Origin: Rhodococcus sp. SBT000017
GTDB lineage: Bacteria; Actinomycetota; Actinomycetes; Mycobacteriales; Mycobacteriaceae
Assembly (NCBI RefSeq): GCF_003688915.1
Contig: NZ_REFU01000002.1
Location: 797,016 to 861,015, forward strand
Length of the DNA: 64,000 nt
Direction of reading: 5' to 3'
In this document: piece after piece, positions 1 to 64,000 of the stretch
Position numbering within the stretch: the stretch's first letter is position 1
Layout: each line of letters begins with the position of its first letter
The notes under the pieces: generated by a model
What the model was told of the DNA's origin: nothing
What the model saw: only the letters and a program-made list of their open reading frames with translations
Database searches by the model: none
Program-made: the position numbers and the translations under genes

Positions 1-1
1 G

Positions 2-244
2 GAGCGGCTACCGAAGGTGTTGATACACCGCAACATCGAGGGTGAGCGCGTGCACGATCTGCTTCGACGGGCCGACAGAGCGTGGTCGGTGTCGGCACCA
101 CTGGCACCGTTCGGGCCTCGAATTCGGTGGCGCGCGGCCATGAAAGCGCTTGCCGAACAGGGCATTCCGATCACACTCCCCCGCCGGCGGATGCGAGACA
201 ACGTGCTCACGGTCCCCTGGTCGACGGTCGCACCGGCAACGTGA
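2..244 (+). CDS. C-terminal fragment of an unidentified protein
   Basis: The window opens inside an open frame that runs without a stop to a TGA at 242-244, giving about 80 C-terminal residues rich in Arg and Trp. It ends directly at a strong hairpin, as a real gene end would. The stretch AMKALAEQGIPITLP faintly resembles the tail of mechanosensitive-channel proteins, but that is not enough to assign a family. The N-terminus lies outside the window. I do not recognise the protein. Confidence 0.4.
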   Translation, partial: ERLPKVLIHRNIEGERVHDLLRRADRAWSVSAPLAPFGPRIRWRAAMKALAEQGIPITLPRRRMRDNVLTVPWSTVAPAT

Positions 245-290
245 ATCGGGTGCAGCTGACCGCGCTGAGCGCGGTCGGATGCACCCGATT
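244..290. terminator. bidirectional hairpin between convergent genes
   Basis: Two nested inverted repeats are visible: an outer 11-bp pair (AATCGGGTGCA with TGCACCCGATT) and an inner pair (ACCGCGCT with the overlapping AGCGCGGT). It sits between the end of the partial gene at 244 and the convergent AbiEi-like gene ending at 297, so it can serve both strands. There is no long T run. Confidence 0.75.
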
Positions 291-296
291 CTGTGG

Positions 297-884
297 CTAC
301 GTGCAGGCGGACAGTGCCAGTTCGACGCGTTCGGCCACTCGGTCCGTACTGTTTCCCGCCTCGCAATACAGCGTGTGCGGGTCGACGCGACCGATCGCGA
401 CGGCGTCGCACACCACCTCGTCGAGGGTGATCTGGGAGATGCCACCTGCTGCGAGGTCGAGCACCGTACGCACCGGGGTGGTGAGGTTGAACGTGCCCGC
501 CGATTCGACGTCCCGTGGTTCGAGTCGCAGACGATGAACCGCGAGCCTGGTGTCGGTCAGTCGTAGGTCGCCGAACGCGCAGACGTGCACGAATTGCGGG
601 TGCAAGTGCCCGAATCCGTGTAGCTCGGCGGCGCTCTGGTGCGAGATCACGGCCTCGCCGCCGAACCAGGCGCACCACATGGCGAACACTTCGAGTTCGC
701 TGCGGGGCCACTGGCCGAGTCGGAACAGGTTGCGCTCGACGCGAGTCCACGTGTTCGTGGCCAGATTGACGCGCACCATCGCAGAATCGAAGCCGAGCTC
801 ACCGGCCTGCTCGGCCGTGAAATAGCCGTCCTGACGAGTGGCCAACGAGTGCAGTTCGTGCACGCTCGGTCCTGTCGTACTCAT
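297..884 (-). CDS. AbiEi-type antitoxin-domain protein
   Basis: This 195-residue protein starts at ATG 884 (MSTTGPSVHELHSLATRQDG); an upstream in-frame ATG at 902 is less likely. The N-terminal winged-helix region (LATRQDGYFTAEQAGELGF) and the following block with VERNLFRLGQWP and ISHQSAAELHG are typical of the AbiEi antitoxin-like family, which is common as solitary genes in rhodococci. No AbiEii nucleotidyltransferase follows downstream on this strand, because the next bases form a terminator and a convergent gene. It is therefore probably a stand-alone DNA-binding protein rather than half of a functional toxin-antitoxin pair. Family assignment is fairly confident; biological role is not. 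Confidence 0.75.
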   Translation of the reverse strand: MSTTGPSVHELHSLATRQDGYFTAEQAGELGFDSAMVRVNLATNTWTRVERNLFRLGQWPRSELEVFAMWCAWFGGEAVISHQSAAELHGFGHLHPQFVHVCAFGDLRLTDTRLAVHRLRLEPRDVESAGTFNLTTPVRTVLDLAAGGISQITLDEVVCDAVAIGRVDPHTLYCEAGNSTDRVAERVELALSACT

Positions 885-904
885 GACGCAAGCGTACGTC
901 ACAA

Positions 905-920
905 TGTGTTACAGGTCACA
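905..920. promoter_or_regulatory. possible CRP/GlxR-type site
   Basis: TGTGTTACAGGTCACA is one base away from the TGTGA-N6-TCACA cAMP-receptor consensus. It lies between the divergent AbiEi-like gene (start 884) and the LmeA-like gene (start 995). A single near-match like this is suggestive only. Confidence 0.35.
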
Positions 921-994
921 AATTTTGGTCCCGAGAACACAGGTTCGGCGAGTTTCACAGAGCTTGCTCAGAATCATCGGGAAGACTGCCAGGA

Positions 995-1741
995 ATGTCA
1001 TCCACAGCCAGGCGCAGCACCGCACCGCTGATCGCAGTCTCCGTCGTTGTCGTCCTCCTCGTCGCCGTCATCGGTGGCGAGTTGTTCGTCCGTCAGCAGA
1101 TCAAATCCTGCCTCGCCGGTCAGCTCGAGTCCGAGCTCGGCAGCCAGGTCGAGGTCGGTCTCGGCCTCAAGCCGGTCTTGCTCTCGCTGGTGGACAAGAA
1201 GGTCTCCTCGGTGACCGTCGACAGCGACGACGCGCGCTTCGGCCCCGCCGAGGGCATGGTCGTGCAGGCCGAGGCACGTGACCTGAACCTGACGCAGACC
1301 GCCGACTCGGGCGGCACCATCGGCAGCTCGAGTGCCGACATCTCGTGGTCCACCGACGGCATCACCCGCACCCTGCAGAGCCAGGGCATCGGCGCGATCG
1401 TCTCGGGCGTCACCTCGGATGCGTCGGCGGGCACCCTCGAATTCGCCGTCGGGGCTCTGGCGAATCTCACCGTCCAGCCACAGGTCGTGGACGGCAGGGT
1501 CGACTTTCAGACCGTCGACGCGTCGATCCTGGGTCTCGGCATTCCCACCGATCTGGTCGACTCCGTCGTCGGCGTGCTGACCGACAGCCTGCAGGCCTAC
1601 CCGCTGGACATGGCTCCGACGTCGCTGACCGTCACCGACTCCGGCATCGAGCTCACCCTCGAAGGCGGGCAGTACACGATTCCGGTGACCCAGCAGAATC
1701 AGAATCAGCCGACTCCCGAGGGTTGCTCGCTGGTCGCATAA
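995..1741 (+). CDS. LmeA-family phospholipid-binding protein (DUF2993)
   Basis: 248 residues. A short basic N-terminus is followed by one hydrophobic segment (about residues 11-28), then a Thr/Val/Asp-rich beta domain. The pattern fits DUF2993/LmeA, a periplasmic lipid-binding family; mycobacterial LmeA supports maturation of lipomannan and lipoarabinomannan. The protein is expected to be anchored to the membrane, or exported, with its domain outside. The ATG at 995 is preceded by GGGAAGA about 9 bases upstream. It converges with deoC, 21 bp away. Function is inferred from the family only. Confidence 0.7.
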   Translation: MSSTARRSTAPLIAVSVVVVLLVAVIGGELFVRQQIKSCLAGQLESELGSQVEVGLGLKPVLLSLVDKKVSSVTVDSDDARFGPAEGMVVQAEARDLNLTQTADSGGTIGSSSADISWSTDGITRTLQSQGIGAIVSGVTSDASAGTLEFAVGALANLTVQPQVVDGRVDFQTVDASILGLGIPTDLVDSVVGVLTDSLQAYPLDMAPTSLTVTDSGIELTLEGGQYTIPVTQQNQNQPTPEGCSLVA

Positions 1742-1762
1742 CCCACGTGCGCGGAAGTCGCT

Positions 1763-2416
1763 CTAGTTCAAACCGTCCAACACCGCGCGCGTTCCCGACA
1801 ACCCCAATCGTGTTGCGCCCGCGTCGATCATGGCCAGGGCGGCGTCCGTGGTGCGGATGCCGCCACTGGCCTTGACGCCCAGTCGTCCGCCGACCGTCTC
1901 TGCCATCAATCGCACTGCTTCGACGCTCGCGCCGCCGGCCGGGTGGAATCCGGTGGACGTCTTGACGAAGTCGGCACCGGCCTTCTCGGCTGCGCGGCAC
2001 ACCTCGACGATCGCATCGTCCGACAGTGCTGCCGATTCGATGATGACCTTCAGGACGGCGCTTCCGGCGATCCCTTCGCGGACGGTGACGATGTCGGCCA
2101 GTACCGCGTTGTAGTCTCCCGCGATGGCCGCGCCGACGTCGATCACCATGTCGACCTCGTCGGCACCTTGCTGCACCGCGAGACGCGCCTCGGATCCCTT
2201 GATCAACGAATGATGCTTGCCCGACGGGAATCCCGCGACGACGGCGGTGAGCATTCCCTCGGCGCGAATCGGCAGCATCGACGGCGATACGCATACGGCG
2301 AGCACTCCGAGCTCGCGGCCTTCCTCGATGAGGGCGGCCACGTCGGCCTGGGTGGCTTCGGGCTTGAGCAGCGTGTGGTCGACCATTCCGGCGAGGGCGG
2401 CGCGGGTTAGTGTCAT
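1763..2416 (-). CDS. deoC: deoxyribose-phosphate aldolase
   Basis: 217 residues from ATG 2416 ([20 protein letters not shown]). DeoC cleaves 2-deoxyribose-5-phosphate to glyceraldehyde-3-phosphate and acetaldehyde in deoxynucleoside catabolism. The DHTLLKP entry motif, the Schiff-base lysine K152 in FVKTSTGF, the second lysine K182 in [10 protein letters not shown] and D92 in VDMVIDVG are all present. Length is normal for the bacterial enzyme. The gene is divergent from the methyltransferase starting at 2476. In M. tuberculosis the homologue (Rv0478) follows hbhA and the DUF2516 gene; here those genes are about 3 kb away, with purU and a hydrolase inserted. Confidence 0.95.
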
Positions 2417-2475
2417 GCGGTCCAGCTTTTCACAGCTCTGCATTTCACAGCCCTGACGGTCTACGATTTTCGTTC

Positions 2476-3318
2476 ATGACCGCAGCCTCGCTCGCCGCTA
2501 CCTTCAATGCCACCAGCAGGGAGTTCGACGCGGTGACGCCGCAGGTTTGGGGGCCGGCAGGGCAGTCGCTCGCCTTCGCGCTCGGGTTGGCCACCGGCGA
2601 CGCGGTTCTCGATGTGTGTTCGGGTACGGGCGCGTCGGCGATTCCCGCGGCGGCGGCCGTCGGCCCCGACGGTCTCGTGCATGCCATCGACCTCGCCGAC
2701 GACCTGTTGGAGGTGGGCCGGGTGAAGGCCACCGATCGGGCACTGCGCAACATCGACTTCGTCGTTGCCGACGCCACCGAGTGGGAGCCGCCGTCGACGG
2801 TTCCCGATGCCGGATACGACGCGTTGGCCTGTTCGTACGGCATCTTCTTCCTGCCTGATCCCGAGCAGGACTTCGCGCGTCTGGTGTCTCTGGTTCGTCC
2901 GGGCGGTCGCGTCGGGGTGACGGTGTGGCGCAAGGGGGCGATCGAGGCGTTCGCGGGCACGTTCTTCGAGGTGATCGGTGCGCATTCGCCGCCGAGCGAG
3001 CACAACGGGCCACTCGCGCAGGACGGTTACGACAAGCATCCGATCCGGCGGATGGAAACCGTGGATCTCCTCCGCGCGTGGCTCACCGCGGCCGGCACCA
3101 CCGATGTCGAGGTCGTCGAGCTGTCCAACCACGTTCCCGCGACGGAGTCGTTCGTGTGGGCTCTCGTGCTGGGCAGCGCGATGCGGGGCGCGTTGACTTC
3201 GTTCGACGATGCGACCCGGACGCAGGTCCGTGCCGAGTTCACTGCGTTGCTGACCGAGCGCGGAATCGATTCGATCGATCTCGGGACACTGGTGGCAACC
3301 GGGGTGCGGACGCCCTGA
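2476..3318 (+). CDS. class I SAM-dependent methyltransferase
   Basis: 280 residues from ATG 2476 (MTAASLAATFNATSREFDAV); an upstream in-frame GTG at 2410 would overlap deoC. Motif I is VLDVCSGTGASAIPAA, followed by an acidic residue ending strand 2 (HAIDLADDLL) and the post-motif VRPGGRVGVTVWR. This is the UbiE/COQ5-like fold for small-molecule or quinone/lipid methylation; the substrate cannot be read from sequence. It lies 13 bp before purU on the same strand, so the two may be co-transcribed. Confidence 0.8.
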   Translation: MTAASLAATFNATSREFDAVTPQVWGPAGQSLAFALGLATGDAVLDVCSGTGASAIPAAAAVGPDGLVHAIDLADDLLEVGRVKATDRALRNIDFVVADATEWEPPSTVPDAGYDALACSYGIFFLPDPEQDFARLVSLVRPGGRVGVTVWRKGAIEAFAGTFFEVIGAHSPPSEHNGPLAQDGYDKHPIRRMETVDLLRAWLTAAGTTDVEVVELSNHVPATESFVWALVLGSAMRGALTSFDDATRTQVRAEFTALLTERGIDSIDLGTLVATGVRTP

Positions 3319-3331
3319 GACAATCGGCGGT

Positions 3332-4216
3332 ATGAGTTCTTCCGTATCCGAGGATCGCCGCTACGTTCTGTCGCTCGGTTGCCCCGACAAGACGGGCATC
3401 GTCGCCCGCATCTCGACCTTCCTCGCCGAGGTCGGTGGATGGATCGTCGAGGCCGCTTATCACGCCGATCCCGACACCGGTTGGTTCTTCACCCGGCAGG
3501 CAGTACGCGCGTCGTCCGTGGACATGAGTATCGAGGAGCTCCGCACGCGTTTCGCCGCGGTGGCCGCCGAGCTCGGCCCGGAAACCGAATGGACACTTCA
3601 CGATTCGGGTGAACCCAAGCGCGTGGTCCTGCTCGTCAGCAAGGAAGCACACTGCTTGCACGACCTCCTCGGGCGCGCTGCGGGCGGCGAGCTGCCCGCT
3701 CAGATCTCCGCGGTGATCGGCAACCACAAGTCACTCGAGCCGATCGCCGCCGCGCACGGCACCCCGTTCCATCACGTCGAGTTCGCGAAGGATCCGGCCG
3801 AGCGCGCTCCTGCCTTCGAGGAGGTGCGGTCGCTGGTCGATTCCTACGACCCGCACGCGGTGGTGCTGGCACGGTTCATGCAGGTTCTCCCCGAATCGCT
3901 GTGCGCGCACTGGGCGGGCCGGGCCATCAACATCCACCACAGCTTCCTGCCGTCGTTCGTCGGCGCGCGTCCATACCACCAGGCATTCGCGCGGGGCGTG
4001 AAACTGATCGGTGCGACGTGCCACTACGTGACGGCCGAGCTCGACGCGGGTCCGATCATCGAGCAGGACGTCATCCGCGTCGACCATGCCGACGAGGTGT
4101 CCGACATGGTGCGTCAGGGCCGCGACATCGAGAAGCTGGTGCTCTCCCGCGGCCTGCGGTGGCACCTGGAGGATCGTGTCCTGGTGCACGGCCGCAAGAC
4201 CGTGGTCTTCAGCTAG
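3332..4216 (+). CDS. purU: formyltetrahydrofolate deformylase
   Basis: 294 residues. PurU hydrolyses 10-formyl-THF to THF and formate, balancing the one-carbon pool. The N-terminal ACT domain (YVLSLGCPDKTGIVARISTF) and the C-terminal formyltransferase fold with INIHHSFLPSFVGARPYHQA and the catalytic Asp region (ATCHYVTAELDAGPIIEQD) are clear. Length is at the family norm (about 280-300). Starts at ATG 3332. Convergent with the hydrolase at 4232. Confidence 0.95.
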   Translation: MSSSVSEDRRYVLSLGCPDKTGIVARISTFLAEVGGWIVEAAYHADPDTGWFFTRQAVRASSVDMSIEELRTRFAAVAAELGPETEWTLHDSGEPKRVVLLVSKEAHCLHDLLGRAAGGELPAQISAVIGNHKSLEPIAAAHGTPFHHVEFAKDPAERAPAFEEVRSLVDSYDPHAVVLARFMQVLPESLCAHWAGRAINIHHSFLPSFVGARPYHQAFARGVKLIGATCHYVTAELDAGPIIEQDVIRVDHADEVSDMVRQGRDIEKLVLSRGLRWHLEDRVLVHGRKTVVFS

Positions 4217-4231
4217 GCGAGACCCGAAGAA

Positions 4232-5257
4232 TCACAAGTTACGGAGCCGAACCACTTCGGCGTTGAATTCGTCGATTGCTTCCACCGAGCTCATGTGTCC
4301 GATGCCGGGGATCACGATCAGTCTGCTCAGGTGGTCGTGGTCGTCCAGGGCGCGGGCGAGTTTGCGGGCGTGTACCGGCGGGGTCAAGCGGTCAGCAGAT
4401 CCGACGAGCACGCTGGTGGGTACGGACATGTTCTCGAGTGCCTCGCGGATGTCGAGGTCGGTGAGCGCGGCGCCCCAGATGCCGCGGGTGCGCGGCGCGC
4501 ATTCCAGCACGATCTTCTCGCAGAACGCCACCTCGGCAGGTGTCGCTCCGGGGGCCATCGAGATGTATTTGATGGCTTGGCGGGTCACCGGTGACGGCCG
4601 CAGCGGAAGCGCCGAGCTGAGCACGGCTTTCCCCACGGGGGTCGGGAGGCGTGGGAAGCGTTGCGGCAGCGGGATGACCGTGGTTTCGCGGACGAGCGAG
4701 TCGGTCGCGGTGCTGGCGAGCAGTACGGCACTGACCAGCCTGTCGACCTGTTCGGGATAGTTTCCGGCCCAGGCCATGATGGACATGCCGCCCATGCTGT
4801 GTCCTACCAGGACGGCCTTGTTGTCCTCGTCGACGGTGGCGGTGAGGATCGCGGCGAGGTCGTCGGCCAGCACGTCGGGGCTCAGTGGTCGCGTTCCCAC
4901 GTCGCTGCGGCCGTGGCCGCGCTGGTCGTACGCGATGACGCGGTAGCGGCCGGCGAGGGCGTTGATCTGCGGGTACCAGTAGTCGGCCGAGCAGGTCCAG
5001 CCGTGGCTGAAGACGATCGGCGCGGCATCGGCGTCACCGTAGCTGCGAACGTGCAGGTGCGCACCGTCGTCGGTGACCACCTCGGTGATGTGCGGCTCGA
5101 AGGTGGGGTACTGCAGCAACTCGTCGGGCTGGACGTCGGTCGTCTTGGTGAACGAGTGCAGGCGACGCCGCCGAACCACGAACGCGCCGACCGAGACCGC
5201 CGCTGCCGCGCCGCCTATTCCGAACAGCACGCGTTCGACTACCTTGCGTGAAACCAC
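4232..5257 (-). CDS. alpha/beta hydrolase with N-terminal membrane anchor
   Basis: 341 residues. A hydrophobic segment at about residues 10-27 is followed by a basic patch, consistent with a single anchor. The hydrolase core shows the oxyanion-hole HGWTC, the nucleophile elbow GHSMGG, an Asp in VLVGSADRLTPP and a terminal His in IPGIGHMSSVE. The triad is complete, so it should be an active esterase, lipase or epoxide-hydrolase-like enzyme. Substrate unknown. It is transcribed toward purU. Confidence 0.85.
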   Translation of the reverse strand: MVSRKVVERVLFGIGGAAAAVSVGAFVVRRRRLHSFTKTTDVQPDELLQYPTFEPHITEVVTDDGAHLHVRSYGDADAAPIVFSHGWTCSADYWYPQINALAGRYRVIAYDQRGHGRSDVGTRPLSPDVLADDLAAILTATVDEDNKAVLVGHSMGGMSIMAWAGNYPEQVDRLVSAVLLASTATDSLVRETTVIPLPQRFPRLPTPVGKAVLSSALPLRPSPVTRQAIKYISMAPGATPAEVAFCEKIVLECAPRTRGIWGAALTDLDIREALENMSVPTSVLVGSADRLTPPVHARKLARALDDHDHLSRLIVIPGIGHMSSVEAIDEFNAEVVRLRNL

Positions 5258-5336
5258 AGAAATCCCCTCTACCTCGACCCCCTGGCGGGTGCGGTAGACG
5301 GTACGCCCTCGACCGAACGGGCGTCGACGCGGCTGC

Positions 5337-5627
5337 TTACCAGCGGGGTCCGCGCTGGATGCTGTCGATCTTGGGTCGGACGTCGACGAGGTACACCGCG
5401 ATGCCGACGATGCCGATGATCCAGAACATGATGACCATGGGACCGATCAACGTCAGCAGCAGTCCTACCGCCAGAATGCCCAACCAGGCGTTCTTGGTCA
5501 GCTTCCCGGCCGCGGGAAACGCGTCCGGCCGTTGGCGCAGCGCATGGAAAATGGCGAACGCGGCTCCGGCAATCGAAATGATTTGCAGGATCAGGAAGAT
5601 CGTCTGGGAGAAGCTGCTCGCAATCAC
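5337..5627 (-). CDS. DUF2516 small membrane protein
   Basis: 96 residues from a GTG at 5627 with GGCGGG just upstream. Three hydrophobic helices and the block ALRQRPDAFPAAGKLTKNAW mark the DUF2516 family, found next to hbhA in mycobacteria (Rv0476). The same neighbour order is kept here: HTH regulator, hbhA, then this gene. A terminator after hbhA separates its transcription from the upstream pair. Function unknown. Confidence 0.85.
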   Translation of the reverse strand: MIASSFSQTIFLILQIISIAGAAFAIFHALRQRPDAFPAAGKLTKNAWLGILAVGLLLTLIGPMVIMFWIIGIVGIAVYLVDVRPKIDSIQRGPRW

Positions 5628-5644
5628 ACCCGCCAGTGTACGAG

Positions 5645-5680
5645 AAACGACCCCTGCGCCGCGCGGCGCAGGGGTCGTTT
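5645..5680 (-). terminator. strong terminator after hbhA
   Basis: A perfect 16-bp stem (AAACGACCCCTGCGCC paired with its complement) with a 4-base loop lies 15 bp beyond the hbhA stop. On the minus strand it ends in GTCGTTTCTCG. It should end transcription of the HTH-hbhA unit. Confidence 0.85.
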
Positions 5681-5694
5681 CCTTTACGAGTGCT

Positions 5695-6483
5695 TCAGCG
5701 AGTGGTCTTCTTCGCCGGAGCCTTCTTGGCCGGAGCCGGGGTGGCCTTCTTGGCAGCCGGTGCCGGTGCCGTCTTCTTGGCCGGAGCCGGGGTCTTCTTG
5801 ATCGGCGAGTTGGCGCTGCTGCGGGTCTTGGCCTCGACCTTGCCTGCCACACCGCTCACCTTGTCAGAAGCCTCGACGGCCTTGTCCTTGGCCTCGTCGC
5901 CTGCTTCGTCGATGTTCTCGGCGAGCTCGTCGGCGGCGTCGGAGATCTCGTCGGCACCTTCACGAACCTTGTCCGACGCGAGGCCGGCCAGGGCAGCGGC
6001 GCGCTCGCCGACTGCGCGGGTCTGCGAGGCGACGGTTCCGAGGGCCTGCTCGGTGAGGTCGACGACATCGTTGGCGGCGGAGTTGGCGCGCTCGAGGCTC
6101 TCTTCGACGGCCGGGGTGCGGCGGATGCGCTCGACGGTCTCTTCGCCGCGCTCGGCGAGCGAGGTGTAGAGGTCGGAGGCGACCTTGAGGTATGCCTCGG
6201 CAACCTTGCGGAGCTCTTCGGGGGTGAAGCGCTCGCGGAGTTCGGCGATCTCGTCGGGAAGCTCTGCGGGCAGGTTCGCCAGCCGCTCGCGCAGGCTCTC
6301 GACGCCTTCGGTGACGTCCTCGGAGATGTCGGCGATGCGGGCGTTGACCTCGCTGGTACGGCTCTCGGCGCGCGAGCGCACCTGAGCGACGACGTCCGCT
6401 ACGGCCTGGACGACGGCGTCGCCTGCACCCACGGCTGCGAAGATGGGGGTCTTGACGTTCTCGAAGTTCTTGGAATCAGACAT
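5695..6483 (-). CDS. hbhA: heparin-binding hemagglutinin / lipid-droplet protein homologue
   Basis: 262 residues from ATG 6483 (MSDSKNFENVKTPIFAAVGA). A short N-terminal hydrophobic stretch, a long charged coiled-coil body and a C-terminal Lys/Ala/Pro tail with repeats such as PAKKTAPAPAAKKA are the HBHA hallmarks. In mycobacteria HBHA binds heparan sulfate; in rhodococci the homologues TadA and MLDS are major triacylglycerol-droplet proteins, and MLDS also binds DNA. The droplet role is the more likely one here. Its start overlaps the end of the HTH gene by 8 bp, implying coupled translation. Confidence 0.9.
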   Translation of the reverse strand: MSDSKNFENVKTPIFAAVGAGDAVVQAVADVVAQVRSRAESRTSEVNARIADISEDVTEGVESLRERLANLPAELPDEIAELRERFTPEELRKVAEAYLKVASDLYTSLAERGEETVERIRRTPAVEESLERANSAANDVVDLTEQALGTVASQTRAVGERAAALAGLASDKVREGADEISDAADELAENIDEAGDEAKDKAVEASDKVSGVAGKVEAKTRSSANSPIKKTPAPAKKTAPAPAAKKATPAPAKKAPAKKTTR

Positions 6484-6943
6484 CGGGTGTCTCCTGTTCG
6501 TCGGGTTCGGGCTCCTGCGTCGACTCGTTCTCACGACAGAACGAGTCGTAGATCTCGATCAGCACTTGCTTCTGCCGTTCGGTGATGTGCTCATCGCCGA
6601 GCAGAGCTTCGCGCACCGGACCGTGGGGACGTGCTTCCAAGATCCCGGCCCGGACGTACAGCACCTCCGAGGAGACGCGCAGACCCTTGGCTATCTGCGC
6701 TAGCACTTCTGCGGACGGGTTGCGCAGTCCGCGTTCGATCTGACTGAGGTAGGGGTTGCTGACTCCGGCTCGGCTGGCGAGTTGCCGCATCGATACCTGT
6801 GCAGCTTCCCGTTGCGACCGGATGTAGCTGCCTATGTCCTGAGCTGCGGTCGTCACGACTGCGGCGACAAGATCCCCTGCCTCGGCGACGACCTGCGTCG
6901 CCTCGGTCGCCTTGGCGACCAGATCCCCCTCGTCATCGGCCAT
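6476..6943 (-). CDS. XRE-family regulator of hbhA
   Basis: 155 residues from ATG 6943, preceded by a very good AGGAGG. The helix-turn-helix is residues about 38-92 (IRSQREAAQVSMRQLASRAG, then SNPYLSQIERGLRNPS). The C-terminus is acidic. It corresponds to M. tuberculosis Rv0474 and to the MLDSR regulator encoded beside the lipid-droplet protein in R. jostii. It overlaps hbhA by 8 bp, so the pair forms one operon. Repeats upstream (6987-7017) are a plausible autoregulatory operator. Confidence 0.85.
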   Translation of the reverse strand: MADDEGDLVAKATEATQVVAEAGDLVAAVVTTAAQDIGSYIRSQREAAQVSMRQLASRAGVSNPYLSQIERGLRNPSAEVLAQIAKGLRVSSEVLYVRAGILEARPHGPVREALLGDEHITERQKQVLIEIYDSFCRENESTQEPEPDEQETPDV

Positions 6944-6986
6944 CTCGGCCTCCTGTTTTCGGTGTCCTACTGGACGGTACCGAAGG

Positions 6987-7017
6987 GTGCTAACTATTGC
7001 AAGCACTCTGCTAGCAC
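6987..7017. promoter_or_regulatory. candidate operator for the hbhA regulator
   Basis: The arms GTGCTA (6987-6992) and TAGCAC (7012-7017) form an inverted repeat around a further TTGCAAGCAC element. The adjacent GCACTAGTGC (7014-7023) is a perfect palindrome. The cluster lies 44-80 bp upstream of the HTH gene and overlaps the end of the DUF445 gene. This is typical of XRE autoregulation, but the binding protein is inferred. Confidence 0.5.
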
Positions 7018-8300
7018 TAGTGCCCGAAGATCAGATCCGAGATCGTGTAGATGGCCAGACCGGCGATGGAGCCGACGACGGTTCCGTTGATGCGAATGAA
7101 CTGCAGATCGCGTCCCACCTGCAGTTCGATCTTCTTGCTCGCCTCCTCGGCATCCCAGCGAGCGACGGTGTCGCCGATGATCGTGGTGATCTCGTCGGCA
7201 TAGTTCGAGGCGATGTAGCTCGCCCCACCGAGGAGCCAACCGTCGACCTTGCCGCGCAGCTCCTCGTCGTCGCGCAGGCGAACACCGAGGTTGGCGGTGT
7301 TCTCCTTGATCTTGGTGCGCAGTGTGCTCGTCGGGTCGTCCACCGACTCGGTGATCAGACGCTTGGCCACCTTCCACGTCGCCGCGGCGAGGCCGGTGAT
7401 CTCCTCGCGTCCCATGATCTGCGCCTTGAGCTTCTCGGCCTTCTCGATGGTCACCGGGTCGTGCTGCAGGTCGTTGGCGTAGTCGACGAGGAACTTGTTC
7501 GCGGCCTGACGGACGTCGTGCTCGGGGTTGGAGCGAATCTTCCAGGTGAACTCGACGAGCTCCTTGTAGACCTTCTCGCCCAGCAGAGTGTCGACGAACT
7601 TCGGCGACCAGTTCGGGGAATCCCGCGCGACGACACGATCGATCATCTCCTGGCTGCCGAGCGCCCACTGGTGAGCGCGCTCGGCGAGCATGTCGATCAA
7701 CGGCAGCTGACGGTTCTCGCGGAGCAGTTCGTCGAGGATGCGGCCGATCGGCGGACCCCACTGCGGATCGGCGAGTCGACGCACGATGGTGCTGTCGATG
7801 ACGGCGGTGATGTCCTCGTCGTTGAGTACGTCGACCACTCCGTGCAGCACGGTCGCCGCCTCGGCCGCGACGCGTTCGGCGTTGTCGGGCTGGGCGAGCC
7901 AGGTACCCAACCGCAACGGAACCTGCGCCGACGCAACCTTCTCGGACACCACCTCGGGTGCGAGGAAGTTGCTGCCGACGAACGAACTCAGGCTCGCGCC
8001 GAGCTGGTCCTTCTTCTTCTTGATCAGCGCCGTGTGCGGAATCGGGATACCCAGCGGGTGCTTGAACAGTGCCGTCACCGCGAACCAGTCGGCGAGCGCG
8101 CCGACCATGCCCGCCTCCGACGCCGCCCGGACGTAACCCACCCAGGCACCTGCCCCCGTCGACTCCTGCCACCGGCAGAACAGGTAGACGATCGATGCGA
8201 ATACGAGAAACCCGGTCGCGACCGTCTTCATCTTGCGGAGGTCGCGACGTTTGGTGTCATCGTCGAAGTTCATGAGGTGCACAACCGACATTGTGCCCAT
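7017..8300 (-). CDS. DUF445 membrane-associated protein
   Basis: 427 residues; ATGs at 8300, 8291 and 8273 are all possible starts and none has a clear ribosome site. A hydrophobic segment near residues 27-43 is followed by ASEAGMVGALADWFAVTALF, the DUF445 signature, a long helical region, and a C-terminal hydrophobic segment (GTVVGSIAGLAIYTISDLIF). The topology suggests two membrane anchors with a large helical domain between them. It matches Rv0473 in position beside a divergent TetR. Function unknown. Confidence 0.85.
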   Translation of the reverse strand: MGTMSVVHLMNFDDDTKRRDLRKMKTVATGFLVFASIVYLFCRWQESTGAGAWVGYVRAASEAGMVGALADWFAVTALFKHPLGIPIPHTALIKKKKDQLGASLSSFVGSNFLAPEVVSEKVASAQVPLRLGTWLAQPDNAERVAAEAATVLHGVVDVLNDEDITAVIDSTIVRRLADPQWGPPIGRILDELLRENRQLPLIDMLAERAHQWALGSQEMIDRVVARDSPNWSPKFVDTLLGEKVYKELVEFTWKIRSNPEHDVRQAANKFLVDYANDLQHDPVTIEKAEKLKAQIMGREEITGLAAATWKVAKRLITESVDDPTSTLRTKIKENTANLGVRLRDDEELRGKVDGWLLGGASYIASNYADEITTIIGDTVARWDAEEASKKIELQVGRDLQFIRINGTVVGSIAGLAIYTISDLIFGH

Positions 8301-8365
8301 AACTGCGACGGATCAACCGGACGCAGCCTGCGACGGTGTCTTCGGGGGCGCATAGGGTGGTGGTC

Positions 8366-9106
8366 GTGGCGAGAAATACGACGGAGGCAAAGCTGGACGA
8401 GTCCGAGCCGAGCGAGGACAAGCCGAAGGTCGAGAAGCCGGACGGTCGCAAACGTCGGTGGCGTGAGCACAAGATCGCGCGCCGCGAAGAGCTCGTCGAC
8501 GGCACGCTGGCCGCGATCCGGTTGCGAGGCCGCGAGATCGGAATGGACGAGATCGCGTCGGAGATCGGTATCTCCAAGACGGTGCTCTACCGCTACTTCA
8601 CCGACAAGAACGATCTGACGAGCGCGACCATGTCGCGGTACGTCGAGACGACTCTCGCCCCGCGCATCTATGCCGCGATCTCGCACGAGCTCGACGAGTA
8701 CGAGCTCACTCGCGTCGTGGTGACCGCGTACGTCGAGACGGTGGCCACCGATCCCGAGGTGTACCTGTACGTCATGGCGAACAACGCCGGTAACAACCGC
8801 GACGTGGTCGCCGAGTCCGAGCGAATGATCGCCGAGTTGCTCTCCACGGTGTTGGGTGAACGCCTACGGCAACGCGAGATGGATTCCGGCGGTTCGGTGC
8901 CGTGGGCCTTCGCCATCGTCGGTGCGGTCCAGCTGGCCACGCACTGGTGGATCTCCAACAAGTCGATGTCCGCGGACGATTTGATCGACTACCTCTGCAT
9001 GATGATGTGGGGCGGAATCCACGGGGTCGCCATGGCCGACGGCTCTCCCGCGAAGTTCAAGTCGCAGCCGCATCCTCTGGTGGACGACGAACCCGGCGCT
9101 TCCTAG
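8366..9106 (+). CDS. TetR-family regulator (Rv0472c-like)
   Basis: About 246 residues from GTG 8366, which has AGGG eight bases upstream; GTGs at 8336 and 8357 are alternatives. A charged N-terminal extension precedes the HTH (MDEIASEIGISKTVLYRYFTDKNDL). The C-terminal helical domain should bind a ligand. It is divergent from the DUF445 gene, 65 bp away, an arrangement shared with M. tuberculosis Rv0472c-Rv0473, so it may regulate that neighbour. The stop overlaps the small convergent gene by 4 bp. Confidence 0.8.
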   Translation: MARNTTEAKLDESEPSEDKPKVEKPDGRKRRWREHKIARREELVDGTLAAIRLRGREIGMDEIASEIGISKTVLYRYFTDKNDLTSATMSRYVETTLAPRIYAAISHELDEYELTRVVVTAYVETVATDPEVYLYVMANNAGNNRDVVAESERMIAELLSTVLGERLRQREMDSGGSVPWAFAIVGAVQLATHWWISNKSMSADDLIDYLCMMMWGGIHGVAMADGSPAKFKSQPHPLVDDEPGAS

Positions 9107-9270
9107 CGCTCCTCGTACCCGTCGTCGTCCAGGGGAACTTCTGCTCGTTGATCCAGCACGTCTCGGGCGTCGGCCTCGATGGGCAGACCATCGGCACTCG
9201 GCTCGTCCGCGATCGGGAGATTCTGTTCGACGCGATCCTCGGTCGGGGTTTCGATGGGTGAGTCGCTCAT
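9103..9270 (-). CDS. small acidic conserved hypothetical protein
   Basis: A 55-residue frame from ATG 9270 (MSDSPIETPTEDRVEQNLPI) to TAG at 9103. It is strongly acidic and ends in ADARDVLDQRAEVPLDDDGY, a DVLDQ-x4-PLDDD-x-Y pattern that recurs in short actinobacterial hypothetical proteins. Codon use matches real genes in the window, with high third-position GC. No function is known. Confidence 0.65.
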   Translation of the reverse strand: MSDSPIETPTEDRVEQNLPIADEPSADGLPIEADARDVLDQRAEVPLDDDGYEER

Positions 9271-9332
9271 GTCTCCATTCGTACCATCGCTCGTCAGTTT
9301 GAGATCAGGCCCGGTCGGACATTCGAACAGAT

Positions 9333-9878
9333 ATGACTACCGAAACCTTGACCGGATGCCGCATTGCCATTCTCGCTACCGACGGCGTCGAGCAAGTCGA
9401 GCTGGTTCAGCCCCGCGAGGCCGTCGAAAATGCCGGAGCCACAGTCACATTGGTTGCACTCGACCATGGCGACATCCAAGCGATGGAGAGCGACGTCAAC
9501 GCCGCCGACACCTTCACCGTCGACCGCGTCGTGGCCGACGTCTCCGCGGACGACTTCGACGCACTGATCCTGCCCGGCGGAACCACCAACCCCGATCAAC
9601 TGCGCGTGGACGCGGACGCGGTGGAGTTCGTCCGTGCGTTCGTAGAAGCCCGCAAGCCCGTCGGCGTCATCTGCCACGGAGCCTGGACCCTCGTCGAGGC
9701 CGACGTTCTGAAGGGCCGGACGTTGACGGCCTACCCGAGCATCCGCACCGACATTCGCAACGCGGGAGGAACCGTCGTCGACGAGGAAGTGGTCGTCGAC
9801 GGCAACCTGATCTCGAGCCGCAACCCGGACGACCTGCCGGCCTTCTGCGCGAAGATCGTGGAGCATTTCAGCGCTTGA
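9333..9878 (+). CDS. DJ-1/PfpI family protein
   Basis: 181 residues. The nucleophile elbow GVICHGAW (C114, H115) and the conserved E20 in TDGVEQVEL are present, as in PfpI-type class I glutamine amidotransferase-like proteins. Family members act as glyoxalase III-type deglycases or stress proteins. Starts at ATG 9333. The next gene begins 17 bp after its stop and has its own IdeR-like box in the gap. Confidence 0.85.
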   Translation: MTTETLTGCRIAILATDGVEQVELVQPREAVENAGATVTLVALDHGDIQAMESDVNAADTFTVDRVVADVSADDFDALILPGGTTNPDQLRVDADAVEFVRAFVEARKPVGVICHGAWTLVEADVLKGRTLTAYPSIRTDIRNAGGTVVDEEVVVDGNLISSRNPDDLPAFCAKIVEHFSA

Positions 9879-9896
9879 TAGGTTAGCGTGCCCTAT
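9878..9896. promoter_or_regulatory. IdeR/DmdR-like iron box
   Basis: ATAGGTTAGCGTGCCCTAT matches 13 of 19 positions of the IdeR consensus TTAGGTTAGGCTAACCTAA, with a perfect AGGTTAG left half. It overlaps the start codon of the lipoprotein gene. TAGGTT at 9879-9885 would also serve as a -10 hexamer for a leaderless transcript. Iron repression is therefore inferred. Confidence 0.6.
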
Positions 9897-10890
9897 GCGC
9901 ATTTCTCGTTCGTTGGCTCTGCCTGCGGCAGCCCTCGCCCTCGCCCTCACCCTTACCGCATGCAGTTCCGACAACACTGGTTCCGACGGTGGTAGTGCCG
10001 ACTCGGCCGAATCCGGCAGCACCGTCGTGACCGACATGTTCGGCGACGTCGAAGTCCCTGCGAATCCGCAGCGGGTGGTCGCACTGGGTTGGTCGGACGC
10101 CGAAACCGCCCTGGCTCTCGGCGTGCAACCGGTCGGTGCCAGCGACTGGCTCGGCGTCGGCGGAAACGGTCTGGGCCCGTGGGTGGACGAAACCTACGAC
10201 ACCGACCCCACGATCGTCGGCACCTTCGACGTCGACATGGAGTCGATCGCGGCGCTTGCACCGGACCTCATCCTGTGGACACGCAGCACCAACGACAAAG
10301 CCGTCTACGACGACCTCTCCGAGATCGCCCCCACCGTCGCGGCACCGCCCGGAACCGACATCGCCTACGGCACCACCTGGGACGGCCAGACCGAGATCGT
10401 CGCGCAGGCACTCGGCAAGGTCGACGAGGGCAAGAAGCTCGTCGACGACACCGAAACGCTGCTCGCCGATGCCGTCACCGCCAACCCCGAGTTCGCCGAC
10501 AAGACCGTCGCCGTCGGGACGCTCTACAGCGGACAGGTCGGTGCCTACGTCCGCGGCGACACCCGCGTCGACTTCCTCGAATCCCTCGGACTGACCAACA
10601 CCCCGGCCATCCAGAACCTGGCCGAGCCGGGAGCGTTCAACATCGAACTGTCCGAGGAGAACATCTCCGCCCTCGACGCCGACCTCACCGTCATGTTCCC
10701 CATCGGCACCGGACCCGAGGTGATCACCGACAACCCGTCGATCCAGGGCCTGCCGTCGGCACGCGACGGACGGCTCGTCGTACTCGGCGACCTGAACCTG
10801 TCCAACGCATTCTCGGCCGCCTCGGTGGCCGGCACCCGATACGCACTGGAAAACGCGGTGCCACTGTTCGCGGCACCACTGAAGGGCTAG
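9895..10890 (+). CDS. iron-siderophore ABC transporter substrate-binding lipoprotein
   Basis: 331 residues. The signal peptide ends in the lipobox LTAC (Cys 22), followed by a Ser/Gly-rich linker and a FecB/BtuF-type two-lobed domain (VPANPQRVVALGWSDAETAL, later LAPDLILWT). It should capture a ferric siderophore outside the membrane for an ABC importer encoded elsewhere; no permease is in this window. There is no Shine-Dalgarno sequence in the 16-bp gap after the PfpI gene, which suggests leaderless translation under the iron box. Confidence 0.85.
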   Translation: MRISRSLALPAAALALALTLTACSSDNTGSDGGSADSAESGSTVVTDMFGDVEVPANPQRVVALGWSDAETALALGVQPVGASDWLGVGGNGLGPWVDETYDTDPTIVGTFDVDMESIAALAPDLILWTRSTNDKAVYDDLSEIAPTVAAPPGTDIAYGTTWDGQTEIVAQALGKVDEGKKLVDDTETLLADAVTANPEFADKTVAVGTLYSGQVGAYVRGDTRVDFLESLGLTNTPAIQNLAEPGAFNIELSEENISALDADLTVMFPIGTGPEVITDNPSIQGLPSARDGRLVVLGDLNLSNAFSAASVAGTRYALENAVPLFAAPLKG

Positions 10891-10980
10891 ATCACACTCG
10901 TCCCGGCGGGCTAGATCACACTCTCCCCGGCGGGCTTGTGACACTCTCCCTGGCGGGCTTGTCACACTCTCCCCGGCGGG
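10887..10980. repeat. four-copy 23-24 bp tandem repeat across two gene ends
   Basis: Four adjacent units occupy 10887-10910, 10911-10934, 10935-10957 and 10958-10980. Each has the form CTWGWNACACTC-N3-CCNGGCGGG, with minor differences. The first unit contains the stop codon of the lipoprotein gene and the last encodes the final residues (PPGRV) and stop of the convergent PPOX gene. It looks like repeated duplication of the PPOX gene end. Confidence 0.85.
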
Positions 10981-11432
10981 AACCCACCCGCGGCGATCGG
11001 TCCCCAGGCGTCGATCACGATGCGTATCAACGACTTTCCCTGCTTCACCATCGCCGCGCGGTACTCGTCCCAGTCCGAGTGCTCGCCGGCGATGCTGCGG
11101 AAGTACTCCACCAGCGGCTCGACGGCGTCGGGAAGATCGATGATCTCGGCCGTCCCGTCGACCTGTACGTAGTCGCCGTTCCAGTCGTCACTGTGCACCA
11201 GCACCGTGACGGCGGAATTGCGGCGGATGTTGAGCACCTTCGCGCGCTCGGGGTAGGTGGCAATGACGATGCGGCCTTCCGAGTCCACCCCGGCCGAGAC
11301 CGGAGAGACCTGAAGACCGTCGTCGCGCTTGCGGGTGATGAGGGTGTGGTGGTGCCGCGGAGATACGAATTCGAGCAGTTGCTCACGCGAAACGGTTTCG
11401 GCTTTTGCAATGGTAGGGGCCATGAATCCCAT
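10962..11432 (-). CDS. PPOX-class (F420 or flavin-dependent) oxidoreductase
   Basis: 156 residues from ATG 11432 (MGFMAPTIAKAETV); an internal ATG at 11423 is also possible. The split-barrel pattern (HHHTLITRKRDDGLQVSPVS, then YPERAKVLNIRRNSAVTVLV) fits the PPOX-class family that binds F420 or FMN. Substrate unknown. Its C-terminus is encoded in the last unit of the tandem repeat. Only 24 bp separate it from the divergent PPK2 gene, and they include the palindrome GAGAAGTAGTCTTCTC. Confidence 0.8.
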   Translation of the reverse strand: MGFMAPTIAKAETVSREQLLEFVSPRHHHTLITRKRDDGLQVSPVSAGVDSEGRIVIATYPERAKVLNIRRNSAVTVLVHSDDWNGDYVQVDGTAEIIDLPDAVEPLVEYFRSIAGEHSDWDEYRAAMVKQGKSLIRIVIDAWGPIAAGGFPPGRV

Positions 11433-11456
11433 GGTAGAGAAGTAGTCTTCTCGCCT

Positions 11457-12314
11457 ATGGCCGACAAGTCGAAACTGTGGACTCTCTCTCCCGTCGATGT
11501 GCTGCGCGCCAGCGCCTCTCCCCGTGTGGAGGACATCGATTTCACGGCAACTCCGGGATTCGGCGGCGCTAAGGCACACGGCAACGACGTCCTCGAGCAG
11601 CGCGGTGCAGTACTCGCGGCGCTCCAGGAAAAGCTCTATGCCCATGGGCGCGCTGGCGGCACCAAGTCGGTTCTGCTGGTGCTGCAGGGCATGGACACCG
11701 CAGGCAAGGGCGGCATGGTCAAGCACGTCATCGGGATGGTCGATCCGCAGGGCGTCGACCTCGCCTCGTTCGGGGTGCCGACTCAGGAAGAGAAGCAACA
11801 CCACTACCTGTGGCGCATCCGCAAAGCACTTCCGCGGGCAGGCCGAATCGGGGTGTTCGATCGATCCCACTACGAGGACGTTCTCGTCGTCGCGGTCCAC
11901 GACCTCGTGCCACGGCAGGTGTGGGAGAAGCGATTCGACGAGATCAACGCCTTCGAGAAGGCATTGGTCGACGAGGACACGGTCGTCGTCAAGGTGGCCT
12001 TGTTCGTGTCGGAGGACGAGCAGAAGAAGCGATTGCAGGAGCGGCTCGATCGACCCGAGAAGCACTGGAAGTACAACCCGGGCGACGTCACCGAGCGTGG
12101 CTTCCTACCGCAGTATCGGGCGGCGTATCAGCGGGTGCTGGATCGTACGGACTTCGACCATGCACCGTGGTACGTCGTTCCGGCCGACCGCAAGTGGTAC
12201 AGCCGCTTGGCCGTCACGGAGATCCTGATCGACACGTTGGAGAAGCTCGATCTCGATTGGCCCGCAGCAGATTTCGACGTCGAACACGAGAAGAAGCGGC
12301 TGGCCGAGAGCTGA
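11457..12314 (+). CDS. polyphosphate kinase 2 family protein
   Basis: 285 residues from ATG 11457. The Walker A (GMDTAGKGGMVK), the Walker B-like FDRSHYEDVL and the lid residues (ERLDRPEKHWKYNPGD) are those of PPK2 enzymes, which move phosphate between polyphosphate and nucleotides. The single-domain length suggests a class I or III NDP/NMP-phosphorylating enzyme; the exact class cannot be settled by eye. It ends at a strong bidirectional terminator. Confidence 0.9.
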   Translation: MADKSKLWTLSPVDVLRASASPRVEDIDFTATPGFGGAKAHGNDVLEQRGAVLAALQEKLYAHGRAGGTKSVLLVLQGMDTAGKGGMVKHVIGMVDPQGVDLASFGVPTQEEKQHHYLWRIRKALPRAGRIGVFDRSHYEDVLVVAVHDLVPRQVWEKRFDEINAFEKALVDEDTVVVKVALFVSEDEQKKRLQERLDRPEKHWKYNPGDVTERGFLPQYRAAYQRVLDRTDFDHAPWYVVPADRKWYSRLAVTEILIDTLEKLDLDWPAADFDVEHEKKRLAES

Positions 12315-12328
12315 ACCCGCTTCGAAGA

Positions 12329-12378
12329 CGTGAATGGTCCATCGACCCCCGTCTGGGCAGGTCGATGGACCATTCACG
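12329..12378. terminator. bidirectional terminator, 19-bp stem
   Basis: A perfect inverted repeat begins CGTGAATGGTCCATCGACC (12329-12347), with its complement at 12360-12378 and a 12-base loop. It lies between the convergent PPK2 and alcohol dehydrogenase genes. Confidence 0.85.
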
Positions 12379-12393
12379 CGTCCAAGGAGACTG

Positions 12394-13434
12394 TTACAGC
12401 GTGGCTGCGTCGATCACGAAGCGGTAGCGCACGTCGGACTTGACGACGCGGTCGTATGCCTCGTTGATCTTCTCGGCCGGGATGACCTCGATCTCGGCAC
12501 CGATGTGGTGCTCGGCGCAGAAGTCCAGCATTTCCTGGGTCTCGGCGATGCCGCCGACCATCGAACCGGCGAACGAACGACGGTTGGCCAGCAGGTTGAA
12601 CGCGGGCACCTCGAGGGGCTTCTCGGGAACACCCAGCTCGACGAGGGTGCCGTTGCGAGCGAGCAGTCCGAGGTACTTGCCCATCGGCAGGTTCGCGGAG
12701 ACCGTATTGAGGATGAGGTCGAACTTGCCCTGCAGATCCTTGAGGGCGGTGGTGTCCTTGGTGGCGTAGTACTCGTCGGCACCGTAGGCCTTGCCGTCGG
12801 CTTCCTTGGCGTCCGTCTGGCTCAGCACGGTGACGTGGGCTCCGAGTGCGTGCGCGATCTTGACGCCGATGTGGCCGAGGCCGCCCATGCCGATGATGGC
12901 GACCTTCTTGCCCGGTCCTGCTCCCCAGTGCTTGAGCGGCGAGTACAGGGTGATGCCCGCGCACAGCAGCGGTGCGGCGACGTCGAGCTCGACGCCTTCC
13001 GGGATGCCGAGGACGAACTTCTCCGTCACGACGATCTGGGTGGAGTAGCCGCCGTGGGTGAACTCGCCCTCGTAGGTCTTCGAGTTGTACGTCTGGACGA
13101 CGCCCTTGGTGCAGTACTGCTCGTCGCCGTCCTTGCACGCCTCGCACTCGCCACAGGAATCGACGAAGCAGCCGACGCCGACGCGGTCGCCCACCTTGCG
13201 GCTGGTCACCTCGGAGCCGACCTCGGCCACGATGCCGGCGATCTCGTGCCCGGGAACGACGGGGTAGGTGGTGCCGCCCCACTCGTTACGGGCAGTGTGG
13301 ATGTCGGAGTGGCAGATGCCGGCGAACTTGACGTCGATGAGGATGTCGTTCGGTCCGACGGCGCGTCGCTCGATCGTCGCCTTCTCGAGCGGGGCGTCCG
13401 GAGCGGTGGCCTGGTAAGCGGTAGCTGAAGTCAT
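12394..13434 (-). CDS. adhC: zinc-dependent NAD(P) alcohol dehydrogenase
   Basis: 346 residues of the YahK/AdhC (cinnamyl alcohol dehydrogenase-like) branch. The catalytic zinc site is visible in GICHSDIH and GHE, the structural zinc site in [15 protein letters not shown], and the Rossmann motif in [11 protein letters not shown]. It should reduce aldehydes to alcohols, or the reverse, in the cytoplasm. It resembles M. tuberculosis AdhC (Rv3045). Starts at ATG 13434. Confidence 0.9.
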
Positions 13435-13530
13435 ACCTACATTGCTACCTACGCATCAGTGCAAGCGCAAGGCAGCTACCGCCTCGACCAGGCTATTCCT
13501 GCTCTAAACGAGTCGTTTGCAACAGTAACG

Positions 13531-13806
13531 TCAGCTGTTCTTGGCGATATTGACGCCCAGCCACCCAACGTACGCCACCAGACCGACAAGTCCGATCTTG
13601 CGGGTTTTCGGGTATGCGATCGCCGCACCGACCGCCAATTCGGTGGCTCCGTTGCGACTGATCCAGGTTCGAGTGTCCTTGGGGAACGGGAGCTTGGTGA
13701 TTCCCTCGAACGCCTCCGGCACCACGAAGTGGGCGGCGCCGGTGGCGGCCAACCCGATCCCGAATGCCTTGGGAACCACACCGTTCGACTTCGTGGACTT
13801 GCTCAC
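13531..13806 (-). CDS. small DoxX-like membrane protein
   Basis: 91 residues from GTG 13806. The pattern GLAATGAAHFVVPEAFEGI, then ISRNGATELAVGAAIAYPKT and a terminal hydrophobic segment resembles short DoxX-like membrane proteins. Two to three membrane segments are likely. It is in the same orientation as the flanking dehydrogenases but separated by gaps of about 60-95 bp. Function unknown. Confidence 0.65.
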   Translation of the reverse strand: MSKSTKSNGVVPKAFGIGLAATGAAHFVVPEAFEGITKLPFPKDTRTWISRNGATELAVGAAIAYPKTRKIGLVGLVAYVGWLGVNIAKNS

Positions 13807-13870
13807 TGACGCGCTCCTGTGATCGAGGTGATTGAACTGGCAAAACGACAATAGCGCTACGCGACGGTTG

Positions 13871-14746
13871 CTACTTTGCGACCCGGCCGTTCTCGTAGCG
13901 ATAGAACCCGGCTCCGGTTTTCTTGCCCACCTGCCCGGCCTCGACCATGCGCAGTAGCAGCGGCGGTGCGGCGAAGAGCGGTTCGGCGAATTCCGAGTGC
14001 ATGGAATCGGCAATGGCTTTGACGGTGTCGAGGCCGATGAGATCGGCGAGTGCGAGCGGCCCCATCGGGTGCGCGAGCCCCAGCACCGTCGCCTTGTCGA
14101 CATCTTCCTTGGTGGCGAATCCGGACTCGACCATGCGAATCGCGGAGAGCAAGTAGGGCACGAGCAACGCGTTGACGACGAAGCCCGAGCGGTCGGCCGA
14201 GCGCACCACCTGCTTGCCGAGAACGTCGCCTGCGAATCGCTCGGCACGGTCGGCCACTATCGGTGAGGTCAGGTCGGTGGTGACGAGCTCGACGAGTGGC
14301 AGTACCGGGACCGGGTTGAAGAAGTGCAGACCGACGACGCGGCCGGGTGCCGTCGTTGCGGCTCCCAGGCTCACGATGGGAATGGAGGAGGTGTTCGAGG
14401 CGATGACGGCATCGGGGTCGGTCACCACCGAGTCGAGTTCGGCGAAGATGTCGGCCTTGATCTTCTCGTCTTCGAGTACTGCTTCGACGACGAGTTGGCG
14501 ATCGCCGAAGTCGCCGAGATCGGAGGTGAAGCGCAGCCTGGCCGCAGCGTGCTCTCGCTCACGTTCGGTGATCTTGCCGCTGCTGACGCCGCGGTCCAGG
14601 GACTTGAGGATGCGGGTGCGTCCAGCGCTTGTCAGTTCGCGGGTCTGTTCGTGGACCAGCACGTCGACATGGGCGCGGGCGCACACCTCCGCGATTCCTG
14701 CCCCCATCTGCCCCGCTCCGACGATCCCCACCCTCTCGACCGTCAT
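13871..14746 (-). CDS. fadB2: 3-hydroxybutyryl-CoA dehydrogenase
   Basis: 291 residues from ATG 14746, preceded by ACAGGAG. The NAD-binding motif VGIVGAGQMGAGIAEV, the S-x-T substrate region (SNTSSIPI) and the catalytic His in VVGLHFFNPVPVLPLVELV are intact, and the C-terminus ends in KKTGAGFYRYENG. It oxidises 3-hydroxyacyl-CoA in fatty-acid or butyrate metabolism. Its position next to aceA matches the icl1-fadB2 pair of M. tuberculosis (Rv0467-Rv0468). Confidence 0.92.
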   Translation of the reverse strand: MTVERVGIVGAGQMGAGIAEVCARAHVDVLVHEQTRELTSAGRTRILKSLDRGVSSGKITEREREHAAARLRFTSDLGDFGDRQLVVEAVLEDEKIKADIFAELDSVVTDPDAVIASNTSSIPIVSLGAATTAPGRVVGLHFFNPVPVLPLVELVTTDLTSPIVADRAERFAGDVLGKQVVRSADRSGFVVNALLVPYLLSAIRMVESGFATKEDVDKATVLGLAHPMGPLALADLIGLDTVKAIADSMHSEFAEPLFAAPPLLLRMVEAGQVGKKTGAGFYRYENGRVAK

Positions 14747-14838
14747 ACAGCACTCCTGTTCATTTGCATTGCGGCACAACAGCATAAGGCGAGATGAGGG
14801 TAACTCTGCTGGGGTACCAGCAAACGTGCCCAGAGACG

Positions 14839-14878
14839 AGTCAGGCGGCCCGCAACGAAACGCTGGGGCCGCCTGACT
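14839..14878 (-). terminator. terminator after aceA
   Basis: The inverted repeat AGTCAGGCGGCCC / GGGCCGCCTGACT with a 14-base loop lies 37 bp beyond the aceA stop on the minus strand. It separates aceA from the downstream fadB2-like gene. Confidence 0.8.
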
Positions 14879-14914
14879 AGTGCGCTGAAGATCCGGGGAG
14901 GCGGAACTGCTCCT

Positions 14915-16204
14915 CTAGTGGAACTGGCCCTCTTCGGTGGAGCCCTTCAGAGCTGCGGTCGAGGTGTTGGGGTCGACGGTGGTGGCGATGCGATCGAAGT
15001 AGCCGGCACCAACCTCACGCTGGTGCTTGATGGCGGTGAAGCCGCGCTCTTCGGCAGCCTTGAACTCGCGCTCCTGCAGGTCGACGAACGCGGTCATGCC
15101 TTCGCGGGCGTAGCCGTGTGCCAGGTCGAACATGCCGTAGTTGAGCGAGTGGAAGCCTGCGAGGGTGATGAACTGGAACTTGAAGCCCATGGCTCCGAGT
15201 TCCTTCTGGAACTTGGCGATGGTCGCGTCGTCCAGGTGCGCCTTCCAGTTGAACGAAGGCGAGCAGTTGTAGGCGAGCAGCTGGTCCGGGAACTCGCTGC
15301 GAACCGACTCGGAGAACTTCTTGGCGACCTCGAGGTCCGGCACGCCGGTCTCCATCCAGATGAGGTCTGCGTACGGTGCGTAGGCCTTTGCACGAGCGAT
15401 GCAGGGCTCGATGCCGTTCTTGACGCCGAAGAAGCCCTCGGCAGTGCGGGTTCCGTCGAGGAATTCGCGGTCACGCTCGTCGACGTCGGAGGTGATCAGC
15501 GTGGCTGCCTCGGCGTCGGTGCGGGCGATGATGACCGACGGGACGTCGGCGACGTCAGAGGCCAGACGCGCGGAGGTCAGGGTACGGATGTGCTGCTGGG
15601 TGGGGATGAGAACCTTGCCGCCGAGGTGGCCGCACTTCTTCTCCGATGCGAGCTGGTCTTCCCAGTGCACGCCTGCAGCACCGGCCACGATCATGGCCTT
15701 CTGCAGCTCGTAGGCGTTCAGTGCGCCACCGAAGCCGGCTTCGGCGTCGGCGACGATCGGTGCAACCCAGTTCTTGACGGAGGTGTCGCCCTCGATCTTG
15801 GCGATCTCGTCGGCGCGCAGCAGCGCGTTGTTGATACGACGGACGACCGACGGCACCGAGTTGGCCGGGTAGAGGCTCTGGTCCGGGTAGGTGTGGCCCG
15901 AGAGGTTGGCGTCGCCTGCGACCTGCCAGCCGGAGAGGTAGATCGCCTGGAGGCCGGCGCGAATCTGCTGCACGGCCTGGTTGCCGGTGAGGGCACCGAG
16001 CGAGTTGATGTAGTCCTCGTTGTTCACGAGGTCCCACAGGATTTCGCTGCCGCGGCGAGCGAGTGTCGCTTCTTCGACGACGGTGCCCTGGAGGTCGGAG
16101 ACCTGCTGCGCGGTGAAGTTACGGGTGACGCCCTTCCAGCGGGGGTTGGTGTCCCAATCCTGCTGGATCTCGGCGATGGTCTTCGGGGTGCCGGTGGTCG
16201 ACAT
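14915..16204 (-). CDS. aceA: isocitrate lyase
   Basis: 429 residues. It splits isocitrate into succinate and glyoxylate, the entry to the glyoxylate shunt for growth on acetate and fatty acids. The signature [11 protein letters not shown] with catalytic C191, the metal-binding region around IARTDAEAA and the prokaryotic short-form length are all as expected for ICL1. The start at ATG 16204 leaves a long upstream region with a RamB-like element. The regulator gene ramB is about 2 kb away on the other strand. Confidence 0.96.
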
Positions 16205-16358
16205 CTTCAGCTCCAGTCTCTTCTGCTTCTCGGCCTGCCTCGAGACGAATCTTCACATCGTTGCCAGGCCCTTCTGGTGTACTCCAAAACAATGGCACAC
16301 CCGAAAACATGCGTCTACCAGTTGTTAGTGCCAATCTTGGCTAGCTTTACCGGCACCA

Positions 16359-16375
16359 TTGCTAATGTTGCTAAT
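16359..16375. promoter_or_regulatory. RamB-type candidate operator upstream of aceA
   Basis: TTGCTAATGTTGCTAAT is an internal direct repeat (TTGCTAAT twice, 9 bp apart). A near-identical element, TTGCCAATGCTGTTAAG, lies 30 bp upstream of ramB (18280-18296). A motif shared by aceA and ramB is what an autoregulating RamB would need. Confidence 0.6.
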
Positions 16376-16527
16376 TTTTGGCCGACGCAAACCTCTCCGA
16401 TCGGACGGCGTGGTTACTCGCCAGTAGCGATGAATCCCCAGTTGATGAACGGAATGAACAAAATTCCTTACCGGACGCTTGTACGGTTTGAGCAGGGCGT
16501 CTGAATCGAGTCAGAAACCGATCTTCA

Positions 16528-16543
16528 TGTGACCGACATCACA
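16528..16543. promoter_or_regulatory. perfect CRP/GlxR-type palindrome
   Basis: TGTGACCGACATCACA is an exact TGTGA-N6-TCACA match. It lies 324 bp upstream of aceA and 193 bp upstream of the divergent nuclease-domain gene. Corynebacterial GlxR and mycobacterial CRP bind this sequence, and glyoxylate genes are known targets in corynebacteria. Confidence 0.6.
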
Positions 16544-16576
16544 GTACGTCGATCCCACGATGTGGACATGCACGGG

Positions 16577-16636
16577 GTGCTCCACTCGCCATCACGTTCG
16601 CCGGGATCACGCGTCCGGCACCCCCGAGTGGAGCAC
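16577..16636. repeat. inverted repeat left of the AbiEi/DUF559 gene
   Basis: The arms GTGCTCCACTCG (16577-16588) and CGAGTGGAGCAC (16625-16636) are perfect 12-bp complements around a 36-bp loop. A closely related palindrome with the same TGCTCCACTC core lies at the other end of the gene (17702-17761). Confidence 0.7.
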
Positions 16637-16735
16637 GACGCGCCTTCATCCACAGGCACGCAGCTATCCACAGGCCATTGCATTTCCCCAGGTCGAGCAT
16701 CTGGGGCCGGCCGACACATCCCCGATGCTGCACCC

Positions 16736-17692
16736 ATGACTCCCGACAACACCGACGCAGGCCGCACTCCCGGCCCCACAGGTCGTTCCGCAGGCTCCAC
16801 TCCCGGCCCCACAAGTCGTTCCGCAGGCTCCACTCCCGGCCCCACAAGTCGTTCCGCAGGCTCCACTCCCGGCCCGGCCACCCTTCAGCAGCTCCTGGCT
16901 TCCGGACTACACCCCAGCACCGTCTCGCGGCGCTTCACCCGCGTTCTGCCGACGGTCCATATGCGAGGGGAACCGTCGACGATGGATCGGTGTCGGGCCG
17001 TTTCGCTGTGGCGACCGGACGCCGTGCTCAGTCACCGGTCGGCCGCATACCTGCGGGGCTGGACGACGGAGCCGTCCACTCTCGATGCCACCGTCCCTCG
17101 CTCGGCGAGGTTGCGGCCACCGCCATGGCTTCGGCTACACCGTCGCGCACTCGATTCCGTGTTGGTCGACCAAGTCGAGACCCTGCCCTGCACCACCCCT
17201 GCGCAGACGATTCTCGATTGCCTGGCGGTACTCCCCCGCGCCGAGGCCGAGTTGCTGATCGACGAACGCCTGAAGTTCGGACTCGACTCCGCATCGCTCC
17301 TCTGCTTGCTCGAGCGGTTCCCGGGCCGACGTGGCAACGCAGAGTTGGCTCGCCAAGTTCGGTTGGCAGTGACCAGATTCGCCTCGGAACCGGAGCGGGC
17401 ATTGGGACGCGCGCTGCACCGGATCGGGCTCTACCTGGAGATGAATGCGGCAGTCGGTCCGTACATCTGCGACCTCGTCGACCGTCGCAGCCGAACGATC
17501 ATAGAAGTGGACGGGCGTGAATTCCACAGTGCAGCTGGGGTATTCAGCAAGGATCGGCGTAGGCAGAACGCGCTGGTGCTCGATCGCTGGCTGGTGCTGC
17601 GCTACTCGGCATTCGACGTACTGGCCGCACCGGACGTCATCGCCGGCGAGATTGCGTCGGTGATCCGGCGGCGTCGGGAATCGAGGCGATGA
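16736..17692 (+). CDS. AbiEi-like protein with C-terminal DUF559/Vsr-like nuclease-type domain
   Basis: 318 residues from ATG 16736. Residues about 10-43 are three and a half copies of an 11-residue repeat of the type PGPTSRSAGST. The middle part has AbiEi-like features (SLWRPDAVLSHRSAAYLRGW, TTPAQTILDCLAVL). The C-terminal part (EVDGREFHSA, then RRRQNALVLDRWLVLRYSAFDV) has the D/E-V-D-G-x2-H pattern of DUF559 endonuclease-fold proteins. Such proteins are frequent, often multicopy, in rhodococci. A defence or DNA-processing role is inference. The gene is flanked by related palindromes. Confidence 0.7.
   Translation: MTPDNTDAGRTPGPTGRSAGSTPGPTSRSAGSTPGPTSRSAGSTPGPATLQQLLASGLHPSTVSRRFTRVLPTVHMRGEPSTMDRCRAVSLWRPDAVLSHRSAAYLRGWTTEPSTLDATVPRSARLRPPPWLRLHRRALDSVLVDQVETLPCTTPAQTILDCLAVLPRAEAELLIDERLKFGLDSASLLCLLERFPGRRGNAELARQVRLAVTRFASEPERALGRALHRIGLYLEMNAAVGPYICDLVDRRSRTIIEVDGREFHSAAGVFSKDRRRQNALVLDRWLVLRYSAFDVLAAPDVIAGEIASVIRRRRESRR
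16765..16863 (+). repeat. 33-bp in-frame tandem repeat, three copies plus a partial
   Basis: Units at 16765-16797, 16798-16830 and 16831-16863 begin CACTCCCGGCCCCACARGTC and differ by one base; a partial fourth follows. The unit is a multiple of three, so it only lengthens the Pro/Thr/Ser-rich N-terminal linker. It contains CTCCACTCCCGG, the same core as the flanking palindromes. Confidence 0.85.
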
Positions 17693-17701
17693 CTGCACAC
17701 A

Positions 17702-17761
17702 ATGCTCCACTCCCGGAGCCGCGCACGACATTCATCGCACACGACCCCGGGAGTGGAGCAT
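17702..17761. terminator. long palindrome right of the AbiEi/DUF559 gene
   Basis: The 15-bp arms ATGCTCCACTCCCGG (17702-17716) and CCGGGAGTGGAGCAT (17747-17761) pair perfectly around a 30-bp loop. It lies between two convergent genes and could terminate both. The core sequence repeats the left palindrome at 16577-16636. Confidence 0.7.
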
Positions 17762-17773
17762 CAGTTGTCGAGA

Positions 17774-18178
17774 TCAAATTCGGACGCCGGTTCGCTCGTC
17801 ACTGTGTGCAATCACCCGAGAGGTGATCGGTGTCCGACGCGAGGAGAGCACCCCGAGCGCACCCATCGCGGCGATCACGAGTCCACCGATGATGGCGAAC
17901 AGGTCCGCAGCCAGCAATCCGGACGGGAACACCATCAGCGCGGGCGAGACTGCGAGCAGCATGCCGAGACCGACGTGGGTCCAGTGGCTTTGCCTCGACG
18001 ACGATCCGATGGCCCACAGCGCAGTCGATGCAGCGAGAATGCCGAGCACGAGGATGGCACCGGTGACTTCCTGGTCTCCCTGGACGGGGAGCCAGACGGT
18101 GGATGCGACGAGCACGGCTCCGGTGACGAATACGACGACGTCCCTGACGATTTCGGATGTGCGTTGACGGTTGGACAT
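17774..18178 (-). CDS. SPW-repeat-like membrane protein
   Basis: 134 residues from ATG 18178. Four hydrophobic segments are visible, with paired TM blocks of the type ATSTVWLP and GMLLAVSPALMVFP, which resemble the SPW repeat family. It should be an integral membrane protein of unknown function. A perfect 16-bp palindrome (18210-18225) sits 32 bp upstream of the start, where an operator is expected. Confidence 0.65.
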   Translation of the reverse strand: MSNRQRTSEIVRDVVVFVTGAVLVASTVWLPVQGDQEVTGAILVLGILAASTALWAIGSSSRQSHWTHVGLGMLLAVSPALMVFPSGLLAADLFAIIGGLVIAAMGALGVLSSRRTPITSRVIAHSDERTGVRI

Positions 18179-18209
18179 GACCGCTCCTCGTGGTGCGTGG
18201 TGAATAGCT

Positions 18210-18225
18210 CGTATACCGGTATACG
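18210..18225. promoter_or_regulatory. 16-bp perfect palindrome, candidate operator
   Basis: CGTATACCGGTATACG lies just upstream of the SPW-like gene. A similar element, GTACACCTGTATAG (11 of 14 matching), precedes the TetR gene at 22.9 kb, so that TetR may act at both places. Confidence 0.55.
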
Positions 18226-18279
18226 CCTTTACCTCGGCTAATGTTCCCGAACAGCCCCGAATTGTGATCCAGCAGCTAG

Positions 18280-18296
18280 TTGCCAATGCTGTTAAG
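18280..18296. promoter_or_regulatory. RamB-type candidate operator upstream of ramB
   Basis: TTGCCAATGCTGTTAAG matches the aceA-upstream element in 13 of 17 positions (shared pattern TTGCYAATGYTGYTAA). It ends 29 bp before the ramB start, suggesting autoregulation. Confidence 0.55.
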
Positions 18297-18325
18297 CCAA
18301 TTCTTCGCAGGCGTAGCCTGGCGAT

Positions 18326-19738
18326 ATGTCCAAAACCTTCGTCGGCGTGCGGCTTCGGCAGCTCCGCAGCGAACGCAGCATGAGTCAGGTGGCGCTGGCG
18401 CAGAAGCTGGGAATCTCGGCCAGTTATCTCAACCAGATCGAGCACGACGTGCGTCCACTGACGGTGCCGGTACTGCTGCGGATCTCCGAGGTGTTCGGCG
18501 TCGACACATCGTTCTTCGCCTCCGAGGACGACACCAGGCTGGTCGCCGAACTCCGCGAGGTGGCACTCGATCAGGACATGGGGATCGACGCCGATGCGCA
18601 CGAGATCGCGCAGATGGTCAGCTCACACCCGCAGTTGGCACGGGCGATGGTCAACATGCACCGCCGATACCGCAATACGACGGCTCAGCTGTTGGCCGCT
18701 ACCGAGGAGCGTTTCTCCGACGGCAGTGGCAGTGGTTCCATCAGCAAGCCGCACGAGGAAGTGCGTGACTACTTCTATCAGCGGCAGAATTATCTGCACG
18801 AATTGGACACTGCGGCAGAGGCTCTGACGTCGAGGATCCGATTCCATCGCGCCGACGTCGGCGGCGAGATCGCCAAGCGGCTGCGGACCGTTCACGATGT
18901 GCAGATCGTCAATCGCATCGACCTCGGCGAGAACGTGCTGCACCGGTTCGATCCGCAGACGCGAGTACTGGAGATTTCACCGCATCTCTCGGGCGGGCAG
19001 AAGGTGTTCAAGTACGCCGCCGAACTCGCCTATCTCGAATGCGGGGATCTGCTGAAGAAGATGGCCGACGAGGGCAATTTCACCAGTGAGTCGTCGAAGA
19101 AGTTGGCGGTGCTCGGTTTCGCGAACTACTTCGCCGCTGCGACGGTGTTGCCGTACCACCAGTTCCACGACGTGGCCGAGGACTTTAGGTACGACATCGA
19201 GCGGCTCTCGGCCTTCTTCTCGGTCAGCTACGAGACCATCTGCCATCGCCTGTCCACCTTGCAGAGACCCGAGTTGCGGGGTGTGCCGTTCTCGTTCGTG
19301 CGCGTCGATCGCGCCGGGAACATGTCGAAGCGACAGTCCGCCACAGGTTTTCACTTCTCGTCCAGCGGTGGCACGTGCCCGCTGTGGAATGTGTACGAGA
19401 CGTTCGCCTATCCGGGCAAGATCATGACGCAGATCGCCGAGATGCCCGACGGCCGCAGCTACCTGTGGATTGCGCGCACCGTGGAGCGACGCGCAGCGCG
19501 ATACGGTCAGCCCGGCAAGACCTTCGCGATCGGCCTCGGTTGCGAACTGCGCCACGCCGGACGACTGGTGTACGCCGACGGTCTGGACGTGCAGGGTTCG
19601 GCGGCGGCGACACCGATCGGAGCGGGCTGCCGGGTGTGCGAGCGCTCGAACTGCCCGCAACGCGCATTCCCGCCACTGGGCAAGGACCTCGACATCGACG
19701 AGCACCGAAGTTCGGTGTCCCCGTATCTCGTTCGCTGA
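18326..19738 (+). CDS. ramB: RamB, short-chain fatty acyl regulator of acetate metabolism
   Basis: 470 residues. An N-terminal XRE helix-turn-helix (residues about 8-62: LRQLRSERSMSQVALAQKLG, SASYLNQIEHDVRPL) is followed by the long ScfR/IrrE-peptidase-like domain, and a C-terminal cysteine group C435-x2-C438-x4-C443. In the related PrpR the cysteines bind an iron-sulfur cluster. RamB controls aceA and other acetate or fatty-acid genes in corynebacteria and mycobacteria (Rv0465c beside icl1). Its location near aceA and the shared operator-like motif support the same job here. Confidence 0.92.
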   Translation: MSKTFVGVRLRQLRSERSMSQVALAQKLGISASYLNQIEHDVRPLTVPVLLRISEVFGVDTSFFASEDDTRLVAELREVALDQDMGIDADAHEIAQMVSSHPQLARAMVNMHRRYRNTTAQLLAATEERFSDGSGSGSISKPHEEVRDYFYQRQNYLHELDTAAEALTSRIRFHRADVGGEIAKRLRTVHDVQIVNRIDLGENVLHRFDPQTRVLEISPHLSGGQKVFKYAAELAYLECGDLLKKMADEGNFTSESSKKLAVLGFANYFAAATVLPYHQFHDVAEDFRYDIERLSAFFSVSYETICHRLSTLQRPELRGVPFSFVRVDRAGNMSKRQSATGFHFSSSGGTCPLWNVYETFAYPGKIMTQIAEMPDGRSYLWIARTVERRAARYGQPGKTFAIGLGCELRHAGRLVYADGLDVQGSAAATPIGAGCRVCERSNCPQRAFPPLGKDLDIDEHRSSVSPYLVR

Positions 19739-19756
19739 GAAGAAAGGAAGACTGCC

Positions 19757-20521
19757 ATGACACGAATCGGCGTTGTACTCCGACCCGAACTTGCGCCGGA
19801 GGATCTCCTCGAGGCAGCACGCGCGGCGGACCGCGCGGGCGTCGACGAGGTGTGGTTGTGGGAGGACTGCTTCTACTCCGGCGGACTGTCCACTGCTGCA
19901 CTGGTTCTCGCGAGCACCGAACGCGTGAGCGTCGGCATCGGGGTGCTGCCCACTCCGATGCGCAACGTGGCCGCCACAGCGATGGAGATCGCCACCGTGG
20001 CCCGAGTCCATCCGGGGCGGCTACGCGTCGGGCTCGGACACGGTGTTCAGTCGTGGATGGGTCAGATCGGAGCTCGAGCGCAGTCGCCTCTGACATTGCT
20101 GAGCGAACAGATGGCAGCGCTCACCGCACTGTTGGCGGGCGAGAGCGTGACCGTGCAGGGTCGGTACGTCTCACTCGACAACGTGCAGCTCAATTGGCCT
20201 CCGCCGCAACCGCCGCCACTGCTCGTCGGTGCGACGGGGCCGAAGACTCTCGCTCTGAGCGGACGCACCGGTGTGGGCACCATCCTGACGAGCGAGACGT
20301 CACCGGATCAGGTGCGTGCTGCCGTCGAACAGATCGACGGTGGGCCGGGGCACGAGATCGTCGTCTACGTGGCCATGAGTTCCGATTCCGATGCCGCGCC
20401 GAGCAATCTGCAACGCTGGATCGACGCCGGTGCTACCACCGTCGTACTCGAGCCCGCTGCGGCCGAAACGGATCTGGCCGGCCTGTTCACGCACGCCGCG
20501 TCGTCGACGCAGCGGTTCTAG
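19757..20521 (+). CDS. LLM-class flavin-dependent oxidoreductase
   Basis: 254 residues from ATG 19757. The TIM-barrel luciferase-like pattern is clear (VWLWEDCFYSGG, VSVGIGVLPTPMRNVAATAM, LRVGLGHGVQSWMGQIG). It is shorter than many members (280-340 residues), consistent with an F420-dependent LLM reductase rather than a full monooxygenase. It follows ramB by 18 bp and could be co-transcribed. Its stop overlaps the convergent MBL gene by 4 bp. Confidence 0.85.
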   Translation: MTRIGVVLRPELAPEDLLEAARAADRAGVDEVWLWEDCFYSGGLSTAALVLASTERVSVGIGVLPTPMRNVAATAMEIATVARVHPGRLRVGLGHGVQSWMGQIGARAQSPLTLLSEQMAALTALLAGESVTVQGRYVSLDNVQLNWPPPQPPPLLVGATGPKTLALSGRTGVGTILTSETSPDQVRAAVEQIDGGPGHEIVVYVAMSSDSDAAPSNLQRWIDAGATTVVLEPAAAETDLAGLFTHAASSTQRF

Positions 20522-21519
20522 CGCTCTCGCAAGAACCGCCCCGCGTCCGCGAACGCCCGTGCTCGACGCGTCAGCGTGGGTGGCGCAGGCTTCTCGCCTC
20601 GCCACAGGCGGTAGAGGGTGCTCATGCTCAGGATGAGTCGTTCCGGTGAGTCCCAGTGCGCGTATGGCTGAAATTCACCTGATTTCAGCAGGTTTCGGGC
20701 GGCCACGGTGGAGTCGAGTCCGGCGTCGAAGCAGCTGCGTCCGGCCTCGGACACCCAGGTCCAGTAGTTGCGGACGGCGCGGATCTCGTCGGTGCCGCAC
20801 AGGGGTCCGTGGCCGGGAACGTAGACGGCGGCGTCGAGCTCGAGGAGGTGGTCGAGGGCGTCGATCCAGTTCTGCAGTGGTCCGTGCCAGAGCACCGGGG
20901 TGGCGTCGATGAACAGCAGGTCACCGGCGAACACCACACCGACGTCGGGGAGGTGGGCGATGAGGTCGCCTTCGGTGTGCGCCGGGCCGAGGTAGCGCAG
21001 GTGTACGGGTCGTCCTGCCACGTCGATGGTCTCGGTGGTCTCGAAGGTGTGGTCGGGCAGCCGCGGCAGAGCCCCGGGGAAGGTGGCGTCGCCGCGGACC
21101 CGGTTCATGTAGGAGCCCATCGCACCGACCGGTCCCGGCGCCCAGCCGATCCTCGCGCCGAGAGAGGCGAACGCGTCCACCCCTTTCGGTGGCGTTTCTT
21201 CCTTCATCGCGTGCAGTGACGCGGCGCTGGTGGTGATGCGAGCGGAGGCGGGGACGGTGTCGTTTCCCCACCAGTGATCGCCGTCGGAGTGGGTGTTGAG
21301 CACTTCGGTGATCGGCGCGTCGGCCACCAGTTCGGCGGTGTCGGCCACGACCCGCTGCGCCCAGTGCACATCCCACACGGTGTCGATCAGCATCGACGCG
21401 GAACCCGGCGCGACGATCAGTCCGGTGTTGGTCTGTCCCCAACTTCCGGGCGGCCGCATGAATGCCCAGGTGTCGTCGGCGATCTGTCGGTACCCCACCT
21501 CTGTGTCTCCCACCGCCAC
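20518..21519 (-). CDS. MBL-fold metallo-hydrolase
   Basis: 333 residues from GTG 21519. The metal-binding motif appears as NTHSDGDHWWGN (H-x-D-x-D-H variant), with further ligands in GPAHTEGDLIAHLPD and YVPGHGPLCG. A C-terminal helical tail extends the domain. It starts 3 bp after the Mqo-like gene, so the two form an operon. Substrate unknown; hydrolysis of a lactone or thioester-like metabolite is possible. Confidence 0.85.
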   Translation of the reverse strand: MAVGDTEVGYRQIADDTWAFMRPPGSWGQTNTGLIVAPGSASMLIDTVWDVHWAQRVVADTAELVADAPITEVLNTHSDGDHWWGNDTVPASARITTSAASLHAMKEETPPKGVDAFASLGARIGWAPGPVGAMGSYMNRVRGDATFPGALPRLPDHTFETTETIDVAGRPVHLRYLGPAHTEGDLIAHLPDVGVVFAGDLLFIDATPVLWHGPLQNWIDALDHLLELDAAVYVPGHGPLCGTDEIRAVRNYWTWVSEAGRSCFDAGLDSTVAARNLLKSGEFQPYAHWDSPERLILSMSTLYRLWRGEKPAPPTLTRRARAFADAGRFLRER

Positions 21520-21522
21520 AGG

Positions 21523-22845
21523 CTAGCCGCTGAGCAGCTCCCGCATGTGAGAGTCCCACTGTCGTTCCGGGAAGCACCGAGTCAACAGCTCGATCATGAT
21601 GGGCACGGCCGTGGACGCACCGGGCGACGCGCCGAGTACCGCGGCAATCGTGCCATCCTGCGAGGCAACCACTTCGGTGCCGAACTGCAGCGCACCGTCC
21701 TTCACGATCTGAGCGCGCTGACCGGCGTTGGTGATGGACCAGTCCGCCGATTCGGCGTACGGCAGAAATTCACGCAGGGCCGCGATCTTCCTGCTTCTCG
21801 TGGCGGTCAACTCGGAGAGCAGCAATCCGATCAACGGAGTGTTCTTGCGGGCCATCGACAGCAATGAGCCGATGTTGTCCCTACCGACCGATCGCGGAAG
21901 GTCCAGCATCGATCCGTGTTTCAGAAACTTCGGGTTCGCCCCGGCATACGGTCCGAACAGAATCGAACTCCGGCCGTCGACGATGCGAGTATCCAGGTGC
22001 GGCACCGACATCGGCGGAGCTCCGAAGGATGGCATCCCGTACACCTTGGCGTGGTGCCGATCGACCAGCTCGGGTCGATCGGAGCGTAGGAACTGTCCGC
22101 TGATCGGCAACAGTCCGTAGCCTCGCGCCTCGGGAATTGCAGCTCTGCGCAGCAACTTCAGAGCCCAGCCACCGGCTCCGACGAACACGAAGCGAGCGCG
22201 CTCCACCGGTCGACCGCCGCGTACGTCGAGTCGCCAGGATCCATCGCGATCCTGACTCAACCCTCGCACTTCACGGCCGGTCTCGACGCTCGCGCCTGCG
22301 ACCTCCATGGCCTCGAACAGCTGCCGCGTCGCTGCACCGAAGTCGACGTCGGTACCCGTCGCATCTCGGGTCGCCGCCCACTGCCCCGTCCTGCCCTCTG
22401 CCACGAGCGGTGCCCATTGCCGAAGTACTGCAGCGTCTTCGGTGTACTCCATCGCCTCGAACAGCGGGTGCGCGCGCAACGCACTGTGCCGTGCGCGCAG
22501 AAACTCGACGTTGTCGGCACCTCGTACGAGCGTCATGTGCGGCACCGGGCGCACGAAGTTCACCCGAGGAAGCGTCGACCAGAAGCGACGGGTAGTCGCG
22601 AACTGCTCGGCGATCCCCACGGCTCGATCGATGTCGACGGACCCGTCGGATCGCAGTGTCGTGTAGTTGGTCTCGCACAGTCCGGCATGACCGGTTCCGG
22701 CGTTGTTCCATCCGGCGGATGCTTCCGCTGCCACGCGAGGCAATCGCTCGAGCACCCGAATCGACCAGCGCGGTTCCAGTCGCTGCAGCAGTGTCCCGAG
22801 CGTTGCACTCATGATTCCGCCGCCGACGAGGATGACGTCGTCCAT
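21523..22845 (-). CDS. mqo: malate:quinone oxidoreductase-like FAD protein
   Basis: 440 residues. The FAD entry (DVILVGGGIMSATLGTLLQR) and the Mqo signature GWNNAGTGHAGLCETNYT are clear. Typical Mqo is about 490-500 residues, so this is a short paralog; no internal break is visible and the C-terminus (LGASPGASTAVPIMIELL) is normal. Malate oxidation is the family reaction, but a different 2-hydroxyacid is possible. RBS AAGGGGCGG precedes the ATG. It is divergent from a TetR and co-directional with the MBL gene. Confidence 0.8.
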   Translation of the reverse strand: MDDVILVGGGIMSATLGTLLQRLEPRWSIRVLERLPRVAAEASAGWNNAGTGHAGLCETNYTTLRSDGSVDIDRAVGIAEQFATTRRFWSTLPRVNFVRPVPHMTLVRGADNVEFLRARHSALRAHPLFEAMEYTEDAAVLRQWAPLVAEGRTGQWAATRDATGTDVDFGAATRQLFEAMEVAGASVETGREVRGLSQDRDGSWRLDVRGGRPVERARFVFVGAGGWALKLLRRAAIPEARGYGLLPISGQFLRSDRPELVDRHHAKVYGMPSFGAPPMSVPHLDTRIVDGRSSILFGPYAGANPKFLKHGSMLDLPRSVGRDNIGSLLSMARKNTPLIGLLLSELTATRSRKIAALREFLPYAESADWSITNAGQRAQIVKDGALQFGTEVVASQDGTIAAVLGASPGASTAVPIMIELLTRCFPERQWDSHMRELLSG

Positions 22846-22861
22846 TTTCCGCCCCTTTCTC

Positions 22862-22907
22862 GTACTAAGTACAAGTCACGCTAGCACCGACTCGTACACC
22901 TGTATAG
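22862..22907. promoter_or_regulatory. two candidate TetR operators in a divergent promoter
   Basis: GTACTAAGTAC (22862-22872) is an 11-bp palindrome; GTACACCTGTATAG (22894-22907) is an imperfect one overlapping a TATAGT -10-like hexamer. They lie between the Mqo-like gene and the TetR gene. The second resembles the 18.2-kb palindrome. Confidence 0.5.
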
Positions 22908-22915
22908 TTATGCCG

Positions 22916-23578
22916 ATGCCCCGCCTGACCAGGACTGCCGTCGTCGATGCCGCACTGGACGTCGCATACCGTCGCGGACTGGACTCGCTCACCATCCGCA
23001 AGATCGCCACCGAACTCGGCGTCTCCCCCATGGCGATCTACTGGCACGTCGAGAACAAGGACGAGCTACTCGACGCCATGGGCGACCGCGTCTGCCAGGA
23101 CCTCGAGATCACCGTGGATCCCACCGCCGCGTGGTGGGACCAACTGCGCACCGTGCACGAGGACTTCATGCGCGCCCTGCGCGCACACCCGGGGGCCGCG
23201 ACTATCGTGGTGCCGCGAATGCTGTTCTCTCCCAACAGCAGAGCCGCGATGGAACTCAGCCTGAAGCTCCTGCGTGAGGCCGGCTTCTCCGTTCCCGACG
23301 CCACCCAACTCGCCCGCCAGGGTGTTCGGGTCGCCATTTCGCTGATCACGGAGCCTTTGTTCACCGGTCTCGATGTCGAACCGGAGCGTCGGGCACACGT
23401 CGAGCAGGAGGTGGCGTCGACGATGGAATCCCTCGATCCCCAGGAGTTCCCGAACATCCTCGCTGCCGCCCCGCATCTGGCCGATGCCACGGCTCGGGCA
23501 GCGTTCGAGAAGCTCGGTCTCGACACATTCATCGCGGGCGTCCGGGCCCTTGCCCGGGAGAAGGACATTTCGTCCTGA
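22916..23578 (+). CDS. TetR-family regulator
   Basis: 220 residues from ATG 22916 (222 from an ATG at 22910). The later start fits a leaderless transcript with TATAGT 7 bases upstream. The HTH is RKIATELGVSPMAIYWHVENKDELLDAM, and the C-terminal part is the TetR_C_1-like ligand domain (FGV-type, TQLARQGVRVAISLITEPLF). It is divergent from mqo and upstream of the amine-catabolism genes, so it could regulate either side. Confidence 0.85.
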   Translation: MPRLTRTAVVDAALDVAYRRGLDSLTIRKIATELGVSPMAIYWHVENKDELLDAMGDRVCQDLEITVDPTAAWWDQLRTVHEDFMRALRAHPGAATIVVPRMLFSPNSRAAMELSLKLLREAGFSVPDATQLARQGVRVAISLITEPLFTGLDVEPERRAHVEQEVASTMESLDPQEFPNILAAAPHLADATARAAFEKLGLDTFIAGVRALAREKDISS

Positions 23579-23675
23579 TCGAAAGGAAGCCACTGGACAT
23601 CTTGTCGGGTGGCGAAGTCTCGTCCGTAGGTGCAGGCTTTGCAGAACCGAAACAGTCGACGCTAGGGGTTCAGTG

Positions 23676-25115
23676 ATGACGGTGCCTGTCCTGCAGAACT
23701 ACATCGACGGGGCGTTCGTGACGCCCTCGGGCACCGAGATGCTCGATGTGGTGAGTCCGGTGGACGAGTCGATCGTCGCCCACTCCCCCATCTCCGACGC
23801 CGCCGATGTCGATGCTGCGATGTCGGCCGCCGCCAGTGCATTCGAGACCTGGGGCAAGACGACGCCGGGCGAACGGCAGAAGGTGCTGTTGAAGCTCGCC
23901 GACGCCATCGAGGCGCACAGCGACGAGATCGTCGAAGCGCAGAGCCGCAACACCGGTCAGCCCAAGGCCACCATTGCCGCCGAGGAAGTCACCGTCGGTG
24001 CCGATCAGATCCGATTCTTCGCAGGCGCGGCGCGGATGCTCGAAGGCAAATCGGCGGGCGAGTACATGGACGGCTTCACCTCCTATGTTCGACGCGAACC
24101 GATCGGTGTCGTCGGTCAGGTGACGCCCTGAAACTACCCGTTCATGATGGCGATCTGGAAGATCGGTCCTGCGTTGGCCGCCGGCAACACCATCGTGCTC
24201 AAGCCGAGTGACACCACCCCCGAAAGCACGCTGGTGCTGGCGAAGCTCTCGAAGGGCATCGTCCCCGACGGCGTGCTCAACATCGTTCTCGGCAACGGCG
24301 GCACCGGAGCGGCCATCGTGGAGCACAAGACTCCCGGCCTGGTATCGATCACCGGTTCGGTGCGCGCCGGCATCGCTGTTGCCGTGGCCGCCGCCAAGCA
24401 GCTCAAACGAGCGCACCTCGAACTCGGCGGCAAGGCACCGGCAATCGTGTTCGACGACGTCGACATCAGCAAGGCCGCCGACGGTATCGCCGAGGCCGCC
24501 TTCTTCAACGCCGGTCAGGACTGCACCGCCGTCACCCGCGTCCTGGTACACGAGTCGGTGCACGACGCCCTCGTCGATGCCCTTGTCGCCAAGGCGAAGA
24601 CGCTGAAAGTCGGCCTCCCCGACGACCCCGATACCTTCCTCGGGCCACTGAACAACGTCAACCACTTCGGGCAGGTGAGCGCCAAGGTCGAGGGCATCGG
24701 CGCGCATGCCACCATCGTCACCGGCGGCACGCGCATCGGCGACAAGGGCTTCTTCTTCGAGCCCACCATCATCACGGGCGTGCAGCAGTCCGACCCCATC
24801 GTGCAGGAGGAGACGTTCGGCCCGGTGCTCACGGTGCAGAAATTCACCGACGAGGCGGAGGCCATCGCGCTGGCCAACGACGTCGACTTCGGCCTCGCAT
24901 CGAGCGTGTGGACCTCCGATCATGCACGTACACTGCGTATCTCGGCAGCTCTGGACTTCGGAGCCGTGTGGGTCAACTGCCACATCCCACTGGTGGCCGA
25001 AATGCCGCACGGAGGATTCAAGTACTCCGGCTACGGCAAGGATCTCTCGGCCTACGGGGTAGAGGACTACACCCGCATCAAGCACGTCATGAGCTCGACG
25101 GAGACTCTTCGATGA
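23676..25115 (+). pseudogene. aminobutyraldehyde dehydrogenase interrupted by an in-frame TGA
   Basis: The frame from ATG 23676 (MTVPVLQNYIDGAFVTPSGT) to TGA 25115 is 479 codons, the usual length of NAD-dependent aldehyde dehydrogenases. Codon 152 (24129-24131) is TGA exactly where the family has the Trp of PWNYP; the next residues NYPFMMAIWK are intact. The catalytic Glu (LELGGKAP) and Cys (NAGQDCTAV) are present. Everything outside that one codon looks functional. Similarity is to gamma-aminobutyraldehyde dehydrogenases, which oxidise 4-aminobutanal to GABA. The end overlaps the amine oxidase start (ATGA). One TGG-to-TGA change, a sequencing error or readthrough are the alternatives. Confidence 0.85.
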
Positions 25116-27049
25116 CCTTTCATCCCCTCGATCCCCTGTCCAGCGACGAATTCGCCGCCGTGGCCGAGGTTCTCGGCCGCGATCACGGCGTCGGCGACGG
25201 CTGGCGCTACGCCTCGATCGAAATGATCGAACCCGCCAAGTCCGAGATCGCCGCGTTCGACGCGGACGGCACCGTGCCTGCGCGTCGAGCAGTCTCGGTG
25301 GTGTTGAACCGCAACGAGAACACCACCTTCAAGGCCGTGGTGTCGCTCGACGACCGCACCACCGAATCGTGGACACACATCCCCGACGTGCAGCCCAACT
25401 TCACCGTCGACGAGTGGGAAGAGGCCGACGCGGCCCTGCGTGCCCACCCCGATGTGATTGCTGCCCTTGCCGATCGCGGTATCACCGATCTGGATCTGGA
25501 GTTCATGGACACCTGGACCTACGGCGAGGCGGTGACGCCCGAGAAGTACAAGGGTCGACGCCTCGGCTGGTCCGACACGTGGGTCAAAGCTGCGGAGGGT
25601 GCCAATCCCTACGCCGGACCGGTGGGCGGATTCCACTGCGTGATCGACGTGAACACGATGGAATTGCTCGAGATCGAGGACACGTATCGCGTCGAGCGGC
25701 CGGAGATCATGGGCGAGTACGTCCCTCGCCATATCCCGGAGCGAATCAGGAATTCGAGCACACGTCCACCCTTGAAGCCCCTCGAGATCACTCAAACAGA
25801 TGGGCCCTCGTTCGAGCTCGACGGCAACGAGTTGACGTGGCAGAACTGGTCGCTGCGGGTGGGATTCAACTACCGCGAGGGCATGACGCTGCACGCCGTC
25901 AACTACAACGACAACGGCAACGTGCGGTCCGTGGCGAATCGAATGTCGTTCGCGGAGATGGTCGTTCCCTATCGCGATCACACCGAGGATCACTATCGGC
26001 GCACCGCGTTCGACATCGGCGAGTGGGGCCTGGGCTTCATGACCACCTCGCTCGAGCTCGGCTGCGACTGTCTCGGCGAGATCCGGTACCTCGACGCGGT
26101 GCTGCACAACAGCAAGGGTGAGCCGTACACGATCACCAACGCGATCTGCATTCACGAGGAAGACAACGCCGTGCTGTGGAAGCACGTCGATCATGACGCC
26201 GGGGCCGAGGTGCGACGGATGCGTCGACTCACGGTCAGCTTCCATGCCACGGTGGCGAACTACGAGTACCTCGTCTACTGGCGGTTCTATCAGGACGGCA
26301 ACATCGAGTGCGAGGTCCGTGCGACGGGCATCATGGTCGTCACCCACTTCGACGAAGGCGGCTCCCATCCGTCCGGAACGCTGGTCGACAATCGGACCTA
26401 CGCGCCCTATCACCAGCACTTCCTGGTCGCCCGGCTCGATCTGGACATCGACGGCACCGAGAACACCGTGTACGCCAGTGAGACGCAACGGGTTCCGATG
26501 GGCCCCGACAATCCTTACGGTCTCGCGCTGACTCAGGTCAACACCCCTCTCACCACCGAGTCCGAGGGCAAGCAGGATTACGACTGGAACACCCAGAAGG
26601 CATGGAAGGTCGTCAACGACAACGTCACCAACGGCCTCGGCACCCGGCCCGCCTACAAGTTGGTTCCGGGAGCGGCGATCCCGTCCATGTTCGATCCCGC
26701 GTCGCCGATCTTCCAGCGCGCCCAGGTGATCGGCCACACCGTCTGGGTCACCCCCAATTCGCCCGACGAGCGTTGGCCCAGCGGCGAGTTCGTCAACCAG
26801 AGCGGCGTCGACCACGGACTGCCGGAGTGGACCGAAAAGGATCGCAGCATCGAGAACACCGATGTCGTCGTCTGGTACACCTTCGGCATCCATCACATCA
26901 CTCGGCCGGAGGACTGGCCGGTGATGCCCGCGGATACGGTCTCGTTCTGGCTCAAGCCGTTCGGATTCTTCGATCGCAATCCCTCGCTCGACGTCGTGGC
27001 GTCGGAGCAGAAGCATTGCCACACCGATCCCGGTAGCACCTGTCATTAG
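25112..27049 (+). CDS. copper-containing primary amine oxidase
   Basis: 645 residues. It oxidises primary amines to aldehydes with release of ammonia and hydrogen peroxide. The topaquinone site is NYEY (Y384), the catalytic base D301 in TAFDIGEW, two copper ligands in YHQHF (H434, H436) and the third in GIHHITRPEDW. The GCDCLGEI block is also standard. Length is normal for the bacterial enzyme. No signal peptide is seen, so it is cytoplasmic. Translation is coupled to the aldehyde dehydrogenase upstream, its natural next step. Confidence 0.95.
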   Translation: MTFHPLDPLSSDEFAAVAEVLGRDHGVGDGWRYASIEMIEPAKSEIAAFDADGTVPARRAVSVVLNRNENTTFKAVVSLDDRTTESWTHIPDVQPNFTVDEWEEADAALRAHPDVIAALADRGITDLDLEFMDTWTYGEAVTPEKYKGRRLGWSDTWVKAAEGANPYAGPVGGFHCVIDVNTMELLEIEDTYRVERPEIMGEYVPRHIPERIRNSSTRPPLKPLEITQTDGPSFELDGNELTWQNWSLRVGFNYREGMTLHAVNYNDNGNVRSVANRMSFAEMVVPYRDHTEDHYRRTAFDIGEWGLGFMTTSLELGCDCLGEIRYLDAVLHNSKGEPYTITNAICIHEEDNAVLWKHVDHDAGAEVRRMRRLTVSFHATVANYEYLVYWRFYQDGNIECEVRATGIMVVTHFDEGGSHPSGTLVDNRTYAPYHQHFLVARLDLDIDGTENTVYASETQRVPMGPDNPYGLALTQVNTPLTTESEGKQDYDWNTQKAWKVVNDNVTNGLGTRPAYKLVPGAAIPSMFDPASPIFQRAQVIGHTVWVTPNSPDERWPSGEFVNQSGVDHGLPEWTEKDRSIENTDVVVWYTFGIHHITRPEDWPVMPADTVSFWLKPFGFFDRNPSLDVVASEQKHCHTDPGSTCH

Positions 27050-27077
27050 CTCGCCCGACTTCAGGGAAGGTCCGCCC

Positions 27078-27932
27078 ATGCGTCTGATCGTGGGATACCA
27101 GGCAACACCGAGCGGCGCGGACGGAATCGCCCTGGGCGCAACGCTCGCGCGTTCGCTGCACGCATCGCTGGACATCGCTCTGGTGCTGCCGCAGGAGCGT
27201 CCGGTGCCGTCCAAAGCGCCGGTCGAGGCGGGGTACGACGACATCTTGATCGACCAGGCCACCGAATGGTTGGCCGAGGCACTGAAATTGGTGCCCGAGG
27301 ATGTGCAGGCACGCGCGCACCTGTTGTTCGACGAGTCCTTCGCACAGGGCCTGCTCGACGCAGTCCGAGAATTCGATGCGTACATGATCGTCGTCGGTGC
27401 GGCCGGTGACGGTCTGCTCGGACGCCATTCGATCGGTACCGTCACCAGCGATCTGCTGCACGTGGCGCATGTGCCGCTCGCGCTGGCTCCGCGGGGGTAT
27501 CGACATTCTCCGCCGCAGCGGATTCGGGAGATCACCTGCGCCATCGGAAATCGGCCGGGGGCAGCAGAACTCGTCGAGGCAGCCACCGACCTGTCCGTCA
27601 CCGCAGAGTTGCCGCTGCGTCTGCTTTCCCTCGTGTCCGCCGAAGAGCAATCGACACGGGGACAGAGTGGTCTCGCCAAGGCCGAGGAAGTGCTGCGTAC
27701 CGTGCAAGCGGAATTGCCCGCGGGATCGGACGTGCAGCTGAGGGTGGCGGTGGGCTCCGGCATCGAGAAGGCCGCTTCTTCGCTCGACTGGCACGACGGC
27801 GACGTGTTGATGGTGGGGTCGTCTCGACTCGCACAACCTCACCGTCTCTTCCTGGGATCGGTTGCCGCCAAGATGCTTCGGGTCGTTCCCGTTCCGATGA
27901 TCGTTGTTCCGAGAGAGGCCGGCGATGAATGA
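27078..27932 (+). CDS. universal stress protein, tandem Usp domains
   Basis: 284 residues with two Usp-like halves. The first ends in VVGAAGDGLLGRHSIGTVTSDLL and the second in VGSSRLAQPHRLFLGSVAAKMLRVVPVPMIVV, both the G-x2-G-x9-G-S type nucleotide loop in degenerate form. Overlaps the permease by 8 bp and follows the amine oxidase by 28 bp, so it belongs to this operon, perhaps as a regulator of transport. Confidence 0.8.
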   Translation: MRLIVGYQATPSGADGIALGATLARSLHASLDIALVLPQERPVPSKAPVEAGYDDILIDQATEWLAEALKLVPEDVQARAHLLFDESFAQGLLDAVREFDAYMIVVGAAGDGLLGRHSIGTVTSDLLHVAHVPLALAPRGYRHSPPQRIREITCAIGNRPGAAELVEAATDLSVTAELPLRLLSLVSAEEQSTRGQSGLAKAEEVLRTVQAELPAGSDVQLRVAVGSGIEKAASSLDWHDGDVLMVGSSRLAQPHRLFLGSVAAKMLRVVPVPMIVVPREAGDE

Positions 27933-29442
27933 GCACAAGGTAGTCGACGTCGAGTCCAAAGGCCTGTCCGCCGGCCAGCTCGGGTTGCTCGCCAGTGTGG
28001 TCCTGGGCATCTCGACCATCGCACCCGCGTACGCACTCACCGCGTCGCTCGGCCCGACGGTCACCGAGGTCGGGGTGCACCTGCCCGCGATCTTCATCGT
28101 CGGCTTCATCCCGATGTTGTTGGTGGCGTTGGGCTATCGAGAGCTCAACGCGGCCGAACCCGACAGTGGCACGTCGTTCACATGGGCGTCGAAGGCGTTC
28201 GGTCCGTACGTCGGCTGGATGGGTGGGTGGGGCCTGATCGCGGCCACCATCATCGTGCTCTCGAACCTGGCCGGAGTGGCCGTCGACTTCTTCTACCTCT
28301 TTCTCGCCCAGGTCACCAGCAACGACTCCTTGGCCGACCTGACCGGCAACAAGCTCGTCAACATCGTCACGTGCCTGGTGTTCATGGCATTGGCGGCGTG
28401 GCTCTGCTACCGCGGAATGCAGGAGACCAAGCGTGTGCAGTACACGATGCTCGGCTTCCAGCTGCTGGTGATGGCATGGTTCATCGTGGCGGCATTCGTC
28501 AAGGTCGGTGCGGGCGACGGGGCCCAGGACATCTCGTTCAGCCTCGACTGGTTCGACCCGTTCGGCATCCCGAGCTTCTCCGCCTTCACCGCCGGCCTGT
28601 CGCTGTCGATCTTCATGTACTGGGGCTGGGACGTCTGCCTGACGGTCAACGAGGAAACCTCCGGCAGCGCAAAGATTCCCGGCCGCGCAGCGCTGGTCAC
28701 GGTGTTCTTCATCATCGTGCTCTACTTGCTCACCGCAGTGGCGACCCTGCTCTTCGCAGGCACCGGTGACACCGGAAACGGACTGCAGAATCCCGACACC
28801 ACCGACAACGTGTTCGCCGCCCTCGCCGGGCCGGTGATGGGTCCCTTCGCGATCCTGCTGTCCCTGGCCGTGTTGAGCAGCTCCGCCAGTTCACTGCAGG
28901 CCACGTTCATCTCACCGGCCCGCACGTTGCTCGCGATGGGCCACTACCAGGCCCTACCGAAGCGGTTCGCCTCCATCACAACGAGATTCAGCACTCCGGG
29001 CTTCGCGACGCTCGTCGCAGGCGGCGCGTCCGCCGGCTTCTATGCCGTGATGCGGGTGGTGAGCGACAACGTTCTCACCGACACCATTGCCGCTCTGGGA
29101 CTGATGATCTGCTTCTACTACGGCATCACCGCATTCGCCTGTGTCTGGTACTTCCGCGAGGACTTGTTCACCAGCACCCGGAACTTCTTCTTCAAGTTCT
29201 TGGCACCGCTACTCGGCGGGGTCGGGATGGCCGTGGTGTTCGTACAGACCTCGGTGGACGCCTGGGACCCCGAATTCGGCAGCGGCTCCTCGCTGTTCGG
29301 TATCGGGATGGTGTTCCTCATCGGCGTGGGCATCATCGTTCTCGGCATGGTCGTCATGGCGGTGGTAGCACTGCGCAAGCCGGAGTTCTTCAAGGGCAAC
29401 ATCCTCCGCCGCGATACTCCGTCACTGATAGTCGAAGACTGA
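27925..29442 (+). CDS. APC-family amino acid/amine permease
   Basis: 505 residues from ATG 27925, with about 12 hydrophobic segments. The N-terminal GLLASVVLGISTIAPAYALTASLGP motif is that of APC transporters. Linked to an amine oxidase and an aminoaldehyde dehydrogenase, it most likely imports an amine such as putrescine or an aromatic amine. The stop lies within a terminator hairpin. Confidence 0.88.
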   Translation: MNEHKVVDVESKGLSAGQLGLLASVVLGISTIAPAYALTASLGPTVTEVGVHLPAIFIVGFIPMLLVALGYRELNAAEPDSGTSFTWASKAFGPYVGWMGGWGLIAATIIVLSNLAGVAVDFFYLFLAQVTSNDSLADLTGNKLVNIVTCLVFMALAAWLCYRGMQETKRVQYTMLGFQLLVMAWFIVAAFVKVGAGDGAQDISFSLDWFDPFGIPSFSAFTAGLSLSIFMYWGWDVCLTVNEETSGSAKIPGRAALVTVFFIIVLYLLTAVATLLFAGTGDTGNGLQNPDTTDNVFAALAGPVMGPFAILLSLAVLSSSASSLQATFISPARTLLAMGHYQALPKRFASITTRFSTPGFATLVAGGASAGFYAVMRVVSDNVLTDTIAALGLMICFYYGITAFACVWYFREDLFTSTRNFFFKFLAPLLGGVGMAVVFVQTSVDAWDPEFGSGSSLFGIGMVFLIGVGIIVLGMVVMAVVALRKPEFFKGNILRRDTPSLIVED

Positions 29443-29459
29443 CTGTCCCTCGTCAGTCT
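29436..29459. terminator. short bidirectional terminator
   Basis: The 8-bp arms AGACTGAC and GTCAGTCT with an 8-base loop contain the stop codons of both convergent genes (permease and MerR). Confidence 0.6.
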
Positions 29460-30229
29460 CGGGAATCCTTGACGCCGCGCTCCTGCAGGCCTTGCATGAT
29501 CAGCTCGCCGACGCGCACCCAGGCAGGCCGGTCGGCCCACTGAGCCTCGAGCAGTGCGTTGGCTCGCGGGTCGTCGAGACCGCGCTCGAACGACCACTCG
29601 AGGGCACCACCGTCCCAGGCGTTCACCATCCACTCGACCGTGTCGTCCGCGAGCTCCTGGATCCGTGGATCCTCCGGTTCGAGCTCGGCTGCCCGAAAGG
29701 AGCGCACCATGAGTGCCAGATAGCCCGGGTCCCGGAGCATGACGGCACCGAATTCCTCCAGCCAGGGATCGAGCCTTGACCGGTAGACGGCATACGTCAG
29801 CACCCAGGCATCGCGATAGTGATCGACAACGTCGGCGTCGATCCCCGATTCGCGCAGGTGCTCGATCAAGCCGACGATCAGATCGGGCAGAACCAGCGCG
29901 TCGCCTGCACGCAGCAGCCTGAGTCTGTCGCGATCCTTCTCGAGACGTTCGATCCTGGTGCTCAGATCGGCGTCGATCTCGACCAAGGCCAGGTCGAGGG
30001 ATTCCTGCGAGGCGTCGAGTAGCTCGTGGACGCGTGCCAGCGGCACACCGGCCGAGGCAAGAGCAACGACGCGTGAGAGCCGCAGGACGGCCTCCCCGTC
30101 GTAGAGGCGGTAACCGGAGGTGTCGCGTTGCGGCTCGTCCAACAGCCCCTGCTGGTGGTAGAACCGGACGGTTCGGGTCGTCACTCCCACGTAGGAAGCC
30201 AGCTCACCGATGCGCAGCATGGCGACCAT
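29453..30229 (-). CDS. MerR-family regulator
   Basis: 258 residues (ATG 30229, or 30220 for MLRIGELA). The winged HTH is LRIGELASYVGVTTRTVRFYHQQGLL, followed by the long dimer helix and an uncharacterised C-terminal domain. It lies 9 bp downstream of the MFS gene, so the operon is transporter then regulator. The MerR-like palindrome in front of the transporter is its likely target. Confidence 0.85.
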   Translation of the reverse strand: MVAMLRIGELASYVGVTTRTVRFYHQQGLLDEPQRDTSGYRLYDGEAVLRLSRVVALASAGVPLARVHELLDASQESLDLALVEIDADLSTRIERLEKDRDRLRLLRAGDALVLPDLIVGLIEHLRESGIDADVVDHYRDAWVLTYAVYRSRLDPWLEEFGAVMLRDPGYLALMVRSFRAAELEPEDPRIQELADDTVEWMVNAWDGGALEWSFERGLDDPRANALLEAQWADRPAWVRVGELIMQGLQERGVKDSRD

Positions 30230-30238
30230 TCTTGCCGA

Positions 30239-31450
30239 TCAACCGTCCACTCCGGCAGAGTGCGGCACCGGTTCGGTCAGTTCACGCGCACCCGGACTCA
30301 ACACGGCGTAGGCGGCGACGGCGGTCCACCCGACTCCCATCACGACGGCCCCGAGAGCGAGATCACCGCCGAGGAGCACCACCGACATCAGTCCCAGCCC
30401 CATCGGACCCGCCACGAGCCCGCTCATGTTCAGCCAGCCGAGGACGCGCCCCCGGACATCTGCGGGGACCTGTTCGGCCACGTAGACATTCCAGATCGGA
30501 CCGAACAGCCCGGATCCGAGACCCATCACGAGCATCCCGGCCGCGACGATCCAGAACCCCTGCAGCTGTGCGAACAGCCAGATGCCGATCGTCATCGCTG
30601 CCATTCCCGTCACGAACGTGGCCCGTCGCGATCGGGCGGCCGAAAAGGCGAACAAGGCCGATCCCGCCAAGGTACCGACGGCGAACGCCGACATGGCCAG
30701 GCCCAGCTGACCGGGTTCGCCGATCTCGTTGAAGTGGCCGGGCAGGAGCAGGCTGATCATCGGCGGGGTGACCAGACTCGCAAGGAACGCGAACAGCAGC
30801 ATCGCGCGCAGCGCGGGCGTGCGATGGATCAGGTCCAGCGCACTCCCCGACCCGGCGGCGCCGGTCGCGAACGCCTGCCCCACGACCGGAACCAACGCCG
30901 TCAGCACCGCAGCGGCCGCCGACGAGGCGGCGGTGACGGCAACGACCTCGATCGGATCGAACATGCTCAACAGCAGACCCGCCAGAGCCGGCCCGGCCAG
31001 GAACGCCAGCGAGAAGCCGGTCTGAAAGAACCCGGCCACCGCCGTGACCGACGTCCCCGAGATCGACGCGACGTCGGCGAGCATCGCCTGACGAGCCGTC
31101 ATCCCCGGCACATCGAAGACAGCGCCCGCAACTCCCAGCACCACGAACCATGGCACCGACAACCCCACTGTCGCACTCACCACGATCAGGCCGAATACCG
31201 CAGTCGCGCTACCGAGATCGGAGACGACGGCCACGTTGCGTGCCCCGAATCTGTCGATCAGCCGACCACCGGCGAACGTTGCCGGCACCGCAGCGATGCC
31301 CGCTGCCGCAGCGATCAGACCTGCCGACGACAGGCTTCCGGTCGTCGCCAGCACCAACCAGGGCAGGACGATCGTGATGGCCGAGTTGCCGAAAAGCGAC
31401 AACGAAGCGCCACCGATGTACAGCGGGACAGCAAGACGGATGCGATTCAT
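30239..31450 (-). CDS. MFS transporter, drug-efflux type
   Basis: 403 residues with about 12 hydrophobic helices. The N-terminal half has the motif-A-like AGGRLIDRFGARNVAV, as in DHA1 or enterobactin-exporter-like carriers. Co-transcribed with a MerR regulator, it probably exports a toxic small molecule. Starts at ATG 31450. Confidence 0.85.
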   Translation of the reverse strand: MNRIRLAVPLYIGGASLSLFGNSAITIVLPWLVLATTGSLSSAGLIAAAAGIAAVPATFAGGRLIDRFGARNVAVVSDLGSATAVFGLIVVSATVGLSVPWFVVLGVAGAVFDVPGMTARQAMLADVASISGTSVTAVAGFFQTGFSLAFLAGPALAGLLLSMFDPIEVVAVTAASSAAAAVLTALVPVVGQAFATGAAGSGSALDLIHRTPALRAMLLFAFLASLVTPPMISLLLPGHFNEIGEPGQLGLAMSAFAVGTLAGSALFAFSAARSRRATFVTGMAAMTIGIWLFAQLQGFWIVAAGMLVMGLGSGLFGPIWNVYVAEQVPADVRGRVLGWLNMSGLVAGPMGLGLMSVVLLGGDLALGAVVMGVGWTAVAAYAVLSPGARELTEPVPHSAGVDG

Positions 31451-31466
31451 GACTCGATGATCGGCA

Positions 31467-31487
31467 TTGACGTTGCGTCAAGGTCAA
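31467..31487. promoter_or_regulatory. MerR-type operator/promoter element
   Basis: TTGACGTTGCGTCAA (31467-31481) is a perfect 15-bp palindrome, followed by GGTCAA. Read on the minus strand it is TTGACCTTGACGCAACGTCAA, the layout of TipA/SoxR-like MerR sites. It lies 17 bp upstream of the MFS start. Confidence 0.7.
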
Positions 31488-31590
31488 GATGAACATGCCC
31501 GACGCCAGCGTCTGAGTCGAATCGAAGACCGTCCGAAACAGCATGTCGGTGCAGAAGGTAATCCCGTTGGCGATCTCGTAAGGTTTGATC

Positions 31591-31680
31591 ATGAAATCGT
31601 GCGTCGACAGGTGGGACTATCGTGGCAGCGCAAATCCGCGGAACGTATCCACATCCATTCCCGGCGAGCCGGTTTCGTGA
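31591..31680 (+). CDS. possible small leader ORF
   Basis: A 29-residue frame starts at ATG 31591, with AAGG 9 bases upstream, and reads MKSCVDRWDYRGSANPRNVS at its start. Its TGA (31678-31680) overlaps the GTG start of the next gene in a GTGA junction, which suggests translational coupling. No homology is recognisable, and it could be chance. Confidence 0.3.
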   Translation: MKSCVDRWDYRGSANPRNVSTSIPGEPVS

Positions 31681-32867
31681 CGTACTCCGGAACTGTCGAA
31701 GCCGACCATCACCAGTTCGTGGTCGGGTCACAATCCGCGGAGACCTACGAACCAGCTGTCACCGGCAGCGTCATCGAAATAGGACGGAATTTCGTCACTG
31801 TCATGACAGGTGTCGCGTACGGCCCGGTGACGGTGACGGTCGAACTACTCACCACCGACCCCGGGGACCCCAGCGCCGGAGCCGAGTGGGAGATCATCGA
31901 AGAAGCCACCGTCAAGGTGAGCAAGCCGTTCCGAGTCGTCACCCTCGATGGCGAGATTGCGCACGATTTTCCTGTGCTGCCGATTACGAAGGGTCTCAAC
32001 ACCTTTCGAGTCAGCGCGCAAGGTCGAGATGTGAAACCTGGCCTGACCGTCACCGAGCCCACCGAGTCGTACCTCGTCCAGGTCTGGAAGGTCACCCAGC
32101 CTGCCGCTCTGCGACGACTCCACAAGAGCGACACGGTGTGGAACGACGACATCACCGTCCACAAGGTCAGAAGCTGGTGGGACCCCGATCCCGTCGCAGA
32201 CGCGACCCTGTACATCAAGTACGGCTACGAATACATGGCGAACCAAGTAAAACAGGACGCGATCAACTGGGGCGGGCGACCGCCCACCGACAAGCTCAAC
32301 CGCGCCTACGCTTCCAAACAGTTCGCATTTCACGACAGGATGCTCGTCGACGCACTAGCGCGCGCCCGCGCACCGAAACTTCGCAAGATCGCGGCGTGGG
32401 CCGTGCGCCGGTCTTACACGCTGGCCGGTATCGCAGATATCGACTGGATTCGTGCCGGACTCGAGGCGTTCGAGAAGGACACCACGCTCCCAGCGCCGTT
32501 CGACGACCGGCACAGCATGAATGTGCTGGACGCCTTCAACTCAGACACTCGCATCCAGCTCTGGATCACATCGGAAAGCGGCGAACAGACCCCGACGGCG
32601 GCAATGGTAGCGATGAATGCTTTATCCGATTCCAGCGGGGACGAGCCGTTGGCGGCCCTGTTCTCCGCTCTGGAATCCTTGCTGAAGGTGCAGCACCGGG
32701 TCGATCACCCGGACCTGTTGTCATTCCAAAGGAAGGAGTACGACTATGCGGGACTCATCTCCGAAGTGCGTCGGGAGTTCTTTCCGAAACTGGCCCCCGC
32801 CGACCAATACGAACGTTGGATCGGCCACACGGTCGACGAAATCCTGCAAGCGGGTGCAGGGCAGTGA
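31677..32867 (+). CDS. hypothetical protein, beta-rich N-terminus and helical C-terminus
   Basis: 396 residues from GTG 31677. Residues 1 to about 140 are Val/Thr-rich beta-type sequence (GPVTVTVELLTTDPGD, LNTFRVSAQGRDVKPGLTV), and the rest is helical and charged (YIKYGYEYMANQVKQDAINW, then ALFSALESLLKVQHRVDHPD). No signal peptide or membrane segment. I recognise no family. Codon bias is weaker than in neighbours, and the block 31.5-33.2 kb looks accessory. The start is uncertain because upstream in-frame GTGs exist. Confidence 0.6.
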   Translation: MTYSGTVEADHHQFVVGSQSAETYEPAVTGSVIEIGRNFVTVMTGVAYGPVTVTVELLTTDPGDPSAGAEWEIIEEATVKVSKPFRVVTLDGEIAHDFPVLPITKGLNTFRVSAQGRDVKPGLTVTEPTESYLVQVWKVTQPAALRRLHKSDTVWNDDITVHKVRSWWDPDPVADATLYIKYGYEYMANQVKQDAINWGGRPPTDKLNRAYASKQFAFHDRMLVDALARARAPKLRKIAAWAVRRSYTLAGIADIDWIRAGLEAFEKDTTLPAPFDDRHSMNVLDAFNSDTRIQLWITSESGEQTPTAAMVAMNALSDSSGDEPLAALFSALESLLKVQHRVDHPDLLSFQRKEYDYAGLISEVRREFFPKLAPADQYERWIGHTVDEILQAGAGQ

Positions 32868-32894
32868 CGGATCGTATCTCGACCTACTGCTCGC

Positions 32895-33176
32895 TCATAG
32901 GCTAGGCCACTTGTGCTGACGAGCATCCTCTCTGTAGTAGAGGAAGAACGCCGAACCAATGATCGGCAATAGCCAAGCTGCCAGAATCGAAATCGCCGTA
33001 CGCCGCGCGTTCAGAGGTGGCCCGGCGGCAGCAGACACATAGGCAGCAAGACCGAACCACAGCAACACCAGAAGCAAACCGATACCCATCTTCACGAAGA
33101 ATGCGTCAAATCCAGCGTCGCAGACGCCAGCGTTCACGCACTCACTGAAACCAGCTTCGGCTAGAAAAGGGCTCAC
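32895..33176 (-). CDS. small membrane protein with PLDc_N-like segment
   Basis: 93 residues from GTG 33176. Two hydrophobic helices (MGIGLLLVLLWFGLAAYVSA and ILAAWLLPIIGSAFFLYY) with AWLLPIIG between resemble the PLDc N-terminal membrane domain. It is convergent with the hypothetical gene. Function unknown. Confidence 0.55.
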   Translation of the reverse strand: MSPFLAEAGFSECVNAGVCDAGFDAFFVKMGIGLLLVLLWFGLAAYVSAAAGPPLNARRTAISILAAWLLPIIGSAFFLYYREDARQHKWPSL

Positions 33177-33277
33177 AGCTCCAGGCTAGCCCGCGCACAT
33201 GACTGCAGTTGCGAAGAAGATAGAAGCACTCGAGTACGTCAGCTGAATCCAGCTGAGCTGCAGTTGCTTCCAGAGAG

Positions 33278-33894
33278 TCAGCCGTCGAGTATGTCCGGGT
33301 GCCCGGGATCGAGCCCCATCAGAAGCGCCTGCAGCCCGAACTCGAAGGCATCCTCGGACCGCTCTTGCAGTTCCCCGCGGTGTCCAGTGCAGCTTTCAGT
33401 TCCGGCTCCACGTCGCGGCTGCTGCGCCACGGTGCCTCGGGAGCTGCCAGATCCAGCGCCGAACCCAACACATAACTGTCGAGCACAGTGATGATGCGGA
33501 GCACGTCGGCGGGCGCGAAGCCGGCGTCTGTCAGCACCCGCGCCAACGTGTTGTACATCCCGAACGCAGCACTACTGTTCACGGCCTGAGCCGTCAGCAG
33601 TGGAATCAGCCGCGGGTAGCGTCCGTAGCTGTTTCGGTAGCCGCGCGCGATGCAGGCGAGCGCCTCACGCCACGGCACACCGACCTCCGGCATCGCCACC
33701 TCGGACATCGCCCGCCCTCGCAGCAACTCGATGATCTCGTCGCGTCCGGACACGTGGTTGTAGAGCGAGGACGGACTCACTTTCAGCTTCTTGGCCAGCT
33801 GAGGCATGGTGAATCCACCCGACTCTTCGACGAGAGTCAGGGCCGCCGTCGTGATGCGATCGAGGTCGAGCAGGGGTGCCGACGGTCGTCCCAC
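33278..33894 (-). pseudogene. TetR-family regulator with a C-terminal frameshift
   Basis: From GTG 33894 (GGGAGA 8 bases upstream) the protein has a normal HTH (MPQLAKKLKVSPSSLYNHVS) and ligand domain. After KAALDTAG the frame breaks at the run CCCC (33373-33376): as written it runs on to a stop at 33319 with an unrelated tail. Adding one base restores ELQERSEDAFEFGLQALLMG, the normal TetR_C_1 ending, stopping at 33278. It is divergent from the agmatine genes and probably represses them through the palindrome at 33944-33960. A recent mutation or a homopolymer sequencing error would explain the break. Confidence 0.75.
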
Positions 33895-33943
33895 AGCATT
33901 TCTCCCGTATCTGTTGCGTTCGAGGCAGACATCCACGATACTT

Positions 33944-33960
33944 AACGAATCACATTCGTT
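33944..33960. promoter_or_regulatory. TetR operator palindrome for the agmatine genes
   Basis: AACGAATCACATTCGTT has perfect 7-bp arms around CAC. It lies 16 bp upstream of the aguB-like start and between the divergent TetR and aguB genes, an ideal operator position. Confidence 0.7.
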
Positions 33961-33976
33961 TTAACAGGAGATCAGC

Positions 33977-34963
33977 ATGCTGACACTCACCAATCTCACC
34001 GCCCCCGAGGCCCCCACTCGCACCACCCCGACCGATCGGGCACCGCTCCGCGTCGGACTGGTGCAGCATCGCTGGAACCCCGATGCCGCGGCGTTGAAGG
34101 CCGAACTGCTCGACGCCATCGCCGCAGCGGCGGACCTCGGGGCGAAGGTCGTCTTCCTGCCCGAGATCACCCTGTTGCGCTACCCCGCCGACACCCGCGC
34201 CGGAGCCAACCCGGGAGGCGAGGCCGAGGATCTGCTGACCGGGCCCACGTTCACTCTCGCTGCCGAGGCCGCAGCAACGAACGGCATCGTGGTCCATGCC
34301 TCGCTGTACGAGAAGTCCGAGGCCTCAGACGGATTGGGGTTCAACACCGCCATCATGGTCTCTCCGACGGGCGAATTGCTGGCGCGAACCCGCAAGCTGC
34401 ACATTCCCATCTCGGCCGGATATTACGAGGACACCTACTTCCGGGCCGGTCCCGCCGAGGACCCGTATCCCGTGTACTCCCCGGCGGAACTCGGCGGTGC
34501 CAGAGTGGGCCTGCCCACCTGCTGGGACGAATGGTTCCCCGAGGTCGCGCGCAGTTATGCACTCGGCGGCGCGGAGATTCTCGCGTATCCGACGGCCATC
34601 GGGTCCGAGCCGTCGTTCCCGGCATTCGACACCCAACCGCTGTGGCAGCACGTCATCGTCGGCCACGGCATCTCGAACGGCCTGTTCATGGTGGTACCCA
34701 ACCGCTTCGGCAACGAAGGCGAGATAACCTTCTACGGCTCGTCGTTCATCTCCGATCCCTACGGCCGCATCCTTGTTCAGGCACCCCGAGACGAATCGGC
34801 CGTCCTCGTCGCGGATCTCGACCTCGATCAGCGTCGAGAATGGTTGGAGCTCTTCCCGTTCCTACTGACACGCCGACCCGACACGTACGGCCGCCTCACC
34901 GAGCCGGTGAACGCCGACGCACCGTACGGTGACGGACACGCTGCGACGCCGGTGATCAAATGA
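33977..34963 (+). CDS. aguB: N-carbamoylputrescine amidase-like carbon-nitrogen hydrolase
   Basis: 328 residues from ATG 33977 with AGGAG upstream. The nitrilase triad is visible: E63 (FLPEIT), K140 (RTRKLHIP) and C182 (GLPTCWDEWFPE). The CWDEWFPE context is typical of N-carbamoylputrescine amidase, which yields putrescine, CO2 and ammonia. It overlaps the agmatine deiminase by 4 bp, which supports that substrate. Confidence 0.88.
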   Translation: MLTLTNLTAPEAPTRTTPTDRAPLRVGLVQHRWNPDAAALKAELLDAIAAAADLGAKVVFLPEITLLRYPADTRAGANPGGEAEDLLTGPTFTLAAEAAATNGIVVHASLYEKSEASDGLGFNTAIMVSPTGELLARTRKLHIPISAGYYEDTYFRAGPAEDPYPVYSPAELGGARVGLPTCWDEWFPEVARSYALGGAEILAYPTAIGSEPSFPAFDTQPLWQHVIVGHGISNGLFMVVPNRFGNEGEITFYGSSFISDPYGRILVQAPRDESAVLVADLDLDQRREWLELFPFLLTRRPDTYGRLTEPVNADAPYGDGHAATPVIK

Positions 34964-36006
34964 CCACCACCGCAACGACGTTCACGATGCCGTCCGAAAC
35001 CGCCCCGCAGGACAAGGTGTGGATGGCATTCCCGTGCGAGGGCTACTCCCTCGGCGACGACCCGGAGGCCAAGCACGAGGCCCGCTCCACGTGGGCTGCC
35101 GTCGCACACGCTGTTGCCGAGTTCGAGCCGGTGACCGTCGTCGTCGATCCGGCCGAACGCGCCGTCGCATCGACATACCTCTCGCGCGATATCGACATTG
35201 TCGAAGCACCGTTGAACGACGCCTGGATGCGCGATATCGGCCCGACATTCGTTCATGCACAGGACGGTTCGGTCGCCGCCGTCGACTGGGTCTTCAACGG
35301 CTGGGGTGCACAGGACTGGGCGCAGTGGGACAAGGACAGCCGTATCGGCGAGTTCGTCGCCAATCAGGCTGCAGTACCGCGCATCACGTCGTCGATGGTC
35401 AACGAGGGCGGCGGCATCGCGGTCGACGGCGCAGGTACGGTGCTGGTGACCGAGACCGTGCAACTCGATCCGGGCCGCAACCCCGGGCTGTCGAAAGCCG
35501 ACATCGAAGCGGAACTGGCACGAACCATCGGCGCGCAGCACGTCATCTGGCTGCCGCGCGGACTGACGCGTGATTCCATGCGTTTCGGTACCCGCGGACA
35601 CGTCGACATCGTCGCGGCCATCCCGTCGCCGGGAACGGTGTTGGTGCATCGGCAATACGATCGGGCTCACCCCGACTACGAGGTCGGCTCACTGATCGTC
35701 GACGCACTGCGTTCCACCCACGACGGCTCGGGCGAGGACTGGAACATCGTGGAGGTGCCGGCTCCGCGGACACTGCGTGATGCCGAAGGCTTCGTCGACT
35801 ACAGCTACATCAATCATCTGGTCGTCGACGGCGGCGTGATCGCCTGCAGTTACGACGACCCGTCCGACGCCGAAGCTGCAGCAATCCTGCGCGAGGCGTA
35901 CCCGGGCCGGGACGTGGTGACCGTGGACGCGAGGCCGCTGTTCGAGCGCGGCGGCGGAATCCACTGCATCACCCAGCACCAGCCTTCGGCGAAGGATCTC
36001 AGCTGA
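34960..36006 (+). CDS. aguA: agmatine deiminase
   Basis: 348 residues. It converts agmatine to N-carbamoylputrescine and ammonia. The substrate-binding block NDAWMRDIGPTFV, the GWGA.....WDKD region and the catalytic C336 in GGGIHCITQHQ are all intact, at normal length. Translationally coupled to aguB (ATGA), giving the two-step route from agmatine to putrescine. Confidence 0.95.
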   Translation: MTTTATTFTMPSETAPQDKVWMAFPCEGYSLGDDPEAKHEARSTWAAVAHAVAEFEPVTVVVDPAERAVASTYLSRDIDIVEAPLNDAWMRDIGPTFVHAQDGSVAAVDWVFNGWGAQDWAQWDKDSRIGEFVANQAAVPRITSSMVNEGGGIAVDGAGTVLVTETVQLDPGRNPGLSKADIEAELARTIGAQHVIWLPRGLTRDSMRFGTRGHVDIVAAIPSPGTVLVHRQYDRAHPDYEVGSLIVDALRSTHDGSGEDWNIVEVPAPRTLRDAEGFVDYSYINHLVVDGGVIACSYDDPSDAEAAAILREAYPGRDVVTVDARPLFERGGGIHCITQHQPSAKDLS

Positions 36007-36016
36007 CGGTTGCGTC

Positions 36017-36451
36017 CTACGAGCTGCGACGAACCTCGAGCTGCTCGCCGACGGCAACGGTGTGCGCTTCGGTCACGCAGTCCAGGCGTCCGTCCAGACG
36101 CAGCGAGACGTTGTACTCACCCTGCTTGAGGTTGAACGTGGTGATGGTGATGCTGGTGGCGTTCTCGTCCACGATCACGCGCTGACTCAGCGACAGCATC
36201 CCGTTGTGCAGAACTTCGCACATCTGCCCCGGAAGGACATTGTCGACGTGAACCGTAATGGTCTTCGGTCCGCCGAGAGCCTCGATGGTGGGCTGCGGCG
36301 TGCTCGATCCGACGAGTCTGAGGTAACTCTTGTCTCTGCGCACGGCCTCGACTTCCCTGTTAGCGTGCTCCACCCGAAAGTGAACGTCCGACGTGGTCTC
36401 GTTGGTGCTTCGTGGCGCGATGGAAGACGGATTGGTTTCACACGTCGTCAT
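36017..36451 (-). CDS. hypothetical protein with a beta-rich C-terminus
   Basis: 144 residues from ATG 36451 (MTTCETNPSSIAPRSTNETT). The N-terminus is polar and the C-terminal two thirds is predicted beta-rich (KTITVHVDNVLPGQMCEV, ATSITITTFNLKQGEYNVSL). It has two cysteines in that part but no signal peptide or membrane segment. I recognise no family. It converges with aguA, 10 bp away. Confidence 0.5.
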   Translation of the reverse strand: MTTCETNPSSIAPRSTNETTSDVHFRVEHANREVEAVRRDKSYLRLVGSSTPQPTIEALGGPKTITVHVDNVLPGQMCEVLHNGMLSLSQRVIVDENATSITITTFNLKQGEYNVSLRLDGRLDCVTEAHTVAVGEQLEVRRSS

Positions 36452-36675
36452 CGGCCTCGACCCGAGCCTCTCTTTACATCGGGGGCGAAACCGTCCGCGT
36501 TACGAACCCGCCTCCGACCAGCCCACCCACAGCCGCAAACATCCAGGGAATCTCGATGTCATCGGTCAGAACATACCTCTCGTACCGCGGATCTGCGAGC
36601 GGACTGTTCGAACCGATATCTTTACGTATCCTTACACCCTGTATTACTGAGCGCTGCTGATTCGCGACGCGAGAA
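36452..36675. other. AT-richer intergenic region, possible tiny ORF
   Basis: The composition falls well below the local GC level, as in promoter DNA. A 22-residue hydrophobic frame on the minus strand (36474-36542, MFAAVGGLVGGGFVTRTVSP) ends 22 bp before the hypothetical gene at 36451; it may be a leader or chance. Nothing else is seen. Confidence 0.3.
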
Positions 36676-37194
36676 TCAGTCCGCTTCGTCGAAGCCCTGT
36701 AGTTCGGCCTTCTCCGCGGCGAGCTCGGCTTCTCGCTGCCGGCGCTGATGCATCTTGACTCCGACGATCGCCGCGGCGAAACCGAGCGCCGCGCCGCCGG
36801 CCGCCCCGATCCACAGGCTCCCGAGATCGCCGCCGCCGTAGTGGGCAAGTAGGCGAATCATCGCTCCCCCGCCGCTGAGAACCAACAGCACAGCGGCGAG
36901 CCCTATGCGTACGCGTCGCAGCTCCTGCGAGGTGTACATGTCGATCCCCCGAGCGCGGGAATACGCCAGCACAACGAAGGAAACGGTGATCAGCGCAAGA
37001 TAGATGCCCAGAGCCACCCACGCCCCGGTGACGCCGGTAAAGGGCAAGACCGAACCCGCGATCAATCCGATCCACAGCAGCGACTGGAATCCGACGGCCG
37101 AGGCCTCGTTCCAGGCGTCGCGTTGGAGTTCGTCTGCGTAGAACTCGTCGTCGAGGTCGCCGACGAATCGGGCTGCTCTGACGAATGCGCTCAT
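36676..37194 (-). CDS. four-helix membrane protein paired with an XRE regulator
   Basis: 172 residues from ATG 37194. Four hydrophobic segments (for example SLLWIGLIAGSVLPF, VALGIYLALITVSFVVLAY, IGAAGGAALGFAAAIVGV) and a charged Glu/Lys-rich tail. The gene overlaps the XRE gene by 4 bp. This small-XRE plus multi-pass membrane protein pairing is common, and in some systems the membrane protein controls the regulator. Function unknown. Confidence 0.7.
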   Translation of the reverse strand: MSAFVRAARFVGDLDDEFYADELQRDAWNEASAVGFQSLLWIGLIAGSVLPFTGVTGAWVALGIYLALITVSFVVLAYSRARGIDMYTSQELRRVRIGLAAVLLVLSGGGAMIRLLAHYGGGDLGSLWIGAAGGAALGFAAAIVGVKMHQRRQREAELAAEKAELQGFDEAD

Positions 37195-37394
37195 GATTTT
37201 TCCTCTCCGAACAGTGTCTCCACTGTCGTATCGAGTGCGCGGGCCAATCGCAGCGCCAGGTAGACGCTCGGCGCATAGTCGCCGCCTTCGACGGAGACGA
37301 TGCTCTGACGGCTCACCCCGCAGATGCTGCCGAGTTCGGCCTGAGTGATGCGTGCCAGTTTGCGATGTGCGCGAACGTTGTTCGTTCCGGACAT
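37191..37394 (-). CDS. small XRE-family regulator
   Basis: 67 residues, essentially one helix-turn-helix (LARITQAELGSICGVSRQSI, then VEGGDYAPSVYLALRLARAL). It matches the Cro/CI-type YozG-like group. It is translationally coupled to the following membrane protein. Direct repeats 18-51 bp upstream are the likely autoregulatory site. Confidence 0.85.
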   Translation of the reverse strand: MSGTNNVRAHRKLARITQAELGSICGVSRQSIVSVEGGDYAPSVYLALRLARALDTTVETLFGEEKS

Positions 37395-37411
37395 ACGCGA
37401 AAGTCAACTCT

Positions 37412-37445
37412 GCTTGTCATTTTTTGTCAAGCTTGCTTGTCATTT
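37412..37445. promoter_or_regulatory. direct repeats upstream of the XRE gene
   Basis: GCTTGTCATTT occurs twice, at 37412-37422 and 37435-37445, exactly 23 bp apart (about two helical turns). Between them TGTCAAGCTTGCTTGTCA is an imperfect palindrome. Likely operators for the XRE protein. Confidence 0.55.
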
Positions 37446-37452
37446 CGACGCT

Positions 37453-37488
37453 TTAACGTCCGCGTAACGCGGGAAACAGACTCGTCAC
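37453..37488. promoter_or_regulatory. GlnR-like nitrogen-control motif upstream of urtA
   Basis: TTAAC-N6-GTAAC (37453-37468) fits the GlnR half-site pattern, and is followed by GAAAC and GTCAC elements to 37488. Spacing of the later elements is not canonical. Urea uptake genes are known nitrogen-regulated targets, but the match is only partial. Confidence 0.4.
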
Positions 37489-37575
37489 CGCAGAAAATAC
37501 CAACGCAATACTCGCCCTTTACTGTTCGCAATCGCGAATACAACTCCGTATACAAAACTTCCGAAAGGCCCGTAG

Positions 37576-38853
37576 ATGCCTGCTGTCTCGAAGCGCATGT
37601 CCGTCAAGCGCGTCATGGTCGTTCCCGCAGCGCTGGCTGCATTGAGCCTGGTCGCCACCGCGTGCGGAAGTAAGGCGAGCGACACCACCTCCGCCGATGG
37701 CGGCGGCGGTTCTGCCACCTCGTGTGTCGACACCTCCGGTGACACCATCAAGGTCGGCTCGCTCAACTCCCTGTCCGGCACCATGGCGATCAGCGAAGTG
37801 ACGGTTCGCGATTCGATCGCACTGGCCGTCGAGGAGATCAACGCATCCGGTGGCGTCAAAGGCAAGCAGATCGAGATCGTCGCCGAGGACGGCGCGTCCG
37901 AGCCGACGGTGTTCGCCGAAAAGGCCGAGAAGCTGATCAGCAGTGACTGTGTCGCAGCCGTTTTCGGCGGCTGGACCTCGTCGAGCCGCAAGGCGATGCT
38001 GCCGGTGTTCGAGGACAACGACGCTCTCCTCTACTACCCGGTTCAGTACGAGGGCCTCGAGGCGTCGAAGAACATTTTCTACACCGGTGCCACCACCAAC
38101 CAGCAGATCATCCCGGCCCTGGACTACCTCAAGGAACAGGGCGTCACGTCCCTCTACCTGGTGGGCAGCGACTACGTGTTCCCACAGACGGCCAACCGCG
38201 AGATCAAGGCCTACGCCGCGGCGAACGGTATCGAGATCGTCGGCGAGGATTACACCCCGCTCGGCTCCACCGACTTCTCCACCATCGTCAACAAGGTTCG
38301 TACCGCGGATGCCGACGCCGTGTTCAACACCCTCAACGGTGATTCGAACGTCGCATTCTTCCGCGAGTACACCAATGCCGGACTCAAAGCCGCGGATATG
38401 CCTGTTCTTTCGGTGTCCATCGCCGAGGAAGAGGTCGCCGGCATCGGCGCTCAGAACATCGCAGGCCAGCTGACCTCCTGGAACTACTACCAGACGGTCG
38501 ACTCCCCCGAGAACACCAAGTTCGTCGCCGACTACAAGGCCAAGTACGGTGCCGACAAGCCCACCTCGGACCCGATGGAAGCCGCCTACACCTCGGTGTA
38601 CCTGTGGAAGAACACCGTCGAGAAGGCCGATTCCTTTGCGGTAGCAGACATTCAGGCCGCCGCCGACGGCGTCAGCTTCGCTGCTCCCGAGGGCGAGGTC
38701 GTCATCAACGGCGACAATCACCACATCTCCAAGACCGCACGCATCGGTGAGATCCGCGCCGACGGACTGATCTACACCGTCTCCGAGTCGCCGGAACCCA
38801 TCGAGCCCGATCCGTTCCTGGAGACCTACGACTGGGCCGCCGACCTCAACTGA
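37576..38853 (+). CDS. urtA: urea ABC transporter substrate-binding lipoprotein
   Basis: 425 residues. The signal peptide ends in the lipobox VATAC (C30). The periplasmic type-1 binding domain follows ([38 protein letters not shown]), and the C-terminus [18 protein letters not shown] is characteristic of UrtA. It delivers urea, possibly short-chain amides, to UrtBCDE. A long hairpin separates it from urtB, consistent with making more binding protein than permease. Confidence 0.92.
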
Positions 38854-38859
38854 CCAAGA

Positions 38860-38925
38860 GTGCCTGCGGCAGTGGTGCGGTTAGGTGCCCCCTGGGGCGC
38901 TCAACCGCACCACTGCCGCAGGCAC
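38860..38925 (+). terminator. 23-bp-stem hairpin between urtA and urtB
   Basis: Perfect 23-bp arms occupy 38860-38882 and 38903-38925, with a 20-base loop that itself contains GCCCC/GGGGC. There is no T run. It probably stabilises the urtA 3' end or attenuates read-through into urtB. Confidence 0.75.
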
Positions 38926-38942
38926 CATAGAAGGAGCCCTCC

Positions 38943-39827
38943 ATGGACGTCGTGATCGGACAGTTGTTCACCGGCCTGTCGATCGGATCCATTCTTCTCC
39001 TCGCCGCCCTCGGGCTGTCCCTGACTTTCGGTCAGATGGGCGTCATCAACATGGCGCACGGCGAGTTCATCATGGCCGGTTCGTACACGGCCTACGTGGT
39101 GCAGCAGATCGTCTCCACCGGCGGCGCATCACTGTTCATCTCTCTGATCGTCGGCTTCCTCGTCGGCGGTGCCATGGGAGTGTTGTTGGAGGTCACGCTG
39201 ATTCAGCGCATGTACCACCGGCCACTCGACACCCTGCTCGTCACGTTCGGCGTCGGGCTCATCCTGCAACAGCTCGCACGCGATGTCTTCGGCGCTCCGG
39301 CGGTCAACGTCGTGACGCCGGACTGGCTGCGAGGCGGCGTGGACATCCTCGGTGCCGTGGTTCCCAAGACCAGAATCTTCATCCTCGTGCTCGCAATCGT
39401 CGCCGTCGTCGCGCTGTCGGTGGCACTGAAGAAGACCGCGATGGGTCGACGCATCCGCGCGGTGGTGCAGAACCGCGATCTCGCGGAGACCTCGGGTATC
39501 TCGAGCCGTAGGACGGACATCTCGACGTTCTTCCTCGGCTCCGGTCTCGCCGGTGTCGCCGGCGTCGCGCTCACCCTGATCGGTTCCACCAGTTCCACTG
39601 TGGGACAGAGCTATCTGATCGACGCCTTCCTGGTCGTCGTCGTAGGCGGCCTCGGCCAGATCAAGGGTGCGGTCATCGCGGCCTTCGCTCTCGGAATTCT
39701 CAACTCGTTCATCGAGTACAGCACCACGGCGTCGATCGCCAAGGTCATCGTGTTCGTACTCATCGTGATCTTCCTGCAGGCCCGCCCGCAGGGCTTGTTC
39801 GCCGTCAAGACAAGGAGCCTGGTATGA
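38943..39827 (+). CDS. urtB: urea ABC transporter permease
   Basis: 294 residues with about eight hydrophobic helices. The LivH/UrtB-type motifs GLSLTFGQMGVINMAHGEF and RAVVQNRDLAETSGI are clear. One of two membrane subunits. It overlaps urtC by 4 bp (ATGA). Confidence 0.92.
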   Translation: MDVVIGQLFTGLSIGSILLLAALGLSLTFGQMGVINMAHGEFIMAGSYTAYVVQQIVSTGGASLFISLIVGFLVGGAMGVLLEVTLIQRMYHRPLDTLLVTFGVGLILQQLARDVFGAPAVNVVTPDWLRGGVDILGAVVPKTRIFILVLAIVAVVALSVALKKTAMGRRIRAVVQNRDLAETSGISSRRTDISTFFLGSGLAGVAGVALTLIGSTSSTVGQSYLIDAFLVVVVGGLGQIKGAVIAAFALGILNSFIEYSTTASIAKVIVFVLIVIFLQARPQGLFAVKTRSLV

Positions 39828-40915
39828 GCGAGTTCATCGCCAAGCGCGGCGCTCTACTGGGATTCGCGCTCGCCGCGATTCTGTTGTTCGCCGTCGCTCC
39901 GGCCGTCCTCAGCGAGTTCCGGCTGAACCTGCTGGGCAAGTTCATCTGCTACGCCATCGTGGCGGTCGGAATCGGATTGGCCTGGGGGCGTGGCGGAATG
40001 CTCACCCTCGGTCAGGGCGTCTTCTTCGGCATCGGTGCCTACATCATGGCCATGCACCTGAAGATCTCCGACGCCGATCTGCGCGGCGACGACGTACCGG
40101 ACTTCATGTCGATCGCCGGTATTCGCGAACTGCCCTCGTACTGGGTGCCGTTCACCTCGCCGATCACCACCGTCCTGGGCATCCTGTTCGTGCCCGCCCT
40201 GGTGGCACTGGTGCTCGGACTCGGCGTGTTCAAGCGTCGGGTCAAGGGCGCGTACTTCGCGATCCTCAGCCAGGCACTCGCGGCCGCGTTCGCCATTCTG
40301 CTGATCGGTCAGCAGACCACGGGTGGCTCCAACGGGCTCAACAGGTTTCGCACGTTCTTCGGGTTCAACCTCAACGATCCCGCCAACAAGCAGATGCTCT
40401 TCTTCATCGCCGCAGGCGTACTGCTCGTCGTCGTCGCCATCACCCGCCAGCTGATGTACTCACGCTACGGCGAACTGCTCGTGGCAGTGCGCGATCAGGA
40501 GGAGCGTGTCCGGTTCCTCGGGTACGACCCCGCCAACGTCAAGATCGTGGCCTATGTGGCAGCGGCGTTCTTCGCGGGTCTCGCAGGCGCACTGTTCGTT
40601 CCGATCGTCGGCATCATCTCCCCCAACGACGTGGGCATCGTCCCGTCCATCGCGTTCCTCATCGGTGTCGCGATCGGCGGTCGAACCACGCTGCTCGGCC
40701 CGGTCCTCGGCGCGCTCGGCGTCGCCTGGGCTCAGACCACACTGTCCGAGCAGTTCCCGTCCGGCTGGACGTACGCGCAGGGTCTGCTGTTCGTGGTGGT
40801 CGTCGGGTTCTTCCCCGCCGGTATCGCGGGACTGTTCGCACTGCGCAAACGCAAGAAGGAATCCGAACCGGTCCCCGAGTCGAGCGAAGAGCCAGAGAAG
40901 GAACTGACGCGATGA
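39824..40915 (+). CDS. urtC: urea ABC transporter permease
   Basis: 363 residues with about ten hydrophobic helices. The LivM/UrtC motifs GRGGMLTLGQGVFFGIGAY and VAVRDQEERVRFLGYDPANV are present. It partners UrtB in the channel. It overlaps urtB and urtD by 4 bp each. Confidence 0.92.
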   Translation: MSEFIAKRGALLGFALAAILLFAVAPAVLSEFRLNLLGKFICYAIVAVGIGLAWGRGGMLTLGQGVFFGIGAYIMAMHLKISDADLRGDDVPDFMSIAGIRELPSYWVPFTSPITTVLGILFVPALVALVLGLGVFKRRVKGAYFAILSQALAAAFAILLIGQQTTGGSNGLNRFRTFFGFNLNDPANKQMLFFIAAGVLLVVVAITRQLMYSRYGELLVAVRDQEERVRFLGYDPANVKIVAYVAAAFFAGLAGALFVPIVGIISPNDVGIVPSIAFLIGVAIGGRTTLLGPVLGALGVAWAQTTLSEQFPSGWTYAQGLLFVVVVGFFPAGIAGLFALRKRKKESEPVPESSEEPEKELTR

Positions 40916-41742
40916 TTCATGTCGAAGGTCCGCATCCCACGTTCGGCGGCAACGCCGGCATGTCGAGTCAGTACCTCGAAGTACGAGACCTGACAGTCAG
41001 TTTCGACGGTTTCAAGGCCAACACCAACGTCGATCTGACGCTGATGCAGGGCGATCTCCGCTTCCTCATCGGGCCCAACGGTGCCGGCAAGACCACGCTG
41101 ATCGATGCCATCACCGGCCTCGTCCCGGCCACCGGCTCGGTGACGAAGTCCGGCGTGGAACTGCTCGGCAAGAAGGTACATCAAATCGCCCGCCTCGGCA
41201 TCGGGCGAACCTTCCAGACCGCCAGCATCTTCGAGAATCTGACGGTATTGCAGAACCTGGACATCGCCGCCGGTTCAGGTCGGTCCGTGCTGACGATGCT
41301 GCGACGTCGAGGATCGGTGCTACCTCAGATCGAGGAGGCCCTCGAGACCATCGGTCTGACGGCCGAGCGCGACAAGCCCGCGGGAATTCTCGCGCACGGT
41401 CAGAAGCAGTGGCTCGAGATCGGAATGCTGTTGGTGCAGAACGCCGACGTGCTTCTGCTCGACGAGCCGGTCGCAGGCATGAGTCACGAGGAACGCGAGG
41501 AAACCGGGCAGCTGCTGCAGCGGATCGGCGGTGAGCGGACGGTGGTGGTGGTCGAGCACGACATGGACTTCATGCGCATGTTCGCCACCTCGGTGACGGT
41601 GTTGGCCGCCGGTCGGGTCCTGGCCGAGGGCACGGTGGCCGAGGTGCAGGCAGATCCGAAGGTCCAAGAGGTCTATCTCGGTACCGCCGCTGCGGGCGAG
41701 GAACTCGACCAGATTGCAGAAGAAGGAGCCGATCATGCTTGA
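40912..41742 (+). CDS. urtD: urea ABC transporter ATP-binding protein
   Basis: 276 residues. Walker A GPNGAGKTT, Walker B LLLLDEPVAGM and an unusual signature AHGQKQWLEIGMLL, the normal form in UrtD. An N-terminal extension of about 18 residues precedes the ABC domain, and an internal start is possible. It overlaps urtE by 8 bp. Confidence 0.92.
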   Translation: MIHVEGPHPTFGGNAGMSSQYLEVRDLTVSFDGFKANTNVDLTLMQGDLRFLIGPNGAGKTTLIDAITGLVPATGSVTKSGVELLGKKVHQIARLGIGRTFQTASIFENLTVLQNLDIAAGSGRSVLTMLRRRGSVLPQIEEALETIGLTAERDKPAGILAHGQKQWLEIGMLLVQNADVLLLDEPVAGMSHEEREETGQLLQRIGGERTVVVVEHDMDFMRMFATSVTVLAAGRVLAEGTVAEVQADPKVQEVYLGTAAAGEELDQIAEEGADHA

Positions 41743-42427
41743 ACTGGTGGATGTGCGTACCGGTTACGGGCGCAGCGAAGTGATTCACGGTGCGTCGCTG
41801 ACGGTTCCGGCCGACGGTGTCGCGGCGGTGATGGGGCACAACGGTGCAGGCAAGACCACTCTGCTGCGAGCAGCGGTCGGACTGCTCAAGGTCAACTCCG
41901 GCAAGGTCATGTTCGACGGCGAGGACGTGAGCGCGTTGCGTCCCAGCGCCCGCGTCGCCCGCGGACTCGCCTACGTGCCGCAGGGTCAGCAGTCGTTCGG
42001 CCAGTTGACCACGGCCGAGAATCTGCAGGTAGTCGCCGACGGTCGCAAGCGCGGCAAAGCGCTCGTCGACGAGGCACTCGATCTGTTTCCGGCGTTGAAG
42101 GAATTGCTCGGTCGCCGAGCGGGACTGCTCTCGGGTGGTCAACGCCAGCAGCTCGCGATCGCGCGGGCACTGATCACCGAACCGCGGATGTTGATCCTGG
42201 ACGAGCCGACCGAGGGCATCCAGCCGTCGGTCGTCGCCGAGATCGAACGCACCGTCATCGAACTCACTCGGCGCGGAGGACTGGGAGTGTTGTTGGTGGA
42301 GCAGCACATCGGCTTCGCCCTCGAGTCGGCGCAGAACTACTACATCCTCGAGGCCGGCCGCATCACGTCCACCGGCGTGGGCGGAACCGAGTCCGAGGCG
42401 GACGTCCGCGCAGCCATGGCAATCTGA
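41735..42427 (+). CDS. urtE: urea ABC transporter ATP-binding protein
   Basis: 230 residues from ATG 41735 with AGAAGGAG upstream. Walker A GHNGAGKTT, signature LSGGQRQQLAIARAL and Walker B LILDEPTEGI are standard. It completes the urtABCDE set. Confidence 0.92.
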   Translation: MLELVDVRTGYGRSEVIHGASLTVPADGVAAVMGHNGAGKTTLLRAAVGLLKVNSGKVMFDGEDVSALRPSARVARGLAYVPQGQQSFGQLTTAENLQVVADGRKRGKALVDEALDLFPALKELLGRRAGLLSGGQRQQLAIARALITEPRMLILDEPTEGIQPSVVAEIERTVIELTRRGGLGVLLVEQHIGFALESAQNYYILEAGRITSTGVGGTESEADVRAAMAI

Positions 42428-42438
42428 CCGGACACATC

Positions 42439-43107
42439 GTGCCGCGCAAGGACCTTCGCGAGAAGGTCTATTCGTCACTGCGCCGGGATCTGGTCTCCGG
42501 CGCCATCAGCTCCACGGAACGGCTCGGCGAGGAGCGTCTCGCCGAGCTGTACGGTGTCTCGCGCACTCCGGTGCGCGAGGCACTGGCGCGGCTGCAGGCC
42601 GACGGCCTCGTCACCCGCGACGAGGCCGGGCTGCACGCATATCGCCCCCGGATCGGCGACCTGCCCGACCTGTACGAGCTGCGCTCCACTCTCGAAGCCC
42701 GCGGCATCACTCGATCGATGTCGCACCCGGTCGATCGGTCGTCGCTGTCGAACCTGTTGGACACCTGGATCGGTTTGCGTGCCGACCCGCCCGGGACCAC
42801 CGACGATCTGGTGTCCTTGGACGAGAACTTCCACGTCACCTTGTTGGCTGCCTCGGGTAATCCGGCCCTGACCGAGGCGCTGTGCACCGTCAACGCCAAG
42901 GTGCGTCCGGTCCGGATACTCGGCGGACTCGACGCCGCAGCCGTCGTCTCGGCCATCGATCAGCACATCGACATCGTCGAGCGCGTTCTCGCCGGGGCGC
43001 TGGACTCGGCATTGGAACTGCTGCTGGCACACATCGATTCCTCCCGGGACCGCGTGGTCGAGCGGGCCGAGCAGGCTGCTGCGCTGGCGGGCGCGGTCCG
43101 GATGTGA
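42439..43107 (+). CDS. GntR-family regulator with FCD domain
   Basis: 222 residues from GTG 42439. The winged HTH (VYSSLRRDLVSGAISSTERL, VSRTPVREALARLQADGLV) is followed by an all-helical FCD ligand domain with metal-binding-type residues (ENFHVTLL, IDQHIDIV). It starts 11 bp after urtE and is probably in the same transcript, so it may regulate urea or nitrogen genes. It ends convergent with the siderophore-binding gene. Confidence 0.87.
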   Translation: MPRKDLREKVYSSLRRDLVSGAISSTERLGEERLAELYGVSRTPVREALARLQADGLVTRDEAGLHAYRPRIGDLPDLYELRSTLEARGITRSMSHPVDRSSLSNLLDTWIGLRADPPGTTDDLVSLDENFHVTLLAASGNPALTEALCTVNAKVRPVRILGGLDAAAVVSAIDQHIDIVERVLAGALDSALELLLAHIDSSRDRVVERAEQAAALAGAVRM

Positions 43108-43113
43108 GTCGGT

Positions 43114-44034
43114 TTACTCCGAGAGAATCCGATCGATGTCGTCGAGCACGGTCTGCCCGCCCATGGGCCCGACGCCGGTGATCCAGTACGACAGGTCCAC
43201 CGCGTGCGGATTCGGTAGTACCGACGCGTTGGCGGTGATCGACGCCGGAATCGCTGCGGGGTCCGATGGGTCAGAGGCGGTGACGACGATCAGATCAGCG
43301 GCCGCCTCGGCCGCCAGCTCGGGCGAGAGGTCGACCGAGATCTCGTCGGCCCATTCCGGCCTCGGCGGGGTGGTGAAGCCTGCGCACTCGAGGGTGCTTC
43401 CGGCGAACGACGTCGGCCCGTACAGTGTCAGTTCGCCGGCGCGGGGGCGAATCAACTGTGCGGTCTTTCCAGCGGTGTCGTGCTTCTCGGCGATCTCGGC
43501 ACACCGATTTTCGTAGGCGGTGAGCAGGTCCTCCGCCTTCGCCTCCTTGCCGAGAATGCGCCCGACGAACTGGACACTGTCGCGCCACGGATCGGACTGG
43601 GAGGCGATGAACACAGTCGGCGCAAGGGCGGCGAGTTGGTCGTAGTACTCGGCGTGCCGAGTCTCCGTTCCCAGGATGAGATCTGGTTGCAGGGCCGCGA
43701 TGTCCTCGATGGTCGGTTCGGCAACCGTACCGACGGTCGCGATGTCCGCGGCCTCCGTCCCGAGGTACCCCGGCACGCCACTGGCCTCGCTGAGCACTGC
43801 GGTGCCGACGGGCACGACGCCGAGGGCGACTGTGGTGTCCAGCTCGACCGGCTCGAGGGTGACGATGCGCAGCGGGGTCTCGGGAACGTCGACCGTTCCC
43901 CGGACGGTCTCGATCGATCGCGTCGCGCTGCCTGCACTGTCGGAGGTTGCGTCGGTGGACGAACACGCCGTCGCAGCCACACCGAGGGCGGCGATGGTGA
44001 GCGCGAGGGCCGAAATGCGGGCATGGGACTTCGT
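43114..44034 (-). CDS. siderophore ABC transporter substrate-binding lipoprotein with a non-canonical start
   Basis: About 306 residues. A hydrophobic signal ends in ATACSS (lipobox), followed by the FecB-like domain (VETPLRIVTLEPVEL-type entry, ALQPDLILGTE). No ATG, GTG or TTG lies in frame between the iron box and the signal peptide. The best start is ACG 44032-44034, followed by AAG TCC and preceded six bases earlier by GGAGGA. An ATG-to-ACG change, a sequencing error or true ACG initiation are the alternatives. It should bind a ferric siderophore outside the membrane. Confidence 0.75.
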   Translation of the reverse strand, partial: TKSHARISALALTIAALGVAATACSSTDATSDSAGSATRSIETVRGTVDVPETPLRIVTLEPVELDTTVALGVVPVGTAVLSEASGVPGYLGTEAADIATVGTVAEPTIEDIAALQPDLILGTETRHAEYYDQLAALAPTVFIASQSDPWRDSVQFVGRILGKEAKAEDLLTAYENRCAEIAEKHDTAGKTAQLIRPRAGELTLYGPTSFAGSTLECAGFTTPPRPEWADEISVDLSPELAAEAAADLIVVTASDPSDPAAIPASITANASVLPNPHAVDLSYWITGVGPMGGQTVLDDIDRILSE

Positions 44035-44071
44035 AAAGGGTCCTCCGAGGGAAAGTTGTGCAGAATCATAA

Positions 44072-44090
44072 AGAGGGTAGCCTATCCTTC
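44072..44090. promoter_or_regulatory. IdeR/DmdR-like iron box
   Basis: On the minus strand GAAGGATAGGCTACCCTCT matches 13 of 19 positions of the IdeR consensus, with the TAGGCTA centre intact. It lies 38 bp upstream of the putative ACG start, so iron repression of this lipoprotein gene is likely. Confidence 0.65.
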
Positions 44091-44134
44091 CACTTCCCGG
44101 TGACGCCAGGCCGGGCAGTCGGTACGGTGTGGCT

Positions 44135-44689
44135 GTGACCACACCACGCATTCCGTCCGGTACCGCCAAAACCCTCGGGCCCATCAACTGGGTCATCTGC
44201 AAGGTGATCGCCAAAGGTGCTGGGGTGCCCAATCCTCACTTGTTCACCACCCTCGGGCGCACCGGTGGGCTGTATCGGGCATGGCTGTTCTACAGCGGCC
44301 ACCTGATGCCCGGCGGGAAGATCTCACGCAAGGAAACCGAAATGGTGATCCTGCGCGTGGCGCACCTGCGCGATTCCGCGTACGAGATGGACCACCACAT
44401 CCGGCTGGGCAAGCGGGCGGGCATCGACCGGGATCTGCTCGAGCTGATCGAGACCGGACCCGACGCACCGGGACTGTCGACGCGGTATCGGACCATTCTG
44501 ACCGCGGTCGACGAACTCATCGCCACCAAGATTCTCTTCGACGCGACCTGGGCTCAACTGGCCACCCAGTTCGACGAGCGGCGACTCATCGAGTTCGTCC
44601 TGCTGGTCACCCAATACGACGGCCTGGCAACCACTCTCGCGACCCTGCGGGTCGAGCGGGATTACGGCGACCGGCCACCGCGTCCGTGA
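44135..44689 (+). CDS. carboxymuconolactone decarboxylase/AhpD-like protein without the cysteine pair
   Basis: 184 residues from GTG 44135 (44129 is also possible). The helical AhpD-like fold is recognisable (ETEMVILRVAHLRDSAYEMD, then LIEFVLLVTQYDGLATTLAT). The redox motif C-x2-C is absent; the equivalent region reads YEMDHHIRLG, as in many CMD-like proteins of unknown activity. A His pair remains. Coupled to the methyltransferase by GTGA. Confidence 0.8.
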   Translation: MTTPRIPSGTAKTLGPINWVICKVIAKGAGVPNPHLFTTLGRTGGLYRAWLFYSGHLMPGGKISRKETEMVILRVAHLRDSAYEMDHHIRLGKRAGIDRDLLELIETGPDAPGLSTRYRTILTAVDELIATKILFDATWAQLATQFDERRLIEFVLLVTQYDGLATTLATLRVERDYGDRPPRP

Positions 44690-45450
44690 GCGAGTCAGTC
44701 GAGACCGCACTGCGGCGCGCGCTCGAGATGATCGAGCCGACGACGCTGCGCGAGTTGGCGCGCACCGACGGTGGCTACGTCGAACTGCTGCCGGACGTGC
44801 CCGCACCGAACCCGTCGCCGGCGAGCATCGCGATGAACAACCGCGTGGTCGCCGCGATCTACGAGAAGCTGTGGCGTCCGTTCGGGGTGTCCATGATGGG
44901 CATCGCCGGCATGTCGATGGCGGCCGAGCGCGCCAAAGCCGTCGCCGACCTGAGGTTGAACGGGCCGCAACGAGTGCTCGACGTCGCGTGCGGCCCCGGC
45001 AATTTCACCAAGTTCCTGTCCGAGAAACTCACCGGTGACGGTATCGCGATCGGCTTCGACATCTCCGAGGCCATGATCGCCCGCGCAGTGCAGGACAACC
45101 GTGGACCACGTGCGGCGTACGTACGCGGAGACGCTGCCCACCTGCCGTATTCGGACGACGCTTTCGACGCCGTATGCTGCTACGCCGCACTGTATCTCGT
45201 TCCGAAGCCCATGACAGTGCTGGACGAGTTGATTCGCGTCGTCCGCCCGGGTGGACGCATCGCGATCATGACCAGCTGCGAGCCTCGTCCGGCCCCGCTG
45301 GGCACAGTCGTCGGCTTCGGCACCGGCCTGGCGGGCGTGCGGATGTTTCCGAGGAACCTGTTCGTCGACGTGTTCGAGGCGTCGGGACTGACCGAGATTC
45401 AGCAGGACGTCCGGGGACTGGCCCAGTTCGTCAGTGCCACGAAACAGTAA
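44686..45450 (+). CDS. SAM-dependent methyltransferase, paralog of the one at 49-50 kb
   Basis: 254 residues from GTG 44686. An N-terminal lid (IAMNNRVVAAIYEKLWRPFG) precedes motif I (VLDVACGPGNFTKFL), the acidic residue in IGFDISEAMI, and VVRPGGRIAIMTSC. It is closely similar to residues about 130-369 of the DUF4873-fused protein at 49064-50173, so the two are paralogs flanking the AurF genes. Substrate unknown. Confidence 0.85.
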   Translation: MSESVETALRRALEMIEPTTLRELARTDGGYVELLPDVPAPNPSPASIAMNNRVVAAIYEKLWRPFGVSMMGIAGMSMAAERAKAVADLRLNGPQRVLDVACGPGNFTKFLSEKLTGDGIAIGFDISEAMIARAVQDNRGPRAAYVRGDAAHLPYSDDAFDAVCCYAALYLVPKPMTVLDELIRVVRPGGRIAIMTSCEPRPAPLGTVVGFGTGLAGVRMFPRNLFVDVFEASGLTEIQQDVRGLAQFVSATKQ

Positions 45451-45465
45451 CGGGCAGAGGCGAAC

Positions 45466-46326
45466 CTACGGGCCGATACTGCTGTTCTTCGCCAGTTTCC
45501 TACCGGCCGCCGAGCCGAGCCGGTTGAGCGGGGCGAGCAGGTCCTGGTACCGCGGACCGACGACGCGCGGAATCAGATCGAACACACGGGCATCGGGGCC
45601 GATCAGAACACGAGGCCTGTTTCGTTCCACTCCGGCGAGTATCACCTTGGCCGCTCTCGTCGGGGTGGTGAGTGCGATCTGCTGGAAGCGGCGCGAGGCC
45701 TCGTCAGGAGCACCGAGATCATCCATTCCGCGAGCGTTGGCCACGATGTTGGTCTTGATCCCACCGGGGTGCACGCACGTGACTCCTACGGGATGGCGAG
45801 CGACCTTCATTTCCTGACGCAACGCCTCGGTGAAGCCGCGGACGGCGAACTTCGCCGAGTTGTACGCACTCTGACCGGGGATACCCATCAGGCCGAACAC
45901 GCTGGAGACATTGACGAGATGACCTTCCCCGGAGTCGATCAACGCCGGCAGAAAAGCTTTGGTGCCGTTGGCAACCCCCCAGAAGTCGATGTTCATGACC
46001 CACTCGAAGTCCTCCCAGGTCATGTCCACCACATCTGCGCCCAGTGCGACGCCGGCGTTGTTCGCCACGAAGTTGACGCGTCCGAATTCGCCGATGACGG
46101 CGTCGGCATGCGAGTAGACCGCGGCCCGGTCCGATACGTCCAGCTCGTACGGCACCGTGCGCGCTCCGATCTTCTCGCACAGAACCACGGTCTCCCCGAG
46201 CCCTTCACCGTCGATGTCGGACAGCGCAAGCTGCGCTCCACGGTTCGCCAGATTCAGCGCGAGGGCTCGGCCGATTCCCGAACCCGCGCCGGATACGACG
46301 GCTACCTTGTTCTCGAAATTCTTCAT
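45466..46326 (-). CDS. short-chain dehydrogenase/reductase
   Basis: 286 residues from ATG 46326. The cofactor motif VVSGAGSGIGRALAL, NNAGV, and the catalytic S-x12-Y-x3-K (NVSSVFGLMGIPGQ, then SAYNSAKFA) are intact. It resembles long SDRs of the mycobacterial sniffer/acetoin type acting on lipophilic ketones or alcohols. It overlaps the degenerate AurF gene by 4 bp and so belongs to the operon. Confidence 0.88.
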   Translation of the reverse strand: MKNFENKVAVVSGAGSGIGRALALNLANRGAQLALSDIDGEGLGETVVLCEKIGARTVPYELDVSDRAAVYSHADAVIGEFGRVNFVANNAGVALGADVVDMTWEDFEWVMNIDFWGVANGTKAFLPALIDSGEGHLVNVSSVFGLMGIPGQSAYNSAKFAVRGFTEALRQEMKVARHPVGVTCVHPGGIKTNIVANARGMDDLGAPDEASRRFQQIALTTPTRAAKVILAGVERNRPRVLIGPDARVFDLIPRVVGPRYQDLLAPLNRLGSAAGRKLAKNSSIGP

Positions 46327-47198
46327 GTGCGCACTTCCGCGTTCTGTTCGTCGGGTCCGACTCCGGTCAGTCTCCACAGCGCCGAGGTGAGGGTGCCGTC
46401 GAGCATTCCGGCCGAATCCAGGAAGGCGACGGTGCTCGCGGCGTCCCGACGTCTGATCTCGGATCGACGACGCCGCGACGCGAACGCGCCTCGAGCAGAA
46501 CTGATGCCGATGGATCGGTACACCTCGAACGACACTCCGAGACGGAGAATCACGTTGGCCAGCAGAGCGAGCAGCACACGGTTGTACGCGCGAGCCATCG
46601 CATTCGAGTTGGTCTGCGCAGCAACCACTTCCGATCGCGCGGACGCAAAACGATCGGCGCTCCCGAGCCCATGGATCTTCACGGCCTGTCGAACATGGGG
46701 TTCGATACCGGGGTCGGTCACCGCACCGGCCATCGACCGGGCAAAGGTCTCCTCGACCAACAGAATGGACGCGTGCGATGCTGCACCCAGCGGTAGAAAG
46801 CCCAACAGCTTGGCGGCCGTGGTCGTGCCCCGCGGCGGCTTGTAGGGCGGAACTTGCGTGGCGCGAACCAGCCGTCCGAAGGTGATCGTGGTCCGCGAAC
46901 CGCCTGCAACCTCGTCGAGAGCATTGCGCGAATCGGTGCTGTTGAGCCCCTCCTCCGCTACCCGCCTGAGCTGGTTACCGATCAGCATGGCCGACAGATA
47001 CGACACCGTGCTCCATCTGCTCACTGCCTCGTGCAGAGCCAAGGTACGCCGATCCTGCTCGGCCAACCTGCCCCACAGGCGGGTCCCGTACAACGTCACC
47101 GAGTCTCTCGGCAACGCCGACGCCTCACTCTGCCAGGGTGATTCCCAGTCGATGTCGACATACGGATCGTACTGGACCGCCGACGAGCGTGGGCTCAT
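46323..47198 (-). CDS. AurF-like protein lacking most diiron ligands
   Basis: 291 residues from ATG 47198. It aligns along its length with the AurF protein encoded just upstream (shared LGFLPLGAA block, same order of helices), but the metal site is lost: E112 is A70, the E-x2-H pair EESRH is GGSRT, and EESRH in the last helix is GSADR. Only E150 and H176 remain of seven expected ligands. The gene is otherwise intact, coupled on both sides by 4-bp overlaps, so it looks like a retained pseudoenzyme rather than a decaying copy. Confidence 0.75.
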   Translation of the reverse strand: MSPRSSAVQYDPYVDIDWESPWQSEASALPRDSVTLYGTRLWGRLAEQDRRTLALHEAVSRWSTVSYLSAMLIGNQLRRVAEEGLNSTDSRNALDEVAGGSRTTITFGRLVRATQVPPYKPPRGTTTAAKLLGFLPLGAASHASILLVEETFARSMAGAVTDPGIEPHVRQAVKIHGLGSADRFASARSEVVAAQTNSNAMARAYNRVLLALLANVILRLGVSFEVYRSIGISSARGAFASRRRRSEIRRRDAASTVAFLDSAGMLDGTLTSALWRLTGVGPDEQNAEVRT

Positions 47199-48187
47199 AC
47201 CAGATCGTCCGGCATGGCGCGGGTCATCTTCCACAGGCGACGGGTCACGACACCGTCGCACATGCCGGCGTCGGCGAAGAATCGGATCATCGGTTCGGAG
47301 AAGAACTGCATGTTGGTCTTGTAGGTGGGACTGGCCATGGCGGTGACGATTCCGCGAATGGGGTTGATCCCGACGGATCGGTACACGCGCGGATTGATGA
47401 GTGCGATGTACGTGAAGTTGGCGATCGTCGCAAGGATGACGCGGTGGACCGCACGATTGACTCGATTGGTCGATTGCATCGCGCGCACCATTTCTTCACG
47501 GGCGTAGGTGATGTGACGCGACTCCTCGATCACGTGGATGCGCATCATCTGGCGCAGGTGTGGCTGCATTTCGGGATCGTTCTGCGCTTCTCGCTGCGCC
47601 CGATCGAGGACCTCCTCGATGAGAAGAGTCCCGCCGTACGTGGCCGGTCCGAGAGGGAGAAACTGACCGAGCTTCGCAACGACGAGACCCACTCTGGGCA
47701 GGAGGTAGGGCTTCAGGCCCGCCTTCTCGATCAACTTTCCGAACATGATCGAGTGGCGCGATTCCTCGCCGACCTCGGCTATCGAGTACATCGAATGATC
47801 GGAGAACGTGCCCTTGCCGAACACCCGAAGCAGATTTGCACTGAGAAACCCCTCGGCGTAGATACCGAACGAGAGAATGCTGACGATCTCGTGTCGCCCC
47901 AGTTCACGACGCTGCTCTTCGGAGAGCTTGTCCCACAACTTGGTTCGGTACAGCGAGGTTCGATGTTCGGGCATCCAGCGCATTCCGTCGACCACAGGAG
48001 CATCCCAGTCGATGTCGACCTCGCCATCGTAGAACTTGTTGGCAGTCGACTTCAGCAAGCGACTCGCGGTTTTCTCACGAGGCCCGACGGTCCGCGCCCG
48101 GGTGGCAGCCAAGTCCTCGGTCGCCAGTGCAGCGCGCCTCGACACCCCCGCGTCACTGCCCCGGTCACCTACAAGTGCACGCTTCAC
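47195..48187 (-). CDS. AurF-family diiron oxygenase
   Basis: 330 residues from ATG 48187. Diiron ligands are complete: E112 (IYAEGF), E142 and H145 (EESRH), E192 (LIEEVLD), H218, E222 and H225 (HVIEESRH). AurF enzymes oxidise arylamines; family relatives in mycolate bacteria are of unknown substrate. It is first in an operon of AurF, degenerate AurF and SDR, and divergent from a TetR. Confidence 0.85.
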   Translation of the reverse strand: MKRALVGDRGSDAGVSRRAALATEDLAATRARTVGPREKTASRLLKSTANKFYDGEVDIDWDAPVVDGMRWMPEHRTSLYRTKLWDKLSEEQRRELGRHEIVSILSFGIYAEGFLSANLLRVFGKGTFSDHSMYSIAEVGEESRHSIMFGKLIEKAGLKPYLLPRVGLVVAKLGQFLPLGPATYGGTLLIEEVLDRAQREAQNDPEMQPHLRQMMRIHVIEESRHITYAREEMVRAMQSTNRVNRAVHRVILATIANFTYIALINPRVYRSVGINPIRGIVTAMASPTYKTNMQFFSEPMIRFFADAGMCDGVVTRRLWKMTRAMPDDLV

Positions 48188-48252
48188 AACCGATCCCCCC
48201 CTTGCGATCGACGACTCCCCCGAGACTTCGACTGACCAGAACTCACGGTAGC

Positions 48253-48276
48253 CAGTACCGGCGGTAGTAGGTACTG
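48253..48276. promoter_or_regulatory. candidate TetR operator in the AurF/TetR promoter
   Basis: The arms CAGTACC (48253-48259) and GGTACTG (48270-48276) form a palindrome 10 bp apart, between the AurF start (48187) and the TetR start (48331). A CRP-like TGTGG-N6-TCACC lies at 48285-48300. Confidence 0.55.
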
Positions 48277-48330
48277 TGACAAAGTGTGGTTCACGTCACC
48301 GGACGTGTCAACCCCGAGGAGTGTCGAGAC

Positions 48331-49071
48331 GTGTCCCACTGCAAGAAGATCGATGCGCGCACCGAACGCTGGCGAGAGCACCGACTTCACGTGCGGCGAG
48401 AGTTGGTCGCGGCCGCACTGATCGCGATCGATGTGCAAGGCCCGAACGTCAGCATGGGCGATATAGCGAAGGTGGCGGGGACGGCCAAGCCCAAGCTGTA
48501 TCGACACTTTGCCGACCGTTCCGATCTGCATACGTCAATAGTCCAGAACGTCCAGGACATGTTGTGGGACCGGATCATGAACACCGTCGACCTGGTCGAG
48601 GATTCCGTCGCCGATCTCATCGATCGCAGCGTCGCCGGTTACGCGGCGGTTGTCGTAGAACATCCCAACCTGTTCCGGTTTCTGGTCCACGGCCACTTCC
48701 TGAGTCGCTCCAGCGACCGCACGACTCCACGGCGCACCGCAGGTGACCCAGCGTTGGATTCCACTCGTGCCGCATCCGACATGGTGGCCCGAATATTGGC
48801 AGACGCCATACAGGAACCCGCTGTGGACAATTCGACCGTCGAGATGGTGTCCTACTCGACGTTCGGAGCGGTGGCAACCGCAACGGACTGGTGGCTCGGC
48901 AGCTCCGACGACCACGAATCCACCATGACCATCGAAGTATTCACCGCGCATCTGGCGGCCATCGTGCGAGGTCTCGTCGAGTCCTCGAGTGCGCTCCTCG
49001 GTATCCGCATCGAATCCGACCGACCCATACATCTCGCGTTCGTTCGTGACCAGGAGTGCACCTGTGAGTGA
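48331..49071 (+). CDS. TetR-family regulator of the AurF cluster
   Basis: 246 residues from GTG 48331, with GAGGAG nine bases upstream; a GTG at 48286 is less supported. The HTH is MGDIAKVAGTAKPKLYRHFADRSDL. Divergent from the AurF operon and overlapping the DUF4873-methyltransferase gene by 8 bp, so it probably controls both units. Confidence 0.85.
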   Translation: MSHCKKIDARTERWREHRLHVRRELVAAALIAIDVQGPNVSMGDIAKVAGTAKPKLYRHFADRSDLHTSIVQNVQDMLWDRIMNTVDLVEDSVADLIDRSVAGYAAVVVEHPNLFRFLVHGHFLSRSSDRTTPRRTAGDPALDSTRAASDMVARILADAIQEPAVDNSTVEMVSYSTFGAVATATDWWLGSSDDHESTMTIEVFTAHLAAIVRGLVESSSALLGIRIESDRPIHLAFVRDQECTCE

Positions 49072-50173
49072 TCTATCCGGTAAGCCCGATTTCCGCGGAC
49101 CGGCAACTCTGACTTTCGAGGCCCCTCCTGCCGAGTTCGAGGTGCAGGTAGATCTGCGCGGACACTCCCAACCCATCGACGGCATCTTCCGCTGGTACGG
49201 CCGCGTCCGGCCACACGAGGCACTGCAGAGTTTCATGGCGGCTGCCGGCAGCCGCCGCAAAGGCAGGCTGAGCACCGAAAGCGGTGATGTGCCCGTCCTG
49301 GTGAGCGACGTGGACTTCTGGGGCCGATACCGCCTGCAAGGCACCGGGATGCCGCCGTATCCGCTCGTACCCGAGGAAGACCCGGACAGCAAGTCCGACG
49401 ACGTTGTCGCGCCTTCCCCCGAGGACCAGGCCCTCCACCGCGCCGCAGAGCTACTCGAACCCGAATTTCATACGGCTGCGGTCACCACCGACGGCTATGT
49501 GGAGCTGCTGGGCGGTACTCCTGCCCCGTCACCGACGGCTGCGAGTCGAGCCATGAACAACCCTCTGGTGGCCTCGATCTACGAAAAGCTCTGGCGTCCT
49601 GCCGGTGTCGCCATGATGGGAGTAGGCGGCATCTCGATGTCCGCCGAACGCGACAAGGCCGTCGAAGACCTACGGCTGTCCGGAGACATGAAGGTACTGG
49701 ACGTGGCAGCGGGACCGGGAAACTTCACCAGGTACCTCTCCGACCACCTGAGCGGTGATGGCATCACCATCGGGTTCGACATCTCCGAGCAGATGATCAG
49801 GCGCGCCGTTCGCGACAACCGCGGCCCCCACGCCGCCTACATGCGCGGTGATGCGCAGTCACTTCCGTTTGCCGACAACACATTCGACGCCGTCTGCTGC
49901 TTCGCTGCCCTGTACCTGATACCGAATCCATTGACCGTCGTCGACGAACTCGTCCGGGTTCTCCGGCCGGGCGGTCGAATCGCGATCATGACGAGCTACG
50001 GCCGCAACGCCGCTCCGGTCAAATCGGTGCTGGGGGCGGTGTCGGAACGCATCGGGGTCCGCATGTTCGACAAGGATCAGTTCACGTCGATCTTCGCGCA
50101 GTGCGGCATGACCGAGATCGAGCAGGAAGTACGCGGTCTCGCCCAGTTCGTCAGCGCCACCAACGCCCACTGA
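49064..50173 (+). CDS. DUF4873-methyltransferase fusion protein
   Basis: 369 residues from GTG 49064. Residues 1 to about 105 are DUF4873 (FRGPATLTFEAPPAEFEVQV, HSQPIDGIFRWYGRV, DFWGRYRLQGTGMPPYPL), a domain usually attached to or near flavin monooxygenases in actinobacteria. After an acidic linker, residues about 125-369 are a SAM methyltransferase (VLDVAAGPGNFTRYL, VLRPGGRIAIMTSY) paralogous to the protein at 44686-45450. I know no characterised fusion of these two domains. Confidence 0.82.
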   Translation: MSDLSGKPDFRGPATLTFEAPPAEFEVQVDLRGHSQPIDGIFRWYGRVRPHEALQSFMAAAGSRRKGRLSTESGDVPVLVSDVDFWGRYRLQGTGMPPYPLVPEEDPDSKSDDVVAPSPEDQALHRAAELLEPEFHTAAVTTDGYVELLGGTPAPSPTAASRAMNNPLVASIYEKLWRPAGVAMMGVGGISMSAERDKAVEDLRLSGDMKVLDVAAGPGNFTRYLSDHLSGDGITIGFDISEQMIRRAVRDNRGPHAAYMRGDAQSLPFADNTFDAVCCFAALYLIPNPLTVVDELVRVLRPGGRIAIMTSYGRNAAPVKSVLGAVSERIGVRMFDKDQFTSIFAQCGMTEIEQEVRGLAQFVSATNAH

Positions 50174-50180
50174 CGAAATC

Positions 50181-50753
50181 TCAGGTCTTGGGTCCGTAGT
50201 CGCTGACGATCCACTGCCCGTCCTGATCGGTGACCGTCACCAGCAGAAGGTTGGGCACCTTCCCCGGGTCGGGCTGCTGCACGTTCTGCGTCGTCTGCTG
50301 AGCGAACACCGCCACCTTGTACTCACCACCGGACTCGGAATCGATTGCTGCCGAGAGGACCTCGCCGGTCGCCACCACCTGCGACTCGTTCATGATCGCC
50401 GTCAGCGCCTCGCGGACCCCGTCGTACCTGTCCTGCAGGGACTGCGACGCCCCCTGGTCGACACCCTGGAAGAAGGCGTCGAGGTTGCGGTAGTCGTAAG
50501 TCAACGACCGCGCGGTGTACTCGGTCGCCGTGTTCACCGCCATCTGCCGGTCCTGTTCCTGTTCACGCTCGGCAGCCAGATCGCCTGCTGCAGAATGCCA
50601 CAGCACGCCGAAGACCACCGCAAGCACCACACCCGGTACTGCCTCAGCGACCACCGGCCACCGAATCCGGTGCCGTCTGGAGCCCTCGGGCACCGTTGCT
50701 GCCTTGTCCTCGGGCACTGTTGTTTTCGCCTCGGCTGCGTCTGTCTCGACCAT
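50181..50753 (-). CDS. Mce-associated membrane protein
   Basis: 190 residues from ATG 50753. A charged N-terminus, one hydrophobic helix (VVLAVVFGVLWHSAA) and a mixed alpha/beta domain (YDYRNLDAFFQGVDQGASQS) match the Mam proteins that stabilise Mce complexes. It lies 17 bp downstream of mceF and closes the operon. Confidence 0.8.
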   Translation of the reverse strand: MVETDAAEAKTTVPEDKAATVPEGSRRHRIRWPVVAEAVPGVVLAVVFGVLWHSAAGDLAAEREQEQDRQMAVNTATEYTARSLTYDYRNLDAFFQGVDQGASQSLQDRYDGVREALTAIMNESQVVATGEVLSAAIDSESGGEYKVAVFAQQTTQNVQQPDPGKVPNLLLVTVTDQDGQWIVSDYGPKT

Positions 50754-50770
50754 GAGGGGGTTAGCTCCAA

Positions 50771-51715
50771 TCAGTTCGGAATTTCTACGGAAAGTTTCGC
50801 CGGTCCGCCGGGAGGAAAGACGGTTTGCAGTACGTCGACGATGGACCCGGCGTCGACCCGCATCGGTTTGATGGGTGCGGTATACGGCTCGAGAAGCGTT
50901 GCGATCAAAGCAAGATCGGGAGACAGAGGCGTCAGGTACTGATCGATCTTCGGGGTGATCTGCCCGAGTGGATCGTCCCAGACATCCGCGCCGACGTACG
51001 AGTACTCGTTGAAGCCCTCGAGCAAGTTGGCCACCCCGTCGCCCGTCGCGCCGACCCACGGCGCCGCGTCGGTCATGACCGGGCCGTATCCGTACGCATT
51101 GCGACCCGCCTGCTGAGCATTGTCGTACAGCCGACGAATTTCGCCGCTCTTGTCTCGCACTGTGGCTGCCAGGAATCGAAATGCCTCCACCAGACGGTCG
51201 ACGTCGCCGTCACGCCCGTCGACAGCGGCCGATGCGGTCTCCGTCAGGCCTTTCAGTGCATTCGTATCGAGTTGCGAGGCAAGGGCATCGCCCAGGCCCA
51301 GTGCCTCACTGACGGTGACCGACGCACGAACCTGCTCACTACCGAGCGAGTCTCCGTCGGTGAGGTACGGACCTCCGGCGCTTAGAGGGCGAAGATCGAG
51401 ATACTGCTCGCCTGCGGCGGAAAGGTTCGCCACGACCACCTCGGAATCTGCAGGGATGAGATGGTCTGCATCGAGACCGAGAGTGACGTCCAACCCGCCC
51501 GGCACCACAGTGATCGATTCGACCCGACCGACCTGGATCCCGCGTGAGGTGACCTGCGAGGTGTCCATCAGTCCGCCGGAGGACTCCATCCGAACCACGA
51601 CATGGTTCGTCGTTCGAGTCGGATCGATGTCGAGTACACCGACGGTCAGGTATCCGACGCTGACGACCGTCATCACCACGAGTGCGACGAGCGAGAACAG
51701 TGTGCCCGGCTTCAT
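50771..51715 (-). CDS. mceF: Mce family protein F
   Basis: 314 residues. One N-terminal helix precedes the MCE domain (GGLMDTSQVTSRGIQVGRVE). The C-terminal helical part is shorter than in MceA-D. It forms part of the hexameric lipid-import channel. Overlaps mceE by 4 bp. Confidence 0.88.
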   Translation of the reverse strand: MKPGTLFSLVALVVMTVVSVGYLTVGVLDIDPTRTTNHVVVRMESSGGLMDTSQVTSRGIQVGRVESITVVPGGLDVTLGLDADHLIPADSEVVVANLSAAGEQYLDLRPLSAGGPYLTDGDSLGSEQVRASVTVSEALGLGDALASQLDTNALKGLTETASAAVDGRDGDVDRLVEAFRFLAATVRDKSGEIRRLYDNAQQAGRNAYGYGPVMTDAAPWVGATGDGVANLLEGFNEYSYVGADVWDDPLGQITPKIDQYLTPLSPDLALIATLLEPYTAPIKPMRVDAGSIVDVLQTVFPPGGPAKLSVEIPN

Positions 51716-52752
51716 CGGACAATTCCTATCCCGCGCAGGATCCCGATCATGTCGTCCGCGCGCGCACTCGGCCCTCCGTCTGCAGACACCGACCGCACTG
51801 CGATGTTCGGCGTCGACTCGAAGTACGGGATCAAGCGCTCCCTGAGCAGGGTATTGGCCTTGTCCACGTTCATCGGCACCGACGAGTCGGCATTCGCGAT
51901 GGTGATCAACGCCGGCGCGATGATGTCCACAGCATCCTTCAGCTCCGGATACGGGCCGGACAGTACGTCCCCGACGTACTGTGACATGTACCCCAGGCTG
52001 AAGATCATGTGGACGACGCTGAACAGAACCTCGGACAACCCTCCCGAACGTCTCGGGCCGAGCTCGAGGACACGCTCGACTCCATCACGTTGTGTCACAA
52101 CAGTATTCGAGATACTCTCCGCGGCACCGAGTATCCGATCGATTTCCCCGGTGTTGTCGCCGATATCGGTGAGCGCGGCCCTCGCTGCGAGGTTGATCTT
52201 GTCGACCTCGGCCTGATCGGGAGGAATCGCGGCATTGACGTTGTTCACCGCTTCCTGCAGTTGGACGTAATGGCCGCCGGTCACGATGTTCGACAGTCCG
52301 CGCAGCACGTCCTCGACGTTGTCGGCCGGAACAGTTCGTTCCACGGGAATGACGTCACCGTCGCGAAGGTAGGGCCCACCGGAGCCCGATGCCGAGCTCG
52401 ATCCCGCGCCGGAGGAATCGGCCGGTGGCTGCAGCGAGATGTAGATCTCGCCCAGAATCGACGACTGCCGAAGCTCGGCGACGGTATCGGTGGGTAGCCG
52501 AACATCGGCGGACAGGTCCACCGTCGCCACGGCGGTCGAACCCACCAGCTCGACGGTGTCGAGAACGCCCGCGTCGACGCCCTCGACGATGACCTTCGCC
52601 TTCTCCGGAAGATTGAGCACGCTCGCGAATTCGATTCGCAGAGAATACTTGTCGCCGGCGACATAACTACCGGGTATCGGAAGGTCGGCCGGATCGATGC
52701 TGCACGCCGACAGCAACGCAACACAGCACAGGCCGGTGAGCGCGCGCCTCAT
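51712..52752 (-). CDS. mceE: Mce family lipoprotein E
   Basis: 346 residues from ATG 52752. The signal ends in LSACS (C17), as in Lpr-type MceE lipoproteins. The MCE domain (ASVLNLPEKAKVIVEGVDAG) is followed by an Ser/Gly linker and helices. Overlaps mceD by 4 bp. Confidence 0.88.
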   Translation of the reverse strand: MRRALTGLCCVALLSACSIDPADLPIPGSYVAGDKYSLRIEFASVLNLPEKAKVIVEGVDAGVLDTVELVGSTAVATVDLSADVRLPTDTVAELRQSSILGEIYISLQPPADSSGAGSSSASGSGGPYLRDGDVIPVERTVPADNVEDVLRGLSNIVTGGHYVQLQEAVNNVNAAIPPDQAEVDKINLAARAALTDIGDNTGEIDRILGAAESISNTVVTQRDGVERVLELGPRRSGGLSEVLFSVVHMIFSLGYMSQYVGDVLSGPYPELKDAVDIIAPALITIANADSSVPMNVDKANTLLRERLIPYFESTPNIAVRSVSADGGPSARADDMIGILRGIGIVR

Positions 52753-53858
52753 CGCCAACCCGCCGAACCGAGGATCAGCTGCACCAATCCGACATCGATG
52801 ACGTCGCCTCGTTGCTGGTCCGCCGAGCACGTCGGCCTGTACTTGTTGAGCAGAGCGCAGACCTCGTTGGGAGAGTTGGTATCGATCTCGAATTGCGGCG
52901 GGTGATAGATCACGCGCCCGCTCTTGGAATCGTTGTCGTACATCGTCATCAAGTTCTCGCCTATGGTCGGCACCTGTTCGAGGATGTCCTTGATATCGCC
53001 CACCCGCCCGAGCAGTACATCGACCACCGGCACCACCTGGTCGAGAAATCCGTAGACCTTGTCGTCGTACTTCGCGACGTTGCGCGCCAGTGGCGGAATG
53101 AACTCGGTGGTCAAAGCGACTGTGGTCCCGAAGGCTTGGGTGAACTCCGACAGCGTGATCATTCCCCGCTTCAGATTGTCGAGCAGCTTCGCCACCTCGG
53201 GCCAGCTCACCACGAACGTGTCGATCAGACCGTCGAGGTTGTCGATCAGTCGACGCACGGTGGTATCCCGGTCGGCCGGATCGCCGACCAGCTGGGCCAA
53301 TTGTCGAAGACTCTCATTGAGCTGGGTGCCGGAGCCACGTAGCGAACCGTCGACCGACCGCAATGTGTCACCCAGGATCTGCTCGTGATTGCCCTCGGCG
53401 TCCGCCGGACCGAGCAGGTCCAACGCCAGCCCCGACACGGCGTCGAGCGTGTCACTGATCCCCAGCGGTGTTCTGGTGCGTTCCAACGGAATACAGCTCG
53501 ACCGATCGAACTCCGGGCCGTCGATGTACGGCTGCGTGAATTCCACATGGCGGTCGGTGACGATCGAACTCGACAGTGTCACGGCCCCCACCCCGGCGGG
53601 CAGCCGGAGGCCACCGTCGACATCCATCGTGACCAGCACCGCGGTGTCGGTGTTCTCGATGTTCGTCACCGTTCCGACGACCACGCCGAGCATCATGACC
53701 GAATTACCCTCGTACAAACCGACCGTGTCGGTGAACTCGGCACACATCGAGGAAGTGCCCGAGCCGGTGTCGATGACAGCGGTCGCGGACGCGACCGAGC
53801 CGACGAGCGTGACGACGACTGCCGCCGCCACGGCGATCCGTACCGATCTGCGGTTCAT
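52749..53858 (-). CDS. mceD: Mce family protein D
   Basis: 369 residues from ATG 53858. One N-terminal helix, the MCE domain (TVGLYEGNSVMMLGVVVGTV) and long helical regions. A Cys-containing C-terminus (YRPTCSADQQRGD). Overlaps mceC by 1 bp. Confidence 0.88.
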   Translation of the reverse strand: MNRRSVRIAVAAAVVVTLVGSVASATAVIDTGSGTSSMCAEFTDTVGLYEGNSVMMLGVVVGTVTNIENTDTAVLVTMDVDGGLRLPAGVGAVTLSSSIVTDRHVEFTQPYIDGPEFDRSSCIPLERTRTPLGISDTLDAVSGLALDLLGPADAEGNHEQILGDTLRSVDGSLRGSGTQLNESLRQLAQLVGDPADRDTTVRRLIDNLDGLIDTFVVSWPEVAKLLDNLKRGMITLSEFTQAFGTTVALTTEFIPPLARNVAKYDDKVYGFLDQVVPVVDVLLGRVGDIKDILEQVPTIGENLMTMYDNDSKSGRVIYHPPQFEIDTNSPNEVCALLNKYRPTCSADQQRGDVIDVGLVQLILGSAGWR

Positions 53859-54868
53859 CAGCACACCCTCCCCGGCAACGGAATACACACGCCGACGCCG
53901 ACGACCGTGTCCTGTGACCGATCGACGACGGGACCTTCACCACCGCCGATCAGGGCGGACAGGCCGTCCGCGCTTTCCTTCATGGTCGTGATCGCCCCGT
54001 CGACATCACCCAGCTGAGCGAACAGCTTCTGCGTGATCTCTTCGAGCTGGACGATCGACGGCTCCAGCCCCTTCTCGAATGCGACCACGGGGCGGTGGAA
54101 GAGCTCGAAGAGTCTTCCGAGGAGGTCGAAGGCACTGACGACCTCTGCGCGCTTGTCGCCGAATCCTTTGGTCAGGGTGCCGAGCTCACGTACGAGTTCG
54201 GTGAGCATGACACGATCGGCGGCCAACGCGCCGACGTACTCGTCGGACACCACGAGCCCGCGTTCGAGTTGGTCGGTGCGGGTGGCGATCACGTCGGTGA
54301 GCGAGCTCAGATTGTCCACGATGGCACGCGTCGACTGTGGCTGCGTACCGACTGCCCGGTCCAACTCGGCGACCGTCTGTCGCAACGTCGGACCGTCGAT
54401 ATCGCGGACCAACGGTGTCACCTGTTGGATCGCGTCGGACAGTTCGTAGGGAAGTTCGACCCGTTCCGGTGGGATCGGTGCCGACCCGAGCTCGTCGTCA
54501 CCGTGCGAGGTGAGCATCACGTAGTGACCCCCGATGGGAGTCAGCAACTTCACTGTCAGGGTCGAGGCATCACCGACGAAAACGTCGGAGTCGACACTGA
54601 ATTGGACGTCGACATGTGCACCTGCCAGCTGAACCGAGCGCACCGAACCGACCGAGATACCGGCGATCCTGATGTCGTCGCCCGGCTTCACACCGGCCGC
54701 GGAGCCGAACTCCGCGGTATACGTCCGCTCGCCGAGCGGGATCGTGTACAGCGCAGCCGCGACGAGAACGAGCACCACGGCGAACGCGACACCGACCGCA
54801 CCCCAGAACACATGCGTCTTGTTCTCCGACTGCTCGTCGCGAACGCCCTTGCGAACCACGCGTGTCAT
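53858..54868 (-). CDS. mceC: Mce family protein C
   Basis: 336 residues from ATG 54868 (54874 possible). One helix at residues about 22-41, the MCE domain (AAGVKPGDDIRIAGISVGSV) and coiled helices. Overlaps mceB by 4 bp. Confidence 0.88.
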   Translation of the reverse strand: MTRVVRKGVRDEQSENKTHVFWGAVGVAFAVVLVLVAAALYTIPLGERTYTAEFGSAAGVKPGDDIRIAGISVGSVRSVQLAGAHVDVQFSVDSDVFVGDASTLTVKLLTPIGGHYVMLTSHGDDELGSAPIPPERVELPYELSDAIQQVTPLVRDIDGPTLRQTVAELDRAVGTQPQSTRAIVDNLSSLTDVIATRTDQLERGLVVSDEYVGALAADRVMLTELVRELGTLTKGFGDKRAEVVSAFDLLGRLFELFHRPVVAFEKGLEPSIVQLEEITQKLFAQLGDVDGAITTMKESADGLSALIGGGEGPVVDRSQDTVVGVGVCIPLPGRVC

Positions 54869-55872
54869 TTGCACACCACCAAATTTTGTCCGCCGAGCAC
54901 TATCTGTCCGATGCCCGGAATGTCCTGTCGGCCTTGACTGCAGGAGTAGGTCTGGGCACCCGGATCGGGAATGCTCGCGTTGAGCCCGGTCAGCAGTGAC
55001 GGGGTGAGCGCGAGCAACTCGGTCACCTGATCGGTCTGCGGCAGTAGCCGTCGCAGTGCTCCGTCGACCGGTGCATAGCTGTTGTCGTACGCATCTTGCA
55101 GGCTCTCCAGCAAGCCGACCAGTGGTCCGAGTCCGTAGTTCGCCTGATCCAGCGACGCCAGCACGCCGTCCATCTGGGTGCTCAACCTCGATACCAGACC
55201 ATGCAGCTCTTCGAGGAGATCGGCGACCGCCGCCGACTGTCCGCCGATCGAGTCCGAGATCTGGCCGAGATTGTCGATCAGCAGTCCGATGATCGACTCT
55301 CGCTGAACGGCGAACTGGGTGATGCGATCCACGTCCCGCAGTACCGGAGCGAGTCCGGAACCGTCACCCTGCACCATACGGAGGATGTTCTCGGTGAACT
55401 GATTGAGCTGGGCGGTGTCGAGGGTGTCGAAGATCGGTTTGAAACCGTTGAACAGCGTGGAGATGTCGAACGATGGAATCGAGTACTCGAGCGGAATCGT
55501 CTCGCCGGACGCCAGCGGAGCACCGGTGGCCGCATCCTTCTGGATCAGCTCGACATATCGCTGCCCCAGGAGATTCTGATAGCGGACAGCAGCCTGTGTG
55601 TTGGCGAAGATCGGTCGCCGGCCTTCGATCTCGAATCCGACTCGGGCAATGGCTCCGTCGAGTTCGACCGACGAGACCTTGCCGATCTGCACCCCGGACA
55701 TGCGCACGTCGTCACCGACGTACAACCCGGACACATCGTCGAACTCCGCGCCGTAGGACGACAACGGTCCGCTGACCGGGGTACGAAGTGCGGCCACGAT
55801 GATCACGGCACACACCGCGGTCACCGTGAAGAAGGCGAGCAGTTTGACGGCCGGGCCCGCTACCTTCTTCAT
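54865..55872 (-). CDS. mceB: Mce family protein B
   Basis: 335 residues. One N-terminal helix, the MCE domain (VSGLYVGDDVRMSGVQIGKV) and a C-terminal Cys-containing end (CSQGRQDIPGIGQIVLGGQN). Overlaps mceA and mceC by 4 bp each. Confidence 0.88.
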   Translation of the reverse strand: MKKVAGPAVKLLAFFTVTAVCAVIIVAALRTPVSGPLSSYGAEFDDVSGLYVGDDVRMSGVQIGKVSSVELDGAIARVGFEIEGRRPIFANTQAAVRYQNLLGQRYVELIQKDAATGAPLASGETIPLEYSIPSFDISTLFNGFKPIFDTLDTAQLNQFTENILRMVQGDGSGLAPVLRDVDRITQFAVQRESIIGLLIDNLGQISDSIGGQSAAVADLLEELHGLVSRLSTQMDGVLASLDQANYGLGPLVGLLESLQDAYDNSYAPVDGALRRLLPQTDQVTELLALTPSLLTGLNASIPDPGAQTYSCSQGRQDIPGIGQIVLGGQNLVVCK

Positions 55873-56906
55873 CGGTTCGCCTCCTCGTGTGCGGCAACGG
55901 CTCCGGCCAGATTGGGCATGGTCTCGACGATCAGGTCGAGTTGCAACTGCGGCTTCCCATCCACGACGGGGAAAGCGTCGGAGATGCCGTCGAGCACCTG
56001 CGGAACCCGGTTGTAGCTGGGCGCGAACGTGCCGATCGACGCTGTGATGGGCACCAACAGATCCAATACGGTCGACAGCAGCGGCGTCAGGTCCGGATTG
56101 TTCTTCTTCAGCAAATCGCCCACCGGAACCAGCAACTGATCGCTGAGGCCGTCGTTGGCCGCGATGGTCCTCGCCCTGTCTGTGGGTGCCTCCACGTAGG
56201 CGCTCTTGTCCACCACTCCCACCACCAGATCGAGCAGGGGCGGGATCAGATTGCCGATTCCCTCACCCAGCTCGGCACCACGATGCAGCTTCCAGGCCAA
56301 CGGATCGATCTGATTGTTCGCCATCATCTGTGCGGTGTCGAAGAACGGCTTCAGACTTCGGCTCACCTCGACCGACGTGTTCGCCAAGAGATCCAGCAGG
56401 TTCTGTACTTGCTCGGTGTCGAGAACCTCGGTGAGGTCGGCGACTCGGCGGAACACTCCGGTCACCGTTGCGCCCCGCAGGTCTCCCGACACTTCGAGAG
56501 TCGAGTTGTCGGCGAGTCGATTGCCCGTCCCATCCGATAGCAATTCGATTGCCGTGGAACCGAATACGTTCGAGGACGAGAACTGGGCCTGCATGGTGTC
56601 GGTGAGCTCGCCGGCCTGACTCGGATCGATCTCGAGTTCGAGTCTCTGATGGCCGAAGCCGACGGTCTCGATGTGGTCCACGGTGCCGATCGACAGACCA
56701 CGGAACTTCACCTCCGACCCGGGGGTCAGCCCGTCCCCGACCGACGCCGCATCGAGCGTCAACTCGAAGGGCGACTCGAAGGCCCCGCGCGCATACGCGG
56801 TGAGGCCGCAGGCGATTACGGCCACGACCACGGCGACCGCCAGCCCGCGCACACGGAGCGCGGCGGGACCGGCCGATCGCCCCGTCAGATCGTCGAACAC
56901 TGCCAT
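55869..56906 (-). CDS. mceA: Mce family protein A
   Basis: 345 residues from ATG 56906. N-terminal helix (AVAVVVAVIACGLTAYA), MCE domain (GDGLTPGSEVKFRGLSIGTV) and long helices. It follows yrbEB by 2 bp and is the first Mce gene of the operon. Confidence 0.88.
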   Translation of the reverse strand: MAVFDDLTGRSAGPAALRVRGLAVAVVVAVIACGLTAYARGAFESPFELTLDAASVGDGLTPGSEVKFRGLSIGTVDHIETVGFGHQRLELEIDPSQAGELTDTMQAQFSSSNVFGSTAIELLSDGTGNRLADNSTLEVSGDLRGATVTGVFRRVADLTEVLDTEQVQNLLDLLANTSVEVSRSLKPFFDTAQMMANNQIDPLAWKLHRGAELGEGIGNLIPPLLDLVVGVVDKSAYVEAPTDRARTIAANDGLSDQLLVPVGDLLKKNNPDLTPLLSTVLDLLVPITASIGTFAPSYNRVPQVLDGISDAFPVVDGKPQLQLDLIVETMPNLAGAVAAHEEANR

Positions 56907-56908
56907 CT

Positions 56909-57781
56909 CTACCCCGAAATCCTTATGCCCGAGTCGAATCCCCACAGGACCAACGTCATGATCATGTCCAGAACCACCACCGCAACGAGGCTGGCTCTGA
57001 TGGCGCGTCCAGACGCGCGGCCGACACCTTCCGGACCGCCCGAGGCGTAGTAACCCTGATAGCCGTGGATCAGGATGATCGTCACGACGAACACCGCGGC
57101 TTTCAGCAGCGAGAAGAGAACGTCGAGCGGCTGCAGGAATGCGCTGAAGTAGTGGTCGTAGGTGCCGGAGGACTGTCCGCCGACCACGCGAACCACCACG
57201 GCGCACGACAGGTAGCTCAGAATGAGCGTCAGCAGGTAGAGCGGCACGATCGTGACGATTCCCGCGATGACCCGGGTGGTCACGACGAACGGCATCGACT
57301 GTATGCCTTGAGCTTCGAGGGCATCGATCTCTTCCGAGATACGCATCGCGCCGATCTCGGCCGTCATCCGGCATCCTGCCTGCGTCGCGAATCCGATCGC
57401 CGCGATCATCGGGGCCAGTTCGCGAGTGCTGGCGTACGCCGAGATGAAACCGGTCAACGGCTCCATCCCCACCATGCCGAGGGAATTGAATCCTTCGATT
57501 CCGACGGATGCACCCACCGCGACACCCAGCACGACGAGGACCGACACCGTCCCGCCACCGACGATGAGTTTCCCACTGCCCCAGGTGATGTCACTGAGAA
57601 TGAGCAGCATCTGGCGCCGATAGGAGCGGACGGTATGCGGGATGGCGGTGAGCACCTTGACGCAGAACGTCAGTTGATGACCCAGCATTTCGAGAACGTC
57701 GAACGGCTTGCGTCCGAGATACCTGACGCTGCGGGTGAGGTGAGCGGTGCCGTGCACGGTGTAGCGAGAAGGAGTGGCCAT
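56909..57781 (-). CDS. yrbEB: MlaE/YrbE-type ABC permease B
   Basis: 290 residues from ATG 57781. Five to six hydrophobic helices and the MlaE motif (EIGAMRISEEIDALEAQGIQ). It pairs with YrbEA to form the membrane core that moves lipids through the Mce complex. No frameshift is seen. Confidence 0.9.
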   Translation of the reverse strand: MATPSRYTVHGTAHLTRSVRYLGRKPFDVLEMLGHQLTFCVKVLTAIPHTVRSYRRQMLLILSDITWGSGKLIVGGGTVSVLVVLGVAVGASVGIEGFNSLGMVGMEPLTGFISAYASTRELAPMIAAIGFATQAGCRMTAEIGAMRISEEIDALEAQGIQSMPFVVTTRVIAGIVTIVPLYLLTLILSYLSCAVVVRVVGGQSSGTYDHYFSAFLQPLDVLFSLLKAAVFVVTIILIHGYQGYYASGGPEGVGRASGRAIRASLVAVVVLDMIMTLVLWGFDSGIRISG

Positions 57782-57782
57782 C

Positions 57783-58584
57783 TCAGCCCAACTTCTGTGG
57801 CATGAACATCGCGACGACCTGCGTGATCACGACGTTGACGGTGAACGCGGACACCACACCGAGCACCACGGAGGCGTTCACCGCGTTCGCGACCCGCGGG
57901 GTCCGTGGGCGGCGGACAACCCGCGCTGGCAGGCGACGACGATGACGATGACGCCGAATATCTCGGTCTTCACCAGGGCGACGACGAGGTCCGCCACCGA
58001 GGCGAAGGACGCGAACGAGCTGATGTAGCTGCCGGGCGTCCCACTCTGAAAGCCGACGTTGATCGCATAGCCCGCGGCCAAGCCCATGAAGATGATGAGG
58101 ATGCACAGGAACGGCGCCACCAGCAGGATGGCTGCCAGCCGCGGCGCGACAAGCCTGCGAATCGGGTCGATTCCCATCGTCGACAATGCGTCGATCTCGT
58201 CGCGGATGGTGCGTGCCCCCAGATCGGCAGCGACCGCCGCGCCTGCGGCACCGCCCAACAACAGCGCCGCAACGATCGGGGCACCTTGGCGGATCACCCC
58301 GAGGCCACCCGCTGCTCCTGCGATGGATGTCGCGCCGATCTGATCGGTGAGACTGCCGACCTGGACGGACACGATGACGCCGAACGGAATGGATACCAGT
58401 ACTGCGGGAACCACTGTGACGGTGACGACGAACCAGGCCTGGTCGATGGTGTCACGCCACGGATGACGCAGCGTGACGATATCTCGCGCGAGGTGAACGA
58501 AGGCCAGTACGCCCAGCTCCAGAGTTTGACCGAACGTTCTGAATCCACCGGAAACCCGCCGCTGACGCGTGCGAGCGTCGACAT
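57783..58584 (-). pseudogene. yrbEA: MlaE/YrbE-type ABC permease A with two apparent frameshifts
   Basis: The central part is intact (DLGARTIRDEIDALSTMGID). The N-terminus from ATG 58584 (MSTLARVSGG) is in another frame and joins the body only if one G is added at the CCC run 58555-58557. The C-terminus (VANAVNASVVLGVVSAFTVN to a stop at 57783) is also in another frame and joins if one G is added at CCC 57893-57895. Both look like single-base losses in short runs. The gene is essential to the operon, so sequencing error is more likely than decay. A TTG start at 58596 is also possible. Confidence 0.75.
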
Positions 58585-58670
58585 CGGCGACGACAATTCC
58601 CCACCCCCCAGCTCGTGTTCGGCGCGACTCCCCTCGCGCAGAAACGAAAGCTACCAGCCGACAACCGACC

Positions 58671-58690
58671 AAGTGACGTTTTCATCACTT
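58671..58690. promoter_or_regulatory. candidate operator upstream of the mce operon
   Basis: AAGTGACGTTTTCATCACTT has 8-bp arms with one mismatch around TTTT. It lies 87 bp upstream of the yrbEA start, in the gap before the divergent M48 gene. The binding regulator is unknown; the remaining 170 bp to the M48 start show nothing else clear. Confidence 0.45.
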
Positions 58691-58857
58691 GATGGGCTAT
58701 GACTGATCACAGACTTCCGGTGAGTCGATCGGGGCTCGGCACGGTGATCGAGCGTTCGGACGTCACAGTGTGGCGCGGGCCGATGAGCTTCGAGTTCGGA
58801 CCGCTTGCCCCGCTTTACTGATACTTTGGATTCTCATCGACTGCTGGGAGAAACAGT

Positions 58858-59907
58858 TTGACCACCCCTCCGGATCGCACCCGCATCGAATTCCCCGACA
58901 TCTCCTCTCGCACCTGGGAACACCCGTCCGATCGCGCCGCCCTGGTCACCCTGCGCACCCTCAAAGGTTTCGACACCGTTCTGCGCACACTGTCCGGGCT
59001 GCTGCGCGAGCGACAGCATCGACTGATGTACCTCGCCACCGCAGTGCGCGTCGACGAACGGCAGTTCAAGGACCTCAACGACCTACGTAGCGACTGCGTG
59101 CAGATTCTCGGTGCCGAGGAAACACCCGAACTCTTCGTGGTGCAGTCGCCGATGGTCAATGCGTTCACGATCGGCATGGACCGACCCTTCATCGTCCTGA
59201 CCACCGGCATGCTCGACATCATGACCTACGAGGAGCAGCGGTTCGTCGTCGGTCACGAGCTGGGCCACGCACTGTCCGGTCACGCGGTGTACCGCACCGT
59301 GTTGATGCATCTGATGCGCCTCGCCGGCACCGTCGGCTGGGTTCCGGTGGGCGGTTGGGCGCTACGTGCGGTCATCGCCGGGCTGATGGAATGGCAGCGC
59401 AAGTCCGAATTGTCCGGCGACCGAGCAGGTTTGCTGTGCGGGCAGGACGTACACACCGCAATCCGGGTACAGCTGAAGTTGGCGGGCGGCGCACGAATCA
59501 GCGAGATCGACGTCGACGCCTTCCTCGCTCAGGCCGCCGAGTACGAGGCCAGTGGGGATCTGCGCGACGGCGTGCTCAAGCTGCTCAACCTCGAACTCCT
59601 CTCGCACCCGTTCTCGGTGCTGCGCGCCGCAGAGTTGAAGAAGTGGGTCGACAACGGCGAGTACGCGGCCGTACTTCGCGGCGACTACCCGCGCAGGTCC
59701 ACCGACCACGAGGCCAAGGTCTCGGAGGAATTCCGCAACGCAGCGCGCACGTACAAGAACAACTTCGACACCTCGGAGGACCCGCTGATCAAGACGGTGC
59801 GAGACATCGGAAGTGGCTTCACCGGAGCCGTCGATGCCGTCGGCAACGGAATCGGCGACGTGGCGTCGGACATCAAGGGGCGCTTCGATCACTGGCGAAA
59901 GTCGTAG
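58858..59907 (+). CDS. M48-family zinc metallopeptidase
   Basis: 349 residues from TTG 58858 with GGGAGAAA upstream. The zinc motif HELGH (H133, E134, H137) and the third ligand E184 in [10 protein letters not shown] are intact. Hydrophobic segments near residues 150-175 suggest membrane association. The C-terminal region is charged. Divergent from the mce operon and ends at a terminator shared with lpd. Confidence 0.88.
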
Positions 59908-59933
59908 CGCCGGAGCAGGACCCACGAACGAGA

Positions 59934-59967
59934 AAGGGCGGCGACCACCGAAGTGGTCGCCGCCCTT
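59934..59967. terminator. bidirectional terminator between M48 and lpd
   Basis: A perfect 15-bp stem AAGGGCGGCGACCAC with a 4-base CGAA loop. It sits between the convergent M48 and lpd genes. Confidence 0.85.
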
Positions 59968-59982
59968 GTCGTTCCGTGAAGA

Positions 59983-61396
59983 TCAGAAGTTGATCATGTG
60001 GCCTGCGAGGCCGTGGATAGCTTCCTGCAGTGCCTCCGACAGCGTCGGGTGCGTGTGGACGTTGCGTGCGAGCTCGTTGACCGTGAGGTCCCATTTCTGG
60101 GCGAGGGTCAGCTCGGGCAACAGCTCGGACACGTCCGGTCCGATGAGGTGTCCGCCGAGCAGTTCGCCGTGCTCGGTGTCGGCGATGAGCTTGACGAAGC
60201 CGGTGGCGTCGCCCAGTCCGTGCGCCTTGCCGTTTGCGGCGAACGGGAAGTTCGCGACCTTGATGTCGGAACCGCGGCCTGAGCCTCTTCGCGGCCTGGT
60301 CCTCGGTGAGGCCGAAGCTGGCCACCTGCGGCTGGCAGAACGTCGCGCGCGGCATCATGCGGTAGTCGTCGATCGGCAATGTCTCTGCGCCGCCGATGGT
60401 TTCGGCAGCCACGACGGCCTGCGCCTCCGCCACGTGGGCGAGTTGAAGCTTGGCCGTGACGTCGCCGATGGCGTAGATGTGCGGCACGTTGGTCTGCATC
60501 GTGTCGGTGATGCCGATGGCACCGCGATCGGTGAGCTCGACGCCGGTCTTCTCGAGGCCGAATCCGTCGACGCGGGGCGCGAAGCCGACGGACTGCATCA
60601 CCTTGTCGACAGTGAAGGTTTCGCTCTCACCGGACTTGTTGTGCTTGATCGCAACGGTGACCTTGGAGCCGTCGTCGTCGATGCTCTGCACGCCTGCGCC
60701 GGTGATGACCTTGACGCCGAGCTTCTTGTACTGCTTCTCGATTTCCTTCGAGACGTCCTTGTCCTCGTTGGGGAGCGCGCGATCGAGGAACTCGACGATG
60801 GTGACGTCGACTCCGTAGTTCTTGAGGACGTAGCCGAACTCCATGCCGATAGCACCGGCACCGACGATGAGGATCGAACCCGGCAGGTCCTTCGTCATGA
60901 TCTGCTCTTCGTACGTGACGACGTTCTCGCTCAGTTCGGTGCCGGGAAGCAGCTTGGTGGTGCTGCCCGTCGCGATGATCGCGTTGTCGAACGTGATCGT
61001 CTCGGTGCCACCCTTGGTCAGCTCGACCTCGATGGTGTTGGCATCGGTGAACGTGCCCTTGCCGTCGTACTCGGGGATCTTGTTCTTCTTCATCAGGAAG
61101 TGGATGCCCTTGACGCGGCCGTCGGCAACCTTGCGGCTCCGATCGAACGCTGCCCCGAAGTCGAAGGAGGCTTCACCCGAGATGCCGAACAGCTTGGCCT
61201 CTTTGGTGAAGAGGTGCGCCAGCTCGGCGTTACGGAGAAGTGCCTTCGAAGGGATGCAGCCGACGTTCAGGCACACACCGCCCCAGTACTTCTTCTCGAT
61301 GATGGCAGTGCTGAGTCCGAGTTGTGCCGCGCGGATTGCAGCGACGTACCCACCGGGACCGGCTCCGAGGACAACGACGTCATAGTGTGAGGTCAC
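59983..61396 (-). pseudogene. lpd: dihydrolipoamide dehydrogenase with a frameshifted C-terminal part
   Basis: From ATG 61396 the FAD motif ([20 protein letters not shown]), the redox pair C42-x4-C47 ([10 protein letters not shown]) and the NAD domain ([16 protein letters not shown]) are intact. At about 60275-60300 the frame breaks after TEDQAAK. The dimer domain continues in another frame ([20 protein letters not shown]) and ends GHMINF at 59983. Adding two G bases gives a smooth join of the type KEAQAAGSDIKVA. The intact enzyme would be about 471 residues, the normal length. It is the E3 component of 2-oxoacid dehydrogenases and presumably essential. Confidence 0.85.
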
Positions 61397-61511
61397 GAGT
61401 CCCGAGCGTAGTCGTGCTGTCCGACGCTCGCTCGACCTGGTCTTCGTTACCAGCCGGTAGCCACGCGAGCGCCGACCACCCCGACGGCCCGAGTGCTGCT
61501 AGAACTGTGGA

Positions 61512-63531
61512 ATGGCAATCTCGGACGACCCGTACCTCTGGCTCGAAGACGTCACCGGCGACGCTGCGCTCGCGTGGGTGCGCGAGAAGAACGAGGTGAC
61601 GGTCGAGGCGCTGAGCGGCCCCACCTTCGAGGCCACCGAGGCGAGCATCCGAGAAGTTCTCGACACCGACGCCCGCATTCCGTATGCCCGTCGTCGCGGC
61701 AGTTTCTGTACAATTTCTGCGCGACGCCGAGCACGTCCGCGCCTGTGGCGTCGAACCACGATGGACGAGTACCGAACCGAGAACCCGGCGTGGACGTACT
61801 GCTCGATCTCGATGCGCTGGCCAGCAGCGAGGACGAGAACTGGGTGTGGGGTGGCGCGCAGGTGCTCCGCCCCCATCAACGACTGGGCTCTGGTGACGCT
61901 CTCCCGCGGCGGGGCCGACGCGACGGTGGTCCGTGAGTTCGATCTGGACTCCCGCACCTTCCGCGCCTCGGAGGACGGCGGATTCGCCCTCCCCGAGGCC
62001 AAGACCGACATCGCTGGATCGACGCGGACACCGTCTTCGTCGGAACGGATTTCGGCCCGGTTCGCTCACCGAATCGGGCTACCCCCGAATCACCAAGCGG
62101 TGGCGTCGCGGCACCTCGCTCGACGACGCCGAGACCGTGTACGAGGGTGAGTCGCAGGACATCTCGATCTCCGCCTGGCACGATCGCACGCCGGATTCGA
62201 GCGCGACTTCGTCCAGCGTGCCACCGACTTCTACAACTCCGAGACCTACGTCCTCGACGGATCTGCGTTGACCCGGATCCCGACGCCGACCGACGCGTCG
62301 ACCTCGGTGCACGAGAACTGGCTGCTGGTCCGAACGATACGCCGTGGACGGTCGGCGAGCAAACCTATCCGGCCGGCGCACTGCTGGCTGCGGATTTCGA
62401 CGAGTTCATTTCCGGCACAATCGCTCTCACCGTCCTCTTCGCCCCGGACGCGCACACGTCACTGCACCAGTACGCGTGACCGAGAATCATCTGCTGCTGG
62501 TGACGCTGCAGGACGTACGGACGCAGTTGCACGTGCTCACCCCTCGCACGAACGAGTGGGTCAGCACCACCGTCGACGGACTGTCGGACCTGATCTCCAC
62601 CGAGATCATCGGCACCGACGCCGAGGAGAACGGCGACGAGTTCTTCCTCTCCTCGTCCGGCTATCTGACGCCGGCGACACTGCTGGTGGGCACGGTGGGC
62701 GCGAACTCGAAGTCCTCAAGCAGGCTCCGGCATTCTTCGACGCCGACGGGCTGACGGTGGAACAGTTCTTCGCCCGGTCCGACGACGGCACCGACATCCC
62801 CTACTTCGTGGTCCGACGCGCCGATTCCGGCCCGGACCGACACTGCTCTACGGTTACGGCGGCTTCGAGATCTCGATGACGCCCGGCTACAGCGGCGCAA
62901 CCGGACGGGCGTGGCTCGAACGTGGTGGCACCTACGTCGTCGCGAACATCCGCGGCGGCGGTGAGTACGGGCCGTCCTGGCACACCCAGGTACTGCGCGC
63001 CGGACGCCATCTGGTGCACGAGGACTTCGCCGCCGTCGCACGCGATCTCGTCACCCGAGGGATCACCACCACCGAACAGTTGGCCGCACAGGGTGGTAGC
63101 AACGGCGGCCTGCTGATGGGCATCATGGTGACGAAGTACCCGGAACTGTTCGGCGCGTTGGTATGTCAGGTCCCACTACTGACATGAAGCGATACCATCT
63201 GCTCCTCGCGGCGCGTCCTGGGTGGCCGAGTACGGCAACCCCGACGACCCGGACGAGTGGAGTTCATCTCGCAGTACTCCCCGTACCAGAACGTGGTGTC
63301 CGCATCCGAGCGTCGGTATCCGCCGATTCTGATCGCTACGTCACCCGCGACGATCGCGTCCATCCCGGACACGCCCGCAAGATGGCGGCTCGATTGGCCG
63401 AACTCGGTCACGACGTCAGCTACTACGAGAACATCGAAGGCGGGCACGGCGGGGCGTCGGACAATGCGCAGTTGGCGTTCAAAACGGCGTTGACCTACGA
63501 ATTTCTGTGGCGGCACCTCGCTCGCAACTGA
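61512..63531 (+). pseudogene. prolyl oligopeptidase family serine peptidase, many frameshifts
   Basis: From ATG 61512 (MAISDDPYLWLEDVTGDAAL) the S9 propeller and hydrolase domain can be followed to the end at 63531, but only by changing frame at least a dozen times. Islands include EYRTENPAW, NWVWGGAQV, SGYPRITKRWRRGTSLDDAE, the nucleophile GGSNGGLLMG (about 63090-63115), and DDRVHPGHARKMAARL with the final His in EGGHGG. Every step is one frame back, as single-base losses would give. The islands are fully family-like, so the gene is probably intact in the organism. Similar to M. tuberculosis Rv0457c, near lpdC there too. Confidence 0.8.
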
Positions 63532-63534
63532 CGG

Positions 63535-64000
63535 TCAGGCAGCGAGAGCGTCCTCGAACATCGGCCAGGAATCGTGCAGGTCGTCCTGCCAGTAGCCCCA
63601 CGAGTGGGTGCCACGGTCACGCAACTCGAAGTGTGCCGGGATGTCGAGCTGCTCGAGGGCCGTCTTCAGCCTGCGAGTGCAGTCTCCGGTCGCCACCTCG
63701 ATGGCACCGCCCACGACCATCTGGTTGAGCAACACGAAGCCGGGTCCGTTGGGATTGGTGCCGTCGAGAGTGTCCGATGCCCCGGCCAGTCCGCTGCCGT
63801 TGGGATGACAGCGCTGTGCCACGCAACTTCTCGGCATTGACCACCGCATCGTTGCGCACCCAGTCCCGATGATCGTCCGGCCCCACATGTTCGTCACGTT
63901 CGCGCCCAGCGCCATGGACACGACCGTCTTGACGTATGCCCGTCCCAACGCGTCGGTGGTCGACGCGCATCGCTGTACGAACCGACGGCTCGGTACAGCC
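63535..64000 (-). pseudogene. mycolyltransferase/esterase-like protein, C-terminal part, frameshifted
   Basis: The C-terminal 130-odd residues of an Ag85-type alpha/beta hydrolase are readable: AYVKTVVSMALGANVTNMWG, then in another frame DWVRNDAVVNAEKLRG, then back to NGSGLAGASDTLDG and the catalytic-His region RGTHSWGYWQDDLHDSWP. The frame changes near 63880 and 63815 again fit lost bases. The N-terminus lies beyond the window. Such enzymes transfer mycolic acids to trehalose or arabinogalactan, which fits a mycolate organism. Confidence 0.7.

Follow-up and report, generated by a model that had tools for sequence, protein, structure and literature searches.

The locus lies in a window of 64,000 nucleotides (the whole stretch of Rhodococcus sp. 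SBT000017 DNA that was analysed), and every gene named in the original prediction was found there between positions 44129 and 50173, with Pfam support. The genes and features are as follows.

44129..44689, plus strand: CMD/AhpD-like gene (PF02627, 38.6 bits; cut-off 23), a neighbour and not part of the core
44686..45450, plus strand: methyltransferase MT1, paralogue of the MT2 domain
45466..46326, minus strand: SDR (PF00106, 157.7 bits)
46323..47198, minus strand: AurF1 (PF11583, 103.8 bits; cut-off 29.6)
46326..46368, minus strand: deletion scar, an 11-base repeat (46358-46368) followed by the final codons of a lost BVMO, joined to the AurF1 end
47195..48187, minus strand: AurF2 (PF11583, 238.4 bits; cut-off 29.6)
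48253..48276, no strand: operator candidate CAGTACC-N10-GGTACTG, a conserved palindrome between AurF2 and TetR
48286..49071, plus strand: TetR-family regulator (PF00440 and PF19344)
49064..50173, plus strand: DUF4873-methyltransferase fusion, MT2 (PF16170, 89.1 bits; cut-off 25; and class I methyltransferase models)
50181..58672, minus strand: mce operon, putative lipid importer and syntenic neighbour (PF02470, PF02405, PF11887)

The divergent layout proposed earlier holds for AurF2-AurF1-SDR on the minus strand against TetR and the DUF4873 fusion on the plus strand, but CMD and MT1 form a separate third unit, also on the plus strand, in which the operator candidate is absent. The SDR likely starts at the ATG at 46326, overlapping the AurF1 stop (ATGA), and AurF1 likely starts at the ATG at 47198, which overlaps the AurF2 stop in the same way, its longest open reading frame beginning at 47261. 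For MT2 the longest frame begins at 48989, and we infer a start near 49064 from homologues of 369 amino acids. The methyltransferases are indeed duplicated, with one copy fused to DUF4873: MT1 and the MT2 domain share about 62-66% identity (window proteins and the copies of relatives), and both give UbiE-like matches, every one of them under its NCBIfam cut-off. The fusion itself occurs in 22 of the 120 homologues listed (of 2157 matches), and those listed with names belong to Rhodococcus or Rhodococcoides, save one unplaced actinomycete.

In the mce operon PF02470 was found in 3, PF02405 in 2 and PF11887 in 1 of the 6 proteins scanned; MlaE permeases and MlaD/Mce proteins encoded in one operon point to an Mce importer. 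The gene at 50181-51059 has no Pfam match and is called mce-associated from its position.

An intact and a degenerate AurF

Seven Glu/His positions, which we take to be the published metal ligands of AurF, are all present in AurF2 (E112, E142, H145, E191, H218, E222, H225; EEHEHEH), and the best PDB match of its AF2 model is AurF (2jcd). AurF2 is thus best read as an intact di-iron oxygenase, the predicted catalytic subunit. In AurF1 the same positions read S90, G121, T124, E170, H197, S201 and R204 (SGTEHSR; numbering of the 312-aa ORF), so that five of the seven are replaced. The AurF pair had been taken for two oxygenases; AurF1, having lost most metal ligands, is probably no oxygenase itself but a pseudo-oxygenase, to judge from its sequence. 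Its AF2 model is nevertheless AurF-like (best PDB match 2jcd_B, E 6e-4, TM 0.59). A PDB sequence search gave no match for AurF2 and chance-like matches only for AurF1, the joint AurF1-AurF2 profile and DUF4873; against Pfam at E <= 0.001 both AurF proteins matched PF11583 only, and no hydroxylase family of the sMMO/T4MO type.

The loss of ligands, at five to six of the seven positions, is found in all 11 genus clusters, with near-identical substitutions throughout. The dN/dS of AurF1 (mean 0.176, range 0.116-0.208, 15 pairs from six genomes) indicates purifying selection, which together with this conservation led us to reject a pseudogene.

Further neighbouring AurF pairs occur outside the genus clusters, 15 of the 16 in other genera and one (L177) in the window's own genus, and in 15 of these 16, which were chosen by eye among the matches listed and are no census, one copy is intact and one degenerate. 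The pair at L222 is intact in both copies, and three loci (L223-L225) carry an additional intact AurF. At most 3 kb separates the two genes (L220), and at L177 they are on opposite strands. All 15 intact/degenerate pairs have DUF4873 and a FAD/NAD/2Fe-2S-type (ferredoxin) reductase nearby. In the flanking stretches examined for the 11 genus clusters there is no reductase gene, and electrons must therefore come from elsewhere. No pair of an AurF with a degenerate AurF appeared among the matches listed from the open-licence PMC literature, in which DUF4873 occurs in one paper and a search on the beta subunits of methane and toluene monooxygenases gave no match.

Where an AurF row has no partner in the stretch examined, it is intact (48 of 48 cases), a count in which one gene figures twice, from which L006, one of the seven AurF genes of the window's own genome, was left out, and for which the search may have missed partnerless degenerate copies. 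The alignment excludes rows with stops or shorter than 200 aa (two L143 fragments); the AurF1 of L079 was included, cut at its own stop.

How old is the pairing? Distances among degenerate copies follow those among their partners (Mantel r 0.886, p 0.0001, n=15), a correlation that co-inheritance alone would also give, and the pairs beyond the genus clusters seem to have been inherited together ever since an old duplication. That the degenerate AurF copies all go back to one origin was rejected by an AU test (p 0.0077), which covered 44 of 60 rows and 18 of 23 degenerate ones, has long branches as a caveat and used a group named after the first tree was seen. The intact/degenerate pairing seems, then, to have arisen at least twice.

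These observations bear on the idea that AurF1 acts alone, binding a ligand or regulating (as a lipid sensor or carrier), and is no oxygenase subunit. The AurF-like predicted fold and the two retained positions, E170 and H197, would suit such a role, but all degenerate copies found, in the 11 genus clusters and the 15 pairs elsewhere, have an intact AurF within 3 kb, none of the 48 partnerless rows is degenerate, and the pairs outside the genus clusters look inherited together, so that we consider solitary action unlikely. The recurrent pair suggests instead an overlooked two-subunit enzyme.

Conservation, an operator candidate and a lost monooxygenase

Of the 37 genomes of the genus, 11 have the two AurF genes, the SDR and the DUF4873-methyltransferase fusion together, and we call these four genes the core; AurF1 co-occurs with AurF2, and the SDR is present, in each of the 11 clusters. 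TetR is found in ten of them, being absent from G232 (L080), where the AurF pair is present, and in two pieces in L079. CMD and MT1 had been counted as members of the pathway, and we rejected them as core: CMD has a tblastn match in 10 of 11 clusters and none in G232, whereas MT1 occurs in only 3, with an ABC1/UbiB-like kinase gene (PF03109) at its place in 6 and neither in 2. The CMD-MT1 unit is missing or otherwise composed in several relatives. The neighbourhood of TetR, AurF and DUF4873, on the other hand, is co-conserved as predicted: among 44 DUF4873 loci of other genomes of the order (about 6 kb on each side), 38 have an AurF and 25 of these a TetR as well, and in all 25 AurF and TetR are divergent.

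A palindromic operator had been proposed for the divergent promoter. A palindrome is present, yet conservation favours CAGTACC-N10-GGTACTG over CACGTC-N4-GACGTG (48292-48307), which differs among species and was rejected. Of 10 aligned species, 9 have the core AGTACC-N10-GGTACT without a mismatch, and G218 has one. The genome holds one perfect copy of this core; sites with a single mismatch number 7, compared with 5 in the backward control; in the window, allowing up to two mismatches, 1 was found where shuffles lead us to expect 0.54.

A gene for a Baeyer-Villiger-type monooxygenase (BVMO) lies between AurF1 and the SDR in 9 of the 11 genus clusters. In the window it was removed by a deletion of about 1.5 kb, which left the scar: in L072 the 11-base repeat aligns (10/11 each) both with the AurF1 end and with the BVMO end, two places separated by about 1.5 kb, and the tail of a homologue (P0001) is similar to the scar tail of the window's AurF1. 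The relatives' proteins carry the fingerprints GGxWxxxxYPGxxxD (13 of 13 sequences checked) and FxGxxxHxxxWD (12 of 13), the two motifs of type I BVMOs.

The same genome has a second, more complete version of the pathway (L070). Besides DUF4873, AurF and TetR, this sister cluster encodes a BVMO, an SDR, a reductase and a hydrolase; mce genes lie about 6 kb from it, and plasmids of Gordonia and Rhodococcus code for the same enzymatic activities. Such sister clusters look like hydroxylase-SDR-BVMO-hydrolase modules. In the genus clusters MceE/MceF adjoin the cluster in 10 of 11 members; in the eleventh the contig ends.

Proposed function and relation to known enzymes

Our analysis suggests, with a probability of roughly one half, that the locus is a unit for lipid oxidation, controlled by TetR and situated next to the genes of an Mce importer, in which AurF2 would be catalytic, AurF1 a non-catalytic partner and DUF4873 an accessory. 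AurF2 would bear the di-iron site and hydroxylate the substrate; AurF1, its metal site lost, would most likely be a subunit of a heteromer with it; the DUF4873 domain may be needed for full turnover, and the fused methyltransferase may cap or tag the product. The SDR would then oxidize the alcohol to a ketone, which in most relatives of the genus the BVMO would convert to an ester, followed in the sister pathway by an alpha/beta hydrolase, the whole amounting to subterminal oxidation. Without its BVMO, the unit in the window may end at the ketone or a methylated product, or it may draw on the BVMO of the second cluster (63% identical). Gene content, loss of ligands, the deletion and the conservation of cluster and operator are seen directly in the sequences, whereas the formation of a complex, the order of the reactions, the substrate and the roles of DUF4873 and the methyltransferase are inferred here. 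C-hydroxylation by AurF2 would be an extrapolation by analogy, since the characterised AurF relatives in the literature consulted are N-oxygenases.

This last point favours a reading close to the original prediction, in which AurF2 N- or C-oxygenates an aromatic, a quinone or an amide and the methyltransferases, with their UbiE-like matches, complete a secondary metabolite. What stands of the tailoring idea is an oxygenase, a dehydrogenase and a methyltransferase beside lipid-import genes; AurF1 as a second oxygenase does not. The passages on LitN, DnfA and TsnB7 describe action on nitrogen (PMC10616846, PMC11160463, PMC5719088), and LitN too adjoins a DUF4873 protein (PMC10616846). However, among the neighbours scanned (part of the window's genes) synthase, ligase and carrier genes were not found, and the BVMO, SDR, hydrolase, reductase and mce genes of relatives, sometimes plasmid-borne, fit catabolism, which makes biosynthetic tailoring rather improbable. 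Very improbable indeed is a decaying AurF1 duplicate in a cluster degrading as a whole, as the loss of the BVMO would show, both here and at L079 of G208 with its two-piece TetR match: AurF1 is open and constrained by purifying selection in the six genomes compared, it has kept near-identical substitutions across 11 clusters, and the deletion preserved both the reading frame and the ATGA coupling of AurF1 to the SDR.

Returning to lipid oxidation by an AurF heteromer, we put forward a wider version only tentatively, the odds being somewhat against it: that AurF evolved a two-subunit oxygenase, catalytic plus metal-free, at least twice independently, working on Mce-imported lipids as a multicomponent enzyme with DUF4873 as effector. 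Equally tentative is its extension, that outside the genus clusters a ferredoxin reductase belongs to the enzyme and that the arrangement is convergent with soluble methane and toluene monooxygenases.

AurF-type oxygenases are usually regarded as one-subunit enzymes. AurF2 resembles the di-iron N-oxygenases AurF and CmlI in family (PF11583), in the seven ligand positions and in predicted fold, but differs in being paired with a ligand-poor paralogue, in a context of BVMO, SDR and mce genes. Metal ligands have been lost in Rnr4 and in the beta subunits of soluble methane and toluene monooxygenases. These enzymes likewise join a ferritin-like di-iron subunit to a related partner, although they belong to other protein families and the AurF1-AurF2 heteromer is putative. 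The passage on yeast ribonucleotide reductase describes its small subunit as an Rnr2-Rnr4 heterodimer (PMC4245953).

The closest likeness for DUF4873 is LitN-LitO of lipothrenin biosynthesis, an AurF-type oxygenase adjoining a DUF4873 protein with a TetR two genes on; in the passages describing the deletions, loss of litO (DUF4873) cut N-hydroxylation and loss of litN abolished it, the DUF4873 protein being required for full activity in vivo. It differs in its product, a hydroxamate, and in a gene table without a second AurF (PMC10616846). The amide oxygenase TsnB6/TsnB7, as portrayed in the relevant passages, is similar in that an AurF-like enzyme requires a helper, its accessory subunit (PMC13418202, PMC5719088); if TsnB6 were a degenerate AurF, it would be prior art for the two-subunit idea.

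If our reading is true, a recurrent metal-free partner and a DUF4873 companion would alter how AurF-type enzymes are reconstituted, DUF4873 would gain a testable function, and di-iron enzymes would offer another case of convergent alpha/beta evolution. Mce importers would be linked to a concrete oxidation module. Subterminal oxidation routes run through hydroxylase, dehydrogenase, BVMO and hydrolase. The sister cluster and the plasmids encode the same activities, but here an AurF-type enzyme is assigned to the first step and the window copy is without BVMO, hydrolase and reductase; a single genome with the BVMO deleted can conceal the pathway's central step. Among the 15 further intact/degenerate pairs the BVMO is missing from 8, and subterminal oxidation is therefore no common denominator. 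Some of the replacements in the least altered degenerate copies, such as L081, L213 and L220, are Asp, Gln or Asn, and residual metal binding is for that reason possible in such copies.

Maintenance of a ligand-poor AurF paralogue

Seven Glu/His positions are near invariant over the aligned AurF rows. AurF2, the intact di-iron oxygenase of the cluster, keeps 7/7 of them, while in AurF1 the residues are Ser, Gly, Thr, Glu, His, Ser and Arg, so that five are lost. AurF1 lacks 5 or 6 of the seven in all 11 clusters that carry the pair within the genus, and the same motif loss is seen in 16 database homologues. Pairwise dN/dS for AurF1 is 0.116-0.208 with a mean of 0.176 (15 pairs, six genomes; the mean for AurF2 is 0.097), and AurF1 is therefore maintained. 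AlphaFold2 models of AurF1 and AurF2 (pLDDT 79.8 and 83.8), built from shallow alignments each with rows of both proteins, have an AurF crystal structure as their best PDB match.

A scan of 301 genomes of the family found neighbouring AurF genes in other genera as well. At least 16 pairs lie outside the AurF1/AurF2 clusters (14 plus loci L081 and L177, the latter in this genus), and among the pairs listed 15/16 combine one intact and one degenerate copy, the degenerate one with 3-7 of 7 positions changed. DUF4873 and a reductase are near all 15 of these, a Baeyer-Villiger-type monooxygenase (BVMO) is near 7/15, and L223-L225 each have a further intact AurF. All 15 degenerate copies of these pairs fall into a single clade (support 100/100), which largely mirrors the partner tree (Mantel r 0.886, p 0.0001 for degenerate against partner distances), and the window AurF1 clade is placed apart from it. 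The intact gene comes first in the AurF1/AurF2 clusters, the degenerate gene in the same-strand intact/degenerate further pairs. Grouping all degenerate copies together was rejected at AU p 0.0077, with the caveats of long branches and of a group defined after the first tree. Locus L222 (8894-11049), where gene order is also different, holds the only neighbouring pair among those listed with 7/7 positions in both copies.

We propose that AurF1 would join AurF2 in an oxygenase as its structural or regulatory partner subunit, with DUF4873 as a putative accessory and a lipid imported by Mce as the possible substrate. The pair may work like alpha/beta di-iron hydroxylases, but it falls outside the bacterial multicomponent monooxygenase family because PF11583 is its sole match. 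AurF-like enzymes with a helper of their own are already known, the helpers being LitO (PMC10616846), DnfB, with proposed electron transfer from NADH (PMC11160463), and TsnB6 (PMC13418202, PMC5719088), so the novelty does not lie in helper proteins in general. Among the open-licence PMC papers listed we saw none that describes an AurF teamed with a paralogue poor in metal ligands; TsnB6 would be such a case only if it is itself a degenerate AurF.

Gene layout and the DUF4873-AurF-TetR module

The genes named in the original prediction are all present at their positions, and its divergent arrangement holds: AurF2-AurF1-SDR on the minus strand, with ATGA-type stop/start overlaps (deduced from coordinates), against TetR and then the DUF4873-methyltransferase fusion (MT2) on the plus strand. 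CMD-MT1 is a third unit, on the plus strand apart from TetR-MT2. The proposed palindromic operator survives in modified form, in that a palindrome is present and the conserved one is CAGTACC-N10-GGTACTG at 48253-48276. In the 5.65 Mb genome its core, AGTACC-N10-GGTACT, occurs once without mismatch and at 7 places with a single one, against 5 such places for the backward control pattern. It is perfect in 9/10 aligned species, with one mismatch in genome G218, and the outermost bases of the longer site vary among the 10. No site of this type was found upstream of CMD. An 861 kb contig ends with the window, and the names of proteins and loci indicate Rhodococcus/Rhodococcoides.

Co-conservation of TetR, AurF and DUF4873, the check put forward with that prediction, is borne out at 25/44 DUF4873 loci in other genomes of the order, within about 6 kb on each side where the contig allowed (AurF at 38/44, TetR at 31/44). 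For AurF, chance would give roughly 1-2%, by our estimate from 7 AurF places in the 5.65 Mb source genome. AurF and TetR are divergent in 25/25 of the loci with both, and neither BVMO nor ferredoxin reductase was found near the 44 loci at the thresholds used (0/44). According to PMC10616846, AurF-like LitN is paired with LitO (DUF4873) in the lipothrenin cluster, where N-hydroxylation was abolished by litN deletion and reduced by litO deletion.

Sister cluster and mce neighbourhood

The source genome holds a second, fuller version of the pathway (L070, G000:C2:645-652 kb), with similar ones in Gordonia and Nocardia. DUF4873 is divergent there from AurF-BVMO-SDR-ferredoxin reductase-(alpha/beta hydrolase)-TetR; the single Nocardia locus had no flagged hydrolase. 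The activities may be read as hydroxylation, alcohol oxidation, Baeyer-Villiger insertion and ester hydrolysis. Two copies lie on plasmids, so that the sister cluster is apparently a mobile catabolic module.

Plasmid copies of the sister cluster
NC_018583.1 104650-111492: L229, AurF/BVMO/SDR/reductase/hydrolase/TetR + DUF4873; Gordonia sp. KTR9 pGKT3, typed mobilizable
NZ_CP032404.1 27338-34598: L230, AurF/BVMO/SDR/reductase/hydrolase/TetR + DUF4873; R. erythropolis D310-1 plasmid, typed mobilizable

On the D310-1 plasmid the sister cluster follows an mce operon by ~2 kb. An mce operon is next to the AurF1/AurF2 cluster in 10/11 genus members, and one protein of the window operon matches Mce4_CUP1 (PF11887). 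Upstream of the window's AurF1/AurF2 cluster are a gene for the urea ABC transporter permease UrtB (38943-39827) and a ferric-citrate-like substrate-binding protein (43114-44232, below the NCBIfam cut-off); most relatives show matches to the latter close to their own cluster.

Deletion of the BVMO gene and mosaic variation

Between AurF1 and SDR, 9/11 genus clusters carry a gene for an FAD monooxygenase of 487-505 aa that shows the BVMO fingerprints (one sequence, L078, lacks the second motif). This gene was removed from the window cluster by deletion: an 11-base stretch matches both the AurF1 end and the BVMO end of L072, 10/11 each, ends which lie ~1.5 kb apart in L072, and the window AurF1 tail is similar to the BVMO tail. 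Homologue P0001 has a tail of this kind too. Genome G208 (L079) lost most of its BVMO gene through another deletion, and its cluster is apparently in decay. At about 6690-9510 of L079 only a small part of the BVMO gene is left and the TetR match is split in two. Both BVMO-deleted genomes have a sister cluster that encodes a BVMO itself. A link with the loss is only suggestive, since G215 and G227 keep the gene despite having the sister cluster.

Other members vary as well. L080 (G232) has the AurF pair, BVMO, SDR and DUF4873-methyltransferase, but nothing that matches TetR between its divergent units (7422-7593). Window AurF1/AurF2 are among the closest to those of G220, its SDR (45466-46326) is far from G220's (dN 0.137) and near G218's (0.04), and MT1 is common to the window, G218 and G221. 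These mosaic haplotypes, seen in the window SDR and L071-L075, suggest recombination inside the cluster. Six relatives (L071, L074-L078) have an ABC1/UbiB-like atypical kinase gene in the place of MT1 (window 44686-45450), that of L074 with a PF03109 match.
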